From Candidatus Bathyarchaeota archaeon A05DMB-5 (GTDB lineage: Archaea; Thermoproteota; Bathyarchaeia; Bathyarchaeales; Bathycorpusculaceae), in assembly GCA_019685655.1 (NCBI GenBank), contig JABFQP010000005.1, forward strand, positions 1-64,000: a DNA stretch of 64,000 bases, read 5' to 3'. The notes beneath the pieces were generated by a model. The model was given only the letters and a program-made list of their open reading frames with translations, searched no databases and was not told where the DNA came from. The position numbers and the translations under genes were made by a program. This document shows positions 1-64,000 of this stretch, in pieces. Within the stretch, counting starts at the first letter, position 1, and each line of letters opens with the position of its first letter.

Positions 1-163
1 TACCTCACCCCGGCCACTATTTCGAAAGCCTCAACTACTTTTTGATGTCAATTTTGCTTATTTTCTCTTTCGGAAGAAAAAGCATACGATTTTGCAAGAA
101 AAATCTATTCATAAATTAGCAAAGTTTTTCTTATTCTCGGCTCCCTGTTTACTTGATAAAATC

Positions 164-478
164 ATGACTAAATACACCATCAGCGAGGCTTTCTCTGCTG
201 GAATCGGCTTAGCTTTAGGATTAACTATGACACAGTACATTTCTCAAGCCATGAAACCACCAGAAAAAATCATTAGACAAGTTATCATCTGCTTACGATG
301 CGGCAGCAAGAACCCAGTTGAAAACAAGTTCTGCGGACAATGCGGTAAATCCCTATACCCACCACCGCCTACTCAATGTCTAAAATGTGGAGCAACTGTT
401 CCTTCAAATATAAAATTCTGTATAAAATGCGGCTCTCCGCTAAAAGAAGCAAAGAAAACTGGAAAAAAGAGAAAGTGA
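164..478 (+). CDS. Small double zinc-ribbon protein
   Basis: Encodes about 104 residues from the ATG at 164. The frame stays open to the window's left edge and a TTG at 92 is also possible, but the upstream residues look unstructured. A short hydrophobic Gly/Ala/Met stretch is followed by two CxxC...CxxC zinc ribbons and a basic tail. It closely resembles the C-terminal third of the SPFH protein encoded convergently 8 bases away: both have a GLxxGMGLTM-like linker, then IIC..CG.KNP....FCG.CG. I read it as a detached copy of that tail. No Shine-Dalgarno site is obvious. The zinc binding is a family inference and the function is unknown. Confidence 0.7.
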   Translation: MTKYTISEAFSAGIGLALGLTMTQYISQAMKPPEKIIRQVIICLRCGSKNPVENKFCGQCGKSLYPPPPTQCLKCGATVPSNIKFCIKCGSPLKEAKKTGKKRK

Positions 479-485
479 AAGCTTC

Positions 486-1568
486 TTAGCTTAATTTTTC
501 TCCACAGTTACCGCAGAACTTTGTTCCAGCAGGATTCTTCGCATTGCATTTTGGACAGGTTATTTCGCTGGCAGCTGGTTGAGCAAGTGGAGTGCCACAA
601 TTTCCACAGAATTTCGTGCCAGCAGGATTCTCAGCCTTACACTTCGGACAGACAACTTTTGCTTGTGGAGCTAAACTTGCACCGCAATTACCACAGAATT
701 TGGTACCCACAGGATTTTTGGCACCGCAGCTTTGGCAAATAATCAGCTGTTGAGGTTGACCAGCTTGTGCTTGCTGCATCTGCTGAGCCATCATGTAAGG
801 CATTGTTAAGCCCATTCCAGCGCCTAAACCAGCAGCTGCTGCGCCTCCACCTTCGCTTCCTTTGAGTTCCGTTGCTGTTTCTTTCATGTACTGCATCATC
901 ATGGCTTGAGCACCCATTCCAGACGCGAACCTTCTGGCTTCTTCTGGAATTTTGACACCTTCGAAAACACAGTCTATGACTTTTAAGCCGACTCTTGCAG
1001 CTTCATCGCTTATTTTCAATGTCACCTTATCAGTGGTAGCATCAACATTTTTCACAACGGTGAATATGTCATGGTTGCCGAACTCGTTTATTATGCGTTC
1101 GTTTATGAAACCACGAATGTAGTTTTCAACATCTCTGGATGAACTGGCGCCACGGTTGCCGAAGAACTCGACAACAAAAAGCTTAGGGTCTTCAACTTTG
1201 TAAAGCATATAGCCAAAAAATCCCAGTTCAGCTTGATATTTTATGTCGCCGCTCGGCGCAGAGTAGGCTGTGCCGCCAAAGTTTGCTCTAAATTGGCTGT
1301 TGCTTACAAAAACAACTTCGCAGTCGAAAATGTCGCCTATTATACGTAATGCTTTCAAAGCAGCAGTTAAAAGTGGAATATTATTGCTAGTAATCGTGTG
1401 TCTTCCAGGTCCAAAAACATCATAGGCTTTGCCGTCTCGAAAGAAGACGGCCCACTGATTTTCTTTAACTATAACCTGACTCCCATACTTGAGCGAAAGA
1501 TTAGGAAATCTGTAGGCTATATCTTCTGCTCCTGCATAGTCCCATGCTACTTTCTCAATAACTGGCAT
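486..1568 (-). CDS. SPFH/band-7 domain protein with three C-terminal zinc ribbons (YdjI-like)
   Basis: 360 residues. The SPFH (band 7) domain covers about residues 1-215. A Gly/Ala/Met/Gln-rich linker follows (about 225-272), then three near-identical zinc ribbons at about 278-295, 307-324 and 338-355, each with CxxC pairs and the motif NPxGTKFCGNCG. This matches the Bacillus YdjI type of 'virion core-like' SPFH protein. Such proteins oligomerise at membranes and act with PspA-family and zinc-ribbon partners in envelope stress. It is last in a minus-strand run and its start lies 5 bases past the stop of the 175-residue gene, so co-transcription is likely. There is no signal peptide. The domain call is firm; the stress role is inferred from bacterial operons. 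Confidence 0.85.
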   Translation of the reverse strand: MPVIEKVAWDYAGAEDIAYRFPNLSLKYGSQVIVKENQWAVFFRDGKAYDVFGPGRHTITSNNIPLLTAALKALRIIGDIFDCEVVFVSNSQFRANFGGTAYSAPSGDIKYQAELGFFGYMLYKVEDPKLFVVEFFGNRGASSSRDVENYIRGFINERIINEFGNHDIFTVVKNVDATTDKVTLKISDEAARVGLKVIDCVFEGVKIPEEARRFASGMGAQAMMMQYMKETATELKGSEGGGAAAAGLGAGMGLTMPYMMAQQMQQAQAGQPQQLIICQSCGAKNPVGTKFCGNCGASLAPQAKVVCPKCKAENPAGTKFCGNCGTPLAQPAASEITCPKCNAKNPAGTKFCGNCGEKLS

Positions 1569-1573
1569 CCAAA

Positions 1574-2101
1574 TTACACCTCCAACGATCTGAACTGTTT
1601 TTCTCTTTCATCCCATTTAGACTCAAACGTCAGTATTAAGGATTTAATGTTCTTAGCTTTAGCTGCTGCGTCCGTCCAATTTTCAGCTTCACTATCCTTG
1701 TGAAGTTCGTTCACCGCATTCACTATTGTCTCTACATCAGCGCTTAATGCCTTGTCATAATTGAAAACCCGCGCTAACTCAGTCTCTCTTATGTGTCCCT
1801 TGCGGTCCATCAAGCCAGCATATCCATAATCAGCATGATGGACTTTTTCAGCAATTCTATCCATGATTTGTATGACCTTTTTGAAGTCATCTGTGGCTTT
1901 TCCAGCATTTAAAGCTGCCAAGTAAAGTTCTTCCCATCTGTGACGCAATGTTTTGAAATCCGAATAGTATAGGTCTCGAAGTTTCTTGTCTAACTCACGC
2001 AAGTCTTCTTTTGTTGCGTATCCTAAGCCAAACACGTTCTGGATTTTGGCAAGTATTCCCTGCTTGTCTTTCACTTTTTCTATTGTCTCTTTTTCTGCCA
2101 T
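1574..2101 (-). CDS. Helical conserved protein of SPFH/zinc-ribbon operon
   Basis: 175 residues, charged and predicted almost entirely helical, with no Cys clusters or membrane segment. It sits between the 431-residue zinc-ribbon gene (12-base gap) and the SPFH-zinc-ribbon gene (5-base gap). In bacterial ydj-type operons the SPFH and zinc-ribbon proteins travel with helical partners of the PspA kind. This protein could fill that place, but I do not recognise a PspA signature in it and do not claim homology. Function unknown. Confidence 0.75.
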   Translation of the reverse strand: MAEKETIEKVKDKQGILAKIQNVFGLGYATKEDLRELDKKLRDLYYSDFKTLRHRWEELYLAALNAGKATDDFKKVIQIMDRIAEKVHHADYGYAGLMDRKGHIRETELARVFNYDKALSADVETIVNAVNELHKDSEAENWTDAAAKAKNIKSLILTFESKWDEREKQFRSLEV

Positions 2102-2113
2102 TTTTCCAACCTT

Positions 2114-3409
2114 CTAACCGATGCTAAATAAAGGTCTTCCTCCACCTAAAACTTTCCCTTCACAACCGTCCACCGCAATAACATAGTTTTCTCCCTTTAA
2201 AGTGTAATGGACAAACCAGACTGGTGCGTGCACCAGTTCAGCTTCTCCAAGAGTCACGTTTACACTGCAAGTTTCAAGCGTATCAACCTTACCGCTTGCA
2301 ATCAACCTTTCTTTGGCTTCTATTTCCGCTCGAATTTTGGCTTTAGCTTCTTCCTCGTTCAATTCTATGTTGAGAAATTCAGCATCCTGCGGCACCTTGC
2401 CTACATCAAACGGAATTTTTCGGGTAGCTGGCACATCATAATAGTTAATCTCACTTATCATTGTTCGTCTAGCTAATGTTGGCCAAATGTAAGTGTTTGA
2501 GAATGAATAAGAGACATGCCTTGGCGATTTGTCCTTTTGTTGTGTCTCAGCATAAGCCTTGGCTCCGGCGAGAATAAGTTTTCCAAACTTTGCCAGCCCG
2601 CTTGAACGTTTATCAGACACCGCTTCTTGCGCTTGGTGGATTTCTCCCATGACTCCTGTGCCAGTAACGCCTTTCAAGAATGTGTTGGTGGTAGCTTGGC
2701 AAACCCAGAAGGGAACATAACGTAGTTTCACGCTTGTTATTTGGGCGTCTTTTGAAACGCCAACTCTGAAAATGCCCTTGTCCATGTATTTCCGTGCGGC
2801 ATCTACTGCTTGTTGAGAAAGAAGACGGTTCTCTAACATGCTATGAGCTTTTAGTTCTTCTCTTGAAGCCACAGTCATTGTGAAACCACAATATCTACAC
2901 GTAAATATCAGGTCTTCTTGCGTCACAGTGATTGGAGCGCCACATCGGCTGCAATTTGTAGGGAGCGGTTGTGCAGGTTTGGGAGTTGGAGGTGGAGGAG
3001 TAGTTTGAGGAGGCATTGCAGGCGTGGCTGGTTGTGGAAGTGCAAGTGCCGCGAGTTGTTCTGTGTGGCTTTTGAAGGCTTGAGGATTCCGCGCAGAAGC
3101 CAAAATAACGTCTTCAATTATGAACCATAATTCTTGGTTATCCTCTCTAATTCCTGAAACAACAAAGTCGTCCGGAACGCCTTTCACACTTAAGGTTTCT
3201 TTTGCTGCAAGCACGCCTCCCTTTTTGTACTCGATTAGAAAACTGGTCTCGCCAGTTAGTACACGTTCTATTTTATAGCCTTGTTTTTCCATAGAAGACT
3301 TCAGTTTTTCTAAGAGCGTTTTAATGTCTACGCCCAATCCTTGATAACGCGCCATAAACAGTTCATCCTCCTCCAGAATTTTCACGGCTCTTCCGCGATA
3401 TATCGGCAC
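2114..3409 (-). CDS. Zinc-ribbon protein of SPFH operon (YdjG-like architecture)
   Basis: 431 residues from a GTG start with no clear Shine-Dalgarno site, so possibly near-leaderless. An AT-rich TATA-like stretch lies around 3459-3475. The N-terminal domain is of unknown type (about 1-115). A Pro/Thr/Gln-rich linker follows (about 120-150). Next is a TFIIB-like zinc ribbon with CxxC...CxxC (about 153-178), then a mixed alpha/beta region to the end. Zinc ribbon plus large C-terminal domain, next to an SPFH-zinc-ribbon gene, recalls YdjG in Bacillus. Only the ribbon is directly visible; the rest is unassigned. Confidence 0.75.
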   Translation of the reverse strand: MPIYRGRAVKILEEDELFMARYQGLGVDIKTLLEKLKSSMEKQGYKIERVLTGETSFLIEYKKGGVLAAKETLSVKGVPDDFVVSGIREDNQELWFIIEDVILASARNPQAFKSHTEQLAALALPQPATPAMPPQTTPPPPTPKPAQPLPTNCSRCGAPITVTQEDLIFTCRYCGFTMTVASREELKAHSMLENRLLSQQAVDAARKYMDKGIFRVGVSKDAQITSVKLRYVPFWVCQATTNTFLKGVTGTGVMGEIHQAQEAVSDKRSSGLAKFGKLILAGAKAYAETQQKDKSPRHVSYSFSNTYIWPTLARRTMISEINYYDVPATRKIPFDVGKVPQDAEFLNIELNEEEAKAKIRAEIEAKERLIASGKVDTLETCSVNVTLGEAELVHAPVWFVHYTLKGENYVIAVDGCEGKVLGGGRPLFSIG

Positions 3410-3569
3410 AATATGGTAATCTGTTGAGTTTTAGCTGCGTCCTCGCTTTTTGGGAATAAAATTTTTTAAATATGCTCATGATTTCGCTTCCGTTAAACCA
3501 TTCATTAATTGTTTTTTCAGAGCTTTAAAACTTATGAATTAATGATTTGTTAGTTTTAAGCTGCAACAT

Positions 3570-4256
3570 CTATGTTGTTATCAGCTGGTAAATTTCTTTA
3601 GCGACATACTCCAAGTACTTTTCTTTGTCTGTCAAATTGAAGATTGTTACTGAAGCGTCTCTGGTTACGCCCACAACATAACCATAGTCTCTTGCTCTTG
3701 CAACAACATACCACAAATCGCCATGCTTACAATAATCTTCGAAAATTGAAGTGTTAATTAAGTCTGGACCGTAAAGCGAAAGCTTGTTCACATTTGGAAT
3801 GTCAACATTATCAAAGAAGGTGATTTTTGTGTCTTCCGGATTTTTCAAATGGAAATCCTTCAGGGTTTCCGGAGGAATCCTAGCTTCTAAGACGCCGCCC
3901 ACTTTTTTGAAGAGTATCTCGCTCAGTTTGTTAGCGATGAAGTTGGCTATACGTTTCTTCTCAACAACAGTCAAAAAAGTATTGTCTTCACGCTGCGAGA
4001 AGCTGAAGAGAGCCTCAACAGTACGCGGCAAAGGCGCTACTTTGCCTCTGTGAAAAATGTGGAGAACATAATCGTGTGAATAAATACCTTTAAGCATGCC
4101 TTCCTTTGGCAGAAGCCCAACAACTTCGGTTACAAGTGTAAACTTATAGTCACCTTCCTCGTAGGGCTCTTCCGTATGGTAGCCTTCGAGGCGCGATGCG
4201 ATTTCAGCAGTGGAAAGCTGTTCAGAAAGCTTGAAGACTTTGCCTGCAACAACCAT
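3570..4256 (-). CDS. Conserved hypothetical protein
   Basis: 228 residues, soluble, with no signal peptide, membrane segment or Cys motif. It is the most upstream gene of the minus-strand run and is separated by about 160 AT-rich bases from the zinc-ribbon gene, so it may have its own transcript. The composition suggests an alpha/beta protein. I do not recognise the family. It diverges from the SMC-like operon, and a TATA-like stretch around 4296-4303 could serve either gene. Confidence 0.6.
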   Translation of the reverse strand: MVVAGKVFKLSEQLSTAEIASRLEGYHTEEPYEEGDYKFTLVTEVVGLLPKEGMLKGIYSHDYVLHIFHRGKVAPLPRTVEALFSFSQREDNTFLTVVEKKRIANFIANKLSEILFKKVGGVLEARIPPETLKDFHLKNPEDTKITFFDNVDIPNVNKLSLYGPDLINTSIFEDYCKHGDLWYVVARARDYGYVVGVTRDASVTIFNLTDKEKYLEYVAKEIYQLITT

Positions 4257-4410
4257 GTCTAATCCAACCTTTGAACTTGCGTAGTTAGTCTGTAAATTTA
4301 TATGTAAAACTTTTGTGTTTTGCTGGTTTGCTTTGAGTTAAAGTTTGCCTAATTGCTTTAATAAGAGACTTTTTACCTCTATTACTACTGCTGGAGAGGC
4401 AACTTTCCCA

Positions 4411-6351
4411 ATGCTGATTCAGGAGGTCATCCTAGAAAACTTCATGAGCTACGAATATGCTAGGGTACCGTTTAAACATGGCGTAAACGTCATTTGCGGA
4501 CCAAACGGTTCTGGAAAGTCCTCCCTTTTATTAGCTATCTCCGTGGCATTGGGACAATCTTATACGGAACGATCCAAGAAACTGAGCGACCTAATCCGGT
4601 GGGGAAAAGACCAAGCCCGCGTAACACTTATTCTCGATAACACGCGAAGAGGAAAGAACCGCCCAGTTCAGAAATTCAACAAAGACCAAATTTTCCTCAC
4701 ACGCGTTCTGCGTAGAGATGGGCAGTACTGGTTTGAACTTGAAAACAGAGCGGTTACAAAGCAGGATGTTGAGAGACTTTTAGATAAGCTGGGCGTCGAC
4801 CCAGACAACATGCTCATCATCATGCACCAGAACATGGTTGAACAATTCACTGTACTTTCCACGCAAGAAAAGCTTCGCATGGTTGAAGCAGCTGTGGGGC
4901 TGGAGCCTTACCGCGAAAATGTTTTGCAAGCTCAGAAAAAGCTTACCCGCATACTAAGTCAAGAAGAATCAGTAAGTAAGCTTTTGGAATCAGCGGAGCA
5001 GACGCTTAACTATTGGCGGGAGCAATACGATAGATTCCAAGAGAAAAAACAATTGCAGACAAAAAGAAGATTCTTGGAAAAAGAACTTGCATGGGCAGAA
5101 GCTGCCAAGAAAGAGGAGACGGTCAAAGATTTAGAGGAAGAAATAAAAAGAGAAAAGGATGCTTTTAACCAGATCGAAGAAGAAACACGAAAAGTAAAAG
5201 AAGAATTGCAAGTTCAGCAGAACACGTTTGAAGAGCTCAAAAAAGAATGGAAGACACTTTTCGCTGAACGCTTAAACCTTGAATGCGAAAAGGCTCGAAA
5301 CGAGTCGACAATCACGTTATGCGAACAATTATTGAAAGAAATAACTATGCTTGAAAACCCGCATCTCCAAGCGATAATGAAAGAACCGTTGCCTATCCAA
5401 CCTAAGCTTCTGAGAAGCGAAAATTTGAAGGAGCTCCTGCAGAACTCCACGAGTCAACTATCAAAGTTAAACACAGAAATAAAAGAAATTCAGTTAAAAA
5501 TAAAGAGCTTGGAAGAAGAAACCGAAAAAGTCAGCAATCAGATTTTGGATAGTCGCATTAAATTGGCACTGCTTCAATATCGCAGAGAAAACGCAATCAA
5601 TAACTTGAAACAAATCGAGAATGAGTTAAAAACTGCACGAATTCACTTAAACGAAGCAATAGAAAAAGCAGAGCAGATTGGCTCCAGAATTGCAGTGATA
5701 AAAGACATCAGCGAAATCTTAGATGAAATCCGCATCACAGAAGGACATTTAGCCGCTCTAGCGGATGTTTCAGAAGACATAGAACGCATGTACGAGTCCT
5801 ACTCAAAACTTTACTTAGAACTGAAAGAAAAGGCGCAATTAGTTGCCGAGAACCGAGAAAAGGCGTTAGAAGAAGTTAAAACACGAATGCAAGCGTGGCG
5901 AACAGTCATCCAAAACCTTCTAGACCACGTGAATCTTGAATACCAAAAAATTCTCGCTCAAGCCCAAGCAGTTGGCGAAGTTAGACTCGCTAATGGACAT
6001 GACATGGAAGTTGCTGGATTAGAAATTTTAGTTGGCTTTAAAGGCGGAAAACCTGTTCCGCTGGATGCTTACACGCAGAGTGGAGGAGAAAGAACCACCG
6101 CAACAATGAGTTTCCTATTAGCTTTGCAGCAACATGTTCGCTCGCCATTCCGCGCTGTTGATGAATACGACATTCACATGGACCCAAAGAACCGAGAATT
6201 AATCGCGAAAATGCTCATTTCAACGGTCAAAGACGCTGACGCTCAATACATTGTGATTACACCAAGTCAGATAACATTTGCAGAGGAAGAAGCAAACATA
6301 ATCACTGTCCAGAACATCGAAGGCAAATCGATAATCAGAGAGGTTGCCTAA
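4411..6351 (+). CDS. Smc5/6-like SMC ATPase with short arms and no hinge domain
   Basis: 646 residues from the ATG at 4411; the longer frame from 4345 adds 22 residues unlike any SMC start. Walker A is GPNGSGKSS at residues 30-38. The next segments (an LSDLIRWG-like stretch; HQNMVEQF...LS..EKL) match the Smc5/Smc6 head. Coiled coil runs about 170-312 and 340-530, broken near 313-335. The signature QSGGER is near 555 and Walker B with D-loop (PFRAVDEYDIHMDPKNR) near 578-594, followed by QYIVITPSQ. The last two strongly echo Smc6 (PFRCLDEFDVYMD) and Smc5 (PFRVVDE...MDPRN, QYFLITP). There is neither a hinge domain nor a CxxC zinc hook. The stop overlaps the next start by one base. Likely head of a DNA-binding SMC-kleisin complex. 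Confidence 0.85.
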   Translation: MLIQEVILENFMSYEYARVPFKHGVNVICGPNGSGKSSLLLAISVALGQSYTERSKKLSDLIRWGKDQARVTLILDNTRRGKNRPVQKFNKDQIFLTRVLRRDGQYWFELENRAVTKQDVERLLDKLGVDPDNMLIIMHQNMVEQFTVLSTQEKLRMVEAAVGLEPYRENVLQAQKKLTRILSQEESVSKLLESAEQTLNYWREQYDRFQEKKQLQTKRRFLEKELAWAEAAKKEETVKDLEEEIKREKDAFNQIEEETRKVKEELQVQQNTFEELKKEWKTLFAERLNLECEKARNESTITLCEQLLKEITMLENPHLQAIMKEPLPIQPKLLRSENLKELLQNSTSQLSKLNTEIKEIQLKIKSLEEETEKVSNQILDSRIKLALLQYRRENAINNLKQIENELKTARIHLNEAIEKAEQIGSRIAVIKDISEILDEIRITEGHLAALADVSEDIERMYESYSKLYLELKEKAQLVAENREKALEEVKTRMQAWRTVIQNLLDHVNLEYQKILAQAQAVGEVRLANGHDMEVAGLEILVGFKGGKPVPLDAYTQSGGERTTATMSFLLALQQHVRSPFRAVDEYDIHMDPKNRELIAKMLISTVKDADAQYIVITPSQITFAEEEANIITVQNIEGKSIIREVA

Positions 6352-7178
6352 TGCAGTCGAAAAGAGAGCGAATTCGCATCGGTAAAGAAAAGCTTCAGCG
6401 CATAATCGAAATGTGTAAATCTGTGGAGGAACGCTCGCTAGACCCCTTTTTAATAGATGTCAGTGAAGTCATAAGCGTAATTAAAGAGTATTTTCCAGAT
6501 TGGGAAGTTCCAGAAGACCTTTGCTTAGACGCTGAAACGGTTTATCGTTTAGCCTCGGTCATAAAACTTCAAAGTGAATGGGTGAAACATCGCTCAACCT
6601 CGCTTTATACAGACCCATTCTTATTGGAGGAAAAACTCACTCGCATAAGTAAAGAGGAAATGGTTGAAGTTTTCTTCAAAGCCTGGCATCCCATTGTTGA
6701 ACTAGAACAGATTTCGCTTCACAGCATTGCAGAAGCCATGAAATACTGGGAAAACCTTTTGCCCCTCAAAGAAAGATGGAAAGAATTTCCAACAGCAGAG
6801 TTTGAAGCAGGCACAGCGACAAGGGATGAACTTATTAAACAGAGAATTTTGCGCGATAAAGCCTTCTCTGAAGAACTAGAAAATTTCTGGCAGGAAATGA
6901 GAACAAAGGTTAAGGAGAAAGGTGACGATGGAAAAATTCGTTACTGGGATTTTATTGGCGCAGAAACTTACGAGGAAACAGTGCACAAAGCGTTCATGAC
7001 GAGTTTTCTGATAACCTATGGTTACGCAACATTAGAGGTATATCCGTTAGAAGAAGAAATCTTCATCAAACCATACGATAAACCAACAACAAAGATCGGC
7101 AAGAAACAGTTGGTCTCCATACCAATAGCGGTCACAACTGACAACTGGATGAAATGGAAGCGAGGAGAACTAAAGTGA
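6351..7178 (+). CDS. Kleisin-like protein (ScpA/Nse4-like partner of the SMC)
   Basis: 275 residues. The ATG overlaps the SMC stop (TAATG) and has GAGG about 7 bases upstream, so translation is coupled. The N-terminus contains LDPFLIDVSEVI (about 30-41) and an LASVIKLQ helix (about 67-74), recalling the DPWDIDI...A..LL..KS pattern of ScpA. The central part (about 100-190) is helical and charged. The C-terminal segment (about 207-241; YEETVHKAF...L.VYPLEEEIFIKP) has the shape of a kleisin winged helix. Kleisins bridge SMC heads and bind KITE subunits, and this gene lies between exactly those two. The kleisin call rests on weak similarity plus position. Nse1 is an alternative, but no RING is present. 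Confidence 0.65.
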   Translation: MQSKRERIRIGKEKLQRIIEMCKSVEERSLDPFLIDVSEVISVIKEYFPDWEVPEDLCLDAETVYRLASVIKLQSEWVKHRSTSLYTDPFLLEEKLTRISKEEMVEVFFKAWHPIVELEQISLHSIAEAMKYWENLLPLKERWKEFPTAEFEAGTATRDELIKQRILRDKAFSEELENFWQEMRTKVKEKGDDGKIRYWDFIGAETYEETVHKAFMTSFLITYGYATLEVYPLEEEIFIKPYDKPTTKIGKKQLVSIPIAVTTDNWMKWKRGELK

Positions 7179-7741
7179 GCAAACGAAAAGGCTACTACGC
7201 AAGCAAACTTAAACGTGCAACACACATGCTTTTCTACCGCAGACACGCCAAGCCAGGAGTAAAAGGTTGGGAGCTTCGAAAAGCCTTAGGTGCAGATTAC
7301 CCAAAAGTTTTGAACATTCTCGATAATTACTTGAAAGCGCTTGATTTGCAAGTCAAAACGATTTTTGAAGAAGAGAAAACGGTTGAGAAGCCAACGCTGG
7401 AGCAGTTGGACAAAGCTAGATTTTACATAACACTACGAGGCGAATTAACTCCAAAAGAAGCTAAGATGATAGGATGGCGAATAGATGACTTGGCTGGACT
7501 AGCAATAACAATAGCATACATAATTTCCAAAAAGGGAAAAGCTCCACGAAAAGAAGTAGAGGAACTTTTGCGCGACAAACTTCTTGGATGGAAAGTGGAC
7601 ATCAACGTAGACCGTTACATTCGTTACGGATACTTAACACAAGATGAGAATGAACAATTATATCTGGATTGGAGAACACGCGCCGAAATAGACCAGAAAG
7701 CACTGATAGATTTACTTTTGGGAACAGAAACGAAAGCGTAG
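7175..7741 (+). CDS. KITE protein resembling Nse3/MAGE (tandem winged helix)
   Basis: 188 residues from the GTG at 7175. That start overlaps the kleisin stop by 4 bases (GTGA) and has GAGGAG 7-8 bases upstream, so I prefer it to the ATG at 7154. It reads as two winged-helix domains (about 15-60 and 95-180) with no catalytic motif. The second half follows the MAGE/Nse3 pattern: a hydrophobic helix (GLAITIAYIISKKGKA), then RKEVEELL, then YIRYGYL...LYLDWRTRAEID. The last part is like the MAGE segment YLEY...YEFLWGPRALAE. KITE proteins (ScpB, MukE, Nse1/Nse3) bind the kleisin of an SMC complex. ScpB is the alternative assignment. The Nse3 likeness is my reading and is unconfirmed. Confidence 0.65.
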   Translation: MSKRKGYYASKLKRATHMLFYRRHAKPGVKGWELRKALGADYPKVLNILDNYLKALDLQVKTIFEEEKTVEKPTLEQLDKARFYITLRGELTPKEAKMIGWRIDDLAGLAITIAYIISKKGKAPRKEVEELLRDKLLGWKVDINVDRYIRYGYLTQDENEQLYLDWRTRAEIDQKALIDLLLGTETKA

Positions 7742-7750
7742 ATACAGTCG

Positions 7751-7855
7751 CTATTTTCGTATCCTGTGGTAAATAAACGCGATAACGTCAATAATCAATA
7801 TGATTGTCAGAATCAACAACGGATTACCAATAAACTGATTTACAAAGTCGTTCAT
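7751..7855 (-). CDS. 34-residue single-span membrane peptide downstream of nusA
   Basis: ATG at 7855, stop at 7751. The peptide is MNDFVNQF, then a hydrophobic span of about 17 residues (NPLLILTIILIIDVIAFI), then the basic tail YHRIRK. It begins 15 bases after the nusA stop, with GGTG 8 bases before the ATG. That spacing and the single-span topology with positive-inside tail make it a plausible real gene at the end of the RNA polymerase operon. No function can be assigned. Confidence 0.5.
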   Translation of the reverse strand: MNDFVNQFIGNPLLILTIILIIDVIAFIYHRIRK

Positions 7856-7870
7856 TTTTGAAACACCAAA

Positions 7871-8308
7871 TCAGGTAATGCTGACATTCTGTATTTGGAA
7901 GTATCTCTTAGCGAGAAAACGTAAACGCTCAGCGTTTTTACCATTTTTACCTATTGCCACACCTTTGTCTCTCGGGTTAACGGCGACAACTGCTATTTTC
8001 TTTCCATCCGACCTTTCTGTTAAGCGAACTTCCTTGACAAGAGCTGGTTTAAGTGCATTCTTTATGAACTGTGCAGGGTCTTCTGAATACTCAATTATTT
8101 CGTGTTTTTTCCCAGTCATTCTTTCCAAAGTACGAATGTTTCTTCCGCCTCTTCCAATGGCTACGCCTACTTGTCCTTCGTTGACAACAAAAATTACACG
8201 TCCTTGTTCTTCGTCTATAATGCAATCTTTGACGCTTGCGCCTGTTATGCTTTCAAACAAAGCGATATAGCGCATTTCTGTGCTTGTAAATTTTATTCCG
8301 CTTGTCAT
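7871..8308 (-). CDS. nusA: NusA-like KH-domain transcription factor
   Basis: 145 residues, the usual size for archaeal NusA, which consists only of the two KH domains. The KH signatures VGVAIGRGGRNIRTLE (about 52-67) and KGVAIGKNGKNAERL (about 115-129) are both visible with intact GxxG loops. It is thought to bind RNA during elongation and termination. The start overlaps the rpl30e stop by 4 bases, so translation is coupled, in the conserved archaeal order rpoA-rpl30e-nusA. The rps12 and rps7 genes that often follow nusA are not here. Confidence 0.93.
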   Translation of the reverse strand: MTSGIKFTSTEMRYIALFESITGASVKDCIIDEEQGRVIFVVNEGQVGVAIGRGGRNIRTLERMTGKKHEIIEYSEDPAQFIKNALKPALVKEVRLTERSDGKKIAVVAVNPRDKGVAIGKNGKNAERLRFLAKRYFQIQNVSIT

Positions 8309-8640
8309 TCGCTTCCTCCGCTAGGCTCTTCTGATTCAGTACCCTCCACTAGTTTGAGAATTTCTGACTCACCCGGCTCTCTTATACTTAACGCTGAAAC
8401 AGAAAAGGGTTTGCCGCAGACAGCAGCTAAATCAAGCGATGACCCTTTGTAGGTTATTAATGGGATATTTGAAAGTTTACAATAGTATGCTATATCTTCA
8501 CGTGTGATTGAGGGGCAGTTTGAAGCCAAAATTATCATTTTAACCTTGCCAGTTTTCGCGTTTTGTATGGCAGAGTTTGTCCCAAAAACTACCTTGCCAG
8601 TCTTGACAGCCGCTGCGATTGCTTTGTCCAAGTCTATCAT
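8305..8640 (-). CDS. rpl30e: Ribosomal protein L30e
   Basis: 111 residues, L7Ae/L30e family. The core fold covers about residues 3-97, with the family pattern KTGKVVFGTNSA, AKMIILASNCP-like and YCKLSNIPLITY-like segments. An acidic tail follows. It overlaps rpoA by 4 bases (ATGA) and nusA by 4 bases. As in other archaea it sits inside the RNA polymerase operon. It is a component of the large ribosomal subunit. Confidence 0.93.
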   Translation of the reverse strand: MIDLDKAIAAAVKTGKVVFGTNSAIQNAKTGKVKMIILASNCPSITREDIAYYCKLSNIPLITYKGSSLDLAAVCGKPFSVSALSIREPGESEILKLVEGTESEEPSGGSE

Positions 8641-11600
8641 TCCTTTTTCTCTCCCTTAGATCCGAACGTTGACATGTACAGCTCCACGAGCCCTGTGCCA
8701 ATTGGTATTGACTGCCCCACTATTACGTTTTCGGTCACACCTTCTAACGGGTCGCTTTCACCTTTTATGGCTGCTTCAACAATGTTTGGAACAGTTATTT
8801 CGAACGCTGCTCTTGCCAAGACGCTTGATTTCTTGCCACTTATGCCGTGCCTACCTATCTGCTGCACCTCACCAGTTGACGTCATCATGTCCGCGACAAG
8901 CATAACATGGCGTATATCAACATCCAAGCCCTGCTCTTCCAGAACACCCTTAGACTCATTCATCAACGCGTTTCTAGCCGCTTCAATTCCAAGAGTCTTA
9001 GCTATTTCATGAACGTTATTTGTCGTTGTCCTCGAAGTATCTACTCCATAAACTTCCAAAACCTTCGGAAGGTTTGAACCATCAGTTCTTATGACCCATT
9101 CTCCACGCTCTTCTGTAACAAGGACACGCTTTATGCCTAATACTCCTTTAATGTGAAAAGCAGAAACCTTATCAAGCAGTCTCTTTAGGGCTTCAGCTTT
9201 CTTGGGCTTTATATGTATGTGGTTTCCCTTCATCTTCACGGTGGAATTCTGAATCTGCAGTTTTTCCTTAAGCTCTTGTAAAGTTACTCCACGATCGTCC
9301 ATCATTGTTTTGTTAAGCTCAACAACTATTTCCTCATTCACTGGGTCTTCATAAATTGCTTGCGCCAAATCCTCCAATGTGGTGTAAATTATGCTACGTG
9401 CAATTTTTACGGCGGATTCCTTGCTTTTTCTATGCACTTCGTCTAAGTAAATTGCCATTATGGGTGTGGATGGAATTCTCCGAGCATCGACAATTTCTAT
9501 AAGTCTTGGCAAGCCTAAAGTTACGTTTTGCTCTCTAACTCCAGCGTAGTGAAATGTTCTAAGAGTCATCTGTGTGCCTGGTTCGCCTATTGACTGAGCT
9601 GCAACTATTCCTACGGCTTCGCCGGGCTCCATTAAGGCTCGTTTATAGTTTTCAACAGTTAATTTAATCGCTTTATCTACACATGCCTTGCTAAGTTTCG
9701 CTTTAGCTAGATTTTGTTTAAGCTCGTCAACAAGTATGGGGGTAAGTTCACTTTCAACTTCTTTTAGTTGTTTTTTAATGTAATCTTCGGGTGCTGGTTT
9801 ACCTTTCTCTTCAGCTATCCTAAGTTGCTCAACCAGTCGGCTCACGTTTACAGCCTTTCCATGGTCGCTTTTTGCGGGGTCAACTCCATCTTCGCCGTAC
9901 TTGAACTGGATTATATCGCCTGCAGAGTTTCTGACTGTTCCGTCATACTCCAACCGTATATGTTCAAGCGCGTTAATCAGTCGTCTTTGCATGTATCCGC
10001 TCTGCTGCGTTCTAACGGCTGTATCCACAAGTCCTTCACGACCACCCATAGCATGGAAGAAAAATTCAACCGCGTCAAGCCCGCTTTGATAAGATGAATA
10101 CACGAACCCTCTCGCTCTTGGTGTCGGGTCACCAGACTTGAAATGAGGTAAAGCGCGACCCAAATATCCACGCAATATTCTCTTGCCACGTACTGATTGT
10201 TGCCCTACACATGCGCTCATCTGTCCAATGTTTAGGCTTGAACCTCTCGCGCCAGTTCGAGTCATAACTATGCCAGCATTTTCGATAGTGAAATCTTCGT
10301 CAGCGATTTTTCCAGCGTCGTCTCTGGCTTTGGCTAATTCGTTCATTACATAAATTTCGAAAGATTCCTCGAGTGTTTGCCCTGGAAGTCTGGGTAGAGT
10401 GCCTTTGTGGTAGCCTTCTATTAGCTCCTCAACTTTCTTCTGAACTCTTTCCATTGTTTTGTTTATTTTGTTCTCTGCGGTTGGAGACAAAACGAGTTGC
10501 TCGTACGAGTATGTGAATCCGCGCATTGTTATGAAAAGTTTTAATAATCGAGTTATTTTGTTCAGAAATTCGCGTCCCGCTCGTGTTCCATAATCTTTTA
10601 TTATTCTGTGAAGGAGACTTTCGGATTGCTCAGCACCTATCGAACGCCTGTCTATAACACCGCTCACGAGTTCACCATTTCTGACGACTACATAAGCATC
10701 ATATTTGCAATCTTCCTCTTCGCACTTGGAACACCCTTGACAAATGTTTGCCTTCAAAACATAGTTCATGTCTTTTGGCAGAAACAGACTGAAAATTTGT
10801 TTACCAGTCCAGAGAGGTTGTGGTTCTTTGATTTTTGGCTCTGGCAAAGGTCCATCGTAACCTGCTGCTAATAGTAATCTGTTGACTTCTTGTTTTGTCA
10901 AATAGTTTGATTTTCTTGTAAACAAGTACGCGCTAGTTATAAAGTCTCGAATGGCTCCGATTATTGGACCTCCAAATCTTGGAGAGAGTATTTGGTCTTG
11001 GACTTGCATTAGCAGAAGCGCTTCTGTTCGTGCTTCTTCACTTTGCGGTATGTGTAAGTTCATTTCGTCTCCGTCAAAGTCCGCGTTGTAAGGCGGACAC
11101 ACGCATAGGTGCAAGCGGAATGTTTTGTATGGCAAAACGCGCACGTAATGAGCCATTATCGACATACGGTGAAGCGAAGGCTGACGGTTAAAGATGGCAA
11201 TATCACCGTTTTTCAGATGCCGCTCAACAATAAATCCGGGCTCCACAGCTTCAGCAATCTTTGTCCTATCAATTACAAATTCAAGCCTTATACGTTTGCC
11301 ATCAGGCCTAATGATGTAAAGGGCGCCAGGGTATTTTTCAGGACCATTTATGATGAGCTGGCGCATTTCTTCAATGTTCCATTCTGTCACTTTTTCGGGC
11401 ACAGACAAGCGCATTGCAACTTCTAGAGGAACACCAACCTCGCTTATGTCAAGGTTTGGGTCTGGAGAAATGACTGTACGCGCTGAAAAGTCAACTCTTT
11501 TTCCCGAAAGATTGCTTCGGAATCTTCCCTCCTTGCCTTTAAGCCTCTGAGAAAGTGTTTTTAATGCTCTTCCAGAACGATGTCTCGCCGGCGGTATACC

Positions 11601-12461
11601 TGAAGCTTCATTGTTAAAGTAGGTTGTAACATGGTACTGGAGAAGTTCTGACAAATCTTGAATAATAAGCGTAGGAGCCCCAGCTTCCATATTCTCTTTT
11701 AACCGTTGATTTATGCGAATTATATCCACAAGCTTGTGGGTGAGGTCGTCTTCTGAGCGAATGCCAGATTCCAAAGTTATTGAAGGGCGAACGTAGACGG
11801 GAGGAACCGGTAAAACTTGTAAAACCATCCAAGCTGGACGCGCGGCTTTGGGGTTAAAACCTAACAGTTCAAGGTCTTCGTCGGGTATGCGTTCTAGTCT
11901 TTCGCGAACCATGCTAGGCGTTAAGGGTTCTGAACCACTTTCGGGGATTTGTTCACTAAACTTTGTGGGTTTTTCAAAGACTATTTTATATTGGATAGCA
12001 CCGCAATGGGGACATTGTTTATTCTTTGTCTCTTGAATGATGACTTTGTAAACTTCATCGGGAACAACGCCGAGAAGTTGGCGAGTTCTATCAACTCTTG
12101 CGTGAACTCTCTTAATGGTTTCATCAGGTAATAGTATGCGCCCACAGTTTCTGCAAGTTGCTCTTAAAAGGTCATGTATTATTTTTGTAAATTCAATGTG
12201 TATTATTGGAACTGCAAGTTCGATGTGCCCGAAATGTCCAGGACAGCGAACTGCAGTGTTGCCGCATGTTTTGCATCTTTGTCTAGGCTCCAGTGTACCA
12301 AGCCTGCCGTCCATTAGTCCAGCAGTGATGGGAGCGCCGTCTTCGTCATAAGTGTCTGGCGTTTGGATTTCGACAACTGAGATTTTGCGCATATCTTGTG
12401 GTGAAAGTAAGCCAAAATAGATTTCGTCAACAACTTTATGGATTACTTCTTCTGTTGCCAT
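8637..12461 (-). CDS. rpoA: DNA-directed RNA polymerase subunit A, A' and A'' fused
   Basis: 1274 residues, matching A' (about 880) plus A'' (about 390) in one chain with no stop between. N-terminal zinc-binding Cys/His (C.TCG...RCPGHFGHI, about 61-80) are present and two further CxxC pairs follow. The catalytic NADFDGDEMN is around 457-466, with its three Asp residues. The trigger-loop region GEPGTQMTLRTFHYAG, usually in the separate A'' chain, is around 955-975. No intein is indicated by length. The gene begins one base after the rpoB stop and overlaps rpl30e. Most Euryarchaeota and Crenarchaeota split this subunit; an unsplit form is reported for Thaumarchaeota, Korarchaeota and related lineages. 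Confidence 0.95.
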   Translation of the reverse strand: MATEEVIHKVVDEIYFGLLSPQDMRKISVVEIQTPDTYDEDGAPITAGLMDGRLGTLEPRQRCKTCGNTAVRCPGHFGHIELAVPIIHIEFTKIIHDLLRATCRNCGRILLPDETIKRVHARVDRTRQLLGVVPDEVYKVIIQETKNKQCPHCGAIQYKIVFEKPTKFSEQIPESGSEPLTPSMVRERLERIPDEDLELLGFNPKAARPAWMVLQVLPVPPVYVRPSITLESGIRSEDDLTHKLVDIIRINQRLKENMEAGAPTLIIQDLSELLQYHVTTYFNNEASGIPPARHRSGRALKTLSQRLKGKEGRFRSNLSGKRVDFSARTVISPDPNLDISEVGVPLEVAMRLSVPEKVTEWNIEEMRQLIINGPEKYPGALYIIRPDGKRIRLEFVIDRTKIAEAVEPGFIVERHLKNGDIAIFNRQPSLHRMSIMAHYVRVLPYKTFRLHLCVCPPYNADFDGDEMNLHIPQSEEARTEALLLMQVQDQILSPRFGGPIIGAIRDFITSAYLFTRKSNYLTKQEVNRLLLAAGYDGPLPEPKIKEPQPLWTGKQIFSLFLPKDMNYVLKANICQGCSKCEEEDCKYDAYVVVRNGELVSGVIDRRSIGAEQSESLLHRIIKDYGTRAGREFLNKITRLLKLFITMRGFTYSYEQLVLSPTAENKINKTMERVQKKVEELIEGYHKGTLPRLPGQTLEESFEIYVMNELAKARDDAGKIADEDFTIENAGIVMTRTGARGSSLNIGQMSACVGQQSVRGKRILRGYLGRALPHFKSGDPTPRARGFVYSSYQSGLDAVEFFFHAMGGREGLVDTAVRTQQSGYMQRRLINALEHIRLEYDGTVRNSAGDIIQFKYGEDGVDPAKSDHGKAVNVSRLVEQLRIAEEKGKPAPEDYIKKQLKEVESELTPILVDELKQNLAKAKLSKACVDKAIKLTVENYKRALMEPGEAVGIVAAQSIGEPGTQMTLRTFHYAGVREQNVTLGLPRLIEIVDARRIPSTPIMAIYLDEVHRKSKESAVKIARSIIYTTLEDLAQAIYEDPVNEEIVVELNKTMMDDRGVTLQELKEKLQIQNSTVKMKGNHIHIKPKKAEALKRLLDKVSAFHIKGVLGIKRVLVTEERGEWVIRTDGSNLPKVLEVYGVDTSRTTTNNVHEIAKTLGIEAARNALMNESKGVLEEQGLDVDIRHVMLVADMMTSTGEVQQIGRHGISGKKSSVLARAAFEITVPNIVEAAIKGESDPLEGVTENVIVGQSIPIGTGLVELYMSTFGSKGEKKE

Positions 12462-12462
12462 G

Positions 12463-15400
12463 TTACGCTTTCTCCTTAAGTTTTAATTTGGGCGTTATAC
12501 AAAGGCTCATTAATTCTTGCAAGAGAAGTTTGAACGCGTAAGAAACTATTACTGGAGAAATCTTAGCTTTGTCTTCACAAAGTCTGCAGAGATATTTTCT
12601 CTGTTTCATGTCATAATAGGCTATGTGACCACAATTTTCGCAAATGTAAAGCGTGTATTTGTCTGATTCTTCTAATAATCTGTCTTGAAGTAGCATAGCA
12701 GCGCCATGTCCAATTAAGCAGTCACGCTCCATCTCGCCAAATCTTAAGCCTCCACCTCTTGCTCTTCCTTCAGTGGGTTGTCTTGTAAGCATCTGCACTT
12801 GTCCTCTAGCTCTGGCGTGTATTTTGTCCGCAACCATATGATGTAGCTTCTGATAATACACAACACCAACGAATATGTCTGCAACAAACTTTTCGCCGGT
12901 CGCACCGTTGTAAAAGACTTCACTGCCAGTGTGGCTGAACCCTAGCTTAATCAAGGCTTTTCTAATTTCGTCAGGTTTTTCACTTATGAAAGGCGTTCCA
13001 TCAACTGGTTTTCCTCTCATAGCTGCAACTTTTCCAGCCATTGATTCTATAAATTGTCCAATAGTCATTCTTGATGGAATAGCATGCGGGTTGATTATTA
13101 CATCGGGGACTATGCCATCTTCGGTGAATGGCATGTCTTCTTGTGGAACGATTAATCCTATGACGCCCTTTTGTCCATGACGAGAAGCAAACTTGTCGCC
13201 TAATTCAGGAATGCGCTGGTCGCGAACTCTAACTTTCACAAGTTTACTTCCTTCTCCTGATTCCGTTATGAAAATCGCGTCTACAATTCCAGTTTCTGAA
13301 GGGCGCATGTCAACCGACGTGTCTCGCATTGAAGGTCCCTTAACTTCAAATTCTTTGTATTCTTCAAGAAATCTTGGCGGACTTATCCTACCGATGAGAA
13401 CGTCTCCGCCGGCCACGTTTGCTTCAAGGCTTATTATTCCGTCAGGTTCTAATAGTCGATAATATTGTTCTCCTCTGAATCCACGTGTTCCAGGCTCAGG
13501 TAAAGTGAACTTGTCTTTTAATCCACCCAGATATTGGCGACATTCAGCCTCATATATCCTATAAAATGTTGAACGCCCTAAGCCTCTTTCTATTGATGCC
13601 TTGTTGAAGATTAAGGCGTCTTCCATGTTGTAACCTTCAAAGGAAAGCACAGCTACAATGCAGTTTTGTCCTGATGGACGCAGTTTATAGCCCATTGTTT
13701 CCATTAACGCGGTTTCCAAGAGCGGGACTTCTGGATAGTGTAGAATATGTGACCGTGAGTCTACACGTTGATTGAAGTTTGTTGCATAAAATCCTAAGGC
13801 TTGCTTTGCCATTGCTGCTTGATAAGAATTGCGCGGTGACTGGTTGTGCTCTGCGTAAGGTATTGTTGATGCGCAAATTCCCAGAATTGTGTATGTGGCA
13901 ATTTCTAAGTGCGTGTGTTCTTGGGTTACTTCTTCAAGGCTTATTGCAACGTAGGCATTTTCTTCTTCTTCAGCGTCTAAATATTCAATTATTCCATTTT
14001 TGACCAAATCTTCCCATGACCAATCTCCAGAAGCTATTTTGTCAATGTGTTCCGGTTGAAGTTTGGGAGAGCCTTTTTCGACGATTATGAGGGGTCTTCT
14101 TACTCTTCCTTCGTCGCAGTTAACGTATATTTCTTCTCTTTCGCCGTGGATTTTTGAGAAGTGAACTATATTTACTTCTGTTGAGATTTCTCCTCTTCTG
14201 CGTCTTTCCCTAAATTCTCGTGTTAACTCTTCTGGGTTGTTGCAGTATCCAATAATGTTGCCGTCAACAAAGACTTTTGCGCCAGAAATCTTCAGGGCTT
14301 CGCTTGCTTCGTATACGGATACAACGCCCATGCCGTAAAGTACTTGTTTTATTTTTTCTGCGTTGACACCTACTGAGATGCATGCAGATAACGCTAAGTT
14401 TTTGACCAATCCACAGTTTGAGCCTTCTGGGGTTTCATTTGGACATAAGCGTCCCCAATGGGTTGGGTGTAGGTCTCTTGCTTCAAAGTTGGGTTGGCTT
14501 CTACTTAATGGTGACTGTAATCTGCGCAGGTGGCTCAAAGTGGAGATGTGGTTTGTTCTGTCCAGAAGCTGTGTTATGCCAACTCTTCCTCTTCCCCAAT
14601 TTCCTGTGGCAAGCGCATGTTGGAATCTTTCTGTTATTATTCCAGGGCGGACTGCTGCTGAGACGGTTATTATTGGACCTTTGACGCCTATCCGTTCAAG
14701 TTGATATTTTATGTCCCTACATAGGTTTCTAAAGGCTACACGGAATAAATCAGCAAGTAATGGACCAGCAAGTCTAAGTCTTTTGTTTTTGAAGTGGTCT
14801 TTGTCGTCTGTTTGTCTTCTTCCTAGTTTCAGTTCGATAACTCTGCACACCATCTCGCCTAAGAATAGAGCCTTATCTCTCCTGCTTTGGCTTGTCCTGC
14901 CGATGTGAGGCAAGAAGTTCTTGTCTATTGCAGTTTCAGCCTTTTGTATTCGATATTCTTCAACTTGTCCGTGAGCTACACGGTTCCCAATAAAAATAAT
15001 TGCGTCCTTTGCAGTGTCTACGCCTATTGCTTTTTCAAATGAAGGTTCCAGTTCGCTTTGTATTTCTTTCTCTAGAGAAACTGCTTCAGCAATTTCTTTA
15101 TCTGATTCCAAGCCCAAAGCACGCATTATCACAACAAACGGAATTTCTGTGGGCACGCCTGGCATCGTAACATAGATGGCTTCGTCCGACTTCATTTTCA
15201 ATTCTGTTCTAGCCCTAAAGCCAACGGTTGTTGAGAATATTTTCGCTTGATGTACTGGTGCTGCTCCCTTCTCGTCTATGTCAACTATTATGCGGTTAGG
15301 TGCTAAGTCTTCCATTGCTACTATTACGCGTTCTGAACCATTGACAACGAAATAGCCACCAGGGTCGTCTGGGTCTTCTCCACAAGCTATGAGTTCTTCA

Positions 15401-15834
15401 CGGGAAAGTTGCGATAAAAAGCACAGTTTTGATTTCAGCATCACTGGGATATTTCCAATGTAGACGAGTTCTGTGTCTTGCTCTCTACCGTCTATCACAG
15501 GCGTCATTTCTAGGGCTATTGGCGCTGCATAAGTCAGGTTTCTTAGTCTAGCTTCCATAGGGTAGATTTCGTGTTTTGTGCCATCTACTTCTGTTGTGTA
15601 GGGTCCAGTGATTCTTGTCTGTGGGTCAATTATCCAAACTTGGCCAAGTTTTACTTTGTAGGGGCTTTCAGGAACTTCTATTGGAATTTCGCCTACTTCA
15701 TCTATTACTTCCTGCAAGCCGTGATCTATAAACTCGTTGTAAGAATCTAAGTGCTGGCGAACCAAGCCTTTTTCTTTAAAGAAGGCTTTTAATAGTAGAT
15801 TTGTGTCTTCTTTTGAAAATTCAGTCAATTTCAA
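12463..15834 (-). CDS. rpoB: DNA-directed RNA polymerase subunit B (unsplit)
   Basis: 1123 residues, full-length single-chain RpoB as in non-methanogen archaea. Typical segments include SRRDKALFLGEMVCR, the rifampicin-pocket region (LSHLRRLQSPLSRSQPNFEARDLHPTHWGRLCPNETPEG, about 440-480), the GDKFASRHGQKG active-site region near 880-895 and a C-terminal zinc ribbon (CENCGHIAYYD...CRLC). The start is TTG at 15834, with GGGGG about 9 bases upstream; a second TTG lies two codons on. It is first in the operon. No rpoH is visible upstream, although many archaea have it there. Confidence 0.95.
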   Translation of the reverse strand: MKLTEFSKEDTNLLLKAFFKEKGLVRQHLDSYNEFIDHGLQEVIDEVGEIPIEVPESPYKVKLGQVWIIDPQTRITGPYTTEVDGTKHEIYPMEARLRNLTYAAPIALEMTPVIDGREQDTELVYIGNIPVMLKSKLCFLSQLSREELIACGEDPDDPGGYFVVNGSERVIVAMEDLAPNRIIVDIDEKGAAPVHQAKIFSTTVGFRARTELKMKSDEAIYVTMPGVPTEIPFVVIMRALGLESDKEIAEAVSLEKEIQSELEPSFEKAIGVDTAKDAIIFIGNRVAHGQVEEYRIQKAETAIDKNFLPHIGRTSQSRRDKALFLGEMVCRVIELKLGRRQTDDKDHFKNKRLRLAGPLLADLFRVAFRNLCRDIKYQLERIGVKGPIITVSAAVRPGIITERFQHALATGNWGRGRVGITQLLDRTNHISTLSHLRRLQSPLSRSQPNFEARDLHPTHWGRLCPNETPEGSNCGLVKNLALSACISVGVNAEKIKQVLYGMGVVSVYEASEALKISGAKVFVDGNIIGYCNNPEELTREFRERRRRGEISTEVNIVHFSKIHGEREEIYVNCDEGRVRRPLIIVEKGSPKLQPEHIDKIASGDWSWEDLVKNGIIEYLDAEEEENAYVAISLEEVTQEHTHLEIATYTILGICASTIPYAEHNQSPRNSYQAAMAKQALGFYATNFNQRVDSRSHILHYPEVPLLETALMETMGYKLRPSGQNCIVAVLSFEGYNMEDALIFNKASIERGLGRSTFYRIYEAECRQYLGGLKDKFTLPEPGTRGFRGEQYYRLLEPDGIISLEANVAGGDVLIGRISPPRFLEEYKEFEVKGPSMRDTSVDMRPSETGIVDAIFITESGEGSKLVKVRVRDQRIPELGDKFASRHGQKGVIGLIVPQEDMPFTEDGIVPDVIINPHAIPSRMTIGQFIESMAGKVAAMRGKPVDGTPFISEKPDEIRKALIKLGFSHTGSEVFYNGATGEKFVADIFVGVVYYQKLHHMVADKIHARARGQVQMLTRQPTEGRARGGGLRFGEMERDCLIGHGAAMLLQDRLLEESDKYTLYICENCGHIAYYDMKQRKYLCRLCEDKAKISPVIVSYAFKLLLQELMSLCITPKLKLKEKA

Positions 15835-15890
15835 CTAACCCCCGCAATTTTACATTTGAACATGCGTTAATGAACTTGTGTGATGCGGGT
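15832..15890 (-). promoter_or_regulatory. rpoB leader hairpin covering the Shine-Dalgarno site
   Basis: In the rpoB leader, CCCGCA (15884-15889, read on the minus strand) can pair with TGCGGG (15841-15846), whose last bases are part of the GGGGG ribosome-binding tract just before the TTG start. The loop is 37 bases. Pairing would hide the ribosome-binding site. On the plus strand the same stem followed by T6 (15890-15895) looks like a terminator, but no plus-strand gene ends there. Only the base pairing is seen; regulation is inferred. Confidence 0.3.
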
Positions 15891-16090
15891 TTTTTCAAAC
15901 TTTCAATTTCCTCCAGCTGTCGGGTCATCCAACCGAAAAATGGTCTCCAATCTTGAAGAGCTAGAAACGTAAACCACACAGCTCTCTAATAAACTTTTTC
16001 ATGCAATATTACATGTTTCCGCGCATCTAATCATTTTTGAGTGGTTTCGGAACTTAGGCCTATAACGAGCCAACGACAGTTTCGGGAAAT

Positions 16091-16100
16091 AATTAATAAG
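16091..16100 (+). promoter_or_regulatory. TATA-like box for tRNA-Leu
   Basis: AATTAATAAG, preceded by a purine-rich GGGAAAT (possible BRE), ends 28 bases before the first tRNA base. That is the right spacing for an archaeal TATA box driving transcription from at or near the mature 5' end. Confidence 0.5.
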
Positions 16101-16127
16101 AAAGACCTTTGGCTTGTATTTGTGTGT

Positions 16128-16250
16128 GCAGCGGTAGCGAAGCCAGGTCTAACGCGGAGGACTCAAGATCGGAGCTACGGCAATAGAAAGCCCCTATGAG
16201 CCATCCTCTCCCGTAGGGGTTCGCCGGTTCAAATCCGGCCCGCTGCACCA
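16128..16250 (+). tRNA. tRNA-Leu(CAA) with intron and encoded CCA
   Basis: The acceptor arms GCAGCGG (16128-16134) and CCGCTGC pair perfectly. The T arm is GCCGG-TTCAAAT-CCGGC, and a long variable arm (CCC-GTA-GGG) marks a class II tRNA. The anticodon stem is GAGGA (16157-16161) with TCCTC (16204-16208), and the loop CTCAAG|A gives anticodon CAA (16164-16166), hence leucine. CCA is encoded at 16248-16250. Without the 35-base intron the mature tRNA is 88 bases. A T5 tract follows at once and probably terminates transcription. Confidence 0.93.
16168..16202 (+). other. tRNA-Leu intron after position 37, bulge-helix-bulge spliced
   Basis: The 35-base intron lies between G37 and A38. The central 4-bp helix is CTCA (16162-16165) with TGAG (16197-16200). 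It is flanked by 3-base bulges AG|A (16166-16168) and CC|A (16201-16203), so the archaeal splicing endonuclease would cut after 16167 and 16202. The outer helix is the anticodon stem. The inner helix of the motif is weak, so this is a relaxed form. Confidence 0.85.
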
Positions 16251-16255
16251 TTTTT
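16251..16255 (+). terminator. T-tract terminator of tRNA-Leu
   Basis: TTTTT directly follows the encoded CCA. Short T-tracts without a hairpin are the usual archaeal intrinsic terminators. Confidence 0.5.
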
Positions 16256-16310
16256 GTTGCATGAGTAGAGATTTATGTGTCAAGTTTCATAGCTATTGAA
16301 GGGAATAGAT

Positions 16311-16874
16311 ATGGCGAGGGCGAGTTTGCCTCCAGGGCAGAGGGAGATTAGGAAGGTTCCGTTGCGTCACATTGGTATCGTTCCAGAATTTGATTTGGAG
16401 TTGTGGCGGTTGGAGGTGTGTGGTGAGGTTGAGAAGCCGGTTGTTTTGAGTTTTGAGGATGTGAAGGCGTTGCCGAGTGTTGTCTGCGTTTCTGATTTTC
16501 ATTGTGTTGAGGGGTGGAGTCTTTTGAATAATAGGTGGAAGGGTGTTTCTTTCAAAGTAATTGTTGAGTTGGTTAAGCCAAAAGCTGGTGTGGAATGTGT
16601 TGTGTTTGAGTGTTATGATGGCTATTTGACTTCTTTGAGTTTGTCTGATTTGTTAAAGGATGGGGTGTTATTGGCTTACAAGCTTGATGGTGAGTGGTTG
16701 ACGAGGGAGAGGGGCGGTTCTTTGAGGCTTGTGGTTCCGCATAAATATGCGTATAAAAGTCCTATGTGGCTGAAAAGAATAAAATTTACTTCGGAGCAGG
16801 AGTTGGGTTATTGGGAAAAGCGGGGTTATAGTAATACGGCTGATCTGTGGAAAGAAGAGAGATATGCAAAGTAG
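16311..16874 (+). CDS. Sulfite-oxidase-like molybdopterin-binding protein
   Basis: About 187 residues from the ATG at 16311 (GGGA upstream; an earlier ATG at 16296 is possible). It is a stand-alone molybdopterin-binding SUOX domain. The motif SDFHCVEGW (about 63-71) carries the Cys that ligates molybdenum in sulfite oxidase and YedY/MsrP proteins, and the C-terminal RLVVPHKYAYKSPMWLKRI is also typical. There is no signal peptide, haem domain or dimerisation domain, so it is likely a cytoplasmic oxidoreductase of unknown substrate. Its codons end in G more often (gag, aag, gtg, ttg) than its neighbours', which could hint at transfer. Confidence 0.85.
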   Translation: MARASLPPGQREIRKVPLRHIGIVPEFDLELWRLEVCGEVEKPVVLSFEDVKALPSVVCVSDFHCVEGWSLLNNRWKGVSFKVIVELVKPKAGVECVVFECYDGYLTSLSLSDLLKDGVLLAYKLDGEWLTRERGGSLRLVVPHKYAYKSPMWLKRIKFTSEQELGYWEKRGYSNTADLWKEERYAK

Positions 16875-17064
16875 TTGTGAATTATTTGGTGTGTTTGGTT
16901 CTATAGCCCCCTTAATATATAGGTTGAATTTTTGGTGAATTGTGTTTTTGGGAAGGTTTGATGTTTTTGTCTGGGTTTGTGTTGTAGTTTTGTTGGACGC
17001 TTCTACCACAATGTTTATTAAGACTTGCGATTTAATAGGGTGAAACTTTAAGGTGGATGAAAGA

Positions 17065-17178
17065 ATGAGAAAAAGACCGGACACACATCAAATCGAAAGA
17101 AAAGATGACCTAAAATTCGAAGCAGTAATTGACGAATTATTGGCATATGAAGCCCTAATCAGAAAGAAGACAGTTTAA
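17065..17178 (+). CDS. 37-residue small hydrophilic protein
   Basis: ATG at 17065, TAA at 17176. A strong Shine-Dalgarno AGGTGG (17051-17056) lies 8 bases upstream, and the ATG at 17057 in another frame stops after three codons. The product starts MRKRPDTHQIERKDD, then forms one likely amphipathic helix (KFEAVIDELLAYEALI) with a basic end. It has no Cys and no membrane segment. No family is recognised. The strong ribosome-binding site is the main support. Confidence 0.55.
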   Translation: MRKRPDTHQIERKDDLKFEAVIDELLAYEALIRKKTV

Positions 17179-17258
17179 AGGGAGAAAAAGGGCATAAGAC
17201 ACCTCTAATCTTTTAAGTTGCATTCTCATTTATTCAGAAACAAAAGGAAAAATACAAA

Positions 17259-17729
17259 ATGATTAACAAGAATCTTGTAGGCAGATGCGGATTATATTGT
17301 GGAGCTTGCGGAATCTACAGAGCTTACAAGGACAATGGCGAATTTTTAAAGAAACTTGCTGAAAGTTTCAAATGTCCGCCGGAAAAAGTAAAATGCGAAG
17401 GGTGTATGGATTTAACGCCGGAATGTTGGGGAAACGGCTGTAAAATTGTGCAATGCCTCCAAAGTAAAGGCTTGGAATTTTGCTACCAATGCGGTGAGTA
17501 TGAGAAGGGCTCTTGTGGGAAGTTTGGAAAATTGTCTCAGCGTTATGCGAAAATTGGTGTAGACGTAAGAGCAAATCTTGAGAGAATAAGAAAAGGCGAA
17601 ACAAATGAGTGGTTAAGTGAAAGCGAGAAGAAATATCGATGCCGTTCATGTGGAAAGCCGTTACCTGTCTATGGAACGGAAGGAAAATGTTATCACTGCG
17701 GAAAAGACATTTCAGAACAATTCATTTAA
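17259..17729 (+). CDS. DUF3795 family cysteine-rich protein
   Basis: 156 residues with about 18 Cys. It opens with the DUF3795 signature CGLYCGACGIYRAY (about 10-23), followed by CEGCMD, a C..GC...C cluster and CYQCGEY. The last about 35 residues form a separate zinc ribbon (CRSCG...CYHCGKD) appended to the family core. It probably binds zinc or an iron-sulfur cluster. The function of the family is unknown. It is monocistronic, between a 37-residue gene and nadA. Confidence 0.8.
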   Translation: MINKNLVGRCGLYCGACGIYRAYKDNGEFLKKLAESFKCPPEKVKCEGCMDLTPECWGNGCKIVQCLQSKGLEFCYQCGEYEKGSCGKFGKLSQRYAKIGVDVRANLERIRKGETNEWLSESEKKYRCRSCGKPLPVYGTEGKCYHCGKDISEQFI

Positions 17730-17778
17730 TGGAAATATGATTGAAACGTGCGGTTAAGCAAAGGATATATCTTCCCAT

Positions 17779-18744
17779 TTGGTTAGAAAACTCTACAACA
17801 TTCAGATGATAACAGTGCAAAAACAAAATTCAGCAACATTGATTGACAAAATACTCAAGCTTAAGAAAGAGAAGAAAGCGGTAATTTTAGCCCATAATTA
17901 TCAGAGACCAGAAATACAAGACATAGCAGATTACGTAGGCGACAGCATAGAACTAAGCCGAAAAGCCATGAACGAAAAAGACGCTGAAATAATAGTTTTT
18001 TCTGCAGTGGATTTTATGGCGGAATCAGCGGCAATTTTGAACCCGGAAAAGAAAGTGTTGTTGCCTACTCCTGGTGCACGTTGTCCCATGGCGCAGATGC
18101 TTACAGTGGATGAGATTAAAAAGTGGAAGGCGATTTATCCGCTTGTGCCCGTGGTTTTGTATGTTAACACTTTGGCTTCAGCTAAAGCTTACGCCGACGT
18201 ATGCTGTACATCTGCAAACGCCTTAGAAGTCATAGAATCTTTGAACTCTGAAACCGTCCTTTTTGGGCCTGACCGTAATTTAGCGGAATACGTGCAAAGG
18301 AAGACTGGGAAGACTGTTATCCCAATTCCAGAATGGGGCTTTTGTCCAACTCATCTGCTTTTCCAATCTGAAGATGTGCAGATTCTTAAAGCCAAGTATC
18401 CAGATGCCGTTGTCATGGTTCATCCGGAATGCACTTTTGAAATGCAAGAGACAGCTGATTTTGTTGGAAGTACATCGCAAATGTGCCGTTACGCAAAAGA
18501 AAGTAACGCCAAAAGTTTCATCGTTGCTACTGAAGAGGGACTTCTACACCGTTTAAGGAAAGATAATCCAGAAAAACAGTTCATTTTAGCTTATGAAGAA
18601 GCTGTTTGTCCAAACATGAAGTTGAATACGCTTGATAGGCTTTACTTGGCTTTAAAAGAAGAAAAATATGTGGTTACGGTTCCTGAAACTATAGCGAAAA
18701 ATGCTCGAAAAGCTCTAGAAAGAATGTTTGAAATAACAAAATGA
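17779..18744 (+). CDS. nadA: Quinolinate synthase NadA
   Basis: Up to 321 residues; the ATG at 17806 (312 residues) is an equally good start, and neither has a strong Shine-Dalgarno site. NadA condenses iminoaspartate and dihydroxyacetone phosphate to quinolinate in NAD synthesis. Visible family segments are ILAHNYQRPEIQDIADYVGDS near the N-terminus and three Cys for the 4Fe-4S cluster, in VCCTSANA, PECTFEMQE and EEAVCPNMKL. NadB and NadC are not adjacent. It converges with nikR, 5 bases away. Confidence 0.95.
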   Translation: MVRKLYNIQMITVQKQNSATLIDKILKLKKEKKAVILAHNYQRPEIQDIADYVGDSIELSRKAMNEKDAEIIVFSAVDFMAESAAILNPEKKVLLPTPGARCPMAQMLTVDEIKKWKAIYPLVPVVLYVNTLASAKAYADVCCTSANALEVIESLNSETVLFGPDRNLAEYVQRKTGKTVIPIPEWGFCPTHLLFQSEDVQILKAKYPDAVVMVHPECTFEMQETADFVGSTSQMCRYAKESNAKSFIVATEEGLLHRLRKDNPEKQFILAYEEAVCPNMKLNTLDRLYLALKEEKYVVTVPETIAKNARKALERMFEITK

Positions 18745-18749
18745 ACAGT

Positions 18750-19157
18750 TCAGACGGAGACAATCATTGTTTTAAGTATTTTTACTCCTCGCTTGGCAGC
18801 TAACTCTTCGCTTAATTTTCGAATTTCAGCTGCGTCACCTTTTACAGCTATAGCTTCTAGACAGTCGCGTTCGCTGAGGTGAATATGCATTGTCGAACAA
18901 ATTATGTGGGCGTGATGGTGTTGAATGTCTGTTAATGCGTTTTCAAGTCCTCTAGCGTCATGGTCGTAAAGTAGCATTAAAACGCCTGCTTGGTTTCCTT
19001 TTTCTCCCATAAGCCATTTCTTCTCGGAAACAAACATTCTCACTGCGTCTTGAATTGCTTTGGAACGGTTTTCATATCCCATTTTGTGTATTATTTCATC
19101 AAAATCTTTGAGCAAGTCTGGAGGAAACGTTACTCCAACACGTACTATTTTTGTCAT
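18750..19157 (-). CDS. nikR: Nickel-responsive repressor NikR
   Basis: 135 residues from the ATG at 19157; the longer frame to 19256 runs into the cbiM/nikM promoter and adds nonhomologous residues. An N-terminal ribbon-helix-helix (KIVRVGVTFPPDLLKDFDEI) is followed by an ACT-like nickel-binding domain. The nickel ligands keep the E. coli spacing: His80, His91, His93 and Cys99 (H-x10-H-x-H-x5-C). It diverges from nikM over a 28-bp palindrome, so autoregulation and control of nickel uptake are likely. Confidence 0.94.
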   Translation of the reverse strand: MTKIVRVGVTFPPDLLKDFDEIIHKMGYENRSKAIQDAVRMFVSEKKWLMGEKGNQAGVLMLLYDHDARGLENALTDIQHHHAHIICSTMHIHLSERDCLEAIAVKGDAAEIRKLSEELAAKRGVKILKTMIVSV

Positions 19158-19210
19158 ACAGTTCCCATCATTAAGGTTAAGGGATAGCCATAAAGCTTTT
19201 ATGTGTGATG

Positions 19211-19238
19211 GTAACACTAAACTATAAAAAAGTGTTAC
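19211..19238. promoter_or_regulatory. Probable NikR operator overlapping the nikM TATA box
   Basis: Perfect inverted repeat GTAACAC (19211-19217), N14, GTGTTAC (19232-19238). The total span of 28 bp equals that of the E. coli NikR site (GTATGA-N16-TCATAC). The spacer contains ACTATAAAAAA, a likely TATA box for nikM, whose ATG is at 19251, so a bound repressor would block TBP. The palindrome is seen directly; assignment to NikR is inferred from position and span. Confidence 0.75.
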
Positions 19239-19250
19239 GAAGGCAGCATC

Positions 19251-19928
19251 ATGCACATTCCAGACGGCTATTTAAGCGTGGAAATCTGCGCTTTGACCTA
19301 TGCAATAGCGATAGTATTCTTAATTTGGTCATGGAAAAAAGCAAAAGCCACATACTCACAGTCGATTACGTCTTTATTAGCAATTTCAAGCGCCTTTGTT
19401 TTCGCAGCACAAATGATAAATTTTCCAATAACTTACGGAACAAGTGGTCATTTGGTAGGCGGAACATTTCTCTCGATAATTTTGGGACCTTACGCGGCGA
19501 TTCTAAGCATGACCATTGTTTTGATGATGCAAGCATTATTTTTTGCGGACGGCGGCATATCCACCTTTGGAGCAAACGTTCTCAACATGGCAGTTATAGG
19601 CGTACTGAGCTTTTTCATAATACAACTGCTTACCAAAAACTCTAAAAGAAAAAGCTGGTTTTTCTCAAGTGTTTTCGTTGCATCGTGGCTCTCCGTGGTT
19701 TTAGGAGCATTAGCATGCGGGTTAGAGATAGGTTTCTCTCCGGTCTTTTCTAATGCAGGCGGCATAGCAGTTACTGTTCCAGCCATGCTTTTTTGGCATG
19801 TTCTAATTGGATTAGGAGAGGCAGCGATAACAACAACTCTCATCTCGCAGTTGCATAGGCTGCAAACTCCAGTTCTCACTGGTTTGAGAATTCTTAGAGG
19901 GGGCAAACAAAATGAGAGGATACCTTAA
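19251..19928 (+). CDS. nikM: Nickel/cobalt ECF transporter component NikM/CbiM
   Basis: 225 residues, polytopic (about seven membrane segments), starting with the hallmark MHIPDGYLS whose N-terminal amine, His2 and nearby residues bind the metal ion. Further family segments are MINFPI...GTSGHLVGG (with another ligand His) and FADGGISTFGANVLNMAVIG. The NikR gene and operator next door argue for nickel rather than cobalt. The ATG lies about 20 bases beyond the TATA-like box. It overlaps the nikN gene by 17 bases. Confidence 0.92.
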   Translation: MHIPDGYLSVEICALTYAIAIVFLIWSWKKAKATYSQSITSLLAISSAFVFAAQMINFPITYGTSGHLVGGTFLSIILGPYAAILSMTIVLMMQALFFADGGISTFGANVLNMAVIGVLSFFIIQLLTKNSKRKSWFFSSVFVASWLSVVLGALACGLEIGFSPVFSNAGGIAVTVPAMLFWHVLIGLGEAAITTTLISQLHRLQTPVLTGLRILRGGKQNERIP

Positions 19929-20181
19929 AGCGTTAATTCTCACTTTAGTTTGTCTTGCAATCCTAATACCATTCGCTTCAAACGCTCCAGATGGACTAGA
20001 AAGCGTTGCTGAAACTCTTGGAATAGAAGAACACGAGCCAATCTGGAACGGATTGATGCCTGATTACAGCATACCAACAATCGACAACCCATATTTATCA
20101 ACACTTCTAGCCGGCACAGTAGGAGTCTTTCTAGTTTTAGGTGCCACCTTTTTGCTTGGCAAAGCAATCACTAAAAAGTGA
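19912..20181 (+). CDS. nikN: NikN-like PDGLE-domain membrane protein
   Basis: 89 residues with two membrane segments (about 5-22 and 62-82) and the motif APDGLESVAE after the first, which defines the PDGLE domain of NikN/CbiN-type ECF subunits. It overlaps nikM by 17 bases. It works with NikM in metal capture; the energising NikQ and NikO are not adjacent. Confidence 0.88.
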   Translation: MRGYLKALILTLVCLAILIPFASNAPDGLESVAETLGIEEHEPIWNGLMPDYSIPTIDNPYLSTLLAGTVGVFLVLGATFLLGKAITKK

Positions 20182-20188
20182 AAAGCAA

Positions 20189-20743
20189 ATGAACAAAACA
20201 AAATATTTTACAACGGTAGACATTGCGTTAGCTGGCGTTTTCAGTGCTCTCTGGGCTACCCTTAGCTTGACGTTGGGAAGGTTGAGCTTTGTTTGGTTTC
20301 GACTTCCGATACTCTGCGATTTTTCAGCATTCTTAACACTTTTGCTTGTCACATGGGCAACCGGCAAGTTCGGAATAGCCTCTCTCGTTGGTATTCTGGG
20401 CTCGTTGATAGTTTTATTATTCAATCCTTCTCCACACATAATTGGTTTTGCAGCTTCAGCGGTACTTTTTGATGTTTTGATGTTTATGAGTCGTCACAAA
20501 ATAAACGCGGAAATACGTAACATGACCATCGCTGCTTTGGTGACTGCCATATCTGCTTATTTTGCCGGCGTGGTTATAGGCGTCTTTTTCATGGGAAAAC
20601 CACTTGATGGAGCAACGCTGCAATGGACGTTAACCGTTTGGGGCGTGTGGCATTTAGTAGGCGGCGTAATAGGTATAGTGACAGCGTTGCCAATCATAGC
20701 TATTCTGGAAAAAGCGCAGGTAAGGAGAATTAAAGATGCGTAG
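20189..20743 (+). CDS. Polytopic membrane protein, ECF S-component-like
   Basis: 184 residues from the ATG at 20189, 7 bases after nikN; the frame to 20141 overlaps nikN. About six hydrophobic segments, small and rich in Gly/Ala/Leu, with the look of an ECF transporter S component (an N-terminal amphipathic stretch TTVDIALAGVFSALWATLS and a C-terminal GVWHLVGGVIGIVTALPII). It stands where NikQ would be expected but shows no EcfT coupling-helix motif. Its substrate is unknown. It overlaps the FmdE gene by 8 bases. Confidence 0.65.
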   Translation: MNKTKYFTTVDIALAGVFSALWATLSLTLGRLSFVWFRLPILCDFSAFLTLLLVTWATGKFGIASLVGILGSLIVLLFNPSPHIIGFAASAVLFDVLMFMSRHKINAEIRNMTIAALVTAISAYFAGVVIGVFFMGKPLDGATLQWTLTVWGVWHLVGGVIGIVTALPIIAILEKAQVRRIKDA

Positions 20744-21203
20744 TGAAGAAGAGAAACTCAAATTGCTAATAGAAGACGCAGAGAAACTCCATGGGCACTT
20801 AGGACCCTTTCTGGTCATTGGAGTCAAAATGGGAATACTAGCTGAAAAAATCCTAACAACAAAAAGGAACAAAAACGTCAAGTTACAAGTGTACGTAAAA
20901 CTTCCGCTTTTAACGCCATTCTCATGCATTCTTGACGGAATCCAAACCACAACAAAATGCACGATTGGAAATCAAAAACTAAAAGTGGAAAACTCACAAA
21001 AAGAAATAACTGCACATTTTATACTACAAAAACCAGACAAGCCGCTGAAAGTAACTGTTAACCAAAAAATGATAGAGGAACTAACTGAGAAGATTTCAAA
21101 AGGCTTCTCCAACGAAGAGCTAGCATGGGAAACGGCTCACATGCCCGAAAATCGACTATTCACAATAGAAAGCTATTTTAAACCCACCACATTGAAAAAC
21201 TGA
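20736..21203 (+). CDS. FmdE-family protein
   Basis: 155 residues, the FmdE (formylmethanofuran dehydrogenase subunit E) N-terminal domain only. Motifs are EKLHGHLGPFLVIGVKMG (about 17-34) and SCILDGIQTTTKCTIGN (about 68-84), with the His and Cys residues the family uses for metal. The usual C-terminal zinc ribbon is absent. It follows the nickel-transport genes, so a role in nickel or metallocofactor handling is as likely as a link to formylmethanofuran dehydrogenase. Confidence 0.85.
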   Translation: MRSEEEKLKLLIEDAEKLHGHLGPFLVIGVKMGILAEKILTTKRNKNVKLQVYVKLPLLTPFSCILDGIQTTTKCTIGNQKLKVENSQKEITAHFILQKPDKPLKVTVNQKMIEELTEKISKGFSNEELAWETAHMPENRLFTIESYFKPTTLKN

Positions 21204-21209
21204 AGCAGC

Positions 21210-21653
21210 ATGCAGGATTTAGAAATAGCCAAAAAACATCTAAAAGAAAAAAATCTAGCACTCTCCATAATAAAAAATAAAGAAACAATTTTTGAGACAA
21301 AATCACATGGAATTTCCGGCTTTTTAACAGCCATCGAAACACTCGGAAACAAACTTGACGGAGCTTATGTCGCAGACAGAATCATTGGAAAAGCAATCGC
21401 ATTATTATGCGCCTACGCGAAAGTTAAAGCAACCTACGCAGTGACTATGAGCAAAGAAGCCAAAAACGTGTTTGAACAACATTCAATTTTTCATGAATGG
21501 ACAAACCTGGTTGAAAACATACTAGATATTGACAAGGCGAAAACATGCCCATTTGAAAGCCTAGCAAAGGAAATTTCAAATCCAAAAGATGCTTACATAA
21601 AACTTAAGGCTTTACAAAACTTTCTAAAAAACAGTCGGAAGAAACCCACATGA
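21210..21653 (+). CDS. DUF1893 family protein
   Basis: 147 residues. The core (about 1-115) has the DUF1893 pattern ALSIIKNKETIFETKSHGISG, GAYVADRIIGKAIALL and the EHSIF-like segment seen here as EQHSIFHEW, resembling the deaminase-like fold reported for this family. The C-terminus adds CPFESLAKEISNP, typical of archaeal members. It begins 6 bases after the FmdE gene and overlaps the thioredoxin start by 4 bases. Function unknown. Confidence 0.85.
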   Translation: MQDLEIAKKHLKEKNLALSIIKNKETIFETKSHGISGFLTAIETLGNKLDGAYVADRIIGKAIALLCAYAKVKATYAVTMSKEAKNVFEQHSIFHEWTNLVENILDIDKAKTCPFESLAKEISNPKDAYIKLKALQNFLKNSRKKPT

Positions 21654-22084
21654 ACAGTGAACACGAACACTTTATATCAAAGGAAAACGAAGAATTGGAA
21701 CGTATAAGAAGAAAGAAACTAAGAGAACTCGCAGAACAGAAGGAGAAAAAACAAGAAATGAAAACAGAACCTGTTCACGTGACAGATTCAAACTTCAACG
21801 AAATAGTAAGCAAAAACCAGCTGGCTCTAATTGACTGCTGGGCGCCATGGTGCGGTCCATGTTTAGCTTTGGCGCCTACAATCGAAGAACTGGCAAGGGA
21901 ATATGCTGGAAAGGTGCTTATTGGAAAACTTGACGTCGACGAAAACCCGAGAACCGCGGAATGCTTCCAAATTTTCAGCATCCCCACAATGTTGATAATG
22001 AAAAACGGAAAAGAAGTTGACAGAATCGTGGGACTTGTTCCAAAGAAATACATTGAAGCCGCATTAAAAAAGCATTTAGGATAG
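21650..22084 (+). CDS. trxA: Thioredoxin with charged N-terminal extension
   Basis: 144 residues. A highly charged, probably helical N-terminal extension (about 1-40, rich in Glu/Lys/Arg) precedes a complete thioredoxin fold. The active site CWAPWCGPC is at about 62-70, the cis-Pro in FSIPTMLIMKNG follows, and GLVPKKYIEAAL ends the fold. It is a disulfide oxidoreductase. The extension is absent from ordinary thioredoxins. It overlaps the DUF1893 gene by 4 bases (ATGA). Confidence 0.9.
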   Translation: MNSEHEHFISKENEELERIRRKKLRELAEQKEKKQEMKTEPVHVTDSNFNEIVSKNQLALIDCWAPWCGPCLALAPTIEELAREYAGKVLIGKLDVDENPRTAECFQIFSIPTMLIMKNGKEVDRIVGLVPKKYIEAALKKHLG

Positions 22085-22091
22085 GACACTC

Positions 22092-22232
22092 ATGGACATT
22101 TCAGAACGTAGAGTAATAGGCGCGCTGCTACTTCTTTTAGGAATATCTTCCTTAGCCGTAGCCATCCACACAAACCAGTTAAACACAATAGTGGAAATGT
22201 TAAAAACCGCCTTTAAAACAGTCATCCTCTAA
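22092..22232 (+). CDS. 46-residue single-span membrane protein
   Basis: ATG at 22092, 7 bases after the thioredoxin stop with GGA between, stop at 22230. Basic/acidic N-terminus (MDISERRVIG), one hydrophobic segment of about 18 residues, then an amphipathic C-terminal helix (TIVEMLKTAFKTVIL). It fits as the last gene of the nikM-to-thioredoxin operon. No family recognised. Confidence 0.55.
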   Translation: MDISERRVIGALLLLLGISSLAVAIHTNQLNTIVEMLKTAFKTVIL

Positions 22233-22300
22233 AACCCTTAAAAGCTAACGCCTAATAGACTCTTTCTAAAATAACACTTCACCTAAAGGTAGTGGAGAAA

Positions 22301-22867
22301 ATGAGCCCACCATTAATCGAAAGCCAAAAAGCAGAAAAAGAAGCACTACTAGAAGCAGCCAAACTTATGCTCATATCCTCGAGAACAGCGCCAAAAACAG
22401 CCGGCTTAGACGACACCTTAACCATGATTGTCTACGGCAAAGAAAAAGATACAATAGCCCAAAAAATGGAAGAAATAGCGGAAGAACGAAAAATAGAAGG
22501 TTTTCGACGAGACGCAAAAAACGTCAGAGACTCAGAAGCCATTGTCTTAATCGGTGTTAGAGGAAACAAAAGCGTTGGAATAAACTGTGGAGCCTGCGGC
22601 TACGCAAACTGTAAAGAATTTGAGAATGCAACTAGAAAGCTTGGGCAAGATTTTATTGGTCCCACATGCCTCTTCAAAACTTTAGACTTGGGCATAGCAT
22701 TAGGCTCAGCCGCAAAAACAGCTAGCTTGCTGAACGTGGACAACCGCATCATGTACCGCATCGGCGTGGCAGCATCCAAATTGAAAATGCTACCAGAAGC
22801 TTCAGTTGTTATGGGAATCCCAATTTCAGCTAAAGGCAAAAGCATCTACTTTGACAGAGCCAGATAG
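22301..22867 (+). CDS. DUF2148 ferredoxin-like protein
   Basis: 188 residues from the ATG at 22301; the GTG at 22292 is also in frame, but GGT at 22288-22290 spaces better to the ATG. The family core contains CGACGYANCKEFE (about 99-111) and a later PTC, four Cys in the arrangement thought to hold an iron-sulfur cluster. The C-terminal SVVMGIPISAKGKSIYFDR is also typical of DUF2148. Presumably an electron-transfer protein; partner unknown. Confidence 0.88.
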   Translation: MSPPLIESQKAEKEALLEAAKLMLISSRTAPKTAGLDDTLTMIVYGKEKDTIAQKMEEIAEERKIEGFRRDAKNVRDSEAIVLIGVRGNKSVGINCGACGYANCKEFENATRKLGQDFIGPTCLFKTLDLGIALGSAAKTASLLNVDNRIMYRIGVAASKLKMLPEASVVMGIPISAKGKSIYFDRAR

Positions 22868-22871
22868 CTTC

Positions 22872-23474
22872 CTAAGTCTGACCTTTCATTTTTTCATACA
22901 TTTTCTCTAACGTCCAACGAATGCTTGATTTAAGTTCTCTTATGCGTTCTTGATCAACATTCTTAACGTTTATTTCACGGATTACGTCGCCTTCTCTAAC
23001 AATATTATATGAAAATAGTTTTTCCGGAGTTAATTGTCCAGTTCTAACTAGTTCGTTGTCTTTTTCTTGCATTCTCGCAAGAACTTTGTCCACCAGAAAA
23101 TGAGTAAAAGGCGGCGTGTTAACATTAAAATCTTTACCTCCCGCTGGGACTACCCGCAAAGAATCTTCACTCACGTAAAGATTTGCTAGAAGTTCGCCTG
23201 TGACAGTCTTGAGCGGTGTGACATTTTCATATTCAGCTAAAAATTCTGGTGCAGAAGGCCCAGCTATTGCCTCTTCTTTGGGGGGTGAAACCTCTGCTTC
23301 AGTGGACGGTTTGGCAATTTCAGCTCGTTTAAATCCTTTCTCTAGTAAAACTGAGTTTACTGCCTCAAGCATCGCTTGCAGTTCTTTAAGTTCAGAATCC
23401 AGTTCTTCAACTCTTTTTTCAAGTTTTTTCTTAAAGGCCACAAGCCGTTTTATTTTTTCAGAGTCTTGAGACAT
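22872..23474 (-). CDS. Conserved hypothetical protein with N-terminal coiled coil
   Basis: 200 residues. An N-terminal coiled coil (about 5-48) is followed by a Pro/Glu/Ala linker (about 55-80), then a compact domain (about 85-195) starting ENVTPLKTVTGELLANLYVSEDSLRV and ending in a helix. No Cys motif or signal. It converges with the DUF2148 gene (4-base gap). Function unknown. Confidence 0.65.
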   Translation of the reverse strand: MSQDSEKIKRLVAFKKKLEKRVEELDSELKELQAMLEAVNSVLLEKGFKRAEIAKPSTEAEVSPPKEEAIAGPSAPEFLAEYENVTPLKTVTGELLANLYVSEDSLRVVPAGGKDFNVNTPPFTHFLVDKVLARMQEKDNELVRTGQLTPEKLFSYNIVREGDVIREINVKNVDQERIRELKSSIRWTLEKMYEKMKGQT

Positions 23475-23543
23475 TGTTCTTTCACAAAAAGATATTTAGA
23501 AAGTTTCCCTTTATCAAATCTTTGAAATGTTCAGTAGCGTGAA

Positions 23544-24032
23544 TCATGCGAGTTCTGCAATAGTGTAGTCTTCTGTTCTTGTCTTGTCAAGCGAAATTGG
23601 TTTGAGTTTAACCTTTAACTCTTTCTTCAGAAAGCTTTCGAACTCTTGAAAAACAGGGCTGTCTGTATAGTTTACTTTAACGCATAGGTTTTTTCCTTCC
23701 AGTAAGGGGCTTAAATCATAGAGAGCTATTCTCTTAGAAAAGTCGGGGTTTTCGAAAACTGAGTGAACTAAGTCTTCAGGAGGTGTTTCCATTAGAAGAC
23801 AAGCGGTATAAGATGCTTCGACAACACGGTAAGATAAGCCTTCACGAACAACACATTTTCTATTTGAAGCTATCTTCTTGAAGGAAGAAGGATGAATTTC
23901 TCGAGCCCATAGAAAATTGTGATATTTATCATCAATTTCAACCCAGTCTTCGTTTTCAGAAGTTTTCCAACCACGAAACTTGCAGCTGTCCTTAAATTTC
24001 TTCAGAATTTCCCAAACTTTAGGCATTTTCAT
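23544..24032 (-). CDS. Hypothetical protein
   Basis: 162 residues, soluble, alpha/beta composition, no recognisable motif. Starts MKMPKV; the nearest GGAG is about 15 bases upstream. It diverges from the Lrp-type regulator across a 269-base spacer carrying a palindrome, so it may be a target of that regulator. Function unknown. Confidence 0.6.
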   Translation of the reverse strand: MKMPKVWEILKKFKDSCKFRGWKTSENEDWVEIDDKYHNFLWAREIHPSSFKKIASNRKCVVREGLSYRVVEASYTACLLMETPPEDLVHSVFENPDFSKRIALYDLSPLLEGKNLCVKVNYTDSPVFQEFESFLKKELKVKLKPISLDKTRTEDYTIAELA

Positions 24033-24158
24033 CTTTTCAAAGCAGCTCCTACTGAGAGAATCTTCTAGAACAATATTCTATTATACGAACATAAATTTAA
24101 ACTTATTTGTCATTTTACTCGCAAAAGTGTAGGCAATTGAGCGTTAAAAATGAAAAAT

Positions 24159-24185
24159 TGTAGACAAAATTATGTTTTGTCGACA
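24159..24185. promoter_or_regulatory. Palindromic candidate operator between hypothetical and Lrp-type regulator
   Basis: Near-perfect inverted repeat: TGTAGACAAAA (24159-24169), TTATG, TTTTGTCGACA (24175-24185), one mismatch in 11. Similar half-sites lie around it: TGTAGGCAA at 24128, TGTCGACAAAT if read outward at 24179, and on the other strand TGTCGGAAAAATGTAGA across 24236-24252. Several TGTmGrCAA-like boxes over 125 bases fit an oligomeric Lrp-family regulator. The symmetry is direct; the regulator is inferred. Confidence 0.5.
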
Positions 24186-24301
24186 AATTTACGAGAATAC
24201 AGACCGAAAGATTTAAAGAAAAAACCCTAAATTTTCTACATTTTTCCGACAACAAACAATAAATCCACTCAAATAGCAATTAATAATAAAGAGGAAAGAG
24301 A

Positions 24302-24838
24302 TTGAAGTTAAAAAACAGCACTTTAACCTTAGACATTACAGACTTGAAAATTCTAGAATCCCTACAAGAAGACGCGAGGCAAACATACACGGACATAGGC
24401 AAACGCTTGGGAATAGCTCATTCAACAGTTTATGATAGAATAAAAAGAATGGAAAAATACGGAATAATCAAGAAATACACGACGGTTATTGATGCAGAAA
24501 AAGCCGGAACAAAGGGCGTAACAGCGATTATGACTGTCTACACAGACCCGAAGGAAAGCGAAAAAGCGGCAGAAAAACTTTGCCAAGCACCACAAGTCAT
24601 TGAAGTCTACACATCCCTTTCAGAAGAACTCCAAATAATAGCAAAAGTCATTGCGGAAAACCAAGAAGATTTGCACGCGTTTATCGCCAACGCAGTAGCG
24701 CCCTTGCCCGGCGTTTTGAGAATTCGCACATCAATAGTGACGAAGAAATTTAAGGAAACCCAATTTTCAATAATTAATGACCCGAAAAAGTTAACATTTA
24801 TAAGAGGAACATATAATATAAAGGAAGAATCTAAATGA
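24302..24838 (+). CDS. Lrp/AsnC family transcriptional regulator
   Basis: 178 residues from a TTG start preceded by GAGGAAAGAGA. The N-terminal helix-turn-helix (ILESLQEDARQTYTDIGKRLGIAHSTVYDRIKRME, about 12-47) and the RAM ligand-binding domain (about 70-150) are complete. About 25 further residues follow the RAM domain, somewhat longer than usual. It likely forms octamers and controls its own gene through the upstream repeats. The effector is unknown. It overlaps the next gene by 4 bases. Confidence 0.9.
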   Translation: MKLKNSTLTLDITDLKILESLQEDARQTYTDIGKRLGIAHSTVYDRIKRMEKYGIIKKYTTVIDAEKAGTKGVTAIMTVYTDPKESEKAAEKLCQAPQVIEVYTSLSEELQIIAKVIAENQEDLHAFIANAVAPLPGVLRIRTSIVTKKFKETQFSIINDPKKLTFIRGTYNIKEESK

Positions 24839-25161
24839 GTGTGGATGTTTCGAAAATTTTGAGAACAGTTCCGCGGGAAAAGGCATTCTATTTTTTCACA
24901 TCCATAGGAAATTATACAGGTGTGAGCGCTTCTTCCTTGAAAGAGTTTGTAGAGAAAATAAACGAGGTAAACGTGAAATCCTTAGAGTTTCACCTTTACC
25001 GTGGAGACTTCGAAAAATGGATAGATGAAGTTTTGCAAGACAAAGAGCTTGCTGAGGGAATCAGAAGACTCCAAAAAGTCAATTTGGCAGGTGAAGTTCT
25101 CCGCAACCAATTACACGCAACAGTTTCTAGACACCTAAAGTGGTTGACAAGCCAAATCTAA
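24835..25161 (+). CDS. DUF5752 family protein
   Basis: 108 residues. The segments EKAFYFFTSIGNYTGVSASSL and VKSLEFHLYRGDFEKWIDEVLQDKEL are characteristic of DUF5752. Small, soluble, mostly helical. It is translationally coupled to the Lrp-type regulator (ATGA overlap), so the two probably act together. Function unknown. Its end overlaps the convergent caspase-fold gene by 27 bases. Confidence 0.7.
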   Translation: MSVDVSKILRTVPREKAFYFFTSIGNYTGVSASSLKEFVEKINEVNVKSLEFHLYRGDFEKWIDEVLQDKELAEGIRRLQKVNLAGEVLRNQLHATVSRHLKWLTSQI

Positions 25162-26067
25162 AATTTTTCGCTTTAAACCCGTAAAGGTCATGCAAAGGGC
25201 AGGCGCCAACGTAAAAGATGCAATCATTCCTTGAAGATTTGAAGAAGCTTTTGTTTCCTCGATTAGGTCTGATATCTTCAAATTGCCGATTATGTCTGTA
25301 TGTGGATAAAATGTCATGCGACTCCCTGGAGGAAATGTCCAATCGGGAACGACATTGCCAACGGCATCTGCAATTGACATTTTTTCTTCCAATAACATTC
25401 TAAGTAACCTCACAGTCTCTTTATCCGAGTGGCTTATGTCGACTTCTTCTGTCCAGCCGATATATGCGGTCGCGCCTTTTTGGATAAAGGCGTCAGCCAT
25501 TTCCTCATATCCTGGCTTCAAACTCCAGCAACCCATCGCAATGATTATGCTTTTTGGGAAAACGCCGTCCAGATGCTTTATGAAGTCAGGGGTTATGGCA
25601 AAATAGAATTTACCGGGTTCCCATGTGTAATTGCCTTTGGAAACATAGTCGTAGACGCCGTCTCGATATTCTTCAGAAGTAAAAATATCCACTTCGGTCT
25701 CAGAATCTCTCTTCGCGTAATGCGCACGCAAAATTATTATCCCATAATCACGCTTGGCAAGTTCCTTAAAAAAATTCACTTTCACGGTTTCATATCTATG
25801 ATAGGTCACGCTGAACCCAGCTTGCTCTAAAATGCTCACTGAAGTTTCATTGAATTCCTGAGCCATCGTAGAATTTGAAGGGAATTTTTCACCTATCTGG
25901 TCTATAATCGCCGCGTTTAGAGAGAATTTGTTTGGTTTTTGGAGAAGAATGAAAGATAACACTAAGCCAAAAATTATTATGGATGTGAGAACTGCTGAAA
26001 TCAGCATAAGTTGCTTGTTAGAGAAACGCCGCTTTACATTCGAAACAGTAGCCTTAGTTTTACTCAT
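25135..26067 (-). CDS. Membrane-anchored extracytoplasmic caspase-fold (CHAT/C25-like) protein
   Basis: 310 residues with a basic N-terminus and one membrane segment (about 20-43), the rest outside. The soluble part has the clan CD layout: a strand ending in His (YGIIILRAHYA), then a strand ending in Cys (SIIIAMGCWS), followed by EEMADAFIQKGATAYIGWTEEV and SDKETVRLLRMLLEEKMSIADAV. That last part matches the CHAT and gingipain pattern after the catalytic Cys. The His and Cys dyad appears intact, so it may be an active surface peptidase. It borders the surface-protein island. CHAT versus C25 cannot be settled by eye. Confidence 0.6.
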   Translation of the reverse strand: MSKTKATVSNVKRRFSNKQLMLISAVLTSIIIFGLVLSFILLQKPNKFSLNAAIIDQIGEKFPSNSTMAQEFNETSVSILEQAGFSVTYHRYETVKVNFFKELAKRDYGIIILRAHYAKRDSETEVDIFTSEEYRDGVYDYVSKGNYTWEPGKFYFAITPDFIKHLDGVFPKSIIIAMGCWSLKPGYEEMADAFIQKGATAYIGWTEEVDISHSDKETVRLLRMLLEEKMSIADAVGNVVPDWTFPPGSRMTFYPHTDIIGNLKISDLIEETKASSNLQGMIASFTLAPALCMTFTGLKRKILDLACQPL

Positions 26068-26113
26068 TAAATAGCGTCTCCAATTCGCAATAAAAGAAAG
26101 ATGTAAGAGAAAG

Positions 26114-29100
26114 CTATTTTCTTTTACGTTTCACAATTATCAGTGCCGCGGCAAACGCAACTAGCAGACCAGTATATGCCACGAAGTAAGATGCTGAAGG
26201 CTGTTTGCCAACCAATAACGAATAACCTCCGACACCAGGTTTTGTAACGGACACAGTAGCCATGTTGGATTTTGCACTCATGCCACCAGAGTCTGTCACG
26301 TTTACATACACGTTATAAGTGCCAGTAGCTGAAGGGGTAAACGTCCACGTCGATGAAGTCGCGCCTGAAACAGGAACGCCATTAAGATACCATTGATAGC
26401 TATACGGCGAAGACCCGCCACTGACTGTGGAAGAGAAAGTTACAGATCCACCTACAGGAATAGATGTGGAAACAGGCGTTATTGAGGCAGAAATTGAGGG
26501 TGGAGTCGGCGCTGACTTAAACACTGCTTTTAAGGTGTGGTCACTGTTCATCGTGACCGTGTATGATGCGGCTGAGCTAACATTGACGCCGTCTAACTGC
26601 CAAACATCAAACACATAACCAGTGCTAGGCGAAGCAGTTACTAGAACCATAGAACCAGCATCATAAGTATACGTGCCGGGTGCAGGATTTGTTGTGCCGC
26701 CGGCAGTTGTTTGTATTGTTAACGTGTAAGTTATTAGTGTGAAAACTGCGCGGAGAGTGTGGCTGCTGCCAACGTGAACAGTGATTGGATTTGCTGAGCC
26801 TATATTGTTACTGTCAAGTTCCCAGTGGTCAAAACGATAGTTCGCGTCTGGAATAGCTGTTACAGTAACGTCTGTTGGATAATCATACGTGTAGGTTCCT
26901 GGAGCGGGATTTGTTGTTCCACCTTGCGATACGCTAATTACAAGCGTGTGCGTCTCAGCAAACACTGCCTGCAAATCGTGGTTGGCGTCCATAAACACGT
27001 GTATTGTTAAATCTGAGCCAGCATTAGAGCCGTCTAAAACCCAATAGTCAAATCTGTAGCCTCCATTAGGCGTGGCAGTCACGTCGACGGTTGTTCCACC
27101 ATTATATACATATATGCCAGGAGCAGGAATAGTTGTGCCGCCTGCAGTTGCAGAAATTGTCAGAGTATAATTTATGCGCGCAAAAATCGGCTGTAAAGTA
27201 TGGTCGTCTGTCATTAACACGGAAATCGGGTCAACTGAGCCAACGTTTATACCGTCAAGCAACCAGTAATCAAGCATGTAATAAGCGTCTGGGATGGCAT
27301 CTACGAAAACGTTTGTCCCGTTAACATACACGTGTGTTCCAGGAGCCGGATTTGTTGTGCCGCCTGTTGAGCTTAAGATTGTTAATCTGTATGTTAGTTG
27401 CTGGAAAACAGCGTGCAGAATGTAGTTGGCATCAATTGTTAAGGTAATTGGATTCGCTGAGCCTGCGTCGCTACCGTTAAGTTGCCACTTAACAAACTTG
27501 TAGTTAGCGTCAGGAATTGCAGTAACAACCACTGAGGAGCCATTGGCATAGACGTATGTTCCGGGCACTGGGTTTGTTGTGCCGCCTGTTGAAGCTGTTA
27601 TTGTAAGTGTCCAGTTGATTAAAGAGAAAACCGCTTGCAGATTATGGTTGGCGTCCATGTAAACGCTGATGGGATTAGCTGAACCAGCGTTGGAACCATC
27701 TAGAACCCAATGGTCAAAGAAGTAGTTTGCTGAGGGGACAGCTGTAACTTCAGCGTATGAACCAGATGGGTACGTGTAGGTTCCCGGCGCTGGATTTGTT
27801 GTTCCGCCTGCCGTTGAGGTTACGGTCAACGTGTATGTTATTAATGCAAAATATGCTTTCAACTCGTAGTTGTTGTTCATTGTAATAGTGATTGGGTTGT
27901 TTGAGCCAACGTTTGAGCCGTTAAGTTCCCAATATGCAAGTTTATAGTTTACATCCGGAACCGCTGTAACTTGAACGTCTGTTCCTTCAATGTGAGTGTA
28001 CGTTCCAGGAGCAGGTGTTGTTGTCCCACCAGCTGTTGCTGTTATTGTAAGCTTGTATGTTCTTGAGTTAACTGTAACTTCAGCTTCGTTTGAAAGCTGG
28101 GTTGCAGATGCAGCGTCGGTCACTTTCAAAGATACTAGATAATAGCCAACAGAAGAAGGCGTAAAAGTCCATGTTGTAGAATTTGCTCCCTCGACTTCAG
28201 TGTCGTTGACATACCATTGATAGGTGTAGGGGGGAGTGCCCCCGGAAATTGTTGAAGTAAAATGCACAGAGTCCCCAATTACAATGACACTAAATGTAGG
28301 CTGGATAGAAACCGAAAGAGCTAGATTAACAGTGACTTGAGCAATGTTTGATTTCGCCCTCACGCCAACATTGTCAGTCACGTTAAGGTATACTTGATAA
28401 ATGCCCGTTGATGCAGGCGTAAAAGTCCAAGTGTTAGAATTTGTTCCAACTGGCGTTCCATCAAGATACCATTGATACGTATAAGGCGGAGTGCCGCCAG
28501 AAACAGAAGAAGTAAAAATCACTTGTTGACCTAAGTCGATAACCGCAGAAGCAGGACTTATCGAAACAGACAGCGGCAATGGTCCAGCTTGGTATAAAAC
28601 TGTGGAATCCTCCGAATGCGGAGACCAAGTCACTTGAGACCAAGAAATCGGTACACAAATGTGCCCATAAGCGTCAAAATGTATTCTTGCGCCTACTGCA
28701 TTAGAAAATGTAACGGTAACTTCCAAAGTTTTGTAGCTTTTAGGCAAGATTGTTCCAACATTAATGTAGGTGTCGTTAAACCATGTTGGATAGACGCAGC
28801 CGCTTGGCCAATATTTTGTGCCGTAAGGTTTAGGTTTACCATATTGAAAAGCACTCTTTGGTATCGATGTGCCATTTATTGTTAAGCTCAAGAGATTATT
28901 GTAAGCAGCATCATTCAAAGCTACAATCAAATGGGTGTCATCAGATTCTAGGCATTTGCTAGTGTCGTAGATTTTAACTATAAAACTCCAAGAGTTTCCT
29001 GTTCTGTTCAAAAGCCATCCTTCATCTATCCACGGGTCACCAGTGTACTGCTTTACCCATATTCCCTCAGGCAAAGAAACACGCAGAATCGCAGGATCTA

Positions 29101-29965
29101 CCACTTCTATAATTTGCGTCTCAGTATCGGTTAATCCGTCATTGTCTGTAACAGTCAGAGTCACTGTATAATTATCATACATTATATATGTGTGTTCAAT
29201 AGTAGGCGTTGTAACGGTTGTTACGTTTCCATCACCGAAATCCCAAGAATACGCTACAATTGACCCGTCAGGATCAAAGCTTAGAGAAGCATTAAAAATC
29301 ACCGAATCATTTGCGACCGGGTAAGTAGGTAAATAGGTAAATGATGCTGTGGGCGGCGTATTCTCATAAGTCACCTCTAAGTATGGGTCTTGTGCTGTAC
29401 CCGTGGATTCTTTGCTGGCGAAATATCTTGCCAAATTCGGATTGTTTTGAAGCGGATCATCCAAAAGAAGTTTTATAACCACGCTTAATATTTTGTCTCC
29501 TGAATACTGAATTTGACCGTAAGGCGTAATGTCCCAACAATAATACTTTCCAGTTCCTCCAACAGGAATGCTCGTGATAAACGCGCCTACAGCCGGTGCA
29601 TTATTCCAAGTTATACTTGCCTCGTTCCAGTTGTCACCAGTCTCATGCACGTAAATTTCAACGCTTGGGTTGGCATCCATGTAGGTGCAGTATAGGTAAA
29701 GCTTAACAGAAGTTATTGTCTTACCACTAGGAATAGAATTCAAGTCAAATTTCAGATAACTCCGTCTAGTTCTGGAGTCAGACCTAACGCGCAAACTTGT
29801 TTCTGACCCATGGTTGTCATTTGGAAATTCAGCCTCAACCCAAGAATCATGCGTTGGATAGAGCTTCGATGTATAAGAAGATTCGGCTTGAAACACAAGT
29901 AAAGGAGAGCATAATAGGATCATAATTAAAAGCATAGCCAATACTGAATTACCGTTATACTTCAC
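26114..29965 (-). CDS. Giant surface protein with seven InlB-type repeats and C-terminal anchor
   Basis: 1283 residues from a GTG at 29965, preceded by AGGGGAG; the frame continues to a TTG at 29986. Order: signal peptide (about 1-28), a DNRLRE-like beta-sandwich (about 30-200), a PKD domain (about 210-290, DPDGSIVAYSWDFGDG), an unassigned domain, two Ig-like/PKD-type domains with TPPYTYQWY, seven InlB-B-type repeats of about 74 residues, a third Ig-like domain, and a C-terminal membrane helix with RKRK tail. Probably an adhesin or stalk. It has no dockerin. Many N-x-S/T sites suggest glycosylation. Confidence 0.85.
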   Translation of the reverse strand: MKYNGNSVLAMLLIMILLCSPLLVFQAESSYTSKLYPTHDSWVEAEFPNDNHGSETSLRVRSDSRTRRSYLKFDLNSIPSGKTITSVKLYLYCTYMDANPSVEIYVHETGDNWNEASITWNNAPAVGAFITSIPVGGTGKYYCWDITPYGQIQYSGDKILSVVIKLLLDDPLQNNPNLARYFASKESTGTAQDPYLEVTYENTPPTASFTYLPTYPVANDSVIFNASLSFDPDGSIVAYSWDFGDGNVTTVTTPTIEHTYIMYDNYTVTLTVTDNDGLTDTETQIIEVVDPAILRVSLPEGIWVKQYTGDPWIDEGWLLNRTGNSWSFIVKIYDTSKCLESDDTHLIVALNDAAYNNLLSLTINGTSIPKSAFQYGKPKPYGTKYWPSGCVYPTWFNDTYINVGTILPKSYKTLEVTVTFSNAVGARIHFDAYGHICVPISWSQVTWSPHSEDSTVLYQAGPLPLSVSISPASAVIDLGQQVIFTSSVSGGTPPYTYQWYLDGTPVGTNSNTWTFTPASTGIYQVYLNVTDNVGVRAKSNIAQVTVNLALSVSIQPTFSVIVIGDSVHFTSTISGGTPPYTYQWYVNDTEVEGANSTTWTFTPSSVGYYLVSLKVTDAASATQLSNEAEVTVNSRTYKLTITATAGGTTTPAPGTYTHIEGTDVQVTAVPDVNYKLAYWELNGSNVGSNNPITITMNNNYELKAYFALITYTLTVTSTAGGTTNPAPGTYTYPSGSYAEVTAVPSANYFFDHWVLDGSNAGSANPISVYMDANHNLQAVFSLINWTLTITASTGGTTNPVPGTYVYANGSSVVVTAIPDANYKFVKWQLNGSDAGSANPITLTIDANYILHAVFQQLTYRLTILSSTGGTTNPAPGTHVYVNGTNVFVDAIPDAYYMLDYWLLDGINVGSVDPISVLMTDDHTLQPIFARINYTLTISATAGGTTIPAPGIYVYNGGTTVDVTATPNGGYRFDYWVLDGSNAGSDLTIHVFMDANHDLQAVFAETHTLVISVSQGGTTNPAPGTYTYDYPTDVTVTAIPDANYRFDHWELDSNNIGSANPITVHVGSSHTLRAVFTLITYTLTIQTTAGGTTNPAPGTYTYDAGSMVLVTASPSTGYVFDVWQLDGVNVSSAASYTVTMNSDHTLKAVFKSAPTPPSISASITPVSTSIPVGGSVTFSSTVSGGSSPYSYQWYLNGVPVSGATSSTWTFTPSATGTYNVYVNVTDSGGMSAKSNMATVSVTKPGVGGYSLLVGKQPSASYFVAYTGLLVAFAAALIIVKRKRK
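26514..28068 (-). repeat. Seven tandem InlB-B-like coding repeats
   Basis: Seven in-frame repeats of about 219-222 bases each, with the core GGTTNPAPGTYTY, then VTAIPDANYRFDHWELDGSN and LQAVF. They diverge in DNA sequence but keep their length, so they are old duplications under selection. They account for all internal similarity in this stretch. Confidence 0.9.
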
Positions 29966-29986
29966 GCTGCCTTCTCCCCTCAGCAA

Positions 29987-30188
29987 AATAAAATACTACC
30001 ACAACACATTTAAAACTTACGGAAGTATCTTCTATAATAAATTATTGTACCCTTTTGTATGCATCATACGAAAAATGTAATAATAAAAATCTCAAACTTT
30101 GAAAACGTACTAGAAAAAATAGACAAACATCAATAGTAATGTTAGACACGGATGTAACATTTTAATCATCAAAAAGACGCTCGTCAAT
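29987..30188. promoter_or_regulatory. Upstream region with shared surface-gene element
   Basis: About 200 bases, AT-rich, without a gene. At 30008-30036 it carries, in gene orientation, AGAAGATACTTCCGTAAG followed by TTTTAAAT. The same kind of element stands before the genes starting at 41018 and 48303. It lies about 45-70 bases before the start codon and probably contains the TATA/BRE region. Confidence 0.45.
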
Positions 30189-30440
30189 CTAAACTCGGAA
30201 TCTCATGCTTATTATATTGTTCATAAGCCCGGTTTCGTAGAAGTAGCGTGCAAGATAATCTTTTATTTGGTCATAACCAACATTTTTTCCAACAACTATA
30301 CCACTTAAGTCAGGTTTAGGTCTAGTTCTAAATTTCGGCTTTATTAAGTCCGGGCTAACATTGTACCTTTTAATTATTTTTATCTCGAACCGTTCTAGCC
30401 CATGCTGAGGACACCGCATTTCGATCCATACACTGGTCAA
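30189..30440 (-). CDS. Small hypothetical protein
   Basis: 83 residues from a TTG start with an excellent GGGGGGAGGG tract 8 bases upstream; an ATG at residue 8 is the alternative. It contains CPQHGLERFEIKIIKRY and a C-terminal helix, YDQIKDYLARYFYE. Basic, soluble, a single Cys. No family recognised. It sits alone at the edge of the surface island. Confidence 0.55.
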   Translation of the reverse strand: MTSVWIEMRCPQHGLERFEIKIIKRYNVSPDLIKPKFRTRPKPDLSGIVVGKNVGYDQIKDYLARYFYETGLMNNIISMRFRV

Positions 30441-30559
30441 GCGATATCCCTCCCCCCTCTCATCTTTAATGACAAAAGCAATATAAATTGTTGTTGCTTT
30501 AAAATGTTGTGGACGGACGTTCTAACTGTCTTATTCTTTCTTATAGTGGATATCCCGCA

Positions 30560-30748
30560 TCAAAAATAAATTAGAACACAACCTAACAATACTATTAATG
30601 TTATTACAGCAATTGATACGTATATGGCTTCGGATTTAACAGTTCCCCCCATTCTTTTCACGATAACAAACAAAATTATGAAAATTTGCAGTGCTATAAT
30701 ACCACTTAGTACTAAGGCCATTCCCATTATTTGGAGTAAAGGATGCAA
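30560..30748 (-). CDS. Small two-span membrane protein
   Basis: 62 residues from a TTG start with AAGGAG 7 bases upstream. Two hydrophobic segments (about 7-29 and 41-61) are joined by a short basic loop (VKRMGGTVKSEA). No family recognised. It is followed by about 120 bases with no evident gene. Confidence 0.5.
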   Translation of the reverse strand: MHPLLQIMGMALVLSGIIALQIFIILFVIVKRMGGTVKSEAIYVSIAVITLIVLLGCVLIYF

Positions 30749-30822
30749 ATTTTCACTCCTTATCCAATATTTTCGCTTTTAGGAGTATTTAGGTACTGAA
30801 ATACTTTAGGGTTCCTATGAAA

Positions 30823-31275
30823 CTACAAATACCTTATCTTGAGGTAGAGAGAATAAAAGAGGAGCGTTAATCCTGCAGCTGCAAGAATAAGAGAGACTGA
30901 TGAATAGATTGGAACGGGTACAAGTTTCGCTACTAATGCCTCACGAACTTCGATGTGACTAATGCGAACGGAAGTTCGCACGATTTCTGTTCTGACTTCC
31001 ACTATAGTATGAACTACTATAGCTAGAACTATTAAAAATATTGCTAGTGCTCCGCAAGCGGCAAAGATCTTCTCTAAGCGCGTACTATTTTTATAAACTT
31101 GGAAATGTGTCACAAAGGCGATTGCAAGAAGAGCGCCTCCAAATAGCATAAAAGTAGATGCCTCTGGAGAGAATGTGAAAGGCTTAATAAGGGTAATACC
31201 TATTATCAGAAAAATTATGCCTATAATCACAGACATCTTACTTATGTAGCCACCAACTATGTCTAGCGCGTTCAC
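30823..31275 (-). CDS. Four-span membrane protein
   Basis: 150 residues from a GTG start with a weak ribosome-binding site. Four hydrophobic segments (about 12-33, 40-60, 70-92, 124-145). A soluble stretch between the third and fourth (VEVRTEIVRTSVRISHIEVREALVAK) is likely outside or in the membrane interface. No family recognised. It lies between surface-protein genes and could be a partner of them. Confidence 0.55.
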   Translation of the reverse strand: MNALDIVGGYISKMSVIIGIIFLIIGITLIKPFTFSPEASTFMLFGGALLAIAFVTHFQVYKNSTRLEKIFAACGALAIFLIVLAIVVHTIVEVRTEIVRTSVRISHIEVREALVAKLVPVPIYSSVSLILAAAGLTLLFYSLYLKIRYL

Positions 31276-31388
31276 GTTTATTTAGCCCAACTCATAGTGT
31301 TAATTCTAGAAACATATATTCTTTTCGAGTACGACATTGAAATTACAGTTGGAGTTTCCAAAATAATTAAAATAGAAAAATGTGGGTG

Positions 31389-32954
31389 TTAGTTTGTTTT
31401 TTTAAATATCTTAGTTTTTTTAGAACATATTAAAACAGTCATGATGGAGGCAGTCATAAGAAGCAGCATCATTGTAAATAGTGTATATTCTGGAATTACT
31501 GTGTAAGTGAAGTATTCTCCATCTTTGTCATTTACAGCATAGTTTTCAGCGTTGTCATAAGCTTCTATCCTGTATTGTATGAATGTGCCTGCAGCATGCC
31601 CTGGAATTGTTGTTTCCCACAGCCCACTTGTGGAGTTGTATGTCATTTCGACGCTGTACCATGTGGTGTCATTTTTATAGTAGAGGGTAACGTTTTTAAC
31701 TCCGCTTTCAAGGTCTGTCACATTCACTGAAACTGTTACTGGTTGATCAGGTTGAACGTTGTCTTCAGGTGGGTTCTGTGCAGGAGCATCTATTGTGGGA
31801 GGTGTCTCGTCAATGGATAGAAAGTTGAATGTTGCATGTTCAATGTTGTGGGGAATTTGAGTATAAAACTCATTCCATAGTTCGGTTTCATTTAATGTAA
31901 GCAGAGATGAAACCGGAGGCTCAGCTATCACTTTCAGAGTTATTGTACCGATTACTCCACTTCCACTCGGGAACGGTGCATGATATTTGCCTTCGCTGTC
32001 AGGGAGAAAGAGAACTCCTACAACAATTTTATTGTGACAATAGGGAAGATCTGGATCTCCATGATAATCGCTCGAGGCAAAATATATTATGCTTTCTCCT
32101 TCTGCTTCGTTTACAAAGCCATCTAAGTATGTTCCGTTCTGCCATTGGACAAACTCAAAGATGCTGGTGTTGTAGACTAAAGCAAATTGGATGGCTATTA
32201 AATGCCATTCTTCATCTAAGTCGGCAAGAACTATATCGATATTAAAGGTTTCGTTTAATCGATAGGCATTGTATGTCGGCGGTTCTACTTTAAGAGTGGG
32301 AGTAGGTAATGGCGACCAGTTGTATTCAAAGTATGCTGGTTCAGTTGGTGGAGTTTCTGAACCAATTGGATGATAGTATAAACTTGTCCAATCGGGATCA
32401 AAAGCGAACCATGCGGTTACTTGCGGGTTTGTTTGGTTTACTTCTTTGATTATTTTAAATTGTATTTGACCTAGTGTTCCTGAGCCGTTGAAAGTCCATT
32501 CAGTATTCATGATGTAGCTGTAACCCCATTTTAGGATTCGATGTGTAGCGTTGACCTCATCATTAACTACTGGAGGAGCTATAGGTACATTACCCGCTTC
32601 TTCGGATCCCTTAAAGACATGGTCAGTTGGACGCCAAGCGGACACATACCGGAGTGTCTCGTTATTATATATTAAACCTGTTCCCCAGCCCTTTAACGCT
32701 TCAACATTGTTTACTGTCAAATTTAGAAAGAATGTGGAGTCGACAGAGGTTTCGTTAGAATAAAATATGAAGTTCGATGTTCCTAAATCTCTTACGGTTG
32801 TTGATGCATTCCATTTTGCAGGGTAGCCGTCTGGACCTGGATTAGTTACTGAGATTGTGGTAGGTTCTTGCGGATTTACTTTGTTTATTGAAAATGGCAT
32901 TGCAAGACTTATAGCGAGCAACGTAATAATTAGAGAACATGTAGTCTTTCTCAA
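31389..32954 (-). CDS. Membrane-anchored protein with two cohesin-like modules
   Basis: 521 residues: signal peptide (about 1-28), an NPGPDGYP-type cohesin-like module (about 36-207), a second cohesin-like beta-sandwich of another subtype (about 220-370; FNIDIVLADLDEEWHLIAIQF, GVIGTITLKVI), an Ig-like domain (about 385-475, with SGVKNVTLYYKND) and a C-terminal membrane helix with basic tail. It carries no dockerin. That makes it a candidate anchored scaffold. It uses many sequons (NGS, NAT, NTS). The modules resemble cohesins in pattern and length; binding has to be shown. Confidence 0.75.
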   Translation of the reverse strand: MRKTTCSLIITLLAISLAMPFSINKVNPQEPTTISVTNPGPDGYPAKWNASTTVRDLGTSNFIFYSNETSVDSTFFLNLTVNNVEALKGWGTGLIYNNETLRYVSAWRPTDHVFKGSEEAGNVPIAPPVVNDEVNATHRILKWGYSYIMNTEWTFNGSGTLGQIQFKIIKEVNQTNPQVTAWFAFDPDWTSLYYHPIGSETPPTEPAYFEYNWSPLPTPTLKVEPPTYNAYRLNETFNIDIVLADLDEEWHLIAIQFALVYNTSIFEFVQWQNGTYLDGFVNEAEGESIIYFASSDYHGDPDLPYCHNKIVVGVLFLPDSEGKYHAPFPSGSGVIGTITLKVIAEPPVSSLLTLNETELWNEFYTQIPHNIEHATFNFLSIDETPPTIDAPAQNPPEDNVQPDQPVTVSVNVTDLESGVKNVTLYYKNDTTWYSVEMTYNSTSGLWETTIPGHAAGTFIQYRIEAYDNAENYAVNDKDGEYFTYTVIPEYTLFTMMLLLMTASIMTVLICSKKTKIFKKTN

Positions 32955-33279
32955 TATCTACCACCGTAGCATAAGATTCTAAATGAACCAATATTTGAAA
33001 CTTTCTATCTATAAATCAGTGTCAGAAAACAAAATTTGCCATCGAGAAGAAGAAAACACGCCAAATCGAAATAATGCTAAACAATAATCAATGTATCTAA
33101 CAGCTAAATTGCCAATTCTGAGTATGGTTTTTTATAATCAATTAAAAACTTACGTGTCTCTCTTAGGTGCTTTGAGAACCAAAAACCAAACAAATCTAAA
33201 AAGTAAGATTAAATTTAAACGGTTTCAAACTCTTATTATACCGCGAAGATTTAATAAATGAATAAATGGCAAGACATTT
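32955..33279. other. 325-base AT-rich gap
   Basis: Upstream of the 521-residue scaffold gene and downstream of the next surface gene. A TATA-like TTTATAG (minus strand, around 33005-33013) may be its promoter. I see no open frame with a ribosome-binding site, no RNA gene and no repeat here. Confidence 0.5.
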
Positions 33280-34065
33280 TTAACCCTTTTTGCCGCCTCT
33301 TAAAATTTTCTTAGATTTCAGCTTAAAATTTAGAACGATAGCACCCACCACTATTATTGCTATAACAGCTATAACAGCTATAACCAATATCCAAAAAGCC
33401 CCTGCATCTTGAGATGATTCCGCAAAATACTTAAAAAATGCATTTTTAACAGTTGGTATCTGTTTTATTCCTGGATAGTAATAGACTGCTGTCCATTCTT
33501 GGTCCCATTCTATAAAAGTTTCGGCTAATGTGTCTTTGACTATTTTGAACTGAATTTGGCACAGCGTGCCTGATCCGTTAAAAGTCCATGGTTCCTCTTC
33601 TTCGGGTGTTACGTATGTGCAACCCCACATAAGAAGTTTGTGTGTAGCATTAATATCTGTAAATGTTACATCCGGAGCAACAATGTCCCAACCCTTCTCT
33701 TCGATAGACTTAAAAACATGATCAGACGGTCGCCAAGCGGAGGAGTAACTTAGGATGGTCTTATCATAGGCTATGCCAATGCCCCAGCCTATTAAGTTTT
33801 CAACATTGTTCACTGAGACATTCATAAAAAATGTTGAGCCAGCAGAAGTCTCATTAGAATAAAATATAAAATCTGATGTGCCAAAACTTCGAGGGTTAGT
33901 TGAAGCAGTCCATTTTACAGGGTAACCATCAGGACCCGGATTAATTAATGATACTATAGGAGGAGACGCGTTATTAAGAGTATGAGCTGCCTGTATTGGG
34001 TATGTCGTAATAGCAATTAAGAGATATAAAATTATCCCTATTGTTTGAATTTTCTTTTTAATCAT
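33280..34065 (-). CDS. Membrane-anchored single cohesin-like module protein
   Basis: 261 residues from the ATG at 34065, which has GGTG 8 bases upstream; the open frame to 34287 overlaps the neighbouring gene and is not needed. Signal peptide (about 1-25), one NPGPDGYP-type module (about 38-215; FIFYSNETSAGSTFFMNVSV, WRPSDHVFKSIEEKG, WTFNGSGTLCQIQFKI), then a membrane helix and basic tail. No dockerin. It is the simplest form of the module in this window, just one copy on an anchor. Confidence 0.75.
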   Translation of the reverse strand: MIKKKIQTIGIILYLLIAITTYPIQAAHTLNNASPPIVSLINPGPDGYPVKWTASTNPRSFGTSDFIFYSNETSAGSTFFMNVSVNNVENLIGWGIGIAYDKTILSYSSAWRPSDHVFKSIEEKGWDIVAPDVTFTDINATHKLLMWGCTYVTPEEEEPWTFNGSGTLCQIQFKIVKDTLAETFIEWDQEWTAVYYYPGIKQIPTVKNAFFKYFAESSQDAGAFWILVIAVIAVIAIIVVGAIVLNFKLKSKKILRGGKKG

Positions 34066-34157
34066 AGTTTTCACCATAGGTGTTCTGTTATTAAGTACGC
34101 TACACCGAATCTTTCTAATATTAACATATATTAACGCATTGCATTCTTCATAGTGCT

Positions 34158-35315
34158 CTAGCGGGCTGTTTGTAAGCGCTTCAACTTTCGAAATACAAAA
34201 GGCGTCGCCAACACTAAAACAACCAAGATTACATAAATTATCAACAAAGTGCCTAAGGATGTTGAAAACCACAAAGATATAAGCCACATAGCATATTCAA
34301 ATGAAGTTAACATTTTTTCGATTGTTATTGTAGTTTCATACGTGTTATTTGCAATCTCAGTCTCGAATTCTAGTGGTTCAGCATAAACTACAAGTTGATA
34401 CGTGCCAAGTGACATATTTTGAGGGACATCCCACACATATTTAAATCGATCTGATTCACCGGCTCCTAATGTTAAGTCGCTCCTCACAAGTTCAATGTCA
34501 TCAACCTTCAAAGTGAAATTGAAAGTTTCAATACCGTTTCCGTAGTTTTTGAAATTGATGGTTATTGTTAAGTTTTCACCTACATAAATTTTATCTTTTG
34601 ATATTTCAACAGTTTCAATTGCAATGTCCTGAATGGGTAGCGGTATTTCTGCACTAGCACTAGTTACGCGAACTTGGGCTGGTTCAGCCTTAATTTCTCT
34701 TTTCTCTTTAAGCGGGTATAGAAACACACAGCTGTCCAGCGAGCCAGGTGCGCTTCCAGGGGCTTCCTTTATCACAATTATGTTTGTTTGGTAATATTCC
34801 CCTTCTGGAGGAGTTGCCAATATTGTAAAATTCATCTTGCACAAAAGGCCTTTTCCTGAAACGCTTACTGGATAATACGGTGGATCATTTCCAAAATACA
34901 TGGTTACCATTCCAGCTTTTACGTACCCCATTCCTTGCGACTCTTCGATAAACTGCATGGCGGATATTAGGATTGCACCATCGTCTTCCGCTGTTTTGAA
35001 AATGTGATTGTCTGGGAACCAGCCCCCCGTGAAATTAATTATGCTTATATTCCATGAAATATAGATCTGCCAACCATACATGTCTGTAACGTCTTTAATG
35101 TAAAAATCAACTGTAAACACACTTCCAACGGGGTATTCAGTCGCGTTGAACTCGAATTTAAGGCTTTGGTCGATAGGATTCTCTATTCTCATAGTCGCAT
35201 ATTCTTCTAATAAGCCTGAAACTTTGTTGAAAGTTAAGGGGGAAAATGCAAACAAGATAATAGAGGATATAAGAAAAACTTTGTATAATTGTTTAAGCCG
35301 AGGCAACTCGATCAC
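34158..35315 (-). CDS. Membrane-anchored cohesin-like plus CARDB protein
   Basis: 385 residues from a GTG; no clear ribosome-binding site, and a TTG three codons on is possible. Signal peptide (about 10-32), a divergent cohesin-like module (about 50-200; VGSVFTVDFYIKDVTDMYGWQIYISWN, GKGLLCKMNFTI), a CARDB domain (about 225-335; NLTITINFKNYGNGIETFNFTLKV), a C-terminal membrane helix and basic tail. No dockerin. It belongs with the anchored scaffold-like set. Confidence 0.75.
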   Translation of the reverse strand: MIELPRLKQLYKVFLISSIILFAFSPLTFNKVSGLLEEYATMRIENPIDQSLKFEFNATEYPVGSVFTVDFYIKDVTDMYGWQIYISWNISIINFTGGWFPDNHIFKTAEDDGAILISAMQFIEESQGMGYVKAGMVTMYFGNDPPYYPVSVSGKGLLCKMNFTILATPPEGEYYQTNIIVIKEAPGSAPGSLDSCVFLYPLKEKREIKAEPAQVRVTSASAEIPLPIQDIAIETVEISKDKIYVGENLTITINFKNYGNGIETFNFTLKVDDIELVRSDLTLGAGESDRFKYVWDVPQNMSLGTYQLVVYAEPLEFETEIANNTYETTITIEKMLTSFEYAMWLISLWFSTSLGTLLIIYVILVVLVLATPFVFRKLKRLQTAR

Positions 35316-35353
35316 AGAAGTGATATTTTAAAAACCAATTTATAAGCTTGTTG

Positions 35354-35358
35354 AAAAA
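35354..35358 (-). terminator. T-tract after dockerin gene
   Basis: On the minus strand the stop is followed by a pyrimidine tract ending in TTCTTTTTC. Similar CTT...TTTTTT tracts follow the other dockerin genes. Confidence 0.35.
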
Positions 35359-35368
35359 GAAGGGAAGA

Positions 35369-37375
35369 TTAACATGTTTTACCAAAGCTCATCACTACGA
35401 GTATGATGTCACCCATAGTTATTCTTCCGTTTTGGTCTAAGTCAGCGTCAGGAGTCCATCTTGGATGCCCAGGATAAGTGCCAAAGGCGGTTACAATAAC
35501 GTTTATGTCGTCCATGCTGACTCTTCCATCACCGTTGATGTCACCCATAATTTTAATCTTAACAGTTCCATCTGCCAATATGTTGTCTGACAGGTTCATT
35601 TCAAACGGAACAGTTTCAGCCTCAGCAGAGATAGTGTAGTTGTGACAAGGTGTGACTCCTTTTGTATCCCAGACAAGCGTTACTGTAGTTTCCGTGTGCG
35701 GAGGTAAGTCTGCCACTGTAGTTTGATTAAACATGGTGCTGTCATATTTTCCTCGAACATTGAAGGTTTCTGTTAGATTGCCGTTGTTTCTAACAGTGAC
35801 GTTTACGTAGACCAACCATCCAGCATAAGCAACATTGGGATAAACTTCGATTTTTACTACGGCTACGTCACGTATGAGCCCTATAAACATTCCATGATAA
35901 ACCTCATGCACTATAGGCTTTCTAGTGGGGTCTTCAATATGCGTATCGGTTAGATTTATCGGACTGACACCCATAGCTTCTACATGGAAAGTTATAGTGG
36001 CAATTGTCACTGGAGTATAAGTTGTTATTGGATTCGGATAAGTCAAGTTTACCCAGATGTATCCACTTTCGTCATCGATTGAGATCTTCTTTGTAGGCAT
36101 TTGACCTTGTACTGAAGGAATGTTAACTTGTAATTCCAAGAGAACTTCGCGAGTATAAGTCAGGTTGAAAATTACCATCTTCATGTTCTCAATGTCGGCT
36201 ACTGTTACGTTTATGGTGAAGTTAGTGCATGGCACAAGTGACGGATCTATGACCTCCGAAGGATCAATGCTTAATTTTGCAATTAATATATTACTAAAGT
36301 ATCCACTGCCTTTCGTGTGTGCGATCGGTAGGTCAAACGAATCGTAAAGGTTGTCATCAGCAATTGTTATCGGAGTATCCCCGAAATCTAACACCTCAAA
36401 AGTTATTTTTGCGAGTTCGCCATCTCCAAAACCCCCGTTTTCTGCACCAACTAGGTAACAACTAATCGATATTTGTCCATGTGTTGCATTGTAATTACTC
36501 AGAATGTCAAATGCAAAAGCTGTCGTTCCAATTGATTTCAGAAAATCTCCTTCGAACACGTTTGTGGCGTTTAATATTTGGTTTTTGTAGTAGATCTTGA
36601 CCTCCCAACTGTAAAGGTCTGTAGCATTAAAGACTTTTAGGCTCATGTTAAAGCTACTTGTTGGTACAAGAGAGACATCAACCACTCTTTCTGGTTCAAA
36701 TGTTAAATGGGCAATTTTTGGAACAATTGGATAAAGATATTGATAATAGCCGCTACCGAGCGAAGGAATTATTGTTCCAGCAGGATGCTGATACAATGCT
36801 GTCCACTCAGGGTCAAACGCAAACCATGCAACAACCTTAGGACTAGTTTCGCTTACTCCTTTTATTATTCTAAAACGAATTTGGCACAGTGTACCGGTTC
36901 CATTAAAGGTCCATTCGGGTTCACCCATGATATAAGTGCAGCCCCATTTTATGATTGTGTGCGTTCCATTGATGGATTCAATGGTTGGAGACGGAGCAAT
37001 TATCGTCCATCCCATATCCTGAACTGGTTGGAAAATGTGGTCTGGCGGGCGTCTTGAGCCATTGTATGCTAGTTTAGTATGGTCGAATACTATTCCTATT
37101 CCCCAACCCTTCATTCTCTCAGCGTTAGTTACAGTGACATTCATGAAAAAAGTATCATCAACATCGGTTTCATTTGAATAAAATATGAAGTCTGAAGTGT
37201 CAATATATCTCGGAGGACCCGCAGTCCAAGAAGTTGGCCAGCTTGCTGGACCAGGATTAATGAATGAATACTCTGGAGTTGGCGATGCATCTGTTTTCTG
37301 TGTAGTGGAGTTAAGAACTATTGTCGCAGCTAGCATTAACAATATTAAAGTTGCACAATATATTTTTGTTTTCAA
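35369..37375 (-). CDS. Secreted protein: three cohesin-like modules, CARDB, C-terminal dockerin
   Basis: 668 residues: signal peptide (about 1-30), NPGPASWP-type module (about 37-212), two further cohesin-like sandwiches (about 220-360 and 362-500; DLYSWEVKIYYKN and KMVIFNLTYTREVLLE), a CARDB domain (about 505-605) and a C-terminal type I dockerin-like module (about 608-668). The dockerin has two calcium loops, GDINGDGRVSMDDI and DADLDQNGRITMGDI. No membrane anchor. Having both cohesin-like and dockerin modules, it could be an adaptor scaffold. Confidence 0.8.
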   Translation of the reverse strand: MKTKIYCATLILLMLAATIVLNSTTQKTDASPTPEYSFINPGPASWPTSWTAGPPRYIDTSDFIFYSNETDVDDTFFMNVTVTNAERMKGWGIGIVFDHTKLAYNGSRRPPDHIFQPVQDMGWTIIAPSPTIESINGTHTIIKWGCTYIMGEPEWTFNGTGTLCQIRFRIIKGVSETSPKVVAWFAFDPEWTALYQHPAGTIIPSLGSGYYQYLYPIVPKIAHLTFEPERVVDVSLVPTSSFNMSLKVFNATDLYSWEVKIYYKNQILNATNVFEGDFLKSIGTTAFAFDILSNYNATHGQISISCYLVGAENGGFGDGELAKITFEVLDFGDTPITIADDNLYDSFDLPIAHTKGSGYFSNILIAKLSIDPSEVIDPSLVPCTNFTINVTVADIENMKMVIFNLTYTREVLLELQVNIPSVQGQMPTKKISIDDESGYIWVNLTYPNPITTYTPVTIATITFHVEAMGVSPINLTDTHIEDPTRKPIVHEVYHGMFIGLIRDVAVVKIEVYPNVAYAGWLVYVNVTVRNNGNLTETFNVRGKYDSTMFNQTTVADLPPHTETTVTLVWDTKGVTPCHNYTISAEAETVPFEMNLSDNILADGTVKIKIMGDINGDGRVSMDDINVIVTAFGTYPGHPRWTPDADLDQNGRITMGDIILVVMSFGKTC

Positions 37376-37453
37376 GAGAATTTCCCCTTCCTCCTATTAC
37401 GTGATTATTGCTACGGAATTTAAAAGGATTGTGGTTGAATATTCTATGTCAAG

Positions 37454-39019
37454 CTAGTATTCTTTTCCAAAGTTGCTAACAACTACTACGACATCACTCA
37501 TGTCAACTCTGCCGTTATTGTCTATGTCTGCGCGGGGGTCCCAGTTTGGTTTTTCCGGGGTTGAGCCAAAAGCTGTCACTACAATGATTACGTCTGTCAT
37601 ATCAACGCGTCCATTACCGTCAACATCTCCGTTGCCTTGAGGGGGTTGTTCATACACGGTGATGATTTTGCTTTTGTAGCTTTGTTGTCCTTCTGAATCC
37701 TTTATTGTTAAGGTTACGGTGAAGTTGCCTCCTAGCAAGTATGGGTGATTAACGGTTGGTGTGGTGACGTTGGCAATGTAGCCATCACCGAAGTCCCAAT
37801 GATAACTGATTATTGGTGGATATCCAGTGCCGTTCCAACCCAGTGTTGATATGCTAGCATCAAAAGTTACTATCTGAGTTACGTAGGGAAGATTAGGAAG
37901 CCATGTGAAATCGGCTTTTGGTGGGATATATACGTGAATATCTACTGATTTTGATGTTGAGTTCCATAAGCCTTCGTTGTCAGTTACGTTTAAGCTGACC
38001 ATGAATGTTGCATTCGCGGTGAATACATGAGTAACTGTCGGGGTTGTTTTGATGACCGCTGGTGTTCCATCACCAAATCGCCATTCATAACGGATTATTG
38101 TATCGTTATAGCCTTGAGCCAAAGAGCCGGAAGCGTCGAAGGTTATTGTCATGTTGACGCCGGCTGGCATAGGAGAATACTCAAAATAAGCGACTGGAGG
38201 CACAGTTTTTGGCTGTACGCCAAAAGTTAAAGAGTTTGAAACTTGATCTCTATTGTAAGCGGTGGCTCCATAAATGTAATAGGTTCCTGGTTCTGCGTAT
38301 AGAAGCGAAAATTTCATGTCGAAGTTTGGCGGGCTAAGGGGCGTCACTGTACTTGATAATGTCCAAGAGCCGCCCAGTGAGCTAGTTATCAAGAAAGTTG
38401 TGTTTTTCTCTGGGCAGTAAGGATAACCGTCTTCTTTTGGTGTTTGGGTGAGAAGGCTTGCGTAGAGGGTAGTAACTCCTAGAGGTGAGTTGCTAAAAAC
38501 TTCGAACGAGGTTATGAGTGACTGTTCAGTTTGGGGGGGTGTCCATTCGTAGAAGGGGAAGTATGCCTTGCATGGGGCTTTGTTTGAGTATTCTATGTAT
38601 ATGGCTATCATGACGAATTGAGGATCGTTGCTGTAGTTTCTCCATTTAATTTTGTAATAAGCTGTGGAGCCAAGTATGAATGATTCTTTCGGGTTTCCTT
38701 GAACATCACATGTGTATGCCTCTGTTATGTTCACTTTCCAGTTGGCGGTTTGTATTGGGCCTGTCTGAACTGTTCTTAATACAAACGGTGTTTGGGATGG
38801 CGAATTAACTTGGATTGCTACTAATGCATCTGTCAGTGGAGAGCCGTCTAGTGTTACATTCCCAGTTATTTGAACCGTGTCTCCTACATAGTAAATTTGT
38901 TTATCTGTTGAAATGTTTAAAAATAGGCTTGGTTGGGCTGAAACGACAGCTGCAAAAAGAGTAGTAAGCAGTAACGCTAATGCTGCGACTTTTAAGCGGC
39001 GAATATTTTTGTGTGTCAT
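37454..39019 (-). CDS. Secreted protein with PKD domains and C-terminal dockerin
   Basis: 521 residues: signal peptide (about 1-28), a macroglobulin-like beta-sandwich (about 32-110; DKQIYYVGDTVQITGNV), a domain (about 120-250) whose GVTTLYASL...YPYCPE..TTFLI matches the end of the 628-residue neighbour, two PKD domains (about 275-360 and 365-455; YEWRFGDG, YHWDFGDG) and a dockerin-like end (about 458-521; GDVDGNGRVDMTDV, ADIDNNGRVDMSDV). No membrane anchor and no catalytic domain recognised. Likely a structural or binding component. Confidence 0.8.
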   Translation of the reverse strand: MTHKNIRRLKVAALALLLTTLFAAVVSAQPSLFLNISTDKQIYYVGDTVQITGNVTLDGSPLTDALVAIQVNSPSQTPFVLRTVQTGPIQTANWKVNITEAYTCDVQGNPKESFILGSTAYYKIKWRNYSNDPQFVMIAIYIEYSNKAPCKAYFPFYEWTPPQTEQSLITSFEVFSNSPLGVTTLYASLLTQTPKEDGYPYCPEKNTTFLITSSLGGSWTLSSTVTPLSPPNFDMKFSLLYAEPGTYYIYGATAYNRDQVSNSLTFGVQPKTVPPVAYFEYSPMPAGVNMTITFDASGSLAQGYNDTIIRYEWRFGDGTPAVIKTTPTVTHVFTANATFMVSLNVTDNEGLWNSTSKSVDIHVYIPPKADFTWLPNLPYVTQIVTFDASISTLGWNGTGYPPIISYHWDFGDGYIANVTTPTVNHPYLLGGNFTVTLTIKDSEGQQSYKSKIITVYEQPPQGNGDVDGNGRVDMTDVIIVVTAFGSTPEKPNWDPRADIDNNGRVDMSDVVVVVSNFGKEY

Positions 39020-39096
39020 GTCCCCTTGCTCCCATTATTATTTGCTGAAAGTTAACTGATAAATGTTGTGGAATATTGTTCTGTTTTAATTTAAAT

Positions 39097-39102
39097 AAAA
39101 AA
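39097..39102 (-). terminator. T-tract terminator after 628-residue surface gene
   Basis: Minus-strand CCCTTTTTTATTT begins about 30 bases after the stop. This is the pyrimidine-rich T-tract typical of archaeal intrinsic termination. Confidence 0.45.
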
Positions 39103-39131
39103 GGGAAAGTAGGTGGAATGTTTATCCCGTT

Positions 39132-41018
39132 TTAAGGCTTCCTTATGTTGAATGTACTGAATACTTCTGGACAGTACGGGACTCCGCCGTTCCACGGTAA
39201 GTCTGTGTATGCGTTTGCGTAGACTGTGGCAACTCCTACCACAGCGTTTGTCGGCATTGGCACTGTAAAGTCTCTAGTGTATGTCTTAAACTCGTCAATC
39301 GGTATGTGATATTCGCCCCAGCCAACTGTTGTTGCGTAGGTTGCATAGCCTATGAAGAATCCTAACTCGTCGTACACGGTTACTGTCAACACGACTGGTC
39401 TTATTTGCATGCTTAATGTTCTATACTCAACTGTGAACTCCATGTCCGGTGGGTGTAGCTTGTTCTGATAGTATTCTGTGTACTTGGAGTAGACGTTCGT
39501 TATTTCTACAGGCCACCATACCATGAAGCATAGTGTATCGTTCTTGATTTGTTCAGCAACCTCAACCGTAGCTATTACACACCATTGTCCGAAGACCCTT
39601 TCTACAGGGTTAACGCATGGCCACGGTATCCTGAATTTAACCATGGCAATGCCGTCTTCGTTGGTGTAGGCTTCTCTGTAGATGTAGAATTCACCGTGGC
39701 GTATTTCGAATGCTACAAGTTTCATTTGAACTGGCCATTCATTGTAGAGAACGCGGGCATAGAGTACGACTTCTTGTTGAGGCCCGAACATGTCGCTTGG
39801 GTTGTGTGCTCCTTGACCACCATACGGATAATCGTATTGTGTGTAGAGGTCGATGTCCAAGCCAAGAGTCTTAATTGGGCATCTGTATTGTGCGTGCTCA
39901 GATACGCCAAGAGGAACTTGAAGACCGTAGATGTCGTATATCACTTCCTCTTTGACTGGAAGTGTCGTCCAACATTCATCTGGGAATATTGTCTCATAGA
40001 CTGCGTTGAAGTGCACTCTAAAGAGCATTCCCTCTCCAGTTGGGAATGGTGGAATGTATCCGCTGCTGCCCGGCACTATTACTGCGCCAACGAGCCACTT
40101 GTTGTAGCAGAACGGAAGTGCAGGGTCACCATGGAAGTCATTAAAGGCAAAGTAGAGTATAGACTCGTCTCCATCTACAAAGCCATTAAGCCATGTTCCA
40201 GTTTCATAGTATGTAGGTTCGAGGCATGTTGTGTTGAACCACAGTGCAGCTTGGAAAGCGACTGCGTACCAGCCAGATTCGACATCTCTGACCCAAATTT
40301 CAAATGCGACATCTTCACCAAGCGCGGCTGCCTTATAGGTTGCTGGTTTAACATAGAAAGTTGGTGACGGAGGCGCTACCCACTCGACTTTAACATTTGC
40401 AGGATTCAGATTTGGAACTTCTGAGCCTGTTGGGTGGAAGTACACTGATGTCCAATCAGTGTCCCAAGTGATCGATGTCGTGAGCAATGGACTCAGCCGA
40501 GAGACGCCTTGAATTATCTCAAATTGAATTTGAGCCAATACACCATCACCTGTGAAGGACCATTCGGGGTCACCCATGATGTAGGTGCAACCCCACTTCA
40601 GAAGCGTGTGAGTGGGATCTATTACCTCAGTGCTCACGGATGGCGCAACGATGGTCCAACCTTGATCTTCAGCGTATTTGAAGATGTGGTCTGATGGACG
40701 CCAAGCTGAGACATAGGAAAGCTTTGTGTGGTCAAAGACTATGCCAATACCCCAACCTTTCACATTCACAGCACCAGTTATTGTGATGTTAATGAAGAAT
40801 CTTTTGCCGTATTGGTCTCCTGTAAAGAAGAAGTTTTCTGTTCCAATTGTGCCTGGATCTGGGGCTGAAGCAGTCCACTTTGCTGGATAGCCGTCTGGAC
40901 CTGGATTTATTATGCTTAAAGTTGTTATTGCAGCTTTTGCAGTGAAAATGTTGAGTCCCGCTAGCATTGATGTCATAAGCAGAGCAATTACAATGGCAGA
41001 GATTGTTTTATTTCTCAT
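39132..41018 (-). CDS. Secreted protein with two cohesin-like modules, no anchor or dockerin
   Basis: 628 residues: signal peptide (about 1-29), an NPGPDGYP-type module (about 37-212), a second cohesin-like domain (about 218-370), then about 250 residues of beta-rich domains, the last resembling part of the 521-residue dockerin protein (GVATVYANAYTDLPW, YCPEVFSTFNI). It ends without membrane helix or dockerin, which is unusual here; it may be held by other proteins. The shared promoter-like element (41068-41097) stands upstream. It precedes the Opp genes in map order but is transcribed after them. Confidence 0.75.
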   Translation of the reverse strand: MRNKTISAIVIALLMTSMLAGLNIFTAKAAITTLSIINPGPDGYPAKWTASAPDPGTIGTENFFFTGDQYGKRFFINITITGAVNVKGWGIGIVFDHTKLSYVSAWRPSDHIFKYAEDQGWTIVAPSVSTEVIDPTHTLLKWGCTYIMGDPEWSFTGDGVLAQIQFEIIQGVSRLSPLLTTSITWDTDWTSVYFHPTGSEVPNLNPANVKVEWVAPPSPTFYVKPATYKAAALGEDVAFEIWVRDVESGWYAVAFQAALWFNTTCLEPTYYETGTWLNGFVDGDESILYFAFNDFHGDPALPFCYNKWLVGAVIVPGSSGYIPPFPTGEGMLFRVHFNAVYETIFPDECWTTLPVKEEVIYDIYGLQVPLGVSEHAQYRCPIKTLGLDIDLYTQYDYPYGGQGAHNPSDMFGPQQEVVLYARVLYNEWPVQMKLVAFEIRHGEFYIYREAYTNEDGIAMVKFRIPWPCVNPVERVFGQWCVIATVEVAEQIKNDTLCFMVWWPVEITNVYSKYTEYYQNKLHPPDMEFTVEYRTLSMQIRPVVLTVTVYDELGFFIGYATYATTVGWGEYHIPIDEFKTYTRDFTVPMPTNAVVGVATVYANAYTDLPWNGGVPYCPEVFSTFNIRKP

Positions 41019-41067
41019 ATTCCCCTTTCTCCTTTCTTTTCAGCGATAATAATCTTGAACGATTTAG

Positions 41068-41097
41068 AATTTAAGCATTCCGGAATTATCTTCTATC
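41068..41097 (-). promoter_or_regulatory. Shared upstream element of surface gene
   Basis: In gene orientation AGAAGATAATTCCGGAAT precedes GCTTAAAT, ending about 50 bases before the start at 41018. It matches elements at 30008-30036 and 48356-48382. Confidence 0.45.
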
Positions 41098-41128
41098 AAA
41101 ATAAGAAACATAACAGAGAAAAAAGCGC

Positions 41129-42220
41129 TTAACCACTCACTGCGTAGCATGCAACATAATGAGAATTTCCAACATCCACAAGAGGAGGCTCCTCCCTACG
41201 ACATATATCCATCGCTAAAGCACACCTCGGATGAAACCTACACCCACTTGGAGGATTAATCGGGCTCGGAACCTCACCTTTTAAAGGGGCCCTTTCTCTG
41301 CGTTTGGTAGGGTCCGGAATTGGCACCGAACCTATCAAAGCCTGAGCGTAAGGATGCAAAGTATTTTTGAAAATCTCTTCAGTACGCGCATACTCGACAA
41401 TTTTGCCCAGATACATAACGGCTACTCTGTCGCTTATACACTCAACCACGCTTAAATCGTGACTTACAAACAAATATGTCAAATCGAAATCTTTTTGCAG
41501 TTTCTCAAACAAATTCAGCAACTGCGCCCTGACAGACACGTCCACAGCGGATGTGGGCTCGTCTAAGACTATAAATTCAGGTTGAGTAACAATTGCCCTT
41601 GCTATGGCTATTCTCTGTCTTTGTCCTCCACTAAATTCGTGCGGATACCTATAAAGCTGATTAACGCTTAACCCTACACTCTCTAATGTTTTAATAACTC
41701 TTTCACGTGCGCTGGCTCCCTTGGCAATTCCCTGCACTATCAATGGTTCAGCAACTATGTCTTTTACAAGCATTCTAGGATCTAAAGAAGTTGTTGGGTC
41801 TTGATAAACAATCTGCATCCGTTTCCGTAATAGCTTAAGTTTCTGTCCTTTAAAAGCTGTCAGATCATACTCTCTGCGTAATTCATTCAATCTCCGTGTA
41901 AGCGCCAACAATTCTCTTCTAGAAGCTTTCTTCTTTCGAGCTTCATCAATCTGCATGTCCAAAGATGTTATTTCTTTGATAACTTTTTCTGGAGCGCCCA
42001 AAAATATGTGTCCACCGTCAGCATCAAGTAACCTGAGAACAGTTTTTCCAAACGTTGTTTTTCCACATCCCGACTCGCCGACTAATCCGAAACATTCGCC
42101 TTTGTGTATGGTGAGGGTTACGTTGTCTACAGCTTTTACTTCTGCGACCTTCCTCTTAAAAACACCGCCAAGCACTGGATAGTATTTTTTCAGTTTTTCT
42201 ACATGAACTAATGTGCTCAT
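41129..42220 (-). CDS. oppF: Oligopeptide ABC transporter ATPase, OppF/DppF type
   Basis: 363 residues. Walker A GESGCGKTTFGKT (about 48-60), Q-loop in MQIVYQDPTTSLDPRM, signature FSGGQRQRIAIARA and Walker B FIVLDEPTSAVD are intact. The C-terminal oligopeptide/dipeptide domain (GCRFHPRCALAMDIC) is present. A charged helical insertion of about 45 residues (LDMQIDEARKKKASRRELL onward) lies between Walker A and the Q-loop. It overlaps oppD by 4 bases. With OppD it powers peptide import. Confidence 0.9.
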   Translation of the reverse strand: MSTLVHVEKLKKYYPVLGGVFKRKVAEVKAVDNVTLTIHKGECFGLVGESGCGKTTFGKTVLRLLDADGGHIFLGAPEKVIKEITSLDMQIDEARKKKASRRELLALTRRLNELRREYDLTAFKGQKLKLLRKRMQIVYQDPTTSLDPRMLVKDIVAEPLIVQGIAKGASARERVIKTLESVGLSVNQLYRYPHEFSGGQRQRIAIARAIVTQPEFIVLDEPTSAVDVSVRAQLLNLFEKLQKDFDLTYLFVSHDLSVVECISDRVAVMYLGKIVEYARTEEIFKNTLHPYAQALIGSVPIPDPTKRRERAPLKGEVPSPINPPSGCRFHPRCALAMDICRREEPPLVDVGNSHYVACYAVSG

Positions 42221-43491
42221 TTTTTATGTCCTCCATAGAGATGGCAAGCAACGAAATGATCTTCCTTAACCTGTAGAAATTCAGGTTTAACAGTTTGGCA
42301 GATTGGCATTGCGTAGCTGCATCTTGTATGGAATCGGCATCCTTTTGGTGGATTAATAAGACTGGGAACCATACCAGGAATGGATTTGAGCTCTTTTCCT
42401 GGTCGTGGGATAGATTCAAGCAGAGCGGTTGTGTATGGATGCATGGGTTCTTTAAAAAGTTCGTTTACATCAGCTAATTCGACGACGTTTCCAGCGTACA
42501 TAACGGCAACGCGTTCACATAACTGTGCAACAACTCCTAGATCGTGAGTAATGTAAAGTATTGATGATTTGTAAGTTTCTTTCAAGTACTTTATCAATTC
42601 GAGAATTTGAGCTTGGACTGTAACGTCAAGGTTTGTCGTGGGTTCATCACAGATTAGAAGCGTGGGATTACATGCAAGAGCCATTGCAATCATCACGCGC
42701 TGCGCCATTCCACCGCTCAATTCATGAGGGTACATTTCAGCAACTCTTTGCGGATCTGCTATCTGCATGGACTTTAATATTCTGATAACTTCTTGTTTAA
42801 TCGCATGCTTCAACCATTTCTTGAATCTGTTGACTAGTGGAATTTTTGCGAGAAAACGCACGTAAAGCGAATCAGGATTCTGCAACATTTTCTCGTACAC
42901 TGTTACTGTGAAGCTTCTTTTTGTTGAAGACTCACTTTTAAGCTGTTCAATTCTCTCTGTTAGTTCTTTGATTTTTTCTTGGTTCTCCTTTTCTCCTTTC
43001 ATCTTTAGTTTTTCTATCTCTGTCTCAATATTCTTTAGTTTTTTGTTTAATTGTTTCTCTTGCGCCTTCTTTATTTCGTCAAGTGCCATTTTTAGCATTT
43101 CTTTCTTTCTATGTTGAAGTAGTGCTTCACCAATTTGGTATTCAACTGTATAGACAGGATTCAAATAAGCTCTTGGCTCTTGGAAAACCATCGCTACTTC
43201 ATCGCCGCGTATTTCCCTAAGAAAACTGTCCTTTTGTTTCACTAGATCTACAGGTTTTCCATTGTAAGTGTAGATTATTTTTCCACCTTCAATTACTCCC
43301 GGCGCCGGAACCAGTCCCATTATTGAAAGGCTTGTTACACTTTTCCCACAACCGGTTTCTCCGACAAGTCCAAGTACTTCTCCGGCTTTTATTCCTAAGT
43401 CAATTCCGTCTAGAGCTTCAACCACTCCTTCGTAGGTATAGAATCTTAATAGCAGATTCTCGATTTTTAGTATTTCATCTCTTATTACCAT
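42217..43491 (-). CDS. oppD: Oligopeptide ABC transporter ATPase, OppD/DppD type, with coiled-coil insertion
   Basis: 424 residues, about 90 longer than usual. Walker [15 protein letters not shown]-loop [12 protein letters not shown], signature [14 protein letters not shown], Walker [13 protein letters not shown] and the C-terminal [14 protein letters not shown] are all present. Between Q-loop and signature there is a Lys/Glu-rich coiled coil (about 140-195) and a linking helical stretch to about 245. That is where the helical subdomain touches the permease. It begins 1 base after oppC. Confidence 0.9.
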
Positions 43492-43492
43492 T

Positions 43493-44653
43493 TTATCTTC
43501 TCCTTAGTGTTGGGTCCATGATGTCTCTTATGGCATCTCCAAGCAAGTTCCATCCAAGGGAGAAAAGAAAGATAAAAGCGCCAGGTATGACCCATATATA
43601 CCAATATCTAATTAGGCTACTACCTGTTCCCATGTAGGTTTGGCTTTTTTCTACTAGTTGCCCCCAATCTGCAAAGTCCATCTCGGCTCCAACCCTTAGA
43701 AAACTTAGGGCTGCTGCAGTCAAAACTATTGAGCCTATGTCCATTGAGGCTAGAATCAATATTGGGTAGACAGCGTTTGGTAATATGTGACGGCTTATTA
43801 TTCTAAAGTCTGAGCAACCTGAAGCTTTGGCTGCTTCTATATAGTCCTCAGATCGTACTCTCAGCACTTCGCCACGAATTACTCTGGTGTATCCTGGCCA
43901 GCCTACTAGGACTAGCGCTATTAGTACTTTGTCAAGTTTTGTCATAGAAAAGGAGATTATGTTTACATTTGGGAGGTTTCCTGTAAAAATCAACACTGAG
44001 ACTATTAAAGTGATTATTGCTGCGTCCTGTATTACGACCCATTTCCAAGATGGCCCTCCTTTCGAAATCATTAAGCTTATAGTTAAGATAAGGGATATTA
44101 TGGCGAATATTGGAAGCATTTCTCTTAGAGTTATACTTAGTGTTTGGGGAAGGGCGAGAGCAAAGGCCATAGCTAACACTAAACCAGGGAAAATTATGAT
44201 TATGTCTGTAAAACGCATTAGAATTTCGTCGATTATTCCCCCGTAGTAGCCCGCAAGCAAGCCTACAGTTATCCCTATTATCAGAGATAACCCCACTACA
44301 TAAATTCCTACACGGAACGCAGTAATTGCTCCCCAAACAGCTCCGTAGTATATGTCGAAGCCTTCTGGAGTTAAACCAAATGGATGAGCTAAACTTGGCG
44401 GCTGAGGCTCTGTAACATACGAAACTCGTGGGAGTATAAAGGGATTTTTACCTTCATACCCTGCAATGTCCCAAGAGGGGTTGGGAGGAGCCAAGATTGG
44501 GGCAAGAATGCCAACCAGAGCAAAGAATAGGATTATGCCAGAACCCATTAGTGATAATGGACTTTGTCTTATCCGGTACAACATGAATTTTATTTCTTTT
44601 ATTGTTGGCGATGGAACTTTTTCTTTCTTTTCTTTTGACTTTTTGAAGATCAT
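43493..44653 (-). CDS. oppC: Oligopeptide ABC transporter permease, OppC/DppC type
   Basis: 386 residues against the usual about 300. N-terminal membrane helix, then the OppC linker (HPFGLTPEGFDIYYGAVWG) and the permease core. The EAA loop is in EAAKASGCSDFRIISRHILPN (about 285-305). About 70 additional residues with two hydrophobic segments lie between the permease helices and the EAA loop (about 180-250). It overlaps nothing; oppB ends 3 bases before it. Confidence 0.9.
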   Translation of the reverse strand: MIFKKSKEKKEKVPSPTIKEIKFMLYRIRQSPLSLMGSGIILFFALVGILAPILAPPNPSWDIAGYEGKNPFILPRVSYVTEPQPPSLAHPFGLTPEGFDIYYGAVWGAITAFRVGIYVVGLSLIIGITVGLLAGYYGGIIDEILMRFTDIIIIFPGLVLAMAFALALPQTLSITLREMLPIFAIISLILTISLMISKGGPSWKWVVIQDAAIITLIVSVLIFTGNLPNVNIISFSMTKLDKVLIALVLVGWPGYTRVIRGEVLRVRSEDYIEAAKASGCSDFRIISRHILPNAVYPILILASMDIGSIVLTAAALSFLRVGAEMDFADWGQLVEKSQTYMGTGSSLIRYWYIWVIPGAFIFLFSLGWNLLGDAIRDIMDPTLRRR

Positions 44654-44656
44654 GTT

Positions 44657-45730
44657 TTATCCCAACCTTATTCTTGGATCTATGTAGGCGTATAAAATGT
44701 CAACTATCAAGTTTGAGAAAACAAACAAGAATGCTGTGAAAAAGGTAAACCCGACAACTGAAGCGATATCAGGCGCTCCTCTTTCGCCTCCTGTCGCAGC
44801 GGCTGCAGCCCATCTTCCAACGCCGTCAAAGCTGAATACTGTCTCGGTTATTATTAGTCCAGACATTAAACCAGCAACCATTAGTCCAGAAACTGTTACT
44901 ACAGGTATTAACGCATTTCTTCTGGCATGTCGATTTATCACTTCGCTCATTTTTAGTCCTTTGGCCTTTGCGGTTATTATATAGCTTTTTGTTAGAGCCT
45001 CAAGCATGGTCGAACGTGTGAGCCTTATGAGCCCAGCAACGTTTATTGTTGTTACAACAGTGATGGGGAGGACCATGTGTATTAATGCGTCTAATGTTAT
45101 TTCGTAGCCGTATGGTCTTCCATTTATCAACCCGTTCAGCAGTCCGTCCACCGTTAACAGCCCTGTGTATCGCGTGAAGAGACCTGCGTTATATATTGTG
45201 TTTTCGTTTGTTTTAGAAACCCGCCCAACCATGACGGTCCCCGTTAAGGCGAAAGTTATTGACAGAAGTATTATTCCTAGCCAGAAGGATGGAAGTGAAT
45301 ATCCACTTATTGAGAGCAGACGTGTTACGTGGTCAAGTGGCTTGTTTCTATGAACGGCGGACTTTACTCCTAGAAAAACTCCAATTAGAATTGTTATTGG
45401 AGCTATAAAGATGGCGAGTTCTATTGTTGCTGGCCACCGACGCAACATTACTTGAAGAACCGGCCCTTTTTCCAAACTGCGAGAGTATCCCATGTTCCCT
45501 TGAAGAACTTGGCTTAGCCATGTTCCGAATTGTTCAAAGGCGGAGCGGTCTAAACCATAAATTCTAATGTAATTTGGAATATTCGCTATGTCTTTTTCGC
45601 TTCTTATGTAAAGAAACGCCCTCTGTTCAGGAGTGAATAATTGGGTTATCACGAAAACAAGTAAGATTGCACCTAAAATTGTGGGAAGTATAAGGATAAG
45701 TCTTCTTATAATATATTCCTTTAGTCCCAT
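44657..45730 (-). CDS. oppB: Oligopeptide ABC transporter permease, OppB/DppB type
   Basis: 357 residues, six membrane helices. Typical N-terminus (YIIRRLILILPTILGAILLVFVITQL), MGYSRSLEKGPVL-like segment, and the EAA loop ALTKSYIITAKAKGLKMSEVINRHARRNALIPV. First gene of the oppBCDF set and 194 bases downstream of the peptide-binding protein gene. It forms the membrane channel with OppC. Confidence 0.92.
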   Translation of the reverse strand: MGLKEYIIRRLILILPTILGAILLVFVITQLFTPEQRAFLYIRSEKDIANIPNYIRIYGLDRSAFEQFGTWLSQVLQGNMGYSRSLEKGPVLQVMLRRWPATIELAIFIAPITILIGVFLGVKSAVHRNKPLDHVTRLLSISGYSLPSFWLGIILLSITFALTGTVMVGRVSKTNENTIYNAGLFTRYTGLLTVDGLLNGLINGRPYGYEITLDALIHMVLPITVVTTINVAGLIRLTRSTMLEALTKSYIITAKAKGLKMSEVINRHARRNALIPVVTVSGLMVAGLMSGLIITETVFSFDGVGRWAAAAATGGERGAPDIASVVGFTFFTAFLFVFSNLIVDILYAYIDPRIRLG

Positions 45731-45890
45731 AGTTGTTCATTCTCCAGAAAAAAGAGTTAGATGAACAACATATAAGTTTGTCGAAACCTTTTATAAAATT
45801 TACCACAAGTAATGCCCAATATAAGGGTATATTGAGTTGCACGAAGAAACTTTAACTGGCATCTTTAAAACTTTTACGTTAACAATAAAT

Positions 45891-45896
45891 AAAAAA
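45891..45896 (-). terminator. T-tract terminator after the peptide-binding protein gene
   Basis: Minus-strand CCTTCCCCTTTTTTATTTATTG follows the stop within 30 bases. Partial termination here would set the binding protein above the permease genes, as is common for Opp operons. Confidence 0.45.
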
Positions 45897-45924
45897 GGGG
45901 AAGGTAACTTATGCTATTCGCCTT

Positions 45925-48303
45925 TTATAGGTGCCACGTGATGCTTGTTTTGCCGAAGTTGGCGATTGTGTTGACTACGTCGCCCATGTCGATTTTTCTG
46001 TCTCGCCATCTGTACATTGGCGAGTCGTCAACGTCGCAGTAGAAGTTCCATCTTGGGTGGAATACTGGCATTCCTTGCTTGCCCGCGTATGAACCGAAGC
46101 TGCCGATTATGGCGATTATGTCGTCCATGCTGACTTTGCCGTCGAAGTTGACATCCCCGACAAAGTAACCTTCTGTACCAGGTGTATTTGTCATTGGCCA
46201 CTTCCACATGTCGTAGCCGAATATTCCTGGAGCCAGTGGGTTGTAGTAGCGTCCTTGGACCCAGTCTCTCATGTAGCCTCTTCCGGTGGCTACGAAGAGT
46301 GGGACTGTGGGCACTTCATTGTAGAAGATGTTTTCAATTTGGTAATATATTGCTTGTCTTATTGGGCCGTCTGGCGAGTATAGTCCTTGCTCTACTAGAG
46401 AGTCTACTGTTGGGTTGCTGTAACGTTGTGGATGAGCGAAGGTTCCTTGGCTGTGGGCGTACGGATAAGCGAAGTTGTGGATGTCTGCGTAGTCTGCTAG
46501 CCAGCCGATCATGAATGCTGGCAGCATGTGAGCGTCCATGTCGGTTAAGTATTGGCTCCATGCTGGTCCTGCTGTGTTGGCTGTGAATGGCCAGCCATTG
46601 TCTCCTGCTACCTTGTTTATTGAAGTTGCTAGTTGTGTGGCGATTGCTTGTCTGATTGTGTTTCCAGAGTTATAGGTGATGTAGACTGTGAAGCCTACGC
46701 TTGTGAGCGGTGTTCCTCCGAAGCTTGCTGCAGCAAAGTAGCTTGCAGCTAAGGATTCGTCATAGTAGTATTTTGGTATTGAGCCGTCTATGTATGGGAA
46801 GCCTCCAGGAGCGAAAGTGTTTGGTTGGTAGGCTTCGCCGAGCAGCTGGTCTTGAAGTATCATTGTGAAGTTTATCAAGTGCGCAAAGGCTTTGCGCACG
46901 TTTACGTTGCTGAAGAAGTTCCTTGGAATACCGTCAGCGTAAAGCTCGTCTGCCGCATAGATTATTCCGTAGCGGTTGTCAGGAGTAGGCTCAATGTCAA
47001 AGGTCATGTGGAAGGAGTTCATGACCAATCCGGGTATTGGATAGTTCAATCGTATGCCTGATAAGGTTGGGCCATCCTTGTTGTTGCCCACATGTAACTC
47101 GCGTACACGTGCACGTGGAACAGCAGCAAAATCTGTGTCTCCGGCAATCAGCTCGGCGATTCCGGTCGAAGTAGCTACTTGTCTCTCAGTAATTCTTTCA
47201 AGGTATCCTTTAGGACTTATGCATGTTGGCGGAATTGGACTGTCTGGATATGGCGGATGTGGATCCTGTGCAGGCCAACCACCCCAGTAATCGTCGAATT
47301 TGACCAGGGACCAACCGTATGACCACTGCAGCCAGTCTAGTATGTATGGTCCTGTTCCACACATTACTCCCGGGTCTGCAACGTCCGGTATAATGTCCAT
47401 TGCTGGTAGTTGTCCAACGTCTGGGTTCCAGTAGTTGAGCCATGTTGTCCAGTCTCCGTCCCATTCTCCTGGGTGCGTGGGGTCAACTGCTTGAGCTGTG
47501 GGACCCACATAGTCCAGTAGCCAGCTCTTGCTCAGTATTGAAGCCCAAGACTGGCTTATCACTTGGAAGAATATTCTCAAGGGATAGCCAAGCGGCAACG
47601 CTCCAACATCGTTCCAGAATGCTGCGCGTGTTCTGCCATACCAGTAGCTGCCTGGGTCGTCGTCGAAGAGTTTGACTGGCGCAAAGGATACTGAGCCTCC
47701 TGGGGTTAAGCCTTGGTTTGCGATGTTAAGCCAAACGTGTGTGCTGTTGCTTTGCACAGCCTGGTTTATCGGGTTGGACGGGTCTGAAGGCCACGTTGGG
47801 TCGGCCCCATAAGTGTTGAACAGCGGCTCATAAATCATCCACTGCGGACCACCAACATAGTCAAGAACCATCCAACGCTCAAAACTGTGCTCAACATCCT
47901 CAGTCGTCAAATAGTACTGCGTGAAAGTTATCGTGCCCAAGTCAGACCTGCACCAAGGATGGAATGGTACACCAACGCGGATTTGGAAGTACACTGTAAA
48001 GTTCGTGCAGTCAGGCGCAGCAGGGTCTGGTGGTGCAACCCATACCTGTGTTGCCAGTTTCGGTATGAAATAGTCGAATCTTTCACCATCAAAGTATATC
48101 AATGGTTCATAAACGTTGAAGATTAATTCGGCGCTGGCTGTGTCGTAACAGTTAGCAGGGTCCAAAGTAGCTGGACCGCCACCCGTGATTGTGTCGATTA
48201 CAAGCTCGTTTATTGGTGTCGCAGCATAAGCAACTTTTGGCGATATAACAAGTGGCATCAATGCAAATAATGCAAGACTAACGATTAGAAGTTTCTTGTT
48301 CAT
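45925..48303 (-). CDS. oppA: Peptide-binding protein (SBP family 5) with C-terminal dockerin
   Basis: 792 residues: signal peptide (about 1-27), then a full family 5 solute-binding fold (about 33-715; ATLDPANCYDTASAELIFNVYE, PFHPWC..., DVEHSFERW, NVRKAFAHLINF). The end (about 722-785) is dockerin-like: GDVNFDGKVSMDDIIAIIGSFG, and a second calcium loop with an insertion (DVDDSPMYRWRDRKIDMGDV). No lipobox and no C-terminal membrane helix, so the dockerin is the only visible attachment. Located directly before oppBCDF. Delivers peptides to that transporter. Confidence 0.9.
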   Translation of the reverse strand: MNKKLLIVSLALFALMPLVISPKVAYAATPINELVIDTITGGGPATLDPANCYDTASAELIFNVYEPLIYFDGERFDYFIPKLATQVWVAPPDPAAPDCTNFTVYFQIRVGVPFHPWCRSDLGTITFTQYYLTTEDVEHSFERWMVLDYVGGPQWMIYEPLFNTYGADPTWPSDPSNPINQAVQSNSTHVWLNIANQGLTPGGSVSFAPVKLFDDDPGSYWYGRTRAAFWNDVGALPLGYPLRIFFQVISQSWASILSKSWLLDYVGPTAQAVDPTHPGEWDGDWTTWLNYWNPDVGQLPAMDIIPDVADPGVMCGTGPYILDWLQWSYGWSLVKFDDYWGGWPAQDPHPPYPDSPIPPTCISPKGYLERITERQVATSTGIAELIAGDTDFAAVPRARVRELHVGNNKDGPTLSGIRLNYPIPGLVMNSFHMTFDIEPTPDNRYGIIYAADELYADGIPRNFFSNVNVRKAFAHLINFTMILQDQLLGEAYQPNTFAPGGFPYIDGSIPKYYYDESLAASYFAAASFGGTPLTSVGFTVYITYNSGNTIRQAIATQLATSINKVAGDNGWPFTANTAGPAWSQYLTDMDAHMLPAFMIGWLADYADIHNFAYPYAHSQGTFAHPQRYSNPTVDSLVEQGLYSPDGPIRQAIYYQIENIFYNEVPTVPLFVATGRGYMRDWVQGRYYNPLAPGIFGYDMWKWPMTNTPGTEGYFVGDVNFDGKVSMDDIIAIIGSFGSYAGKQGMPVFHPRWNFYCDVDDSPMYRWRDRKIDMGDVVNTIANFGKTSITWHL

Positions 48304-48355
48304 TTTCCTCTCTCCCTTCTCATATTTTTCAGCACTACATACTTTAGTTCCGAAC

Positions 48356-48382
48356 TATTTAATTTTTACGGAAGATTGTTTC
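48356..48382 (-). promoter_or_regulatory. Shared upstream element of oppA
   Basis: In gene orientation CAATCTTCCGTAAAAATTAAATA, ending about 53 bases before the start at 48303. The TTCCGTAA...TTAAAT core matches the elements before the genes at 29965 and 41018. Confidence 0.4.
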
Positions 48383-48411
48383 AGTTCTTTTTTCTATTCA
48401 AAAACCAAACC

Positions 48412-49068
48412 TCATCTTCCAATACGCTTTCGAAAACGTCTATGAGTGCCCTTAAACCAAAAAACAACAATACTAGAAACAACAAGAATCAAGCTTAGGG
48501 GTAACAAAAAAAGGTAAGGTCGTACAACACTAAACTCACATACAGCTAAAGTCAACTTTCTAGGAGCGTAAGTTGAAAGAAAATTTTCCCAAACAGATTG
48601 TGAACTAACAACTACAGTGATGTTGCCTGCAACATTAACACGTCCAAGTCTCAAATAACCTCCTGCTGGACCAGAATATTTAATATCCAAAAACCTATTT
48701 TGTACAGTTTCGCCAGAAGAAACATTTAAAGGTGATAATATAGGTGTTTGTAGCGGCTCTAAATAAACTTCATAATGACAAATAAGAGATGCGTTTTCAC
48801 CATTGGAAGAAAACACAGTAATATTTATGTCTACGGGAAAAATCTCAGTTTCTTCTCCTGAAATAATCTTGCTCCACTCATTACTTGCTTTCAAATCAAT
48901 TGCAATGACATCATCCTCTTCAACGTACCCTGTAACATTCCAAACATTAGCAGAGTTATAGCTTTTTTTAATGTTAACATTTTCAAATGATTGAGAAGAA
49001 AAAACAGTCAAACCTAATCCAATAACGAGTAGCAAGACGCTTAGAAAAGCAGCATCTTTAGCCTTCAA
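48412..49068 (-). CDS. Surface protein with C-terminal membrane anchor
   Basis: 218 residues from a TTG with GGTG 7 bases upstream. N-terminal membrane/signal segment (about 6-26), a beta-rich extracytoplasmic domain with several sequons (about 35-180), a C-terminal membrane helix (about 185-208) and a very basic tail (HRRFRKRIGR). No cohesin or dockerin pattern. It starts 18 bases after the beta-helix gene, so the two are probably co-expressed. Confidence 0.6.
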   Translation of the reverse strand: MKAKDAAFLSVLLLVIGLGLTVFSSQSFENVNIKKSYNSANVWNVTGYVEEDDVIAIDLKASNEWSKIISGEETEIFPVDINITVFSSNGENASLICHYEVYLEPLQTPILSPLNVSSGETVQNRFLDIKYSGPAGGYLRLGRVNVAGNITVVVSSQSVWENFLSTYAPRKLTLAVCEFSVVRPYLFLLPLSLILVVSSIVVFWFKGTHRRFRKRIGR

Positions 49069-49086
49069 GTTTTGACACCAACAGAA

Positions 49087-50352
49087 TTAACGCGTCCATC
49101 CATACTTAATCTTTATTCCCAAAACAACCAAACAACAAACAAGAGAAATAAACAAAAACGCCAAAATCGAAAACTCCGGAACAGCTTGATTACCAACAAT
49201 TTCGATAACACTTTCCGGCATAAGCTGTGCACAAACAAAATAAAGATATGTAAACTCACCATCTTCATAGGGCAAATAGGACAAAACATCACCGCCTAAC
49301 AAAACTACCCATTCATTCAAAGAATCACAAGACAACAAACTCTTGGGAATGACAACTCTACAAGAACAAATGCCATCTTCAACACTCTCCAAAGTTAGAG
49401 CTAAAGTTTTATCAGAAACATTAAACTCATTAGAAACTAAAGTGGCATTTGTTGAAACAAAAACATCAAAATCCTCTAACTCAACAGTAACGGTAATCTT
49501 CAAAAACGGATTCGCCAATGGATACATATCCCATGGATAATCACCAGATGGATATCCAACATCCAGTATTCCATCTCCTCCAGTGACGTTCTGATAAGGC
49601 CCATTGTACATGTCTTGTGCAACATGGTCACTCCAATAATTTCCGCCAGAAGGATACCCATCATCAAAAAAGACTGCTGCCGAAGGAAATGGCAATGTAG
49701 CATTGACAAAATTGTTGTGATATATTTTAGTAAATTGCGAATCAACATCCGAGATGACAACAGCCGTTATGTTCTCAAATGTATTACCAACTAGAGACGA
49801 ATTGCAACTTACGGTTTTAATATTTACTCCACAATATTTAATATTCAAAAACTGGCTAAACATTAAATTAGTAAGATTTGATCTAATAAGTTGAACTCCC
49901 ACATAAACATTGGTAAATATCATATCTCTTATTGTAACATTAGTAACATTGTAAACTCGAATAGCTGCAACGTCAAGATAAAACAAATTTGTGTTTTGAC
50001 AAGTAAAATTCTCTATAATAACATTGCCGACATTAATCTTAAATATGAAAGCGGTTGTTCCACTTCCATCTATCACTGTGTTTTCACGGTCCATTCCGAC
50101 AATGCGTACAGTCTTGTTTATTTGTATTAACGATTCATAATATATCCCAGGTTCAACGATTATAGTGTCACCGTCTGCGCAATTAATCAAGGCAGAAGTT
50201 ATGTTTGGATAATCAGTAGGAACCCGTATAGCTCCATTTTCAAACAAAGCCTCTACGTTGGCTTGAAAACCCGAATTTGACAAGGTAAGAAACATTGAGA
50301 TTAGTATGGTTAAAAGAAAAACAACAATCAACCAGCTCTTATTCTTAACCAT
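49087..50352 (-). CDS. Membrane-anchored right-handed beta-helix protein
   Basis: 421 residues from the ATG at 50352 (GGA 8 bases upstream; a TTG two codons earlier is possible). Signal peptide (about 1-30), then NosD/pectate-lyase-like beta helix (about 38-270; IRVPTDYPNITSALINCADGDTIIV, then repeated N-rich turns), a beta-rich domain (about 280-385), and a C-terminal membrane helix. No catalytic Asp/Lys set of pectate lyases is evident. Probably a carbohydrate-binding or structural surface protein. Confidence 0.75.
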   Translation of the reverse strand: MVKNKSWLIVVFLLTILISMFLTLSNSGFQANVEALFENGAIRVPTDYPNITSALINCADGDTIIVEPGIYYESLIQINKTVRIVGMDRENTVIDGSGTTAFIFKINVGNVIIENFTCQNTNLFYLDVAAIRVYNVTNVTIRDMIFTNVYVGVQLIRSNLTNLMFSQFLNIKYCGVNIKTVSCNSSLVGNTFENITAVVISDVDSQFTKIYHNNFVNATLPFPSAAVFFDDGYPSGGNYWSDHVAQDMYNGPYQNVTGGDGILDVGYPSGDYPWDMYPLANPFLKITVTVELEDFDVFVSTNATLVSNEFNVSDKTLALTLESVEDGICSCRVVIPKSLLSCDSLNEWVVLLGGDVLSYLPYEDGEFTYLYFVCAQLMPESVIEIVGNQAVPEFSILAFLFISLVCCLVVLGIKIKYGWTR

Positions 50353-50502
50353 CGCCAAATCCTACCAAACACAGTCTCGTATATTTAAAAACGCATACCA
50401 AATATATAAATTTGGGATAGAAAGCCAGAAAAGTGTTTAAAATAACATGATAAACGATAGAAATTAAAGTAAGCACAAACTATAGAAACTGCAGGTATCC
50501 TT

Positions 50503-50919
50503 ATGCAAAGAAACTGGACAAACAAAAACGTAGATTTAGATTTACTCACTAACCAACTAGGCGATTTTTTTAAAGAGAAAGACTTTAACGCGGTCAAAGG
50601 TAAAAGTGAAAGAGGTTATCAAATATTTGCAGACGACTCCGGATACTACAAGGTAGACGGGTATGTTTCTGTGAGCATAGAAGGGAAACCCGAGGACTTT
50701 ACCATAACATTTGAATTATGCAAAGAAGAGAAAAAGCGTAAGAGTCTACTACCGCGCTCAATAATGCTAACCACAATGTTCGGCGGTGGATATTTTCTTA
50801 GAAAACAATTAAAATTCGACGAAGAATGGCTCAAGCTTAAGCGAGATTTTTGGAACTACGTGGAAATGATAGTCTTAAACTTAACAAACACTGCAGCCCA
50901 AGAAACAAGCGACAAATAA
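50503..50919 (+). CDS. Hypothetical protein
   Basis: 138 residues, ATG with AGGT 6 bases upstream; the only plus-strand gene in the surface island. N-terminal helix, a beta-rich stretch with GYVSVSIEGKPEDFTITFEL, a Lys/Arg-rich segment, a short hydrophobic stretch (SIMLTTMFGGGYFL) and a C-terminal helix. No family recognised. Confidence 0.6.
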   Translation: MQRNWTNKNVDLDLLTNQLGDFFKEKDFNAVKGKSERGYQIFADDSGYYKVDGYVSVSIEGKPEDFTITFELCKEEKKRKSLLPRSIMLTTMFGGGYFLRKQLKFDEEWLKLKRDFWNYVEMIVLNLTNTAAQETSDK

Positions 50920-51061
50920 GTGTAAGCCAAAACGTTTGCAAATTTTTACCCTATTAAGATCAATTCAATTATAATAGATACTCAACGGCATTACTGTACT
51001 TCATCTTCAAAACCGCAACTTAAAAATGAATCTCACACAATCAAAATTTGCATTAAAATAT

Positions 51062-51067
51062 AAAAAA
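51062..51067 (-). terminator. T-tract terminator after beta-helix dockerin gene
   Basis: Minus-strand CCTTCTTTTTTATA about 25 bases after the stop, like those of other dockerin genes. Confidence 0.45.
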
Positions 51068-51091
51068 GAAGGAATATCGTGTTTTCTGTGT

Positions 51092-54000
51092 TTAGTACAC
51101 TTTTCCAAAGTCTACTAAGATTATTATTATGTCGCCCATTGTAACTCGTCCATCGAGATCTATATCTGCCAGCGGGTTCCATCTTAGATGCCCTAAATAG
51201 GTGCCAAAGGCATCCACAACTATCATCAAATCATCCATGTTAATCCTTCGGTCAAAGTTTACATCTGCAATGTGAGCTGGTAAGATTTCATAGTATCCAT
51301 GTTGGATGCTGTGAGTAATTCGTTCTCCTTCATCGCTCATTATTAGAGTGTCATCGAGTTTCAAATCGCAAGTGGACTTTGGTTTGTCTAGCCCTCTAGG
51401 CTGATACTTCGCTCGGAAAGTTATAGTAGCTATTGTTCCTGTACCGCTAGGCCACTCCGTCCATCCACCTTCTTCTTGAGGTAGTAGAACAACACCTACA
51501 ATTATGTTGTCTCCATAGAAAGGATCGCCATATTCAACGTAGTAAAAGAAAAGCGTTTCACCATGTTGCTTCAAGAAAGACCCCTCACTAACGCTTACTA
51601 CTTCCAACAATGTGCTATTGAACTGTAGCCTAAACTGAACACCTGCTGTTCTCCAACCTACACTTAGGTTGCTTAAGGTTATGTTAATGTTGAAAGTTTC
51701 GTTCAATCTAAGAGCTTGATAGCTGTTTGGTTCCACTCGCATTGTGGGTTGTGGAAGCGGCACGGCATACTCAAGCCATGGGCTATATAGGACGTAGTCG
51801 CTGACGTTGTCTCCCAAACCAAAATGTGGACCATAAGGCTCACCCATATACTCCCAGCTTGTCTCATGATATGGACCTGTAGCGTCGCCCCACCAGTTGA
51901 AACGCGCATCAAGAACGCCTGTTCCCCCGTTCAAAATGCCGTATTCGTCATTGCTTTGTATGTTATTGAGGTTAACGTAGATGCCAGCAACATCTACGGC
52001 TGATTCGATGTAGATGCCGTGTCCAAGGTTATTGAAAAGGGTATTACCTTTAATGGTTGCAGTAGTTATCGAGCTTACCAAACGGATGCCGTGTTGCCAT
52101 CCAGAAACGATATTGTTAGTTATTGCGGCGGTGATTTCACCAGCAGGCTCGTATTCTGGAAAGTCTCCAATAAAAATGCCGTCAGCGGATGTTATTCTAT
52201 CGCCTGAAAGTTGGTTGTTTTCTATTTTCACTGTGATGAACGCATTTTCAGCCCAGCTTTGAACACCTGCCGCTGCGTTTTCATATCCTGACGCATCATG
52301 AACCCCACTTATAACATTGCCCGTGAAAGTCGCCGTCCAAGTTCCCGCTTTTGTATACTGTGCCCATACACCTAATAGCCCTATGCTTCCACCGTTCACA
52401 ATGTTTCCTTGCGCCGAACCACTACTGTCTTGATAGATAATTCCAATTTGGCAGTTAGTTATGATGTTGTTAGTGGCTGAACCACTGCTGTCCATAAATA
52501 GGATTCCAGCACCCCACCAAGTTTCGGGAGTGTAAATGTGGTCGCTTATCCTATTACGGTTTATAGTTCCTTTCGCACCGTCCATAACAACAATGCCATT
52601 TTGAACTTCGTCTCCGGAAGGCAAAGGTCCTCGACCGGTGAAGTTGTTGTCATGAATGTTAATTGTGAGTTTGCTACCGTGGACATCGATGCCGTTTTTG
52701 TCGTAGTTTGTTAGCGTAGAGCCTTTTACTTCAACAGTGACGGTATTAGCTACTGCAGAAAGATAGATGCCGTAACCTCTTACTGCGGTACCAGCATCTG
52801 TAACGGTTATCCCTGTAATATTGACTGAGTCTATCAAACCGCCAGTTTCGCGATAAAAGATTCCCGCGACGAAATCTGCGCCTGTTGGTCGGGTAGTCAC
52901 GCTTTCCCCGTCTATTTTCAGTTTTTTCACGATTACACTGCTTCCAGTGGCGACGTTTGCAACAATAATGCCAGCTACTTGTTTAGTTGTGCCCCACCAA
53001 TGTCCGTTAAGCACTGTGGTAAGTTTGTCTGCAGAAGAAGGCTTTACAATCGTACTGTCGCCCATGCCTTGAAGAGTCAAACTCTTAGCAATTACTACTT
53101 GTTCATCGTATGTCCCAGAGTGGACTATCACTGTATCGCCGGAACTTGCTTCACTGACAGCCTCTTGAATAGTACCCGTTGGGTTTACATGATAAGTTCT
53201 TGGAGTAGTTGCAAACGATGCTCCAAGCCATGGACTGTAGTCAACATTATCACCAATTTCGCCTCCAAGTCCAGACGGGTTTGTTGTGGAATGGTAAGGT
53301 CCGCTTGCGTTGCCCCACCAGTTGAAACGTGCATCAAATGTTGCATTGTCTGCATTGTAATTGGCGCCCCAGTTGAAGATGCCATATGGGTTGTTGTAGA
53401 TATTGTTATAATGTGCATAAGATAGCATGCCTTTTGTTATTTCAATTGCTTCGTAGTTGTTGTAAATTTCGTTGTTTTCTATGGAAACTGTGGAAGGCAT
53501 CATACTGCCTTGATTGTAATACATCCAAATATCAACAATTATTGCTGCAGATGACCAAAGTGGACTTGGATGAGTGTTGTTGCAATTATATATTTTATTT
53601 CTAACTATCTCAGCTACAGAGGGACCGGTGTAGTCTTCGATCTCAATTCCGTAGTTAACTTGATTGTCTAGACTGTAGACTTGTCCGATTATCTCGTTAT
53701 CTTGTATTATGGAAGTCGCATTGTTTGAGTATATGCCAATTCTTCCGAAATTTTTGATTAAGCACTTATCAACTGTTACAACAGAATTGTCCCAAAAAGC
53801 TACTGCAGCCGAATACATGTCGCCTATTGTGTTTGGAGACGCTATACAGTTTTTGATCGTTCCGCTGGAATTTTCATATAATATTGCATAGCTTCTAGTG
53901 CCGGCAGGTATGCCTAATCCTTGACCCTCTATATCTAAACCTTCTAAGACAACATTTAGGGCGTTTTCAACAAATATTGTAGCTTGCCTATTTCCATAGT

Positions 54001-54763
54001 TTGTAGCACGCATTTGCGCACCACTGATGACCGGGTTGCTTGCGGCTTTCACAGTGAGACTTTTGTTAATGTACAGGGCTTCACTGTATGTTCCATCGTA
54101 AACATAAATTGTCTGCCCTGCGCTTGCAGCGTCTATCGCAGCTTTAATTGTGTCGTAAAACAGTCCTTGATCTTCAATTTCGGTAGTCCACCAAATCCAA
54201 ATGTCAAGCTTCACTGGAAAATCTCCGCTCGAGACCACAATGTCAATGTCGGATAGTTTACGGTCACCATTAACGTCCTTAAATATCACCACTAAAAACT
54301 CAACTTGATTGCCTACGTCTCGGTTGAACCGAACTTTTCCATACTGTGTCATAGAAGCACCGACGGGTAAAGTGACTCCTCCAACAGGACCCGTGATAAC
54401 TTCCACTTGATAGTCTAGATATGAAGAAACTTCGAGTGGCGGAGCAGGATACCATATCACGCCATCAAGAGACCACCAGCCAGTGCCATCTTCCGGAGTA
54501 AGCGTCCCGCCTATCTCTTTAGCGAAAACGCCTAAAAGCAGTCCTGTTAACTCTTCGCTACCAACATTGGTTGCTGTGGCTTTATCTGTGAAATTTGATC
54601 CGCCTTTGGCACCAATCATAGCGTTGATTTTGTTTTGTGCATCATCCACTATCAGACTTGGTCCACTGGGACTTGCTTCAACAGATTTTGTCGTTAGCAT
54701 AATCGGTATAGTGCTTGAAAGGAGCATTAAAAGCAAAGCTATTGCTGTTATTTGGTTTTTCAT
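51092..54763 (-). CDS. Secreted double beta-helix protein with cohesin-like module and dockerin
   Basis: 1223 residues from the ATG at 54763 (GGGGAAAGGAAA upstream; the frame to 54820 adds 19 unneeded residues). Signal peptide (about 1-32), a first domain, two right-handed beta-helix regions (about 180-520 and 530-980), each opening with a DAASAGQTIYVYDGTYSE-like turn and joined by repeats of ARFNWWG.A.GPYH. A cohesin-like sandwich follows (about 1005-1150; FNINITLSNLSVGWRTAGVQF), then a dockerin (DVNFDRRINMDDL, ADIDLDGRVTMGDI). No anchor. It is possibly a polysaccharide-binding or -cleaving member of the assembly. Confidence 0.85.
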   Translation of the reverse strand: MKNQITAIALLLMLLSSTIPIMLTTKSVEASPSGPSLIVDDAQNKINAMIGAKGGSNFTDKATATNVGSEELTGLLLGVFAKEIGGTLTPEDGTGWWSLDGVIWYPAPPLEVSSYLDYQVEVITGPVGGVTLPVGASMTQYGKVRFNRDVGNQVEFLVVIFKDVNGDRKLSDIDIVVSSGDFPVKLDIWIWWTTEIEDQGLFYDTIKAAIDAASAGQTIYVYDGTYSEALYINKSLTVKAASNPVISGAQMRATNYGNRQATIFVENALNVVLEGLDIEGQGLGIPAGTRSYAILYENSSGTIKNCIASPNTIGDMYSAAVAFWDNSVVTVDKCLIKNFGRIGIYSNNATSIIQDNEIIGQVYSLDNQVNYGIEIEDYTGPSVAEIVRNKIYNCNNTHPSPLWSSAAIIVDIWMYYNQGSMMPSTVSIENNEIYNNYEAIEITKGMLSYAHYNNIYNNPYGIFNWGANYNADNATFDARFNWWGNASGPYHSTTNPSGLGGEIGDNVDYSPWLGASFATTPRTYHVNPTGTIQEAVSEASSGDTVIVHSGTYDEQVVIAKSLTLQGMGDSTIVKPSSADKLTTVLNGHWWGTTKQVAGIIVANVATGSSVIVKKLKIDGESVTTRPTGADFVAGIFYRETGGLIDSVNITGITVTDAGTAVRGYGIYLSAVANTVTVEVKGSTLTNYDKNGIDVHGSKLTINIHDNNFTGRGPLPSGDEVQNGIVVMDGAKGTINRNRISDHIYTPETWWGAGILFMDSSGSATNNIITNCQIGIIYQDSSGSAQGNIVNGGSIGLLGVWAQYTKAGTWTATFTGNVISGVHDASGYENAAAGVQSWAENAFITVKIENNQLSGDRITSADGIFIGDFPEYEPAGEITAAITNNIVSGWQHGIRLVSSITTATIKGNTLFNNLGHGIYIESAVDVAGIYVNLNNIQSNDEYGILNGGTGVLDARFNWWGDATGPYHETSWEYMGEPYGPHFGLGDNVSDYVLYSPWLEYAVPLPQPTMRVEPNSYQALRLNETFNINITLSNLSVGWRTAGVQFRLQFNSTLLEVVSVSEGSFLKQHGETLFFYYVEYGDPFYGDNIIVGVVLLPQEEGGWTEWPSGTGTIATITFRAKYQPRGLDKPKSTCDLKLDDTLIMSDEGERITHSIQHGYYEILPAHIADVNFDRRINMDDLMIVVDAFGTYLGHLRWNPLADIDLDGRVTMGDIIIILVDFGKVY

Positions 54764-55070
54764 TTTCCTTTCCCCTATCCTTTTTAGCATAAACGCAAGT
54801 GCAACATAGCGTTTACGCAAAAATATTTTTTAACTCTTCAAAGTTTATAAAATTTGTGAAACTTTTTTCCACATCTCTTCATTTTGTGGACTCTTATGTT
54901 TTAGATGATACGCATATATGAACAAAATAAGCAAAACATAACATCAAAAAGTCTTAAATCATAAGTATTCCTCAACTTTTCTAATCATTTTTAGCACACT
55001 TTAACAATTCTATAAGAGCCTATTATCCAGCATTTTGAACATCTAATGCTTTAAGGAAAAAAGGAGGAAA
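54764..55070. other. 307-base AT-rich gap
   Basis: Lies upstream of the beta-helix dockerin gene. TTTTATAAA (minus strand, about 54844-54852) is a likely TATA box, giving a leader of about 50-60 bases. At 55057-55062 is the T-tract terminator of the subtilase gene. No open frame with support. Confidence 0.5.
55057..55062 (-). terminator. T-tract terminator after the subtilase gene
   Basis: Minus-strand CCTCCTTTTTTCC within 15 bases of the stop. Confidence 0.45.
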
Positions 55071-58000
55071 TTAACAGCTTCCGAAGTTCAAGAGAACTAG
55101 GACTATGTCGCTCATGGTGATTCTTCCGTCTTGGTCGAGGTCTGCGTCGGAAAGCCATCTAGGATGTGTCGGGTAAGAACCGAAAGAATCCACAGTAAGC
55201 ATTATGTCGTCCATAGAAACTTTTTCGTCGCCGTTAACATCGCCCATCATTTTAACCTTTACCAAGCCATAAACAAGAGTGTTATTTTCTACATTGATTT
55301 CGCCCGAAAGCGTACTAGCAACAGCTTTTATGGTGTAGCTGTGACAGTATGGTACATGTGTAGTATTCCAACTGAAAATAAGCTGAGTAGACGCGTTGGG
55401 TTCCAAGTTATATACTGTTTCAGTTGATATGCTTACGCTATCATAATATAATGTGACTGTGAAGGTTTCAGTTGCGTTTCCTAAGTTCGCAACGGTTACA
55501 GTTATGTTAATAATCCATCCTTGATACACTTTGCTTGATGGAACTGCGAGGTCGATTACTGCTATGTCGCGAACTAGGCTGGGCACGACAGCAATTATTC
55601 CGTCATAATAGACATTGTCTTCCGGATTTTCATCGTAAACAACGTCTGTTGCTTCTGCTAAAAGCGTATAGTTTCCAGGCATAATATCAGAAGTGTTCCA
55701 TAGAAATGAAAGAATTCTTCTTTCGCCGGGTTCTAAACCGTAAACGGTAACTGTTCCTATCACGTATCTTGGTGGTGGCAGAGCAGTAGGCAGTGAATAT
55801 TCAAAGTATCCGGATTTCATTTGTGGTTTTATTTCTCCTGGAGGATGTTGGTATATGGATGTCCATTCAGGGTCGAAGGAGAGCCATGCGCTTGCTGTTG
55901 GTTTGGTTTCGTTTACTTCTTTGATTATTTTGAATTGTATTTGGCACAATTGACCTGTCCCGTTAAAGCTCCACTCTGTTCCCTCTGGTAGGAGATATGC
56001 GCAACCCCACTTCAACATTCTATGAGTAGCATTGAAAGGGTCATCTATTGGCGGCGGTGCAATAATTACTCCGCCTATCTCCTCGATTGGTCTGAAAACG
56101 TGGTCTGAAGGACGCCATGCGGACGCATATTCTAGCACGCTATAGTCATAGAGTATACCTATTCCCCAACCGTCCATACACTCAACATCTTGCACAGTCA
56201 CGTTGATAAAGAACATAGCGTCCACAAAAGTTTCATTCGAGTAAAATATGAAGTTAGAAGTGCCAAGATATCTGGGTGGTCCAGCAGTCCATTTAGTTGG
56301 ATAGCCATCTGGACCTGGATTAATTATTGAAATCGTTGGATTACCAGAAAGGGTTGCGTGAGCAGTTGACGTTGAAAGCCATTGTTCAAGTGCGTATAGA
56401 GTTACTGTGAAATCTTCGGTGAAGTTTCCTTGATTTTCAACAACAACGTCAATGTTAACGCTTTCACCAGTTCTTACTTCATTAGTAGAGGGTACAACAT
56501 CTACGACAGCAGCATCATGTCTGCTTGGAAAAGGCAAGAAAATTATAGTATGTATAAAATCAAGGTCTGTTACGTCTTCTGCAATTATATGGCCTGCACC
56601 GTTTGAAATGCCTATTGTGGCTGTGACAAGTCCATCGCATGATGCGTAGTTACACTGTATTATGCCTTCTTTGCTTAATATTGCTTCAAAATTAGCAGTT
56701 GTAGATGAACCGTAGGCGCGCACAAACCAGCGGATACCAACATGCGTGGAATTTTCCCATACATAAATGTCATAAGGATCATTCGTTATCCAGTCGTCCC
56801 ATGCGACAGCTATTGCCAATTTACAACTCAAATCAGTTATGCTGTTACTAGGACTAGTGTCAGGACCAGTGAATGTTATTAGCCCGTTGCTTGAAATATA
56901 GATTGTTTTGTAGCTCATTTCATAGAATGGAAAGTCAAAAGATAAATTATATTGCCAGCTCACATCGTCTCCGTGCCATCCCATAGAACTGCCGCCGCCA
57001 ACCCATTGATGTGGAATATAAGAGCGCCTATAGAAGAATACGCGAGTCCATCGAGTTACAACATTGTTTGCCATATTCGTTTCTCCGGGTACGAGTGACG
57101 CATAAACGGTCACGTTATAACTTCCAGTTTCTGAAGGAGCCCACAGATAATTAATGGAATAAGAATTGCCTACAGGCAACTCCTCGATTATGGTATTGTA
57201 TACTACTGTGCCATTAATTAACATGGAGAATCCCACGTTAATTTCATTGTTTAGTCCTCTGTTTTGAACGGTCGCGTTGAGTAATGTTGAATTACCAAGT
57301 TCGAGAAATGTAGGGGCTGTTAAGGAAACCTTTAAGTCGTGTTCTGAAGGCGTTAACCAACCTACAGAGTTAATTATCAATGTGTCTCTTTCTGATTGCC
57401 AAAGGCAATAGATTGGAAAAGCGTAGTAAACAACCGAACCATAACCCACTTCTGTTCCATCAAACACCGTGACAGCCGTCCATAAAGTATCTGTGTATCG
57501 AATAACTTCAAATCCTCCGTTTGTCGGGAATACGCCATCATCGTATGGAGGGCCTTGAAGCCATGTGAAGGTCATGGGTAGCCCTTGCGTAACTGGATGG
57601 GACGGATCTGTGACAGTTAATCCGTAGGCATAAGTGTCGTCAACTTGATAGACTGCATGGGCAACATTTACCATGAAATTGTCAGAGCCATGGTTATACC
57701 CTATATCTTCGCCTTCCAACAAAATATTTCCACCCATTGCAAGATAAGCCTTCAGCGTTTCAGCATCCGCTGAGTCAACCGCCCAACTCCAGTAGTCACC
57801 ACAAGTCCATATTACAAGCTTGAACTTCAGCAAAAATTCTAGTGGTGGACGTCCCATGCTAGATTCTTGCCATACAAAATATTCGTAGCCGTTGGACGTT
57901 AATGCACATTCAAATTCCGGCAGACTTGTGCCTCGTATCTTATATGCCGCGTCGTCGTCAGCTACAATTAGAATGTCAGGTAGAATCTTTACCTCAACAG

Positions 58001-61000
58001 TTTTGCTTATTAGATTGTTTTTTGTGAATTCTTCGCCAAGCATTGGACACGCATATACAGTGATGTTGTACATACCTTCGACCGTTGGAATCCATGTATA
58101 ACTAAACGTAAAAGACGCATCAGTCACAAGTTCAGGAATCAAAACGGAGTCGACAAGTGTGCCGTTGACGAATAGTTGCAATTCCACATCGGTTTCGTTG
58201 TTAGCGCCACGGTTTTGGACAGTTGCGTTCAGCAGAGCCGAATCGCTAGGTTCAAGAAACTTTGGAACATCTAAGGATACAGCGAGGTCATGTTCGTAGC
58301 CTTTTGCCAAGTAAACGATAGCGTTCTCCCACAATTCGATGGCGTCAAGTTTTCCATCACCATCTTGGTCGTAACGAAACTCGTCCAACATATAGGTGAA
58401 AAGCACTGTTGGGTAAGTGTTCCCTACGACGATAGCTGCATAACTTTCGGTAGGTGGCATTGTGAAGCCAGCAATTGAGGTGCCCGTGGTCGTTGCTACG
58501 TGGTCTCCGTCGTCTGCGTATCCTTCAATGTAAGAGGTGAGGTCGCCTACAGTGTTTGGAAAGGTAAAGATTGAATGTGAAGGGTTCCACCGATATACGG
58601 ATTCTGGTGACCACATGTCTGAAACCCATTGAACCCCAAGGGTATTCCACAAAGTTGTTGGCTCAGAGTTGGATCCGTCGATGTCGAAAGTGCTGAGAAC
58701 AAGGAGCCCACCGTTGCGCACATATTCTTCAATTTCTGTCCAATAAGAGCCTAACGCGTAGTAGTTGCAGTGGTCAACAACAACCAGATCCCAAGCTTGA
58801 CTTGTCAATGCTACGCCAAATTCCCAAGGATCATCAGCATAGTGGGTATAATTGATTCCCAAGTTGTCTAAAGCAACAATGGCATATCGTAAAGAAGGTG
58901 TAACGTAATAGTCGTCTGTGTAGACAAGAACACTTCTTACACCAATGAATAATACTATCACCGATTTTTTGGCTAAGTTGTTTCTTGTAAGCTCTTCTCC
59001 AGACATAGGCGGCGCATAGGCTGTGATGTTGTACATGCCTTGAACCGTTGGGGTCCATAGATAGCTTAGAGTGTAGGAAGAGCCGACAAGTAACTCAGGT
59101 ATTGTCACGGAGTCAACTAATGAGCCATCGATAAATAGTTGCAGTTCGACATTGGTTTCGTTGTTTAGTCCTTTGTTGGAAACCGTTGCGTTTAGTAGCG
59201 TTGACTCATTTGGTTTAAGATGTTTTGGAGTTTCGAGAGAAACAGTGAGTTCGTGTTCTGGTTTTGGGTAACGTGACCATAGTATCGCGTTATAGAGTAG
59301 TTGCAGGTGATGGTGATAGTAGGCGGGTATGATTTCGAGCCATGGAGAAATGTAAACTAAACCTTTGTAGGTTACTATGGCGCTTTCTTGATAGTGCCCA
59401 AGAGCAAGATATTTGCCTTCGACTAATTCGTTTGAGTCCCATCGTCCATCGGAAGGAATAGCTGTTCCAACATAGGCGAAGACGAATGGATTGGGAACAT
59501 TTCTGAACAACGGATGAGTTGTGTTTAACAAGTGTAAGAGGTCTGTTCCCACCGCGTCATACGTGATATTTTCATTTATTCCAATCAACCTTGCCAGTTT
59601 ATTGTTGTTTGGAACTGCGTAATAGAGCGTTCCAGCAGTGACGATTAACCCGTGCCCTTCATAAATATACAGTGTTATTGCTTCAATTTCAGCGTCTGTA
59701 AACTGCCAACCAGCATATGGATCATAAGCGCACGAAATGATTAGAACATCTGCTTCTGTGGCTGCGATGTCTTCGTATGTTATTCCTTCTTTGTTTAATG
59801 TCGTGTAGTCAACGTAAACCATTTTGTCGCCAAACAGGTACCATTCACTACTTAGCACTTGCCAGTTAGTGATGATTTCGCTGTAAATATTGCCGGCAGA
59901 ATGCAACACGACAGCCTTAACGGGAATTCCTACATAGATACTTTTTGAGAGCATGTTGTTGTCTACGCTTGTTTCTCCTGGCACTGGCGTTATGTAGAAC
60001 GTAACATTGTATAATCCTTCAATCAGCGGACTCCATGAAAGAGTAATTGTGGTTGTGTTTCCAGAAGCCAAAGAATCTATCACCTTGGAGTCTACAGCAG
60101 TACCGTTTGCCAAGAGTTGTACAACTATGTCTGCTTCGTTGTATTCTCCAAAGTTAAGTATAGTTGCGTTTATAATTTCTGAAGTTCCTGGCTTAACGTA
60201 TAGCGGTGTTTGTAATGCATAAGCAATAAGTTCATGTACTGGTGGAATCTGTTCAACGGCCTTTCTTGCGTTTATTCTTCCATAACCATAGTACACGTCA
60301 AAACCAGAGTTGCCTAAGTCATCAGCAGCATATCGTAGCCACAATCTTAACCAATCTCTCGATTTTTCAGGATGCAAGCTCATTACAAGAGCGGCTAATC
60401 CAGACACATGAGGGCACGCCATTGAAGTGCCACTCATATAAGCGTAATTCATTGAAAAGCCATAATCGTTCATGGTTACCCAGTAAGTGGGCATTGTTGA
60501 GTATATGTCGACACCTGGTGCTGCTAGTTCAATCCAATCTCCCCAGTTAGAGAAATACGCCTTGTTATCGTATTGGTCTGTTGCCGCTACAGCGATTACT
60601 TCGTCATAACCTGCGGGATATGATTTCATGTTTGTGTTGTCGTTTCCTGCGGCGGCAACTACGAGGACTCCGGAATCATAGGCGTATTTGACTGCTGAGT
60701 GAACTAGTTCACTGTCGCCATAACCGCCCAAGCTCATGCTGATTATGTCAGCTCCGCTGTCGGTTGCGTGAATTATTCCATTCGCAACCCAATCCCAGTA
60801 ACCATAACCTCCGCTACTTAGAACTTTTTCTGACATTATGCGTACTTGCGCTAAGCCAGCTACACCAATGCTGTTGTTCAGTACTGCCGCAACTATACCT
60901 GCACAGTGGGTTCCGTGTCCAAAATCGTCCTTCGGGTCTATGTCGTTATTAGCCCAGTCAAAGCCTAAAGGCGCGTAGTTTGCTGCAAGGTCGGGGTGGG

Positions 61001-61625
61001 TATAGTCAATGCCAGTATCGACAATAGCCACGAGGACTTCTGAGCTGCCGGTGGTGATGTTCCATGCCCAATCTGCCTCTATTTTCTGTGGACCCCATTG
61101 GTTTGTCCAGTATGGATCGTTAGGAATCCATTGAACTTGAACCTTCATGTTTGGTTCCACGTAGCTGGCTAGTTCCATGATTCTTGCGTCTTGAGCAAAT
61201 GCTGCTACTGATGCGAAAGAGAGCTCAACAACCGCGGCTTTAACTTCTCCTCTTATTGAAATGGTATTGACGATTTCTGCTTGATATTTTGCGGTTATTT
61301 CCTCTAATTCATGGAGACTTTCAGAGTTTTCCTCTTCTAACCCAACTATCAGTCGGGTTTTATCGCCATTCGTGTAAGTGAAGTTTTTCCAAGCGTTTGT
61401 GTCATTAAAGTTCCAGCCTTCTGTATTTTTATGTGAAGCTTGAGAGTCTTTGCTTTTTTGAGCATTTGAGTTAACGGTTTTTTCGTTAACTGTTTTCATA
61501 AAATCTTCATTGGAAGGGACGTTTTCATTTTCTTTTCCAAAAGATGGATTTATGATAAATGTCGTAGCTAGTGTGCTTGTTAAGAGTAATATCAACATTA
61601 GAAAACAAACTATTTGCTTTTTCAT
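55071..61625 (-). CDS. Giant secreted subtilisin-like protease with cohesin-like module and dockerin
   Basis: 2184 residues from the ATG at 61625 (GGAG 9 bases upstream). Signal peptide (about 1-27), I9-like propeptide (about 60-150), S8 catalytic domain (about 170-460) with Asp in AIVDTGIDYTHPDL, His in GHGTHCAGI and Ser in SGTSMACPH. Then CARDB domains alternate with three alpha/beta domains of the ThuA/GATase-like type (LVVVDHCNYY, ADVLIISCAYD, KLVIWTCGDYW). A GGGSSMGW...ISSNGLITF domain follows. A CARDB is split by an NPGPDGYP-type module (about 1763-1943). One more CARDB and a dockerin (GDVNGDEKVSMDDI, DADLDQDGRITMSDI) end it. No membrane anchor. Confidence 0.9.
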   Translation of the reverse strand: MKKQIVCFLMLILLLTSTLATTFIINPSFGKENENVPSNEDFMKTVNEKTVNSNAQKSKDSQASHKNTEGWNFNDTNAWKNFTYTNGDKTRLIVGLEEENSESLHELEEITAKYQAEIVNTISIRGEVKAAVVELSFASVAAFAQDARIMELASYVEPNMKVQVQWIPNDPYWTNQWGPQKIEADWAWNITTGSSEVLVAIVDTGIDYTHPDLAANYAPLGFDWANNDIDPKDDFGHGTHCAGIVAAVLNNSIGVAGLAQVRIMSEKVLSSGGYGYWDWVANGIIHATDSGADIISMSLGGYGDSELVHSAVKYAYDSGVLVVAAAGNDNTNMKSYPAGYDEVIAVAATDQYDNKAYFSNWGDWIELAAPGVDIYSTMPTYWVTMNDYGFSMNYAYMSGTSMACPHVSGLAALVMSLHPEKSRDWLRLWLRYAADDLGNSGFDVYYGYGRINARKAVEQIPPVHELIAYALQTPLYVKPGTSEIINATILNFGEYNEADIVVQLLANGTAVDSKVIDSLASGNTTTITLSWSPLIEGLYNVTFYITPVPGETSVDNNMLSKSIYVGIPVKAVVLHSAGNIYSEIITNWQVLSSEWYLFGDKMVYVDYTTLNKEGITYEDIAATEADVLIISCAYDPYAGWQFTDAEIEAITLYIYEGHGLIVTAGTLYYAVPNNNKLARLIGINENITYDAVGTDLLHLLNTTHPLFRNVPNPFVFAYVGTAIPSDGRWDSNELVEGKYLALGHYQESAIVTYKGLVYISPWLEIIPAYYHHHLQLLYNAILWSRYPKPEHELTVSLETPKHLKPNESTLLNATVSNKGLNNETNVELQLFIDGSLVDSVTIPELLVGSSYTLSYLWTPTVQGMYNITAYAPPMSGEELTRNNLAKKSVIVLFIGVRSVLVYTDDYYVTPSLRYAIVALDNLGINYTHYADDPWEFGVALTSQAWDLVVVDHCNYYALGSYWTEIEEYVRNGGLLVLSTFDIDGSNSEPTTLWNTLGVQWVSDMWSPESVYRWNPSHSIFTFPNTVGDLTSYIEGYADDGDHVATTTGTSIAGFTMPPTESYAAIVVGNTYPTVLFTYMLDEFRYDQDGDGKLDAIELWENAIVYLAKGYEHDLAVSLDVPKFLEPSDSALLNATVQNRGANNETDVELQLFVNGTLVDSVLIPELVTDASFTFSYTWIPTVEGMYNITVYACPMLGEEFTKNNLISKTVEVKILPDILIVADDDAAYKIRGTSLPEFECALTSNGYEYFVWQESSMGRPPLEFLLKFKLVIWTCGDYWSWAVDSADAETLKAYLAMGGNILLEGEDIGYNHGSDNFMVNVAHAVYQVDDTYAYGLTVTDPSHPVTQGLPMTFTWLQGPPYDDGVFPTNGGFEVIRYTDTLWTAVTVFDGTEVGYGSVVYYAFPIYCLWQSERDTLIINSVGWLTPSEHDLKVSLTAPTFLELGNSTLLNATVQNRGLNNEINVGFSMLINGTVVYNTIIEELPVGNSYSINYLWAPSETGSYNVTVYASLVPGETNMANNVVTRWTRVFFYRRSYIPHQWVGGGSSMGWHGDDVSWQYNLSFDFPFYEMSYKTIYISSNGLITFTGPDTSPSNSITDLSCKLAIAVAWDDWITNDPYDIYVWENSTHVGIRWFVRAYGSSTTANFEAILSKEGIIQCNYASCDGLVTATIGISNGAGHIIAEDVTDLDFIHTIIFLPFPSRHDAAVVDVVPSTNEVRTGESVNIDVVVENQGNFTEDFTVTLYALEQWLSTSTAHATLSGNPTISIINPGPDGYPTKWTAGPPRYLGTSNFIFYSNETFVDAMFFINVTVQDVECMDGWGIGILYDYSVLEYASAWRPSDHVFRPIEEIGGVIIAPPPIDDPFNATHRMLKWGCAYLLPEGTEWSFNGTGQLCQIQFKIIKEVNETKPTASAWLSFDPEWTSIYQHPPGEIKPQMKSGYFEYSLPTALPPPRYVIGTVTVYGLEPGERRILSFLWNTSDIMPGNYTLLAEATDVVYDENPEDNVYYDGIIAVVPSLVRDIAVIDLAVPSSKVYQGWIINITVTVANLGNATETFTVTLYYDSVSISTETVYNLEPNASTQLIFSWNTTHVPYCHSYTIKAVASTLSGEINVENNTLVYGLVKVKMMGDVNGDEKVSMDDIMLTVDSFGSYPTHPRWLSDADLDQDGRITMSDIVLVLLNFGSC

Positions 61626-61648
61626 ATTCCGTCTCCTTTCAATTTCAA

Positions 61649-61680
61649 AGCATAGACCCAAGTTTAGTCGGTTCTATGCT
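61649..61680. promoter_or_regulatory. Inverted repeat in the subtilase leader
   Basis: AGCATAGA (61649-61656) and TCTATGCT (61673-61680) form a perfect 8-bp stem with a 16-base loop, 24 bases before the start codon and next to AT-rich TATA-like sequence (61681-61692). It may be an operator or a leader hairpin. Confidence 0.35.
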
Positions 61681-61789
61681 AGATTATATTTTAAGGTTTC
61701 CTTGCTTTAAAATCTTGCGAAAATCTTCAAATAACCTAAAAAATGTATCATTTAAAAATTCCAGGGACCACCCCAATAAACCAAGTTTA

Positions 61790-63550
61790 TTATTCTGTGA
61801 TTGTTTTGAGTTGGCTTTTATACATCTCAACAATCTCTTCAGTTGTGGTCGCGTCTTCTGCAGCCTTGTCAAGTCTATAGTTTCCAGTGAACCGCGGAAA
61901 ACGAATTGCCAGTCCGCTTCCTTTTCTTATCGAGTCCATGGCGCACGTATGGATTGGGCTAAGGGTTATTTCTGCACCTAAAATTTCAATCACCACGATG
62001 GGCTCGAACCAAACGTCCGCCTCAAGCAAAGAATTGACTCTTGAATGTTTATGTTGCACAATGTGTTTCTGCATTGTTTTTGGCAGTTTTTCCAAATCTT
62101 CGTCTGTAAAGCCCGTGCCGCATTTTGTCACGGTTTCGAAGGTGTCGCTTTCGGGGTTGTAAGCTGCTAATAGTAGGGCGCCGTAGGTTCCGGCGCGTTT
62201 TCCTCTGCCGTGGAATGCGCCGACTATGACTAGGTCTACGGTGTCTGTCATTTCGCTTTTGTAGTCGCGTTTGTATTTTATCCATAGCCATCCTCTTGCG
62301 CCTGCTTGATAGACGGAGTCTGCAGCGATGGATTTGCACATTAGTCCTTCACAGCCGTTTTCGATTGCTTCTAGGAAGAATTTTTCCAGTTCTTTCACGT
62401 CGCTGGTGATTAGGCTTTTTGCTACTTGTACTCTTTCGCTCTCTTTTATTGTTTCTTCGAGTGTTTTTCGGCGGATTGGGTAAGGTTCTAGTGTTAAGTC
62501 TTTGCCGTCAACGTAAAGCGCGTCAAACATGAATAGCGAGACTGGATAGGCTTCCATGGCTTTTTCAATTTCGTATTTGCGTCTGCGGTGCATTAGTTCT
62601 TGGAAGGGGCGCATTTCGCCTGTTTCGAGGTCTATGGCGACGCATTCGGCTTCGAGGATGGCATCTTTTGCTTTCACGTGTTTTTTGATTAGTTCGACAG
62701 CGTCTGGGTATTGGTTGGAGATGTTTTCTAAGCGTCTGGAATAGAGGATAACTTGGTCGCCTTTTTTGTGGGCTTGGATTCTTTCTCCGTCGTATTTGTA
62801 TTCAGCTATGCATTTTCCACTTAGTTTGTCGAGTATCTCTTCGGGCGAAGAAAGCCTTTCGGCTAGCATGGGTCGAATGGGCTCGAAAACTATGACTTGG
62901 AATTTCTTTATGCCTTCTAATCCTTTTTCGGCTACGACTTTGGCGACTCTTCCGAGGTCAGAGGAAATGTTGTAGGCGCGTTCTATGTGTTCGCGGCTTT
63001 CTTTTCCGCCTCCGTAGGCTATTGCTAAAGCGTCGAGAACTGTCATGTCCGCAATGCCTAGGCGTAGGTTTCCTGTGACGGTGCGCATTATGTATTTGGC
63101 TTCTTTGGGAGTTGCGTCTGCCAGAAGCCCTGCTAAAAGGGACATTTTGGTATCCACGGCGCCTGAGCCCGAAGCTTTAGCCATCTTGTCAAGAGTTTCG
63201 TAGACTCTTTGAACTGTTAAGGGCTGTTGGAAAAAGGTTACTTGTTTCTTTTTTGCAATGAGTTTCTGGGCGGTTTCGCCTATGTCTCCGCTTGTTTTCA
63301 AGTCTTCTTCTATTTCGTTTTCGCTTCTTCCAGAAGCCCTTGCAAGAGCTTTTATTGCGAGTTTTTCTGCCACACCTATTTCGAGACCGATAAAGTCTGG
63401 GTATATTTTGCCTTGAGTTAAGTATACGACTTTGTCGATTATGTTTTTTGGTGTGTTTTTGAGAAGGTCAACTAGAAGGTCGGTCATTTCTAAACGTTTA
63501 GTTGTGGCTTCGATTTTTTCGTAAGCGTCAGCAATTACGGCATACCGCAA
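61790..63550 (-). CDS. lig: ATP-dependent DNA ligase
   Basis: 586 residues, usual length for the archaeal enzyme. Start is TTG at 63550 with GAGGT 6 bases upstream; the ATG at 63543 is out of frame. N-terminal DNA-binding domain (about 1-220), adenylation domain with motif I YKYDGERIQAH (Lys252 is the nucleotide acceptor), EAECVAIDLETGE, SLFMFDALYVDG and EGLMCKS, then OB domain with motif V WLWIKYKRDY. It joins nicks in replication and repair. Confidence 0.95.
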   Translation of the reverse strand: MRYAVIADAYEKIEATTKRLEMTDLLVDLLKNTPKNIIDKVVYLTQGKIYPDFIGLEIGVAEKLAIKALARASGRSENEIEEDLKTSGDIGETAQKLIAKKKQVTFFQQPLTVQRVYETLDKMAKASGSGAVDTKMSLLAGLLADATPKEAKYIMRTVTGNLRLGIADMTVLDALAIAYGGGKESREHIERAYNISSDLGRVAKVVAEKGLEGIKKFQVIVFEPIRPMLAERLSSPEEILDKLSGKCIAEYKYDGERIQAHKKGDQVILYSRRLENISNQYPDAVELIKKHVKAKDAILEAECVAIDLETGEMRPFQELMHRRRKYEIEKAMEAYPVSLFMFDALYVDGKDLTLEPYPIRRKTLEETIKESERVQVAKSLITSDVKELEKFFLEAIENGCEGLMCKSIAADSVYQAGARGWLWIKYKRDYKSEMTDTVDLVIVGAFHGRGKRAGTYGALLLAAYNPESDTFETVTKCGTGFTDEDLEKLPKTMQKHIVQHKHSRVNSLLEADVWFEPIVVIEILGAEITLSPIHTCAMDSIRKGSGLAIRFPRFTGNYRLDKAAEDATTTEEIVEMYKSQLKTITE

Positions 63551-63606
63551 TAATTAACCTCACAAACAACAATACACACACAAAGATATTAAATTTCATT
63601 TTTTGT

Positions 63607-64000
63607 TTAGAAGGTTTCGTAATGGACGATTTGATTTATTGGTCTTCTGTTTCTTGGAGAAGGAGTTTCAGCAGAATAGCCTACGGGAATTATGGCTACT
63701 GGTCTTACTCCCTGCGGAGCTTTCAAAATTTCTTTTGCTTTTTCTTCTTTGAAAGCACCAACCCAGCAGGTGCCCAGTCCAAGAGAATAAGCAGTTAAGT
63801 GAATGTTTTGGATTGCAGCCGCCGTGTCTTGTATGCAGTATAGGATTTTGCCGCGAATGCCATAACCTTGCATGGAACGATTTTCATTTGCACAAACAAC
63901 AATCACAACAGGCGCTTCTTCAATGAAAGACTGGTTAAGTGCGGCTTCAGCAAGCAACTTCTTGATTTCTGGTTTACGAACAACAACGAACTCCCATGGT
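63607..64000 (-). CDS. Nitroreductase family protein (5' end beyond window)
   Basis: The frame is open to the right edge, so the start lies outside. The visible C-terminal about 130 residues start [16 protein letters not shown], then [12 protein letters not shown], a [24 protein letters not shown] segment and [21 protein letters not shown], all classic nitroreductase-fold FMN-binding parts. Substrate unknown. Confidence 0.9.

Follow-up and report, generated by a model that had tools for sequence, protein, structure and literature searches.

The peptide receptor of an Opp-type ABC importer in Candidatus Bathyarchaeota archaeon A05DMB-5 ends in a dockerin and has no other anchor; across its orthologues the dockerin alternates with transmembrane (TM) anchors, and membrane-anchored cohesins are encoded in the same gene cluster. 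We consider it probable that this solute-binding protein (SBP) carries the dockerin in place of a membrane anchor and plugs into one of the co-encoded, membrane-anchored cohesins. The window analysed is a stretch of 64,000 nucleotides, and its relevant features are collected in Table 1.

Table 1. Receptor, importer, cohesin and dockerin features of the window.
Feature	Position	Strand	Evidence
Two cohesins, Ig-like, C-terminal TM with VIPEY motif	31389..32954	-	PF00963 34.4 bits
Single cohesin and C-terminal TM, 265 aa	33280..34077	-	Listed ORF extends to 34287, start probably at 34077; PF00963 20.1 bits, below cut-off
Membrane-anchored cohesin, CARDB, C-terminal TM	34158..35315	-	PF00963 E=2.6e-7, best stretch within CARDB region
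Scaffoldin-like: at least two cohesins, CARDB, C-terminal dockerin	35369..37375	-	PF00963 27.1 bits; PF00404 22.6 bits; CARDB; first cohesin by alignment
PKD-repeat protein, C-terminal dockerin	37454..39019	-	PF00404 30.2 bits, PKD
Unanchored, two cohesin-like modules and C-terminal region, directly after oppF	39132..41018	-	First cohesin aligns with type of 33280-34077 model
OppF-type ATPase	41129..42220	-	PF00005, PF08352
OppD-type ATPase	42217..43491	-	PF00005, PF08352
OppC-type permease	43493..44653	-	PF00528 E=9.9e-26, PF12911
OppB-type permease	44657..45730	-	PF00528 E=7.6e-32
SBP family 5 (OppA-like), 792 aa, signal peptide, no TM/lipobox	45925..48303	-	PF00496 E=2e-30; termini, lipobox test
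C-terminal dockerin of SBP, residues 715-787, two repeats	45943..46161	-	Own-genome profile, AF2 model, solved-dockerin matches
7-residue insertion SPMYRWR in second Ca loop	46003..46023	-	Alignment; similar in three closest same-genus relatives
Beta-helix, cohesin and dockerin protein	51092..54820	-	PF13229, PF00963 31.1 bits; dockerin by alignment/profile
Secreted subtilase (S8), CARDB, cohesin, C-terminal dockerin, 2196 aa	55071..61661	-	PF00082 E=5.5e-56, PF00404 33.5 bits; cohesin by alignment

The receptor matches the Pfam profile PF00496 with 106.6 bits against a curated cut-off of 32.4, and is the sole PF00496 protein in the 1.51 Mb genome. Its gene is followed by oppB, oppC, oppD and oppF, in that order. 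The N-terminus is a cleavable signal peptide, with the cleavage site between ...VISPKVAYA and A. The lipobox test found no lipobox pattern, the first cysteine being residue 52, and the C-terminus is hydrophilic without a TM helix (highest 19-residue Kyte-Doolittle mean 0.36). Reading of the signal peptide and the C-terminus accordingly revealed no N- or C-terminal TM anchor of the archaeal SBP type, which agrees with the claim of an earlier note on this DNA that the protein is held by neither a lipid nor a membrane helix.

The same note had proposed that the protein ends in a dockerin-like module, and both profile and fold comparisons bear this out. Scored with a profile of eight non-SBP dockerins from the same genome, the module reaches 55 bits (E 6.6e-16), whereas none of 2000 shuffles exceeds 8.7 bits; its identity to the aligned dockerins is 40-71%. 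When a profile made only from SBP dockerins is searched against the PDB, solved dockerins rank first (2y3n_B, E=1.9e-9). The AF2 model of the module (pLDDT 74) aligns with 2y3n_B over 60/60 residues (Z 8.7, rmsd 1.8), and every fold match listed for it is to a cellulosomal or cohesin-dockerin structure. A generic EF-hand, named in the earlier note among the possible refutations, was rejected because PDB profile searches rank dockerins ahead of almost every calmodulin-like protein and the profile and fold matches are dockerins.

At residue resolution, the first calcium loop is canonical (DVNFDGKVSMDD; D717-V-N-F-D-G-K-V-S-M-D-D728). The second, D757-V-D-D-[SPMYRWR]-D768-R-K-I-D-M-G-D775, contains the insertion and retains the ligand positions D1, D3, D5, D9 and D12. 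SBP dockerins of three lineages (window 46003-46023; L096:7857-9944 in the genome G131; L048:8925-11336 in G069) seemingly have additional residues at about the same point of this loop, which most other dockerins of the same three genomes seemingly lack. Pfam PF00404 does not reach its threshold on the module, whether the whole protein or only its C-terminal part is scanned; the C-terminal scan gives 16.1 bits against a cut-off of 22.9 (E=0.013) over the first repeat only, so that routine annotation would overlook the module. This cut-off is a scoring threshold and no defining property of dockerins; the dockerin of the G065 orthologue clears it by itself with 27.8 bits.

SBP orthologues were gathered from the family, class and phylum, mostly from metagenome-assembled genomes (MAGs), and both ends of each were read; hydropathy and reading, rather than a trained predictor, served to tell N-terminal anchors from cleaved signal peptides. 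The comparison covers 27 complete orthologues, with a clear dockerin defined as scoring over 40 bits. None of the orthologues with a clear dockerin has a membrane helix (8/8), and all those without a dockerin have either an N-terminal signal anchor or a C-terminal TM helix (19/19, including G209a and G429, which may be cut at the 3' end, hiding any dockerin, and in which the N-terminal helix is present). The mutual exclusion is perfect (Fisher 4.5e-7, uncorrected for kinship). A ninth orthologue with a clear dockerin, G112, is missing its N-terminus and hence stands outside the eight, and two more, G069 and G131, lack a TM helix and end in a degenerate, dockerin-like sequence.

On the SBP tree, N-terminal anchors fall on one side of a branch, while dockerins and C-terminal TM helices are interchanged within the rest. 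Two sister pairs, each with support of 100/100, combine a C-terminal TM helix in one member with a dockerin (G042 and G073) or a degenerate dockerin (G143 and G069) in the other. At least four changes of anchor state are required on this tree, and the dockerin state alone requires at least three gains or losses. Because dockerin and TM helix are mutually exclusive and the dockerin has been gained or lost at least three times, the view that it would substitute for the membrane anchor is well supported by these comparisons. The replacement proposed in the earlier note is largely supported, with orthologues carrying one or the other and closely related pairs swapped. Its premise that archaeal SBPs are usually held by a C-terminal helix or a lipid has to be adjusted, the commonest anchor in the relatives examined being the N-terminal signal anchor.

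The TM-anchored orthologues (G042, G143, G108, G109, G412, G224 and others) share the receptor domain with the dockerin-bearing SBP and, where looked at (e.g. G042), are likewise adjoined by opp permease and ATPase genes; unlike it, they have an N- or C-terminal TM helix and no dockerin. A further arrangement is seen in an SBP paralogue of 1041 aa from G051, a genome of the same genus (L042:9853-12975; G051:C1:949852-952974), whose single chain unites SBP, dockerin, cohesin-like module and another dockerin; such a receptor could act as plug and socket at once.

The stretch from 31 to 62 kb of the window is one cohesin/dockerin locus, with three membrane-anchored cohesin genes downstream of the SBP gene and a dockerin-tagged subtilase upstream. 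The AF2 model of the 265-aa cohesin-TM protein (pLDDT 78) matches cohesins with Z up to 13.9, among them the non-cellulosomal archaeal cohesin 2xdh of Archaeoglobus fulgidus (Z 12.5); unlike 2xdh, this cohesin carries a C-terminal TM helix, and its gene accompanies those of a peptide importer. The protein encoded directly after oppF (39132-41018) has no Pfam match, no anchor and no dockerin. Similar proteins follow oppF in G051 and G076 (homologues L043:16112-18076 and L045:3692-5626).

Cohesins are encoded in all class-list genomes with a clear or degenerate dockerin-SBP (9/9), and a Pfam search of G143, whose SBP has a C-terminal TM helix, found neither cohesin nor dockerin. Within the SBP/opp cluster, TM-anchored cohesins are present in A05DMB-5, G051, G076, G065, G073 and G131. 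The cohesin of 34158-35315 is of the same type as the opp-adjacent cohesins of G076, G065 and G112 (hhalign probability 98.9, E 3.6e-17); in G065 and G112 this type directly follows oppF, TM-anchored in the former and cut off by the contig end in the latter. In G073, a single-cohesin TM gene directly adjoins the SBP gene (cohesin 1e-7). Because its cohesin type recurs beside opp in these three genomes, 34158-35315 is the best candidate partner of the SBP dockerin, with 33280-34077 and 31389-32954 as other candidates. Several cohesins of the cluster are unanchored, which leaves room for a direct partner that is not itself a membrane protein.

To predict a dockerin-SBP simply from the presence of cohesins proved too simple, TM-anchored SBPs being found in several cohesin-bearing genomes. 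G042 and G066 are examples, and having cohesins is therefore not enough to bring about the anchor switch.

Additional features were observed in and around the locus. PEF-like motifs occur at C-terminal TM ends in the window (31389-32954, VIPEY...; 49087-50358, VPEF...) and in L093:4825-5808. A cohesin-TM protein of G076 passes the NCBIfam PEFG-CTERM model (25.5 vs 25 bits), and an exosortase/archaeosortase family protein is encoded in 6/6 genomes tested; the cohesin anchors may be archaeosortase substrates. Large surface proteins share a recurrent C-terminal (P)VGGYS/H-TM-basic tail (window 26114-29986; L051:6472-9408; L094:6763-9765; L097:8754-11750), one TM-anchored SBP (G051:C2) being among its bearers, and this tail is possibly an undescribed sorting or anchoring signal. 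Finally, a putative ATP-dependent DNA ligase predicted from sequence (window 61790-63550; L046:392-2152; L099:6282-8042) flanks the SBP/cohesin cluster in A05DMB-5 and G065; in G073 it is found on the same contig as the SBP. This suggests that the location of the cluster is syntenic and old.

We propose the following mechanism. The SBP would act as the secreted substrate receptor of the Opp importer and, once its signal peptide has been cleaved, would no longer be attached to the membrane. Its dockerin would then plug, in a calcium-dependent manner, into the cohesin of a membrane-anchored protein from the same cluster, which would keep the receptor close to OppBC. These cohesins could hold other dockerin-tagged partners as well, including the upstream subtilase, and peptides freed there would be caught on the spot. 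Cohesin binding, its need for calcium, the exact partner and the benefit are what we infer here, and the fold models of dockerin and cohesin represent single chains, not a complex.

Two features count against docking, namely the 7-residue insertion in the second calcium loop and the missed Pfam cut-off. Together with the more degenerate versions in G069 and G131, they would fit a pair of degenerate EF-hands that bind calcium and lend stability to the protein or its C-terminus without any docking. We regard such a role as very unlikely: the ligand positions are retained, dockerins precede calmodulin-like EF-hands in the profile matches and make up the fold matches, the alternation with TM anchors is perfect, and all genomes concerned encode cohesins. 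Furthermore, a working type II dockerin of Acetivibrio tolerates a 4-residue insertion in a calcium loop (PMC5141474), so the insertion alone is no argument against docking. The lack of an anchor of its own would also agree with a receptor released as a free scavenger, its dockerin inherited by chance, but a dockerin with conserved ligand positions has been kept in at least eight orthologues and is co-encoded with membrane cohesins, which makes this extremely improbable.

A different kind of docking can also be considered, in which the dockerin joins an unanchored multi-cohesin scaffold (39132-41018 or 35369-37375) and the receptor becomes part of a surface or extracellular network linked to the membrane only indirectly. 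Such a scaffold is suggested by the two-cohesin protein without TM helix directly after oppF in A05DMB-5, G051 and G076, and by the cohesins and own dockerin of the scaffoldin-like protein. However, the gene after oppF in G065 and G112 encodes the 34158-35315 type instead, and the SBP neighbour in G073 is a cohesin-TM protein; we judge the indirect arrangement unlikely and favour docking to a membrane-anchored cohesin.

The genes also offer a link to proteolysis. A dockerin-bearing subtilase lies within the cluster in A05DMB-5 and G051, and in G045 the gene of such a subtilase (L047:7541-10072) directly adjoins the dockerin-SBP gene. Elsewhere in the A05DMB-5 genome, L057:2-2314 encodes a secreted M28-peptidase protein with a C-terminal dockerin-type sequence. 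Surface proteolysis coupled to peptide uptake would be an attractive reading of these genes. Only tentatively do we extend it to a cellulosome-like proteolysis-uptake machine, in which membrane cohesins would hold dockerin-subtilase and dockerin-receptor beside OppBC and physically couple digestion to import; we rate this as possible but doubtful.

Type II cohesin-dockerin pairs serve cell-surface attachment in bacteria. The SBP module has the dockerin fold and duplicated calcium loops in common with such cellulosomal pairs (e.g. 2y3n, 2b59); unlike them, its cargo is a transport receptor and not an enzyme or scaffoldin, it has no X-module, and its second loop bears the insertion. Set against a cellulosome, the window encodes multi-cohesin proteins, a dockerin-subtilase and TM-cohesins, components that may assemble, and no cellulases or glycoside hydrolases were seen among the window proteins scanned.

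Dockerin-bearing OppA/NikA receptors are already known as a kind: in ANME archaea, SBPs of the NikA/OppA and TroA type are common dockerin-containing proteins (Chadwick et al. 2022, PMC9012536). The bathyarchaeal SBP fits this description, being an OppA/NikA-type SBP with a dockerin in a cohesin-encoding genome; the likeness, by description, extends to a peptide/nickel-type ABC receptor in a genome rich in cohesins and dockerins. It differs in belonging to another lineage, the relatives named here being mostly Candidatus Bathyarchaeota MAGs, and in that operon, membrane-anchored cohesins, TM alternation and loop insertion are documented. New are the bathyarchaeal members with their co-encoded membrane cohesins, the unusual loop, the alternation of anchors and the protease link, and the comparative evidence for anchor replacement together with co-encoded membrane cohesins exceeds the ANME statement. 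Our literature search found no paper on dockerins of Bathyarchaeia and, apart from the ANME paper, no other description.

Archaea that do not degrade cellulose widely carry cohesins and dockerins, whose role in these organisms is described as unknown (PMC5244752). Receptors that have a TM helix or a dockerin but never both, with membrane cohesins encoded alongside, give these modules a concrete and testable job, the non-covalent anchoring of transport receptors. The anchor swap thereby makes the use of dockerins outside cellulosomes amenable to testing.
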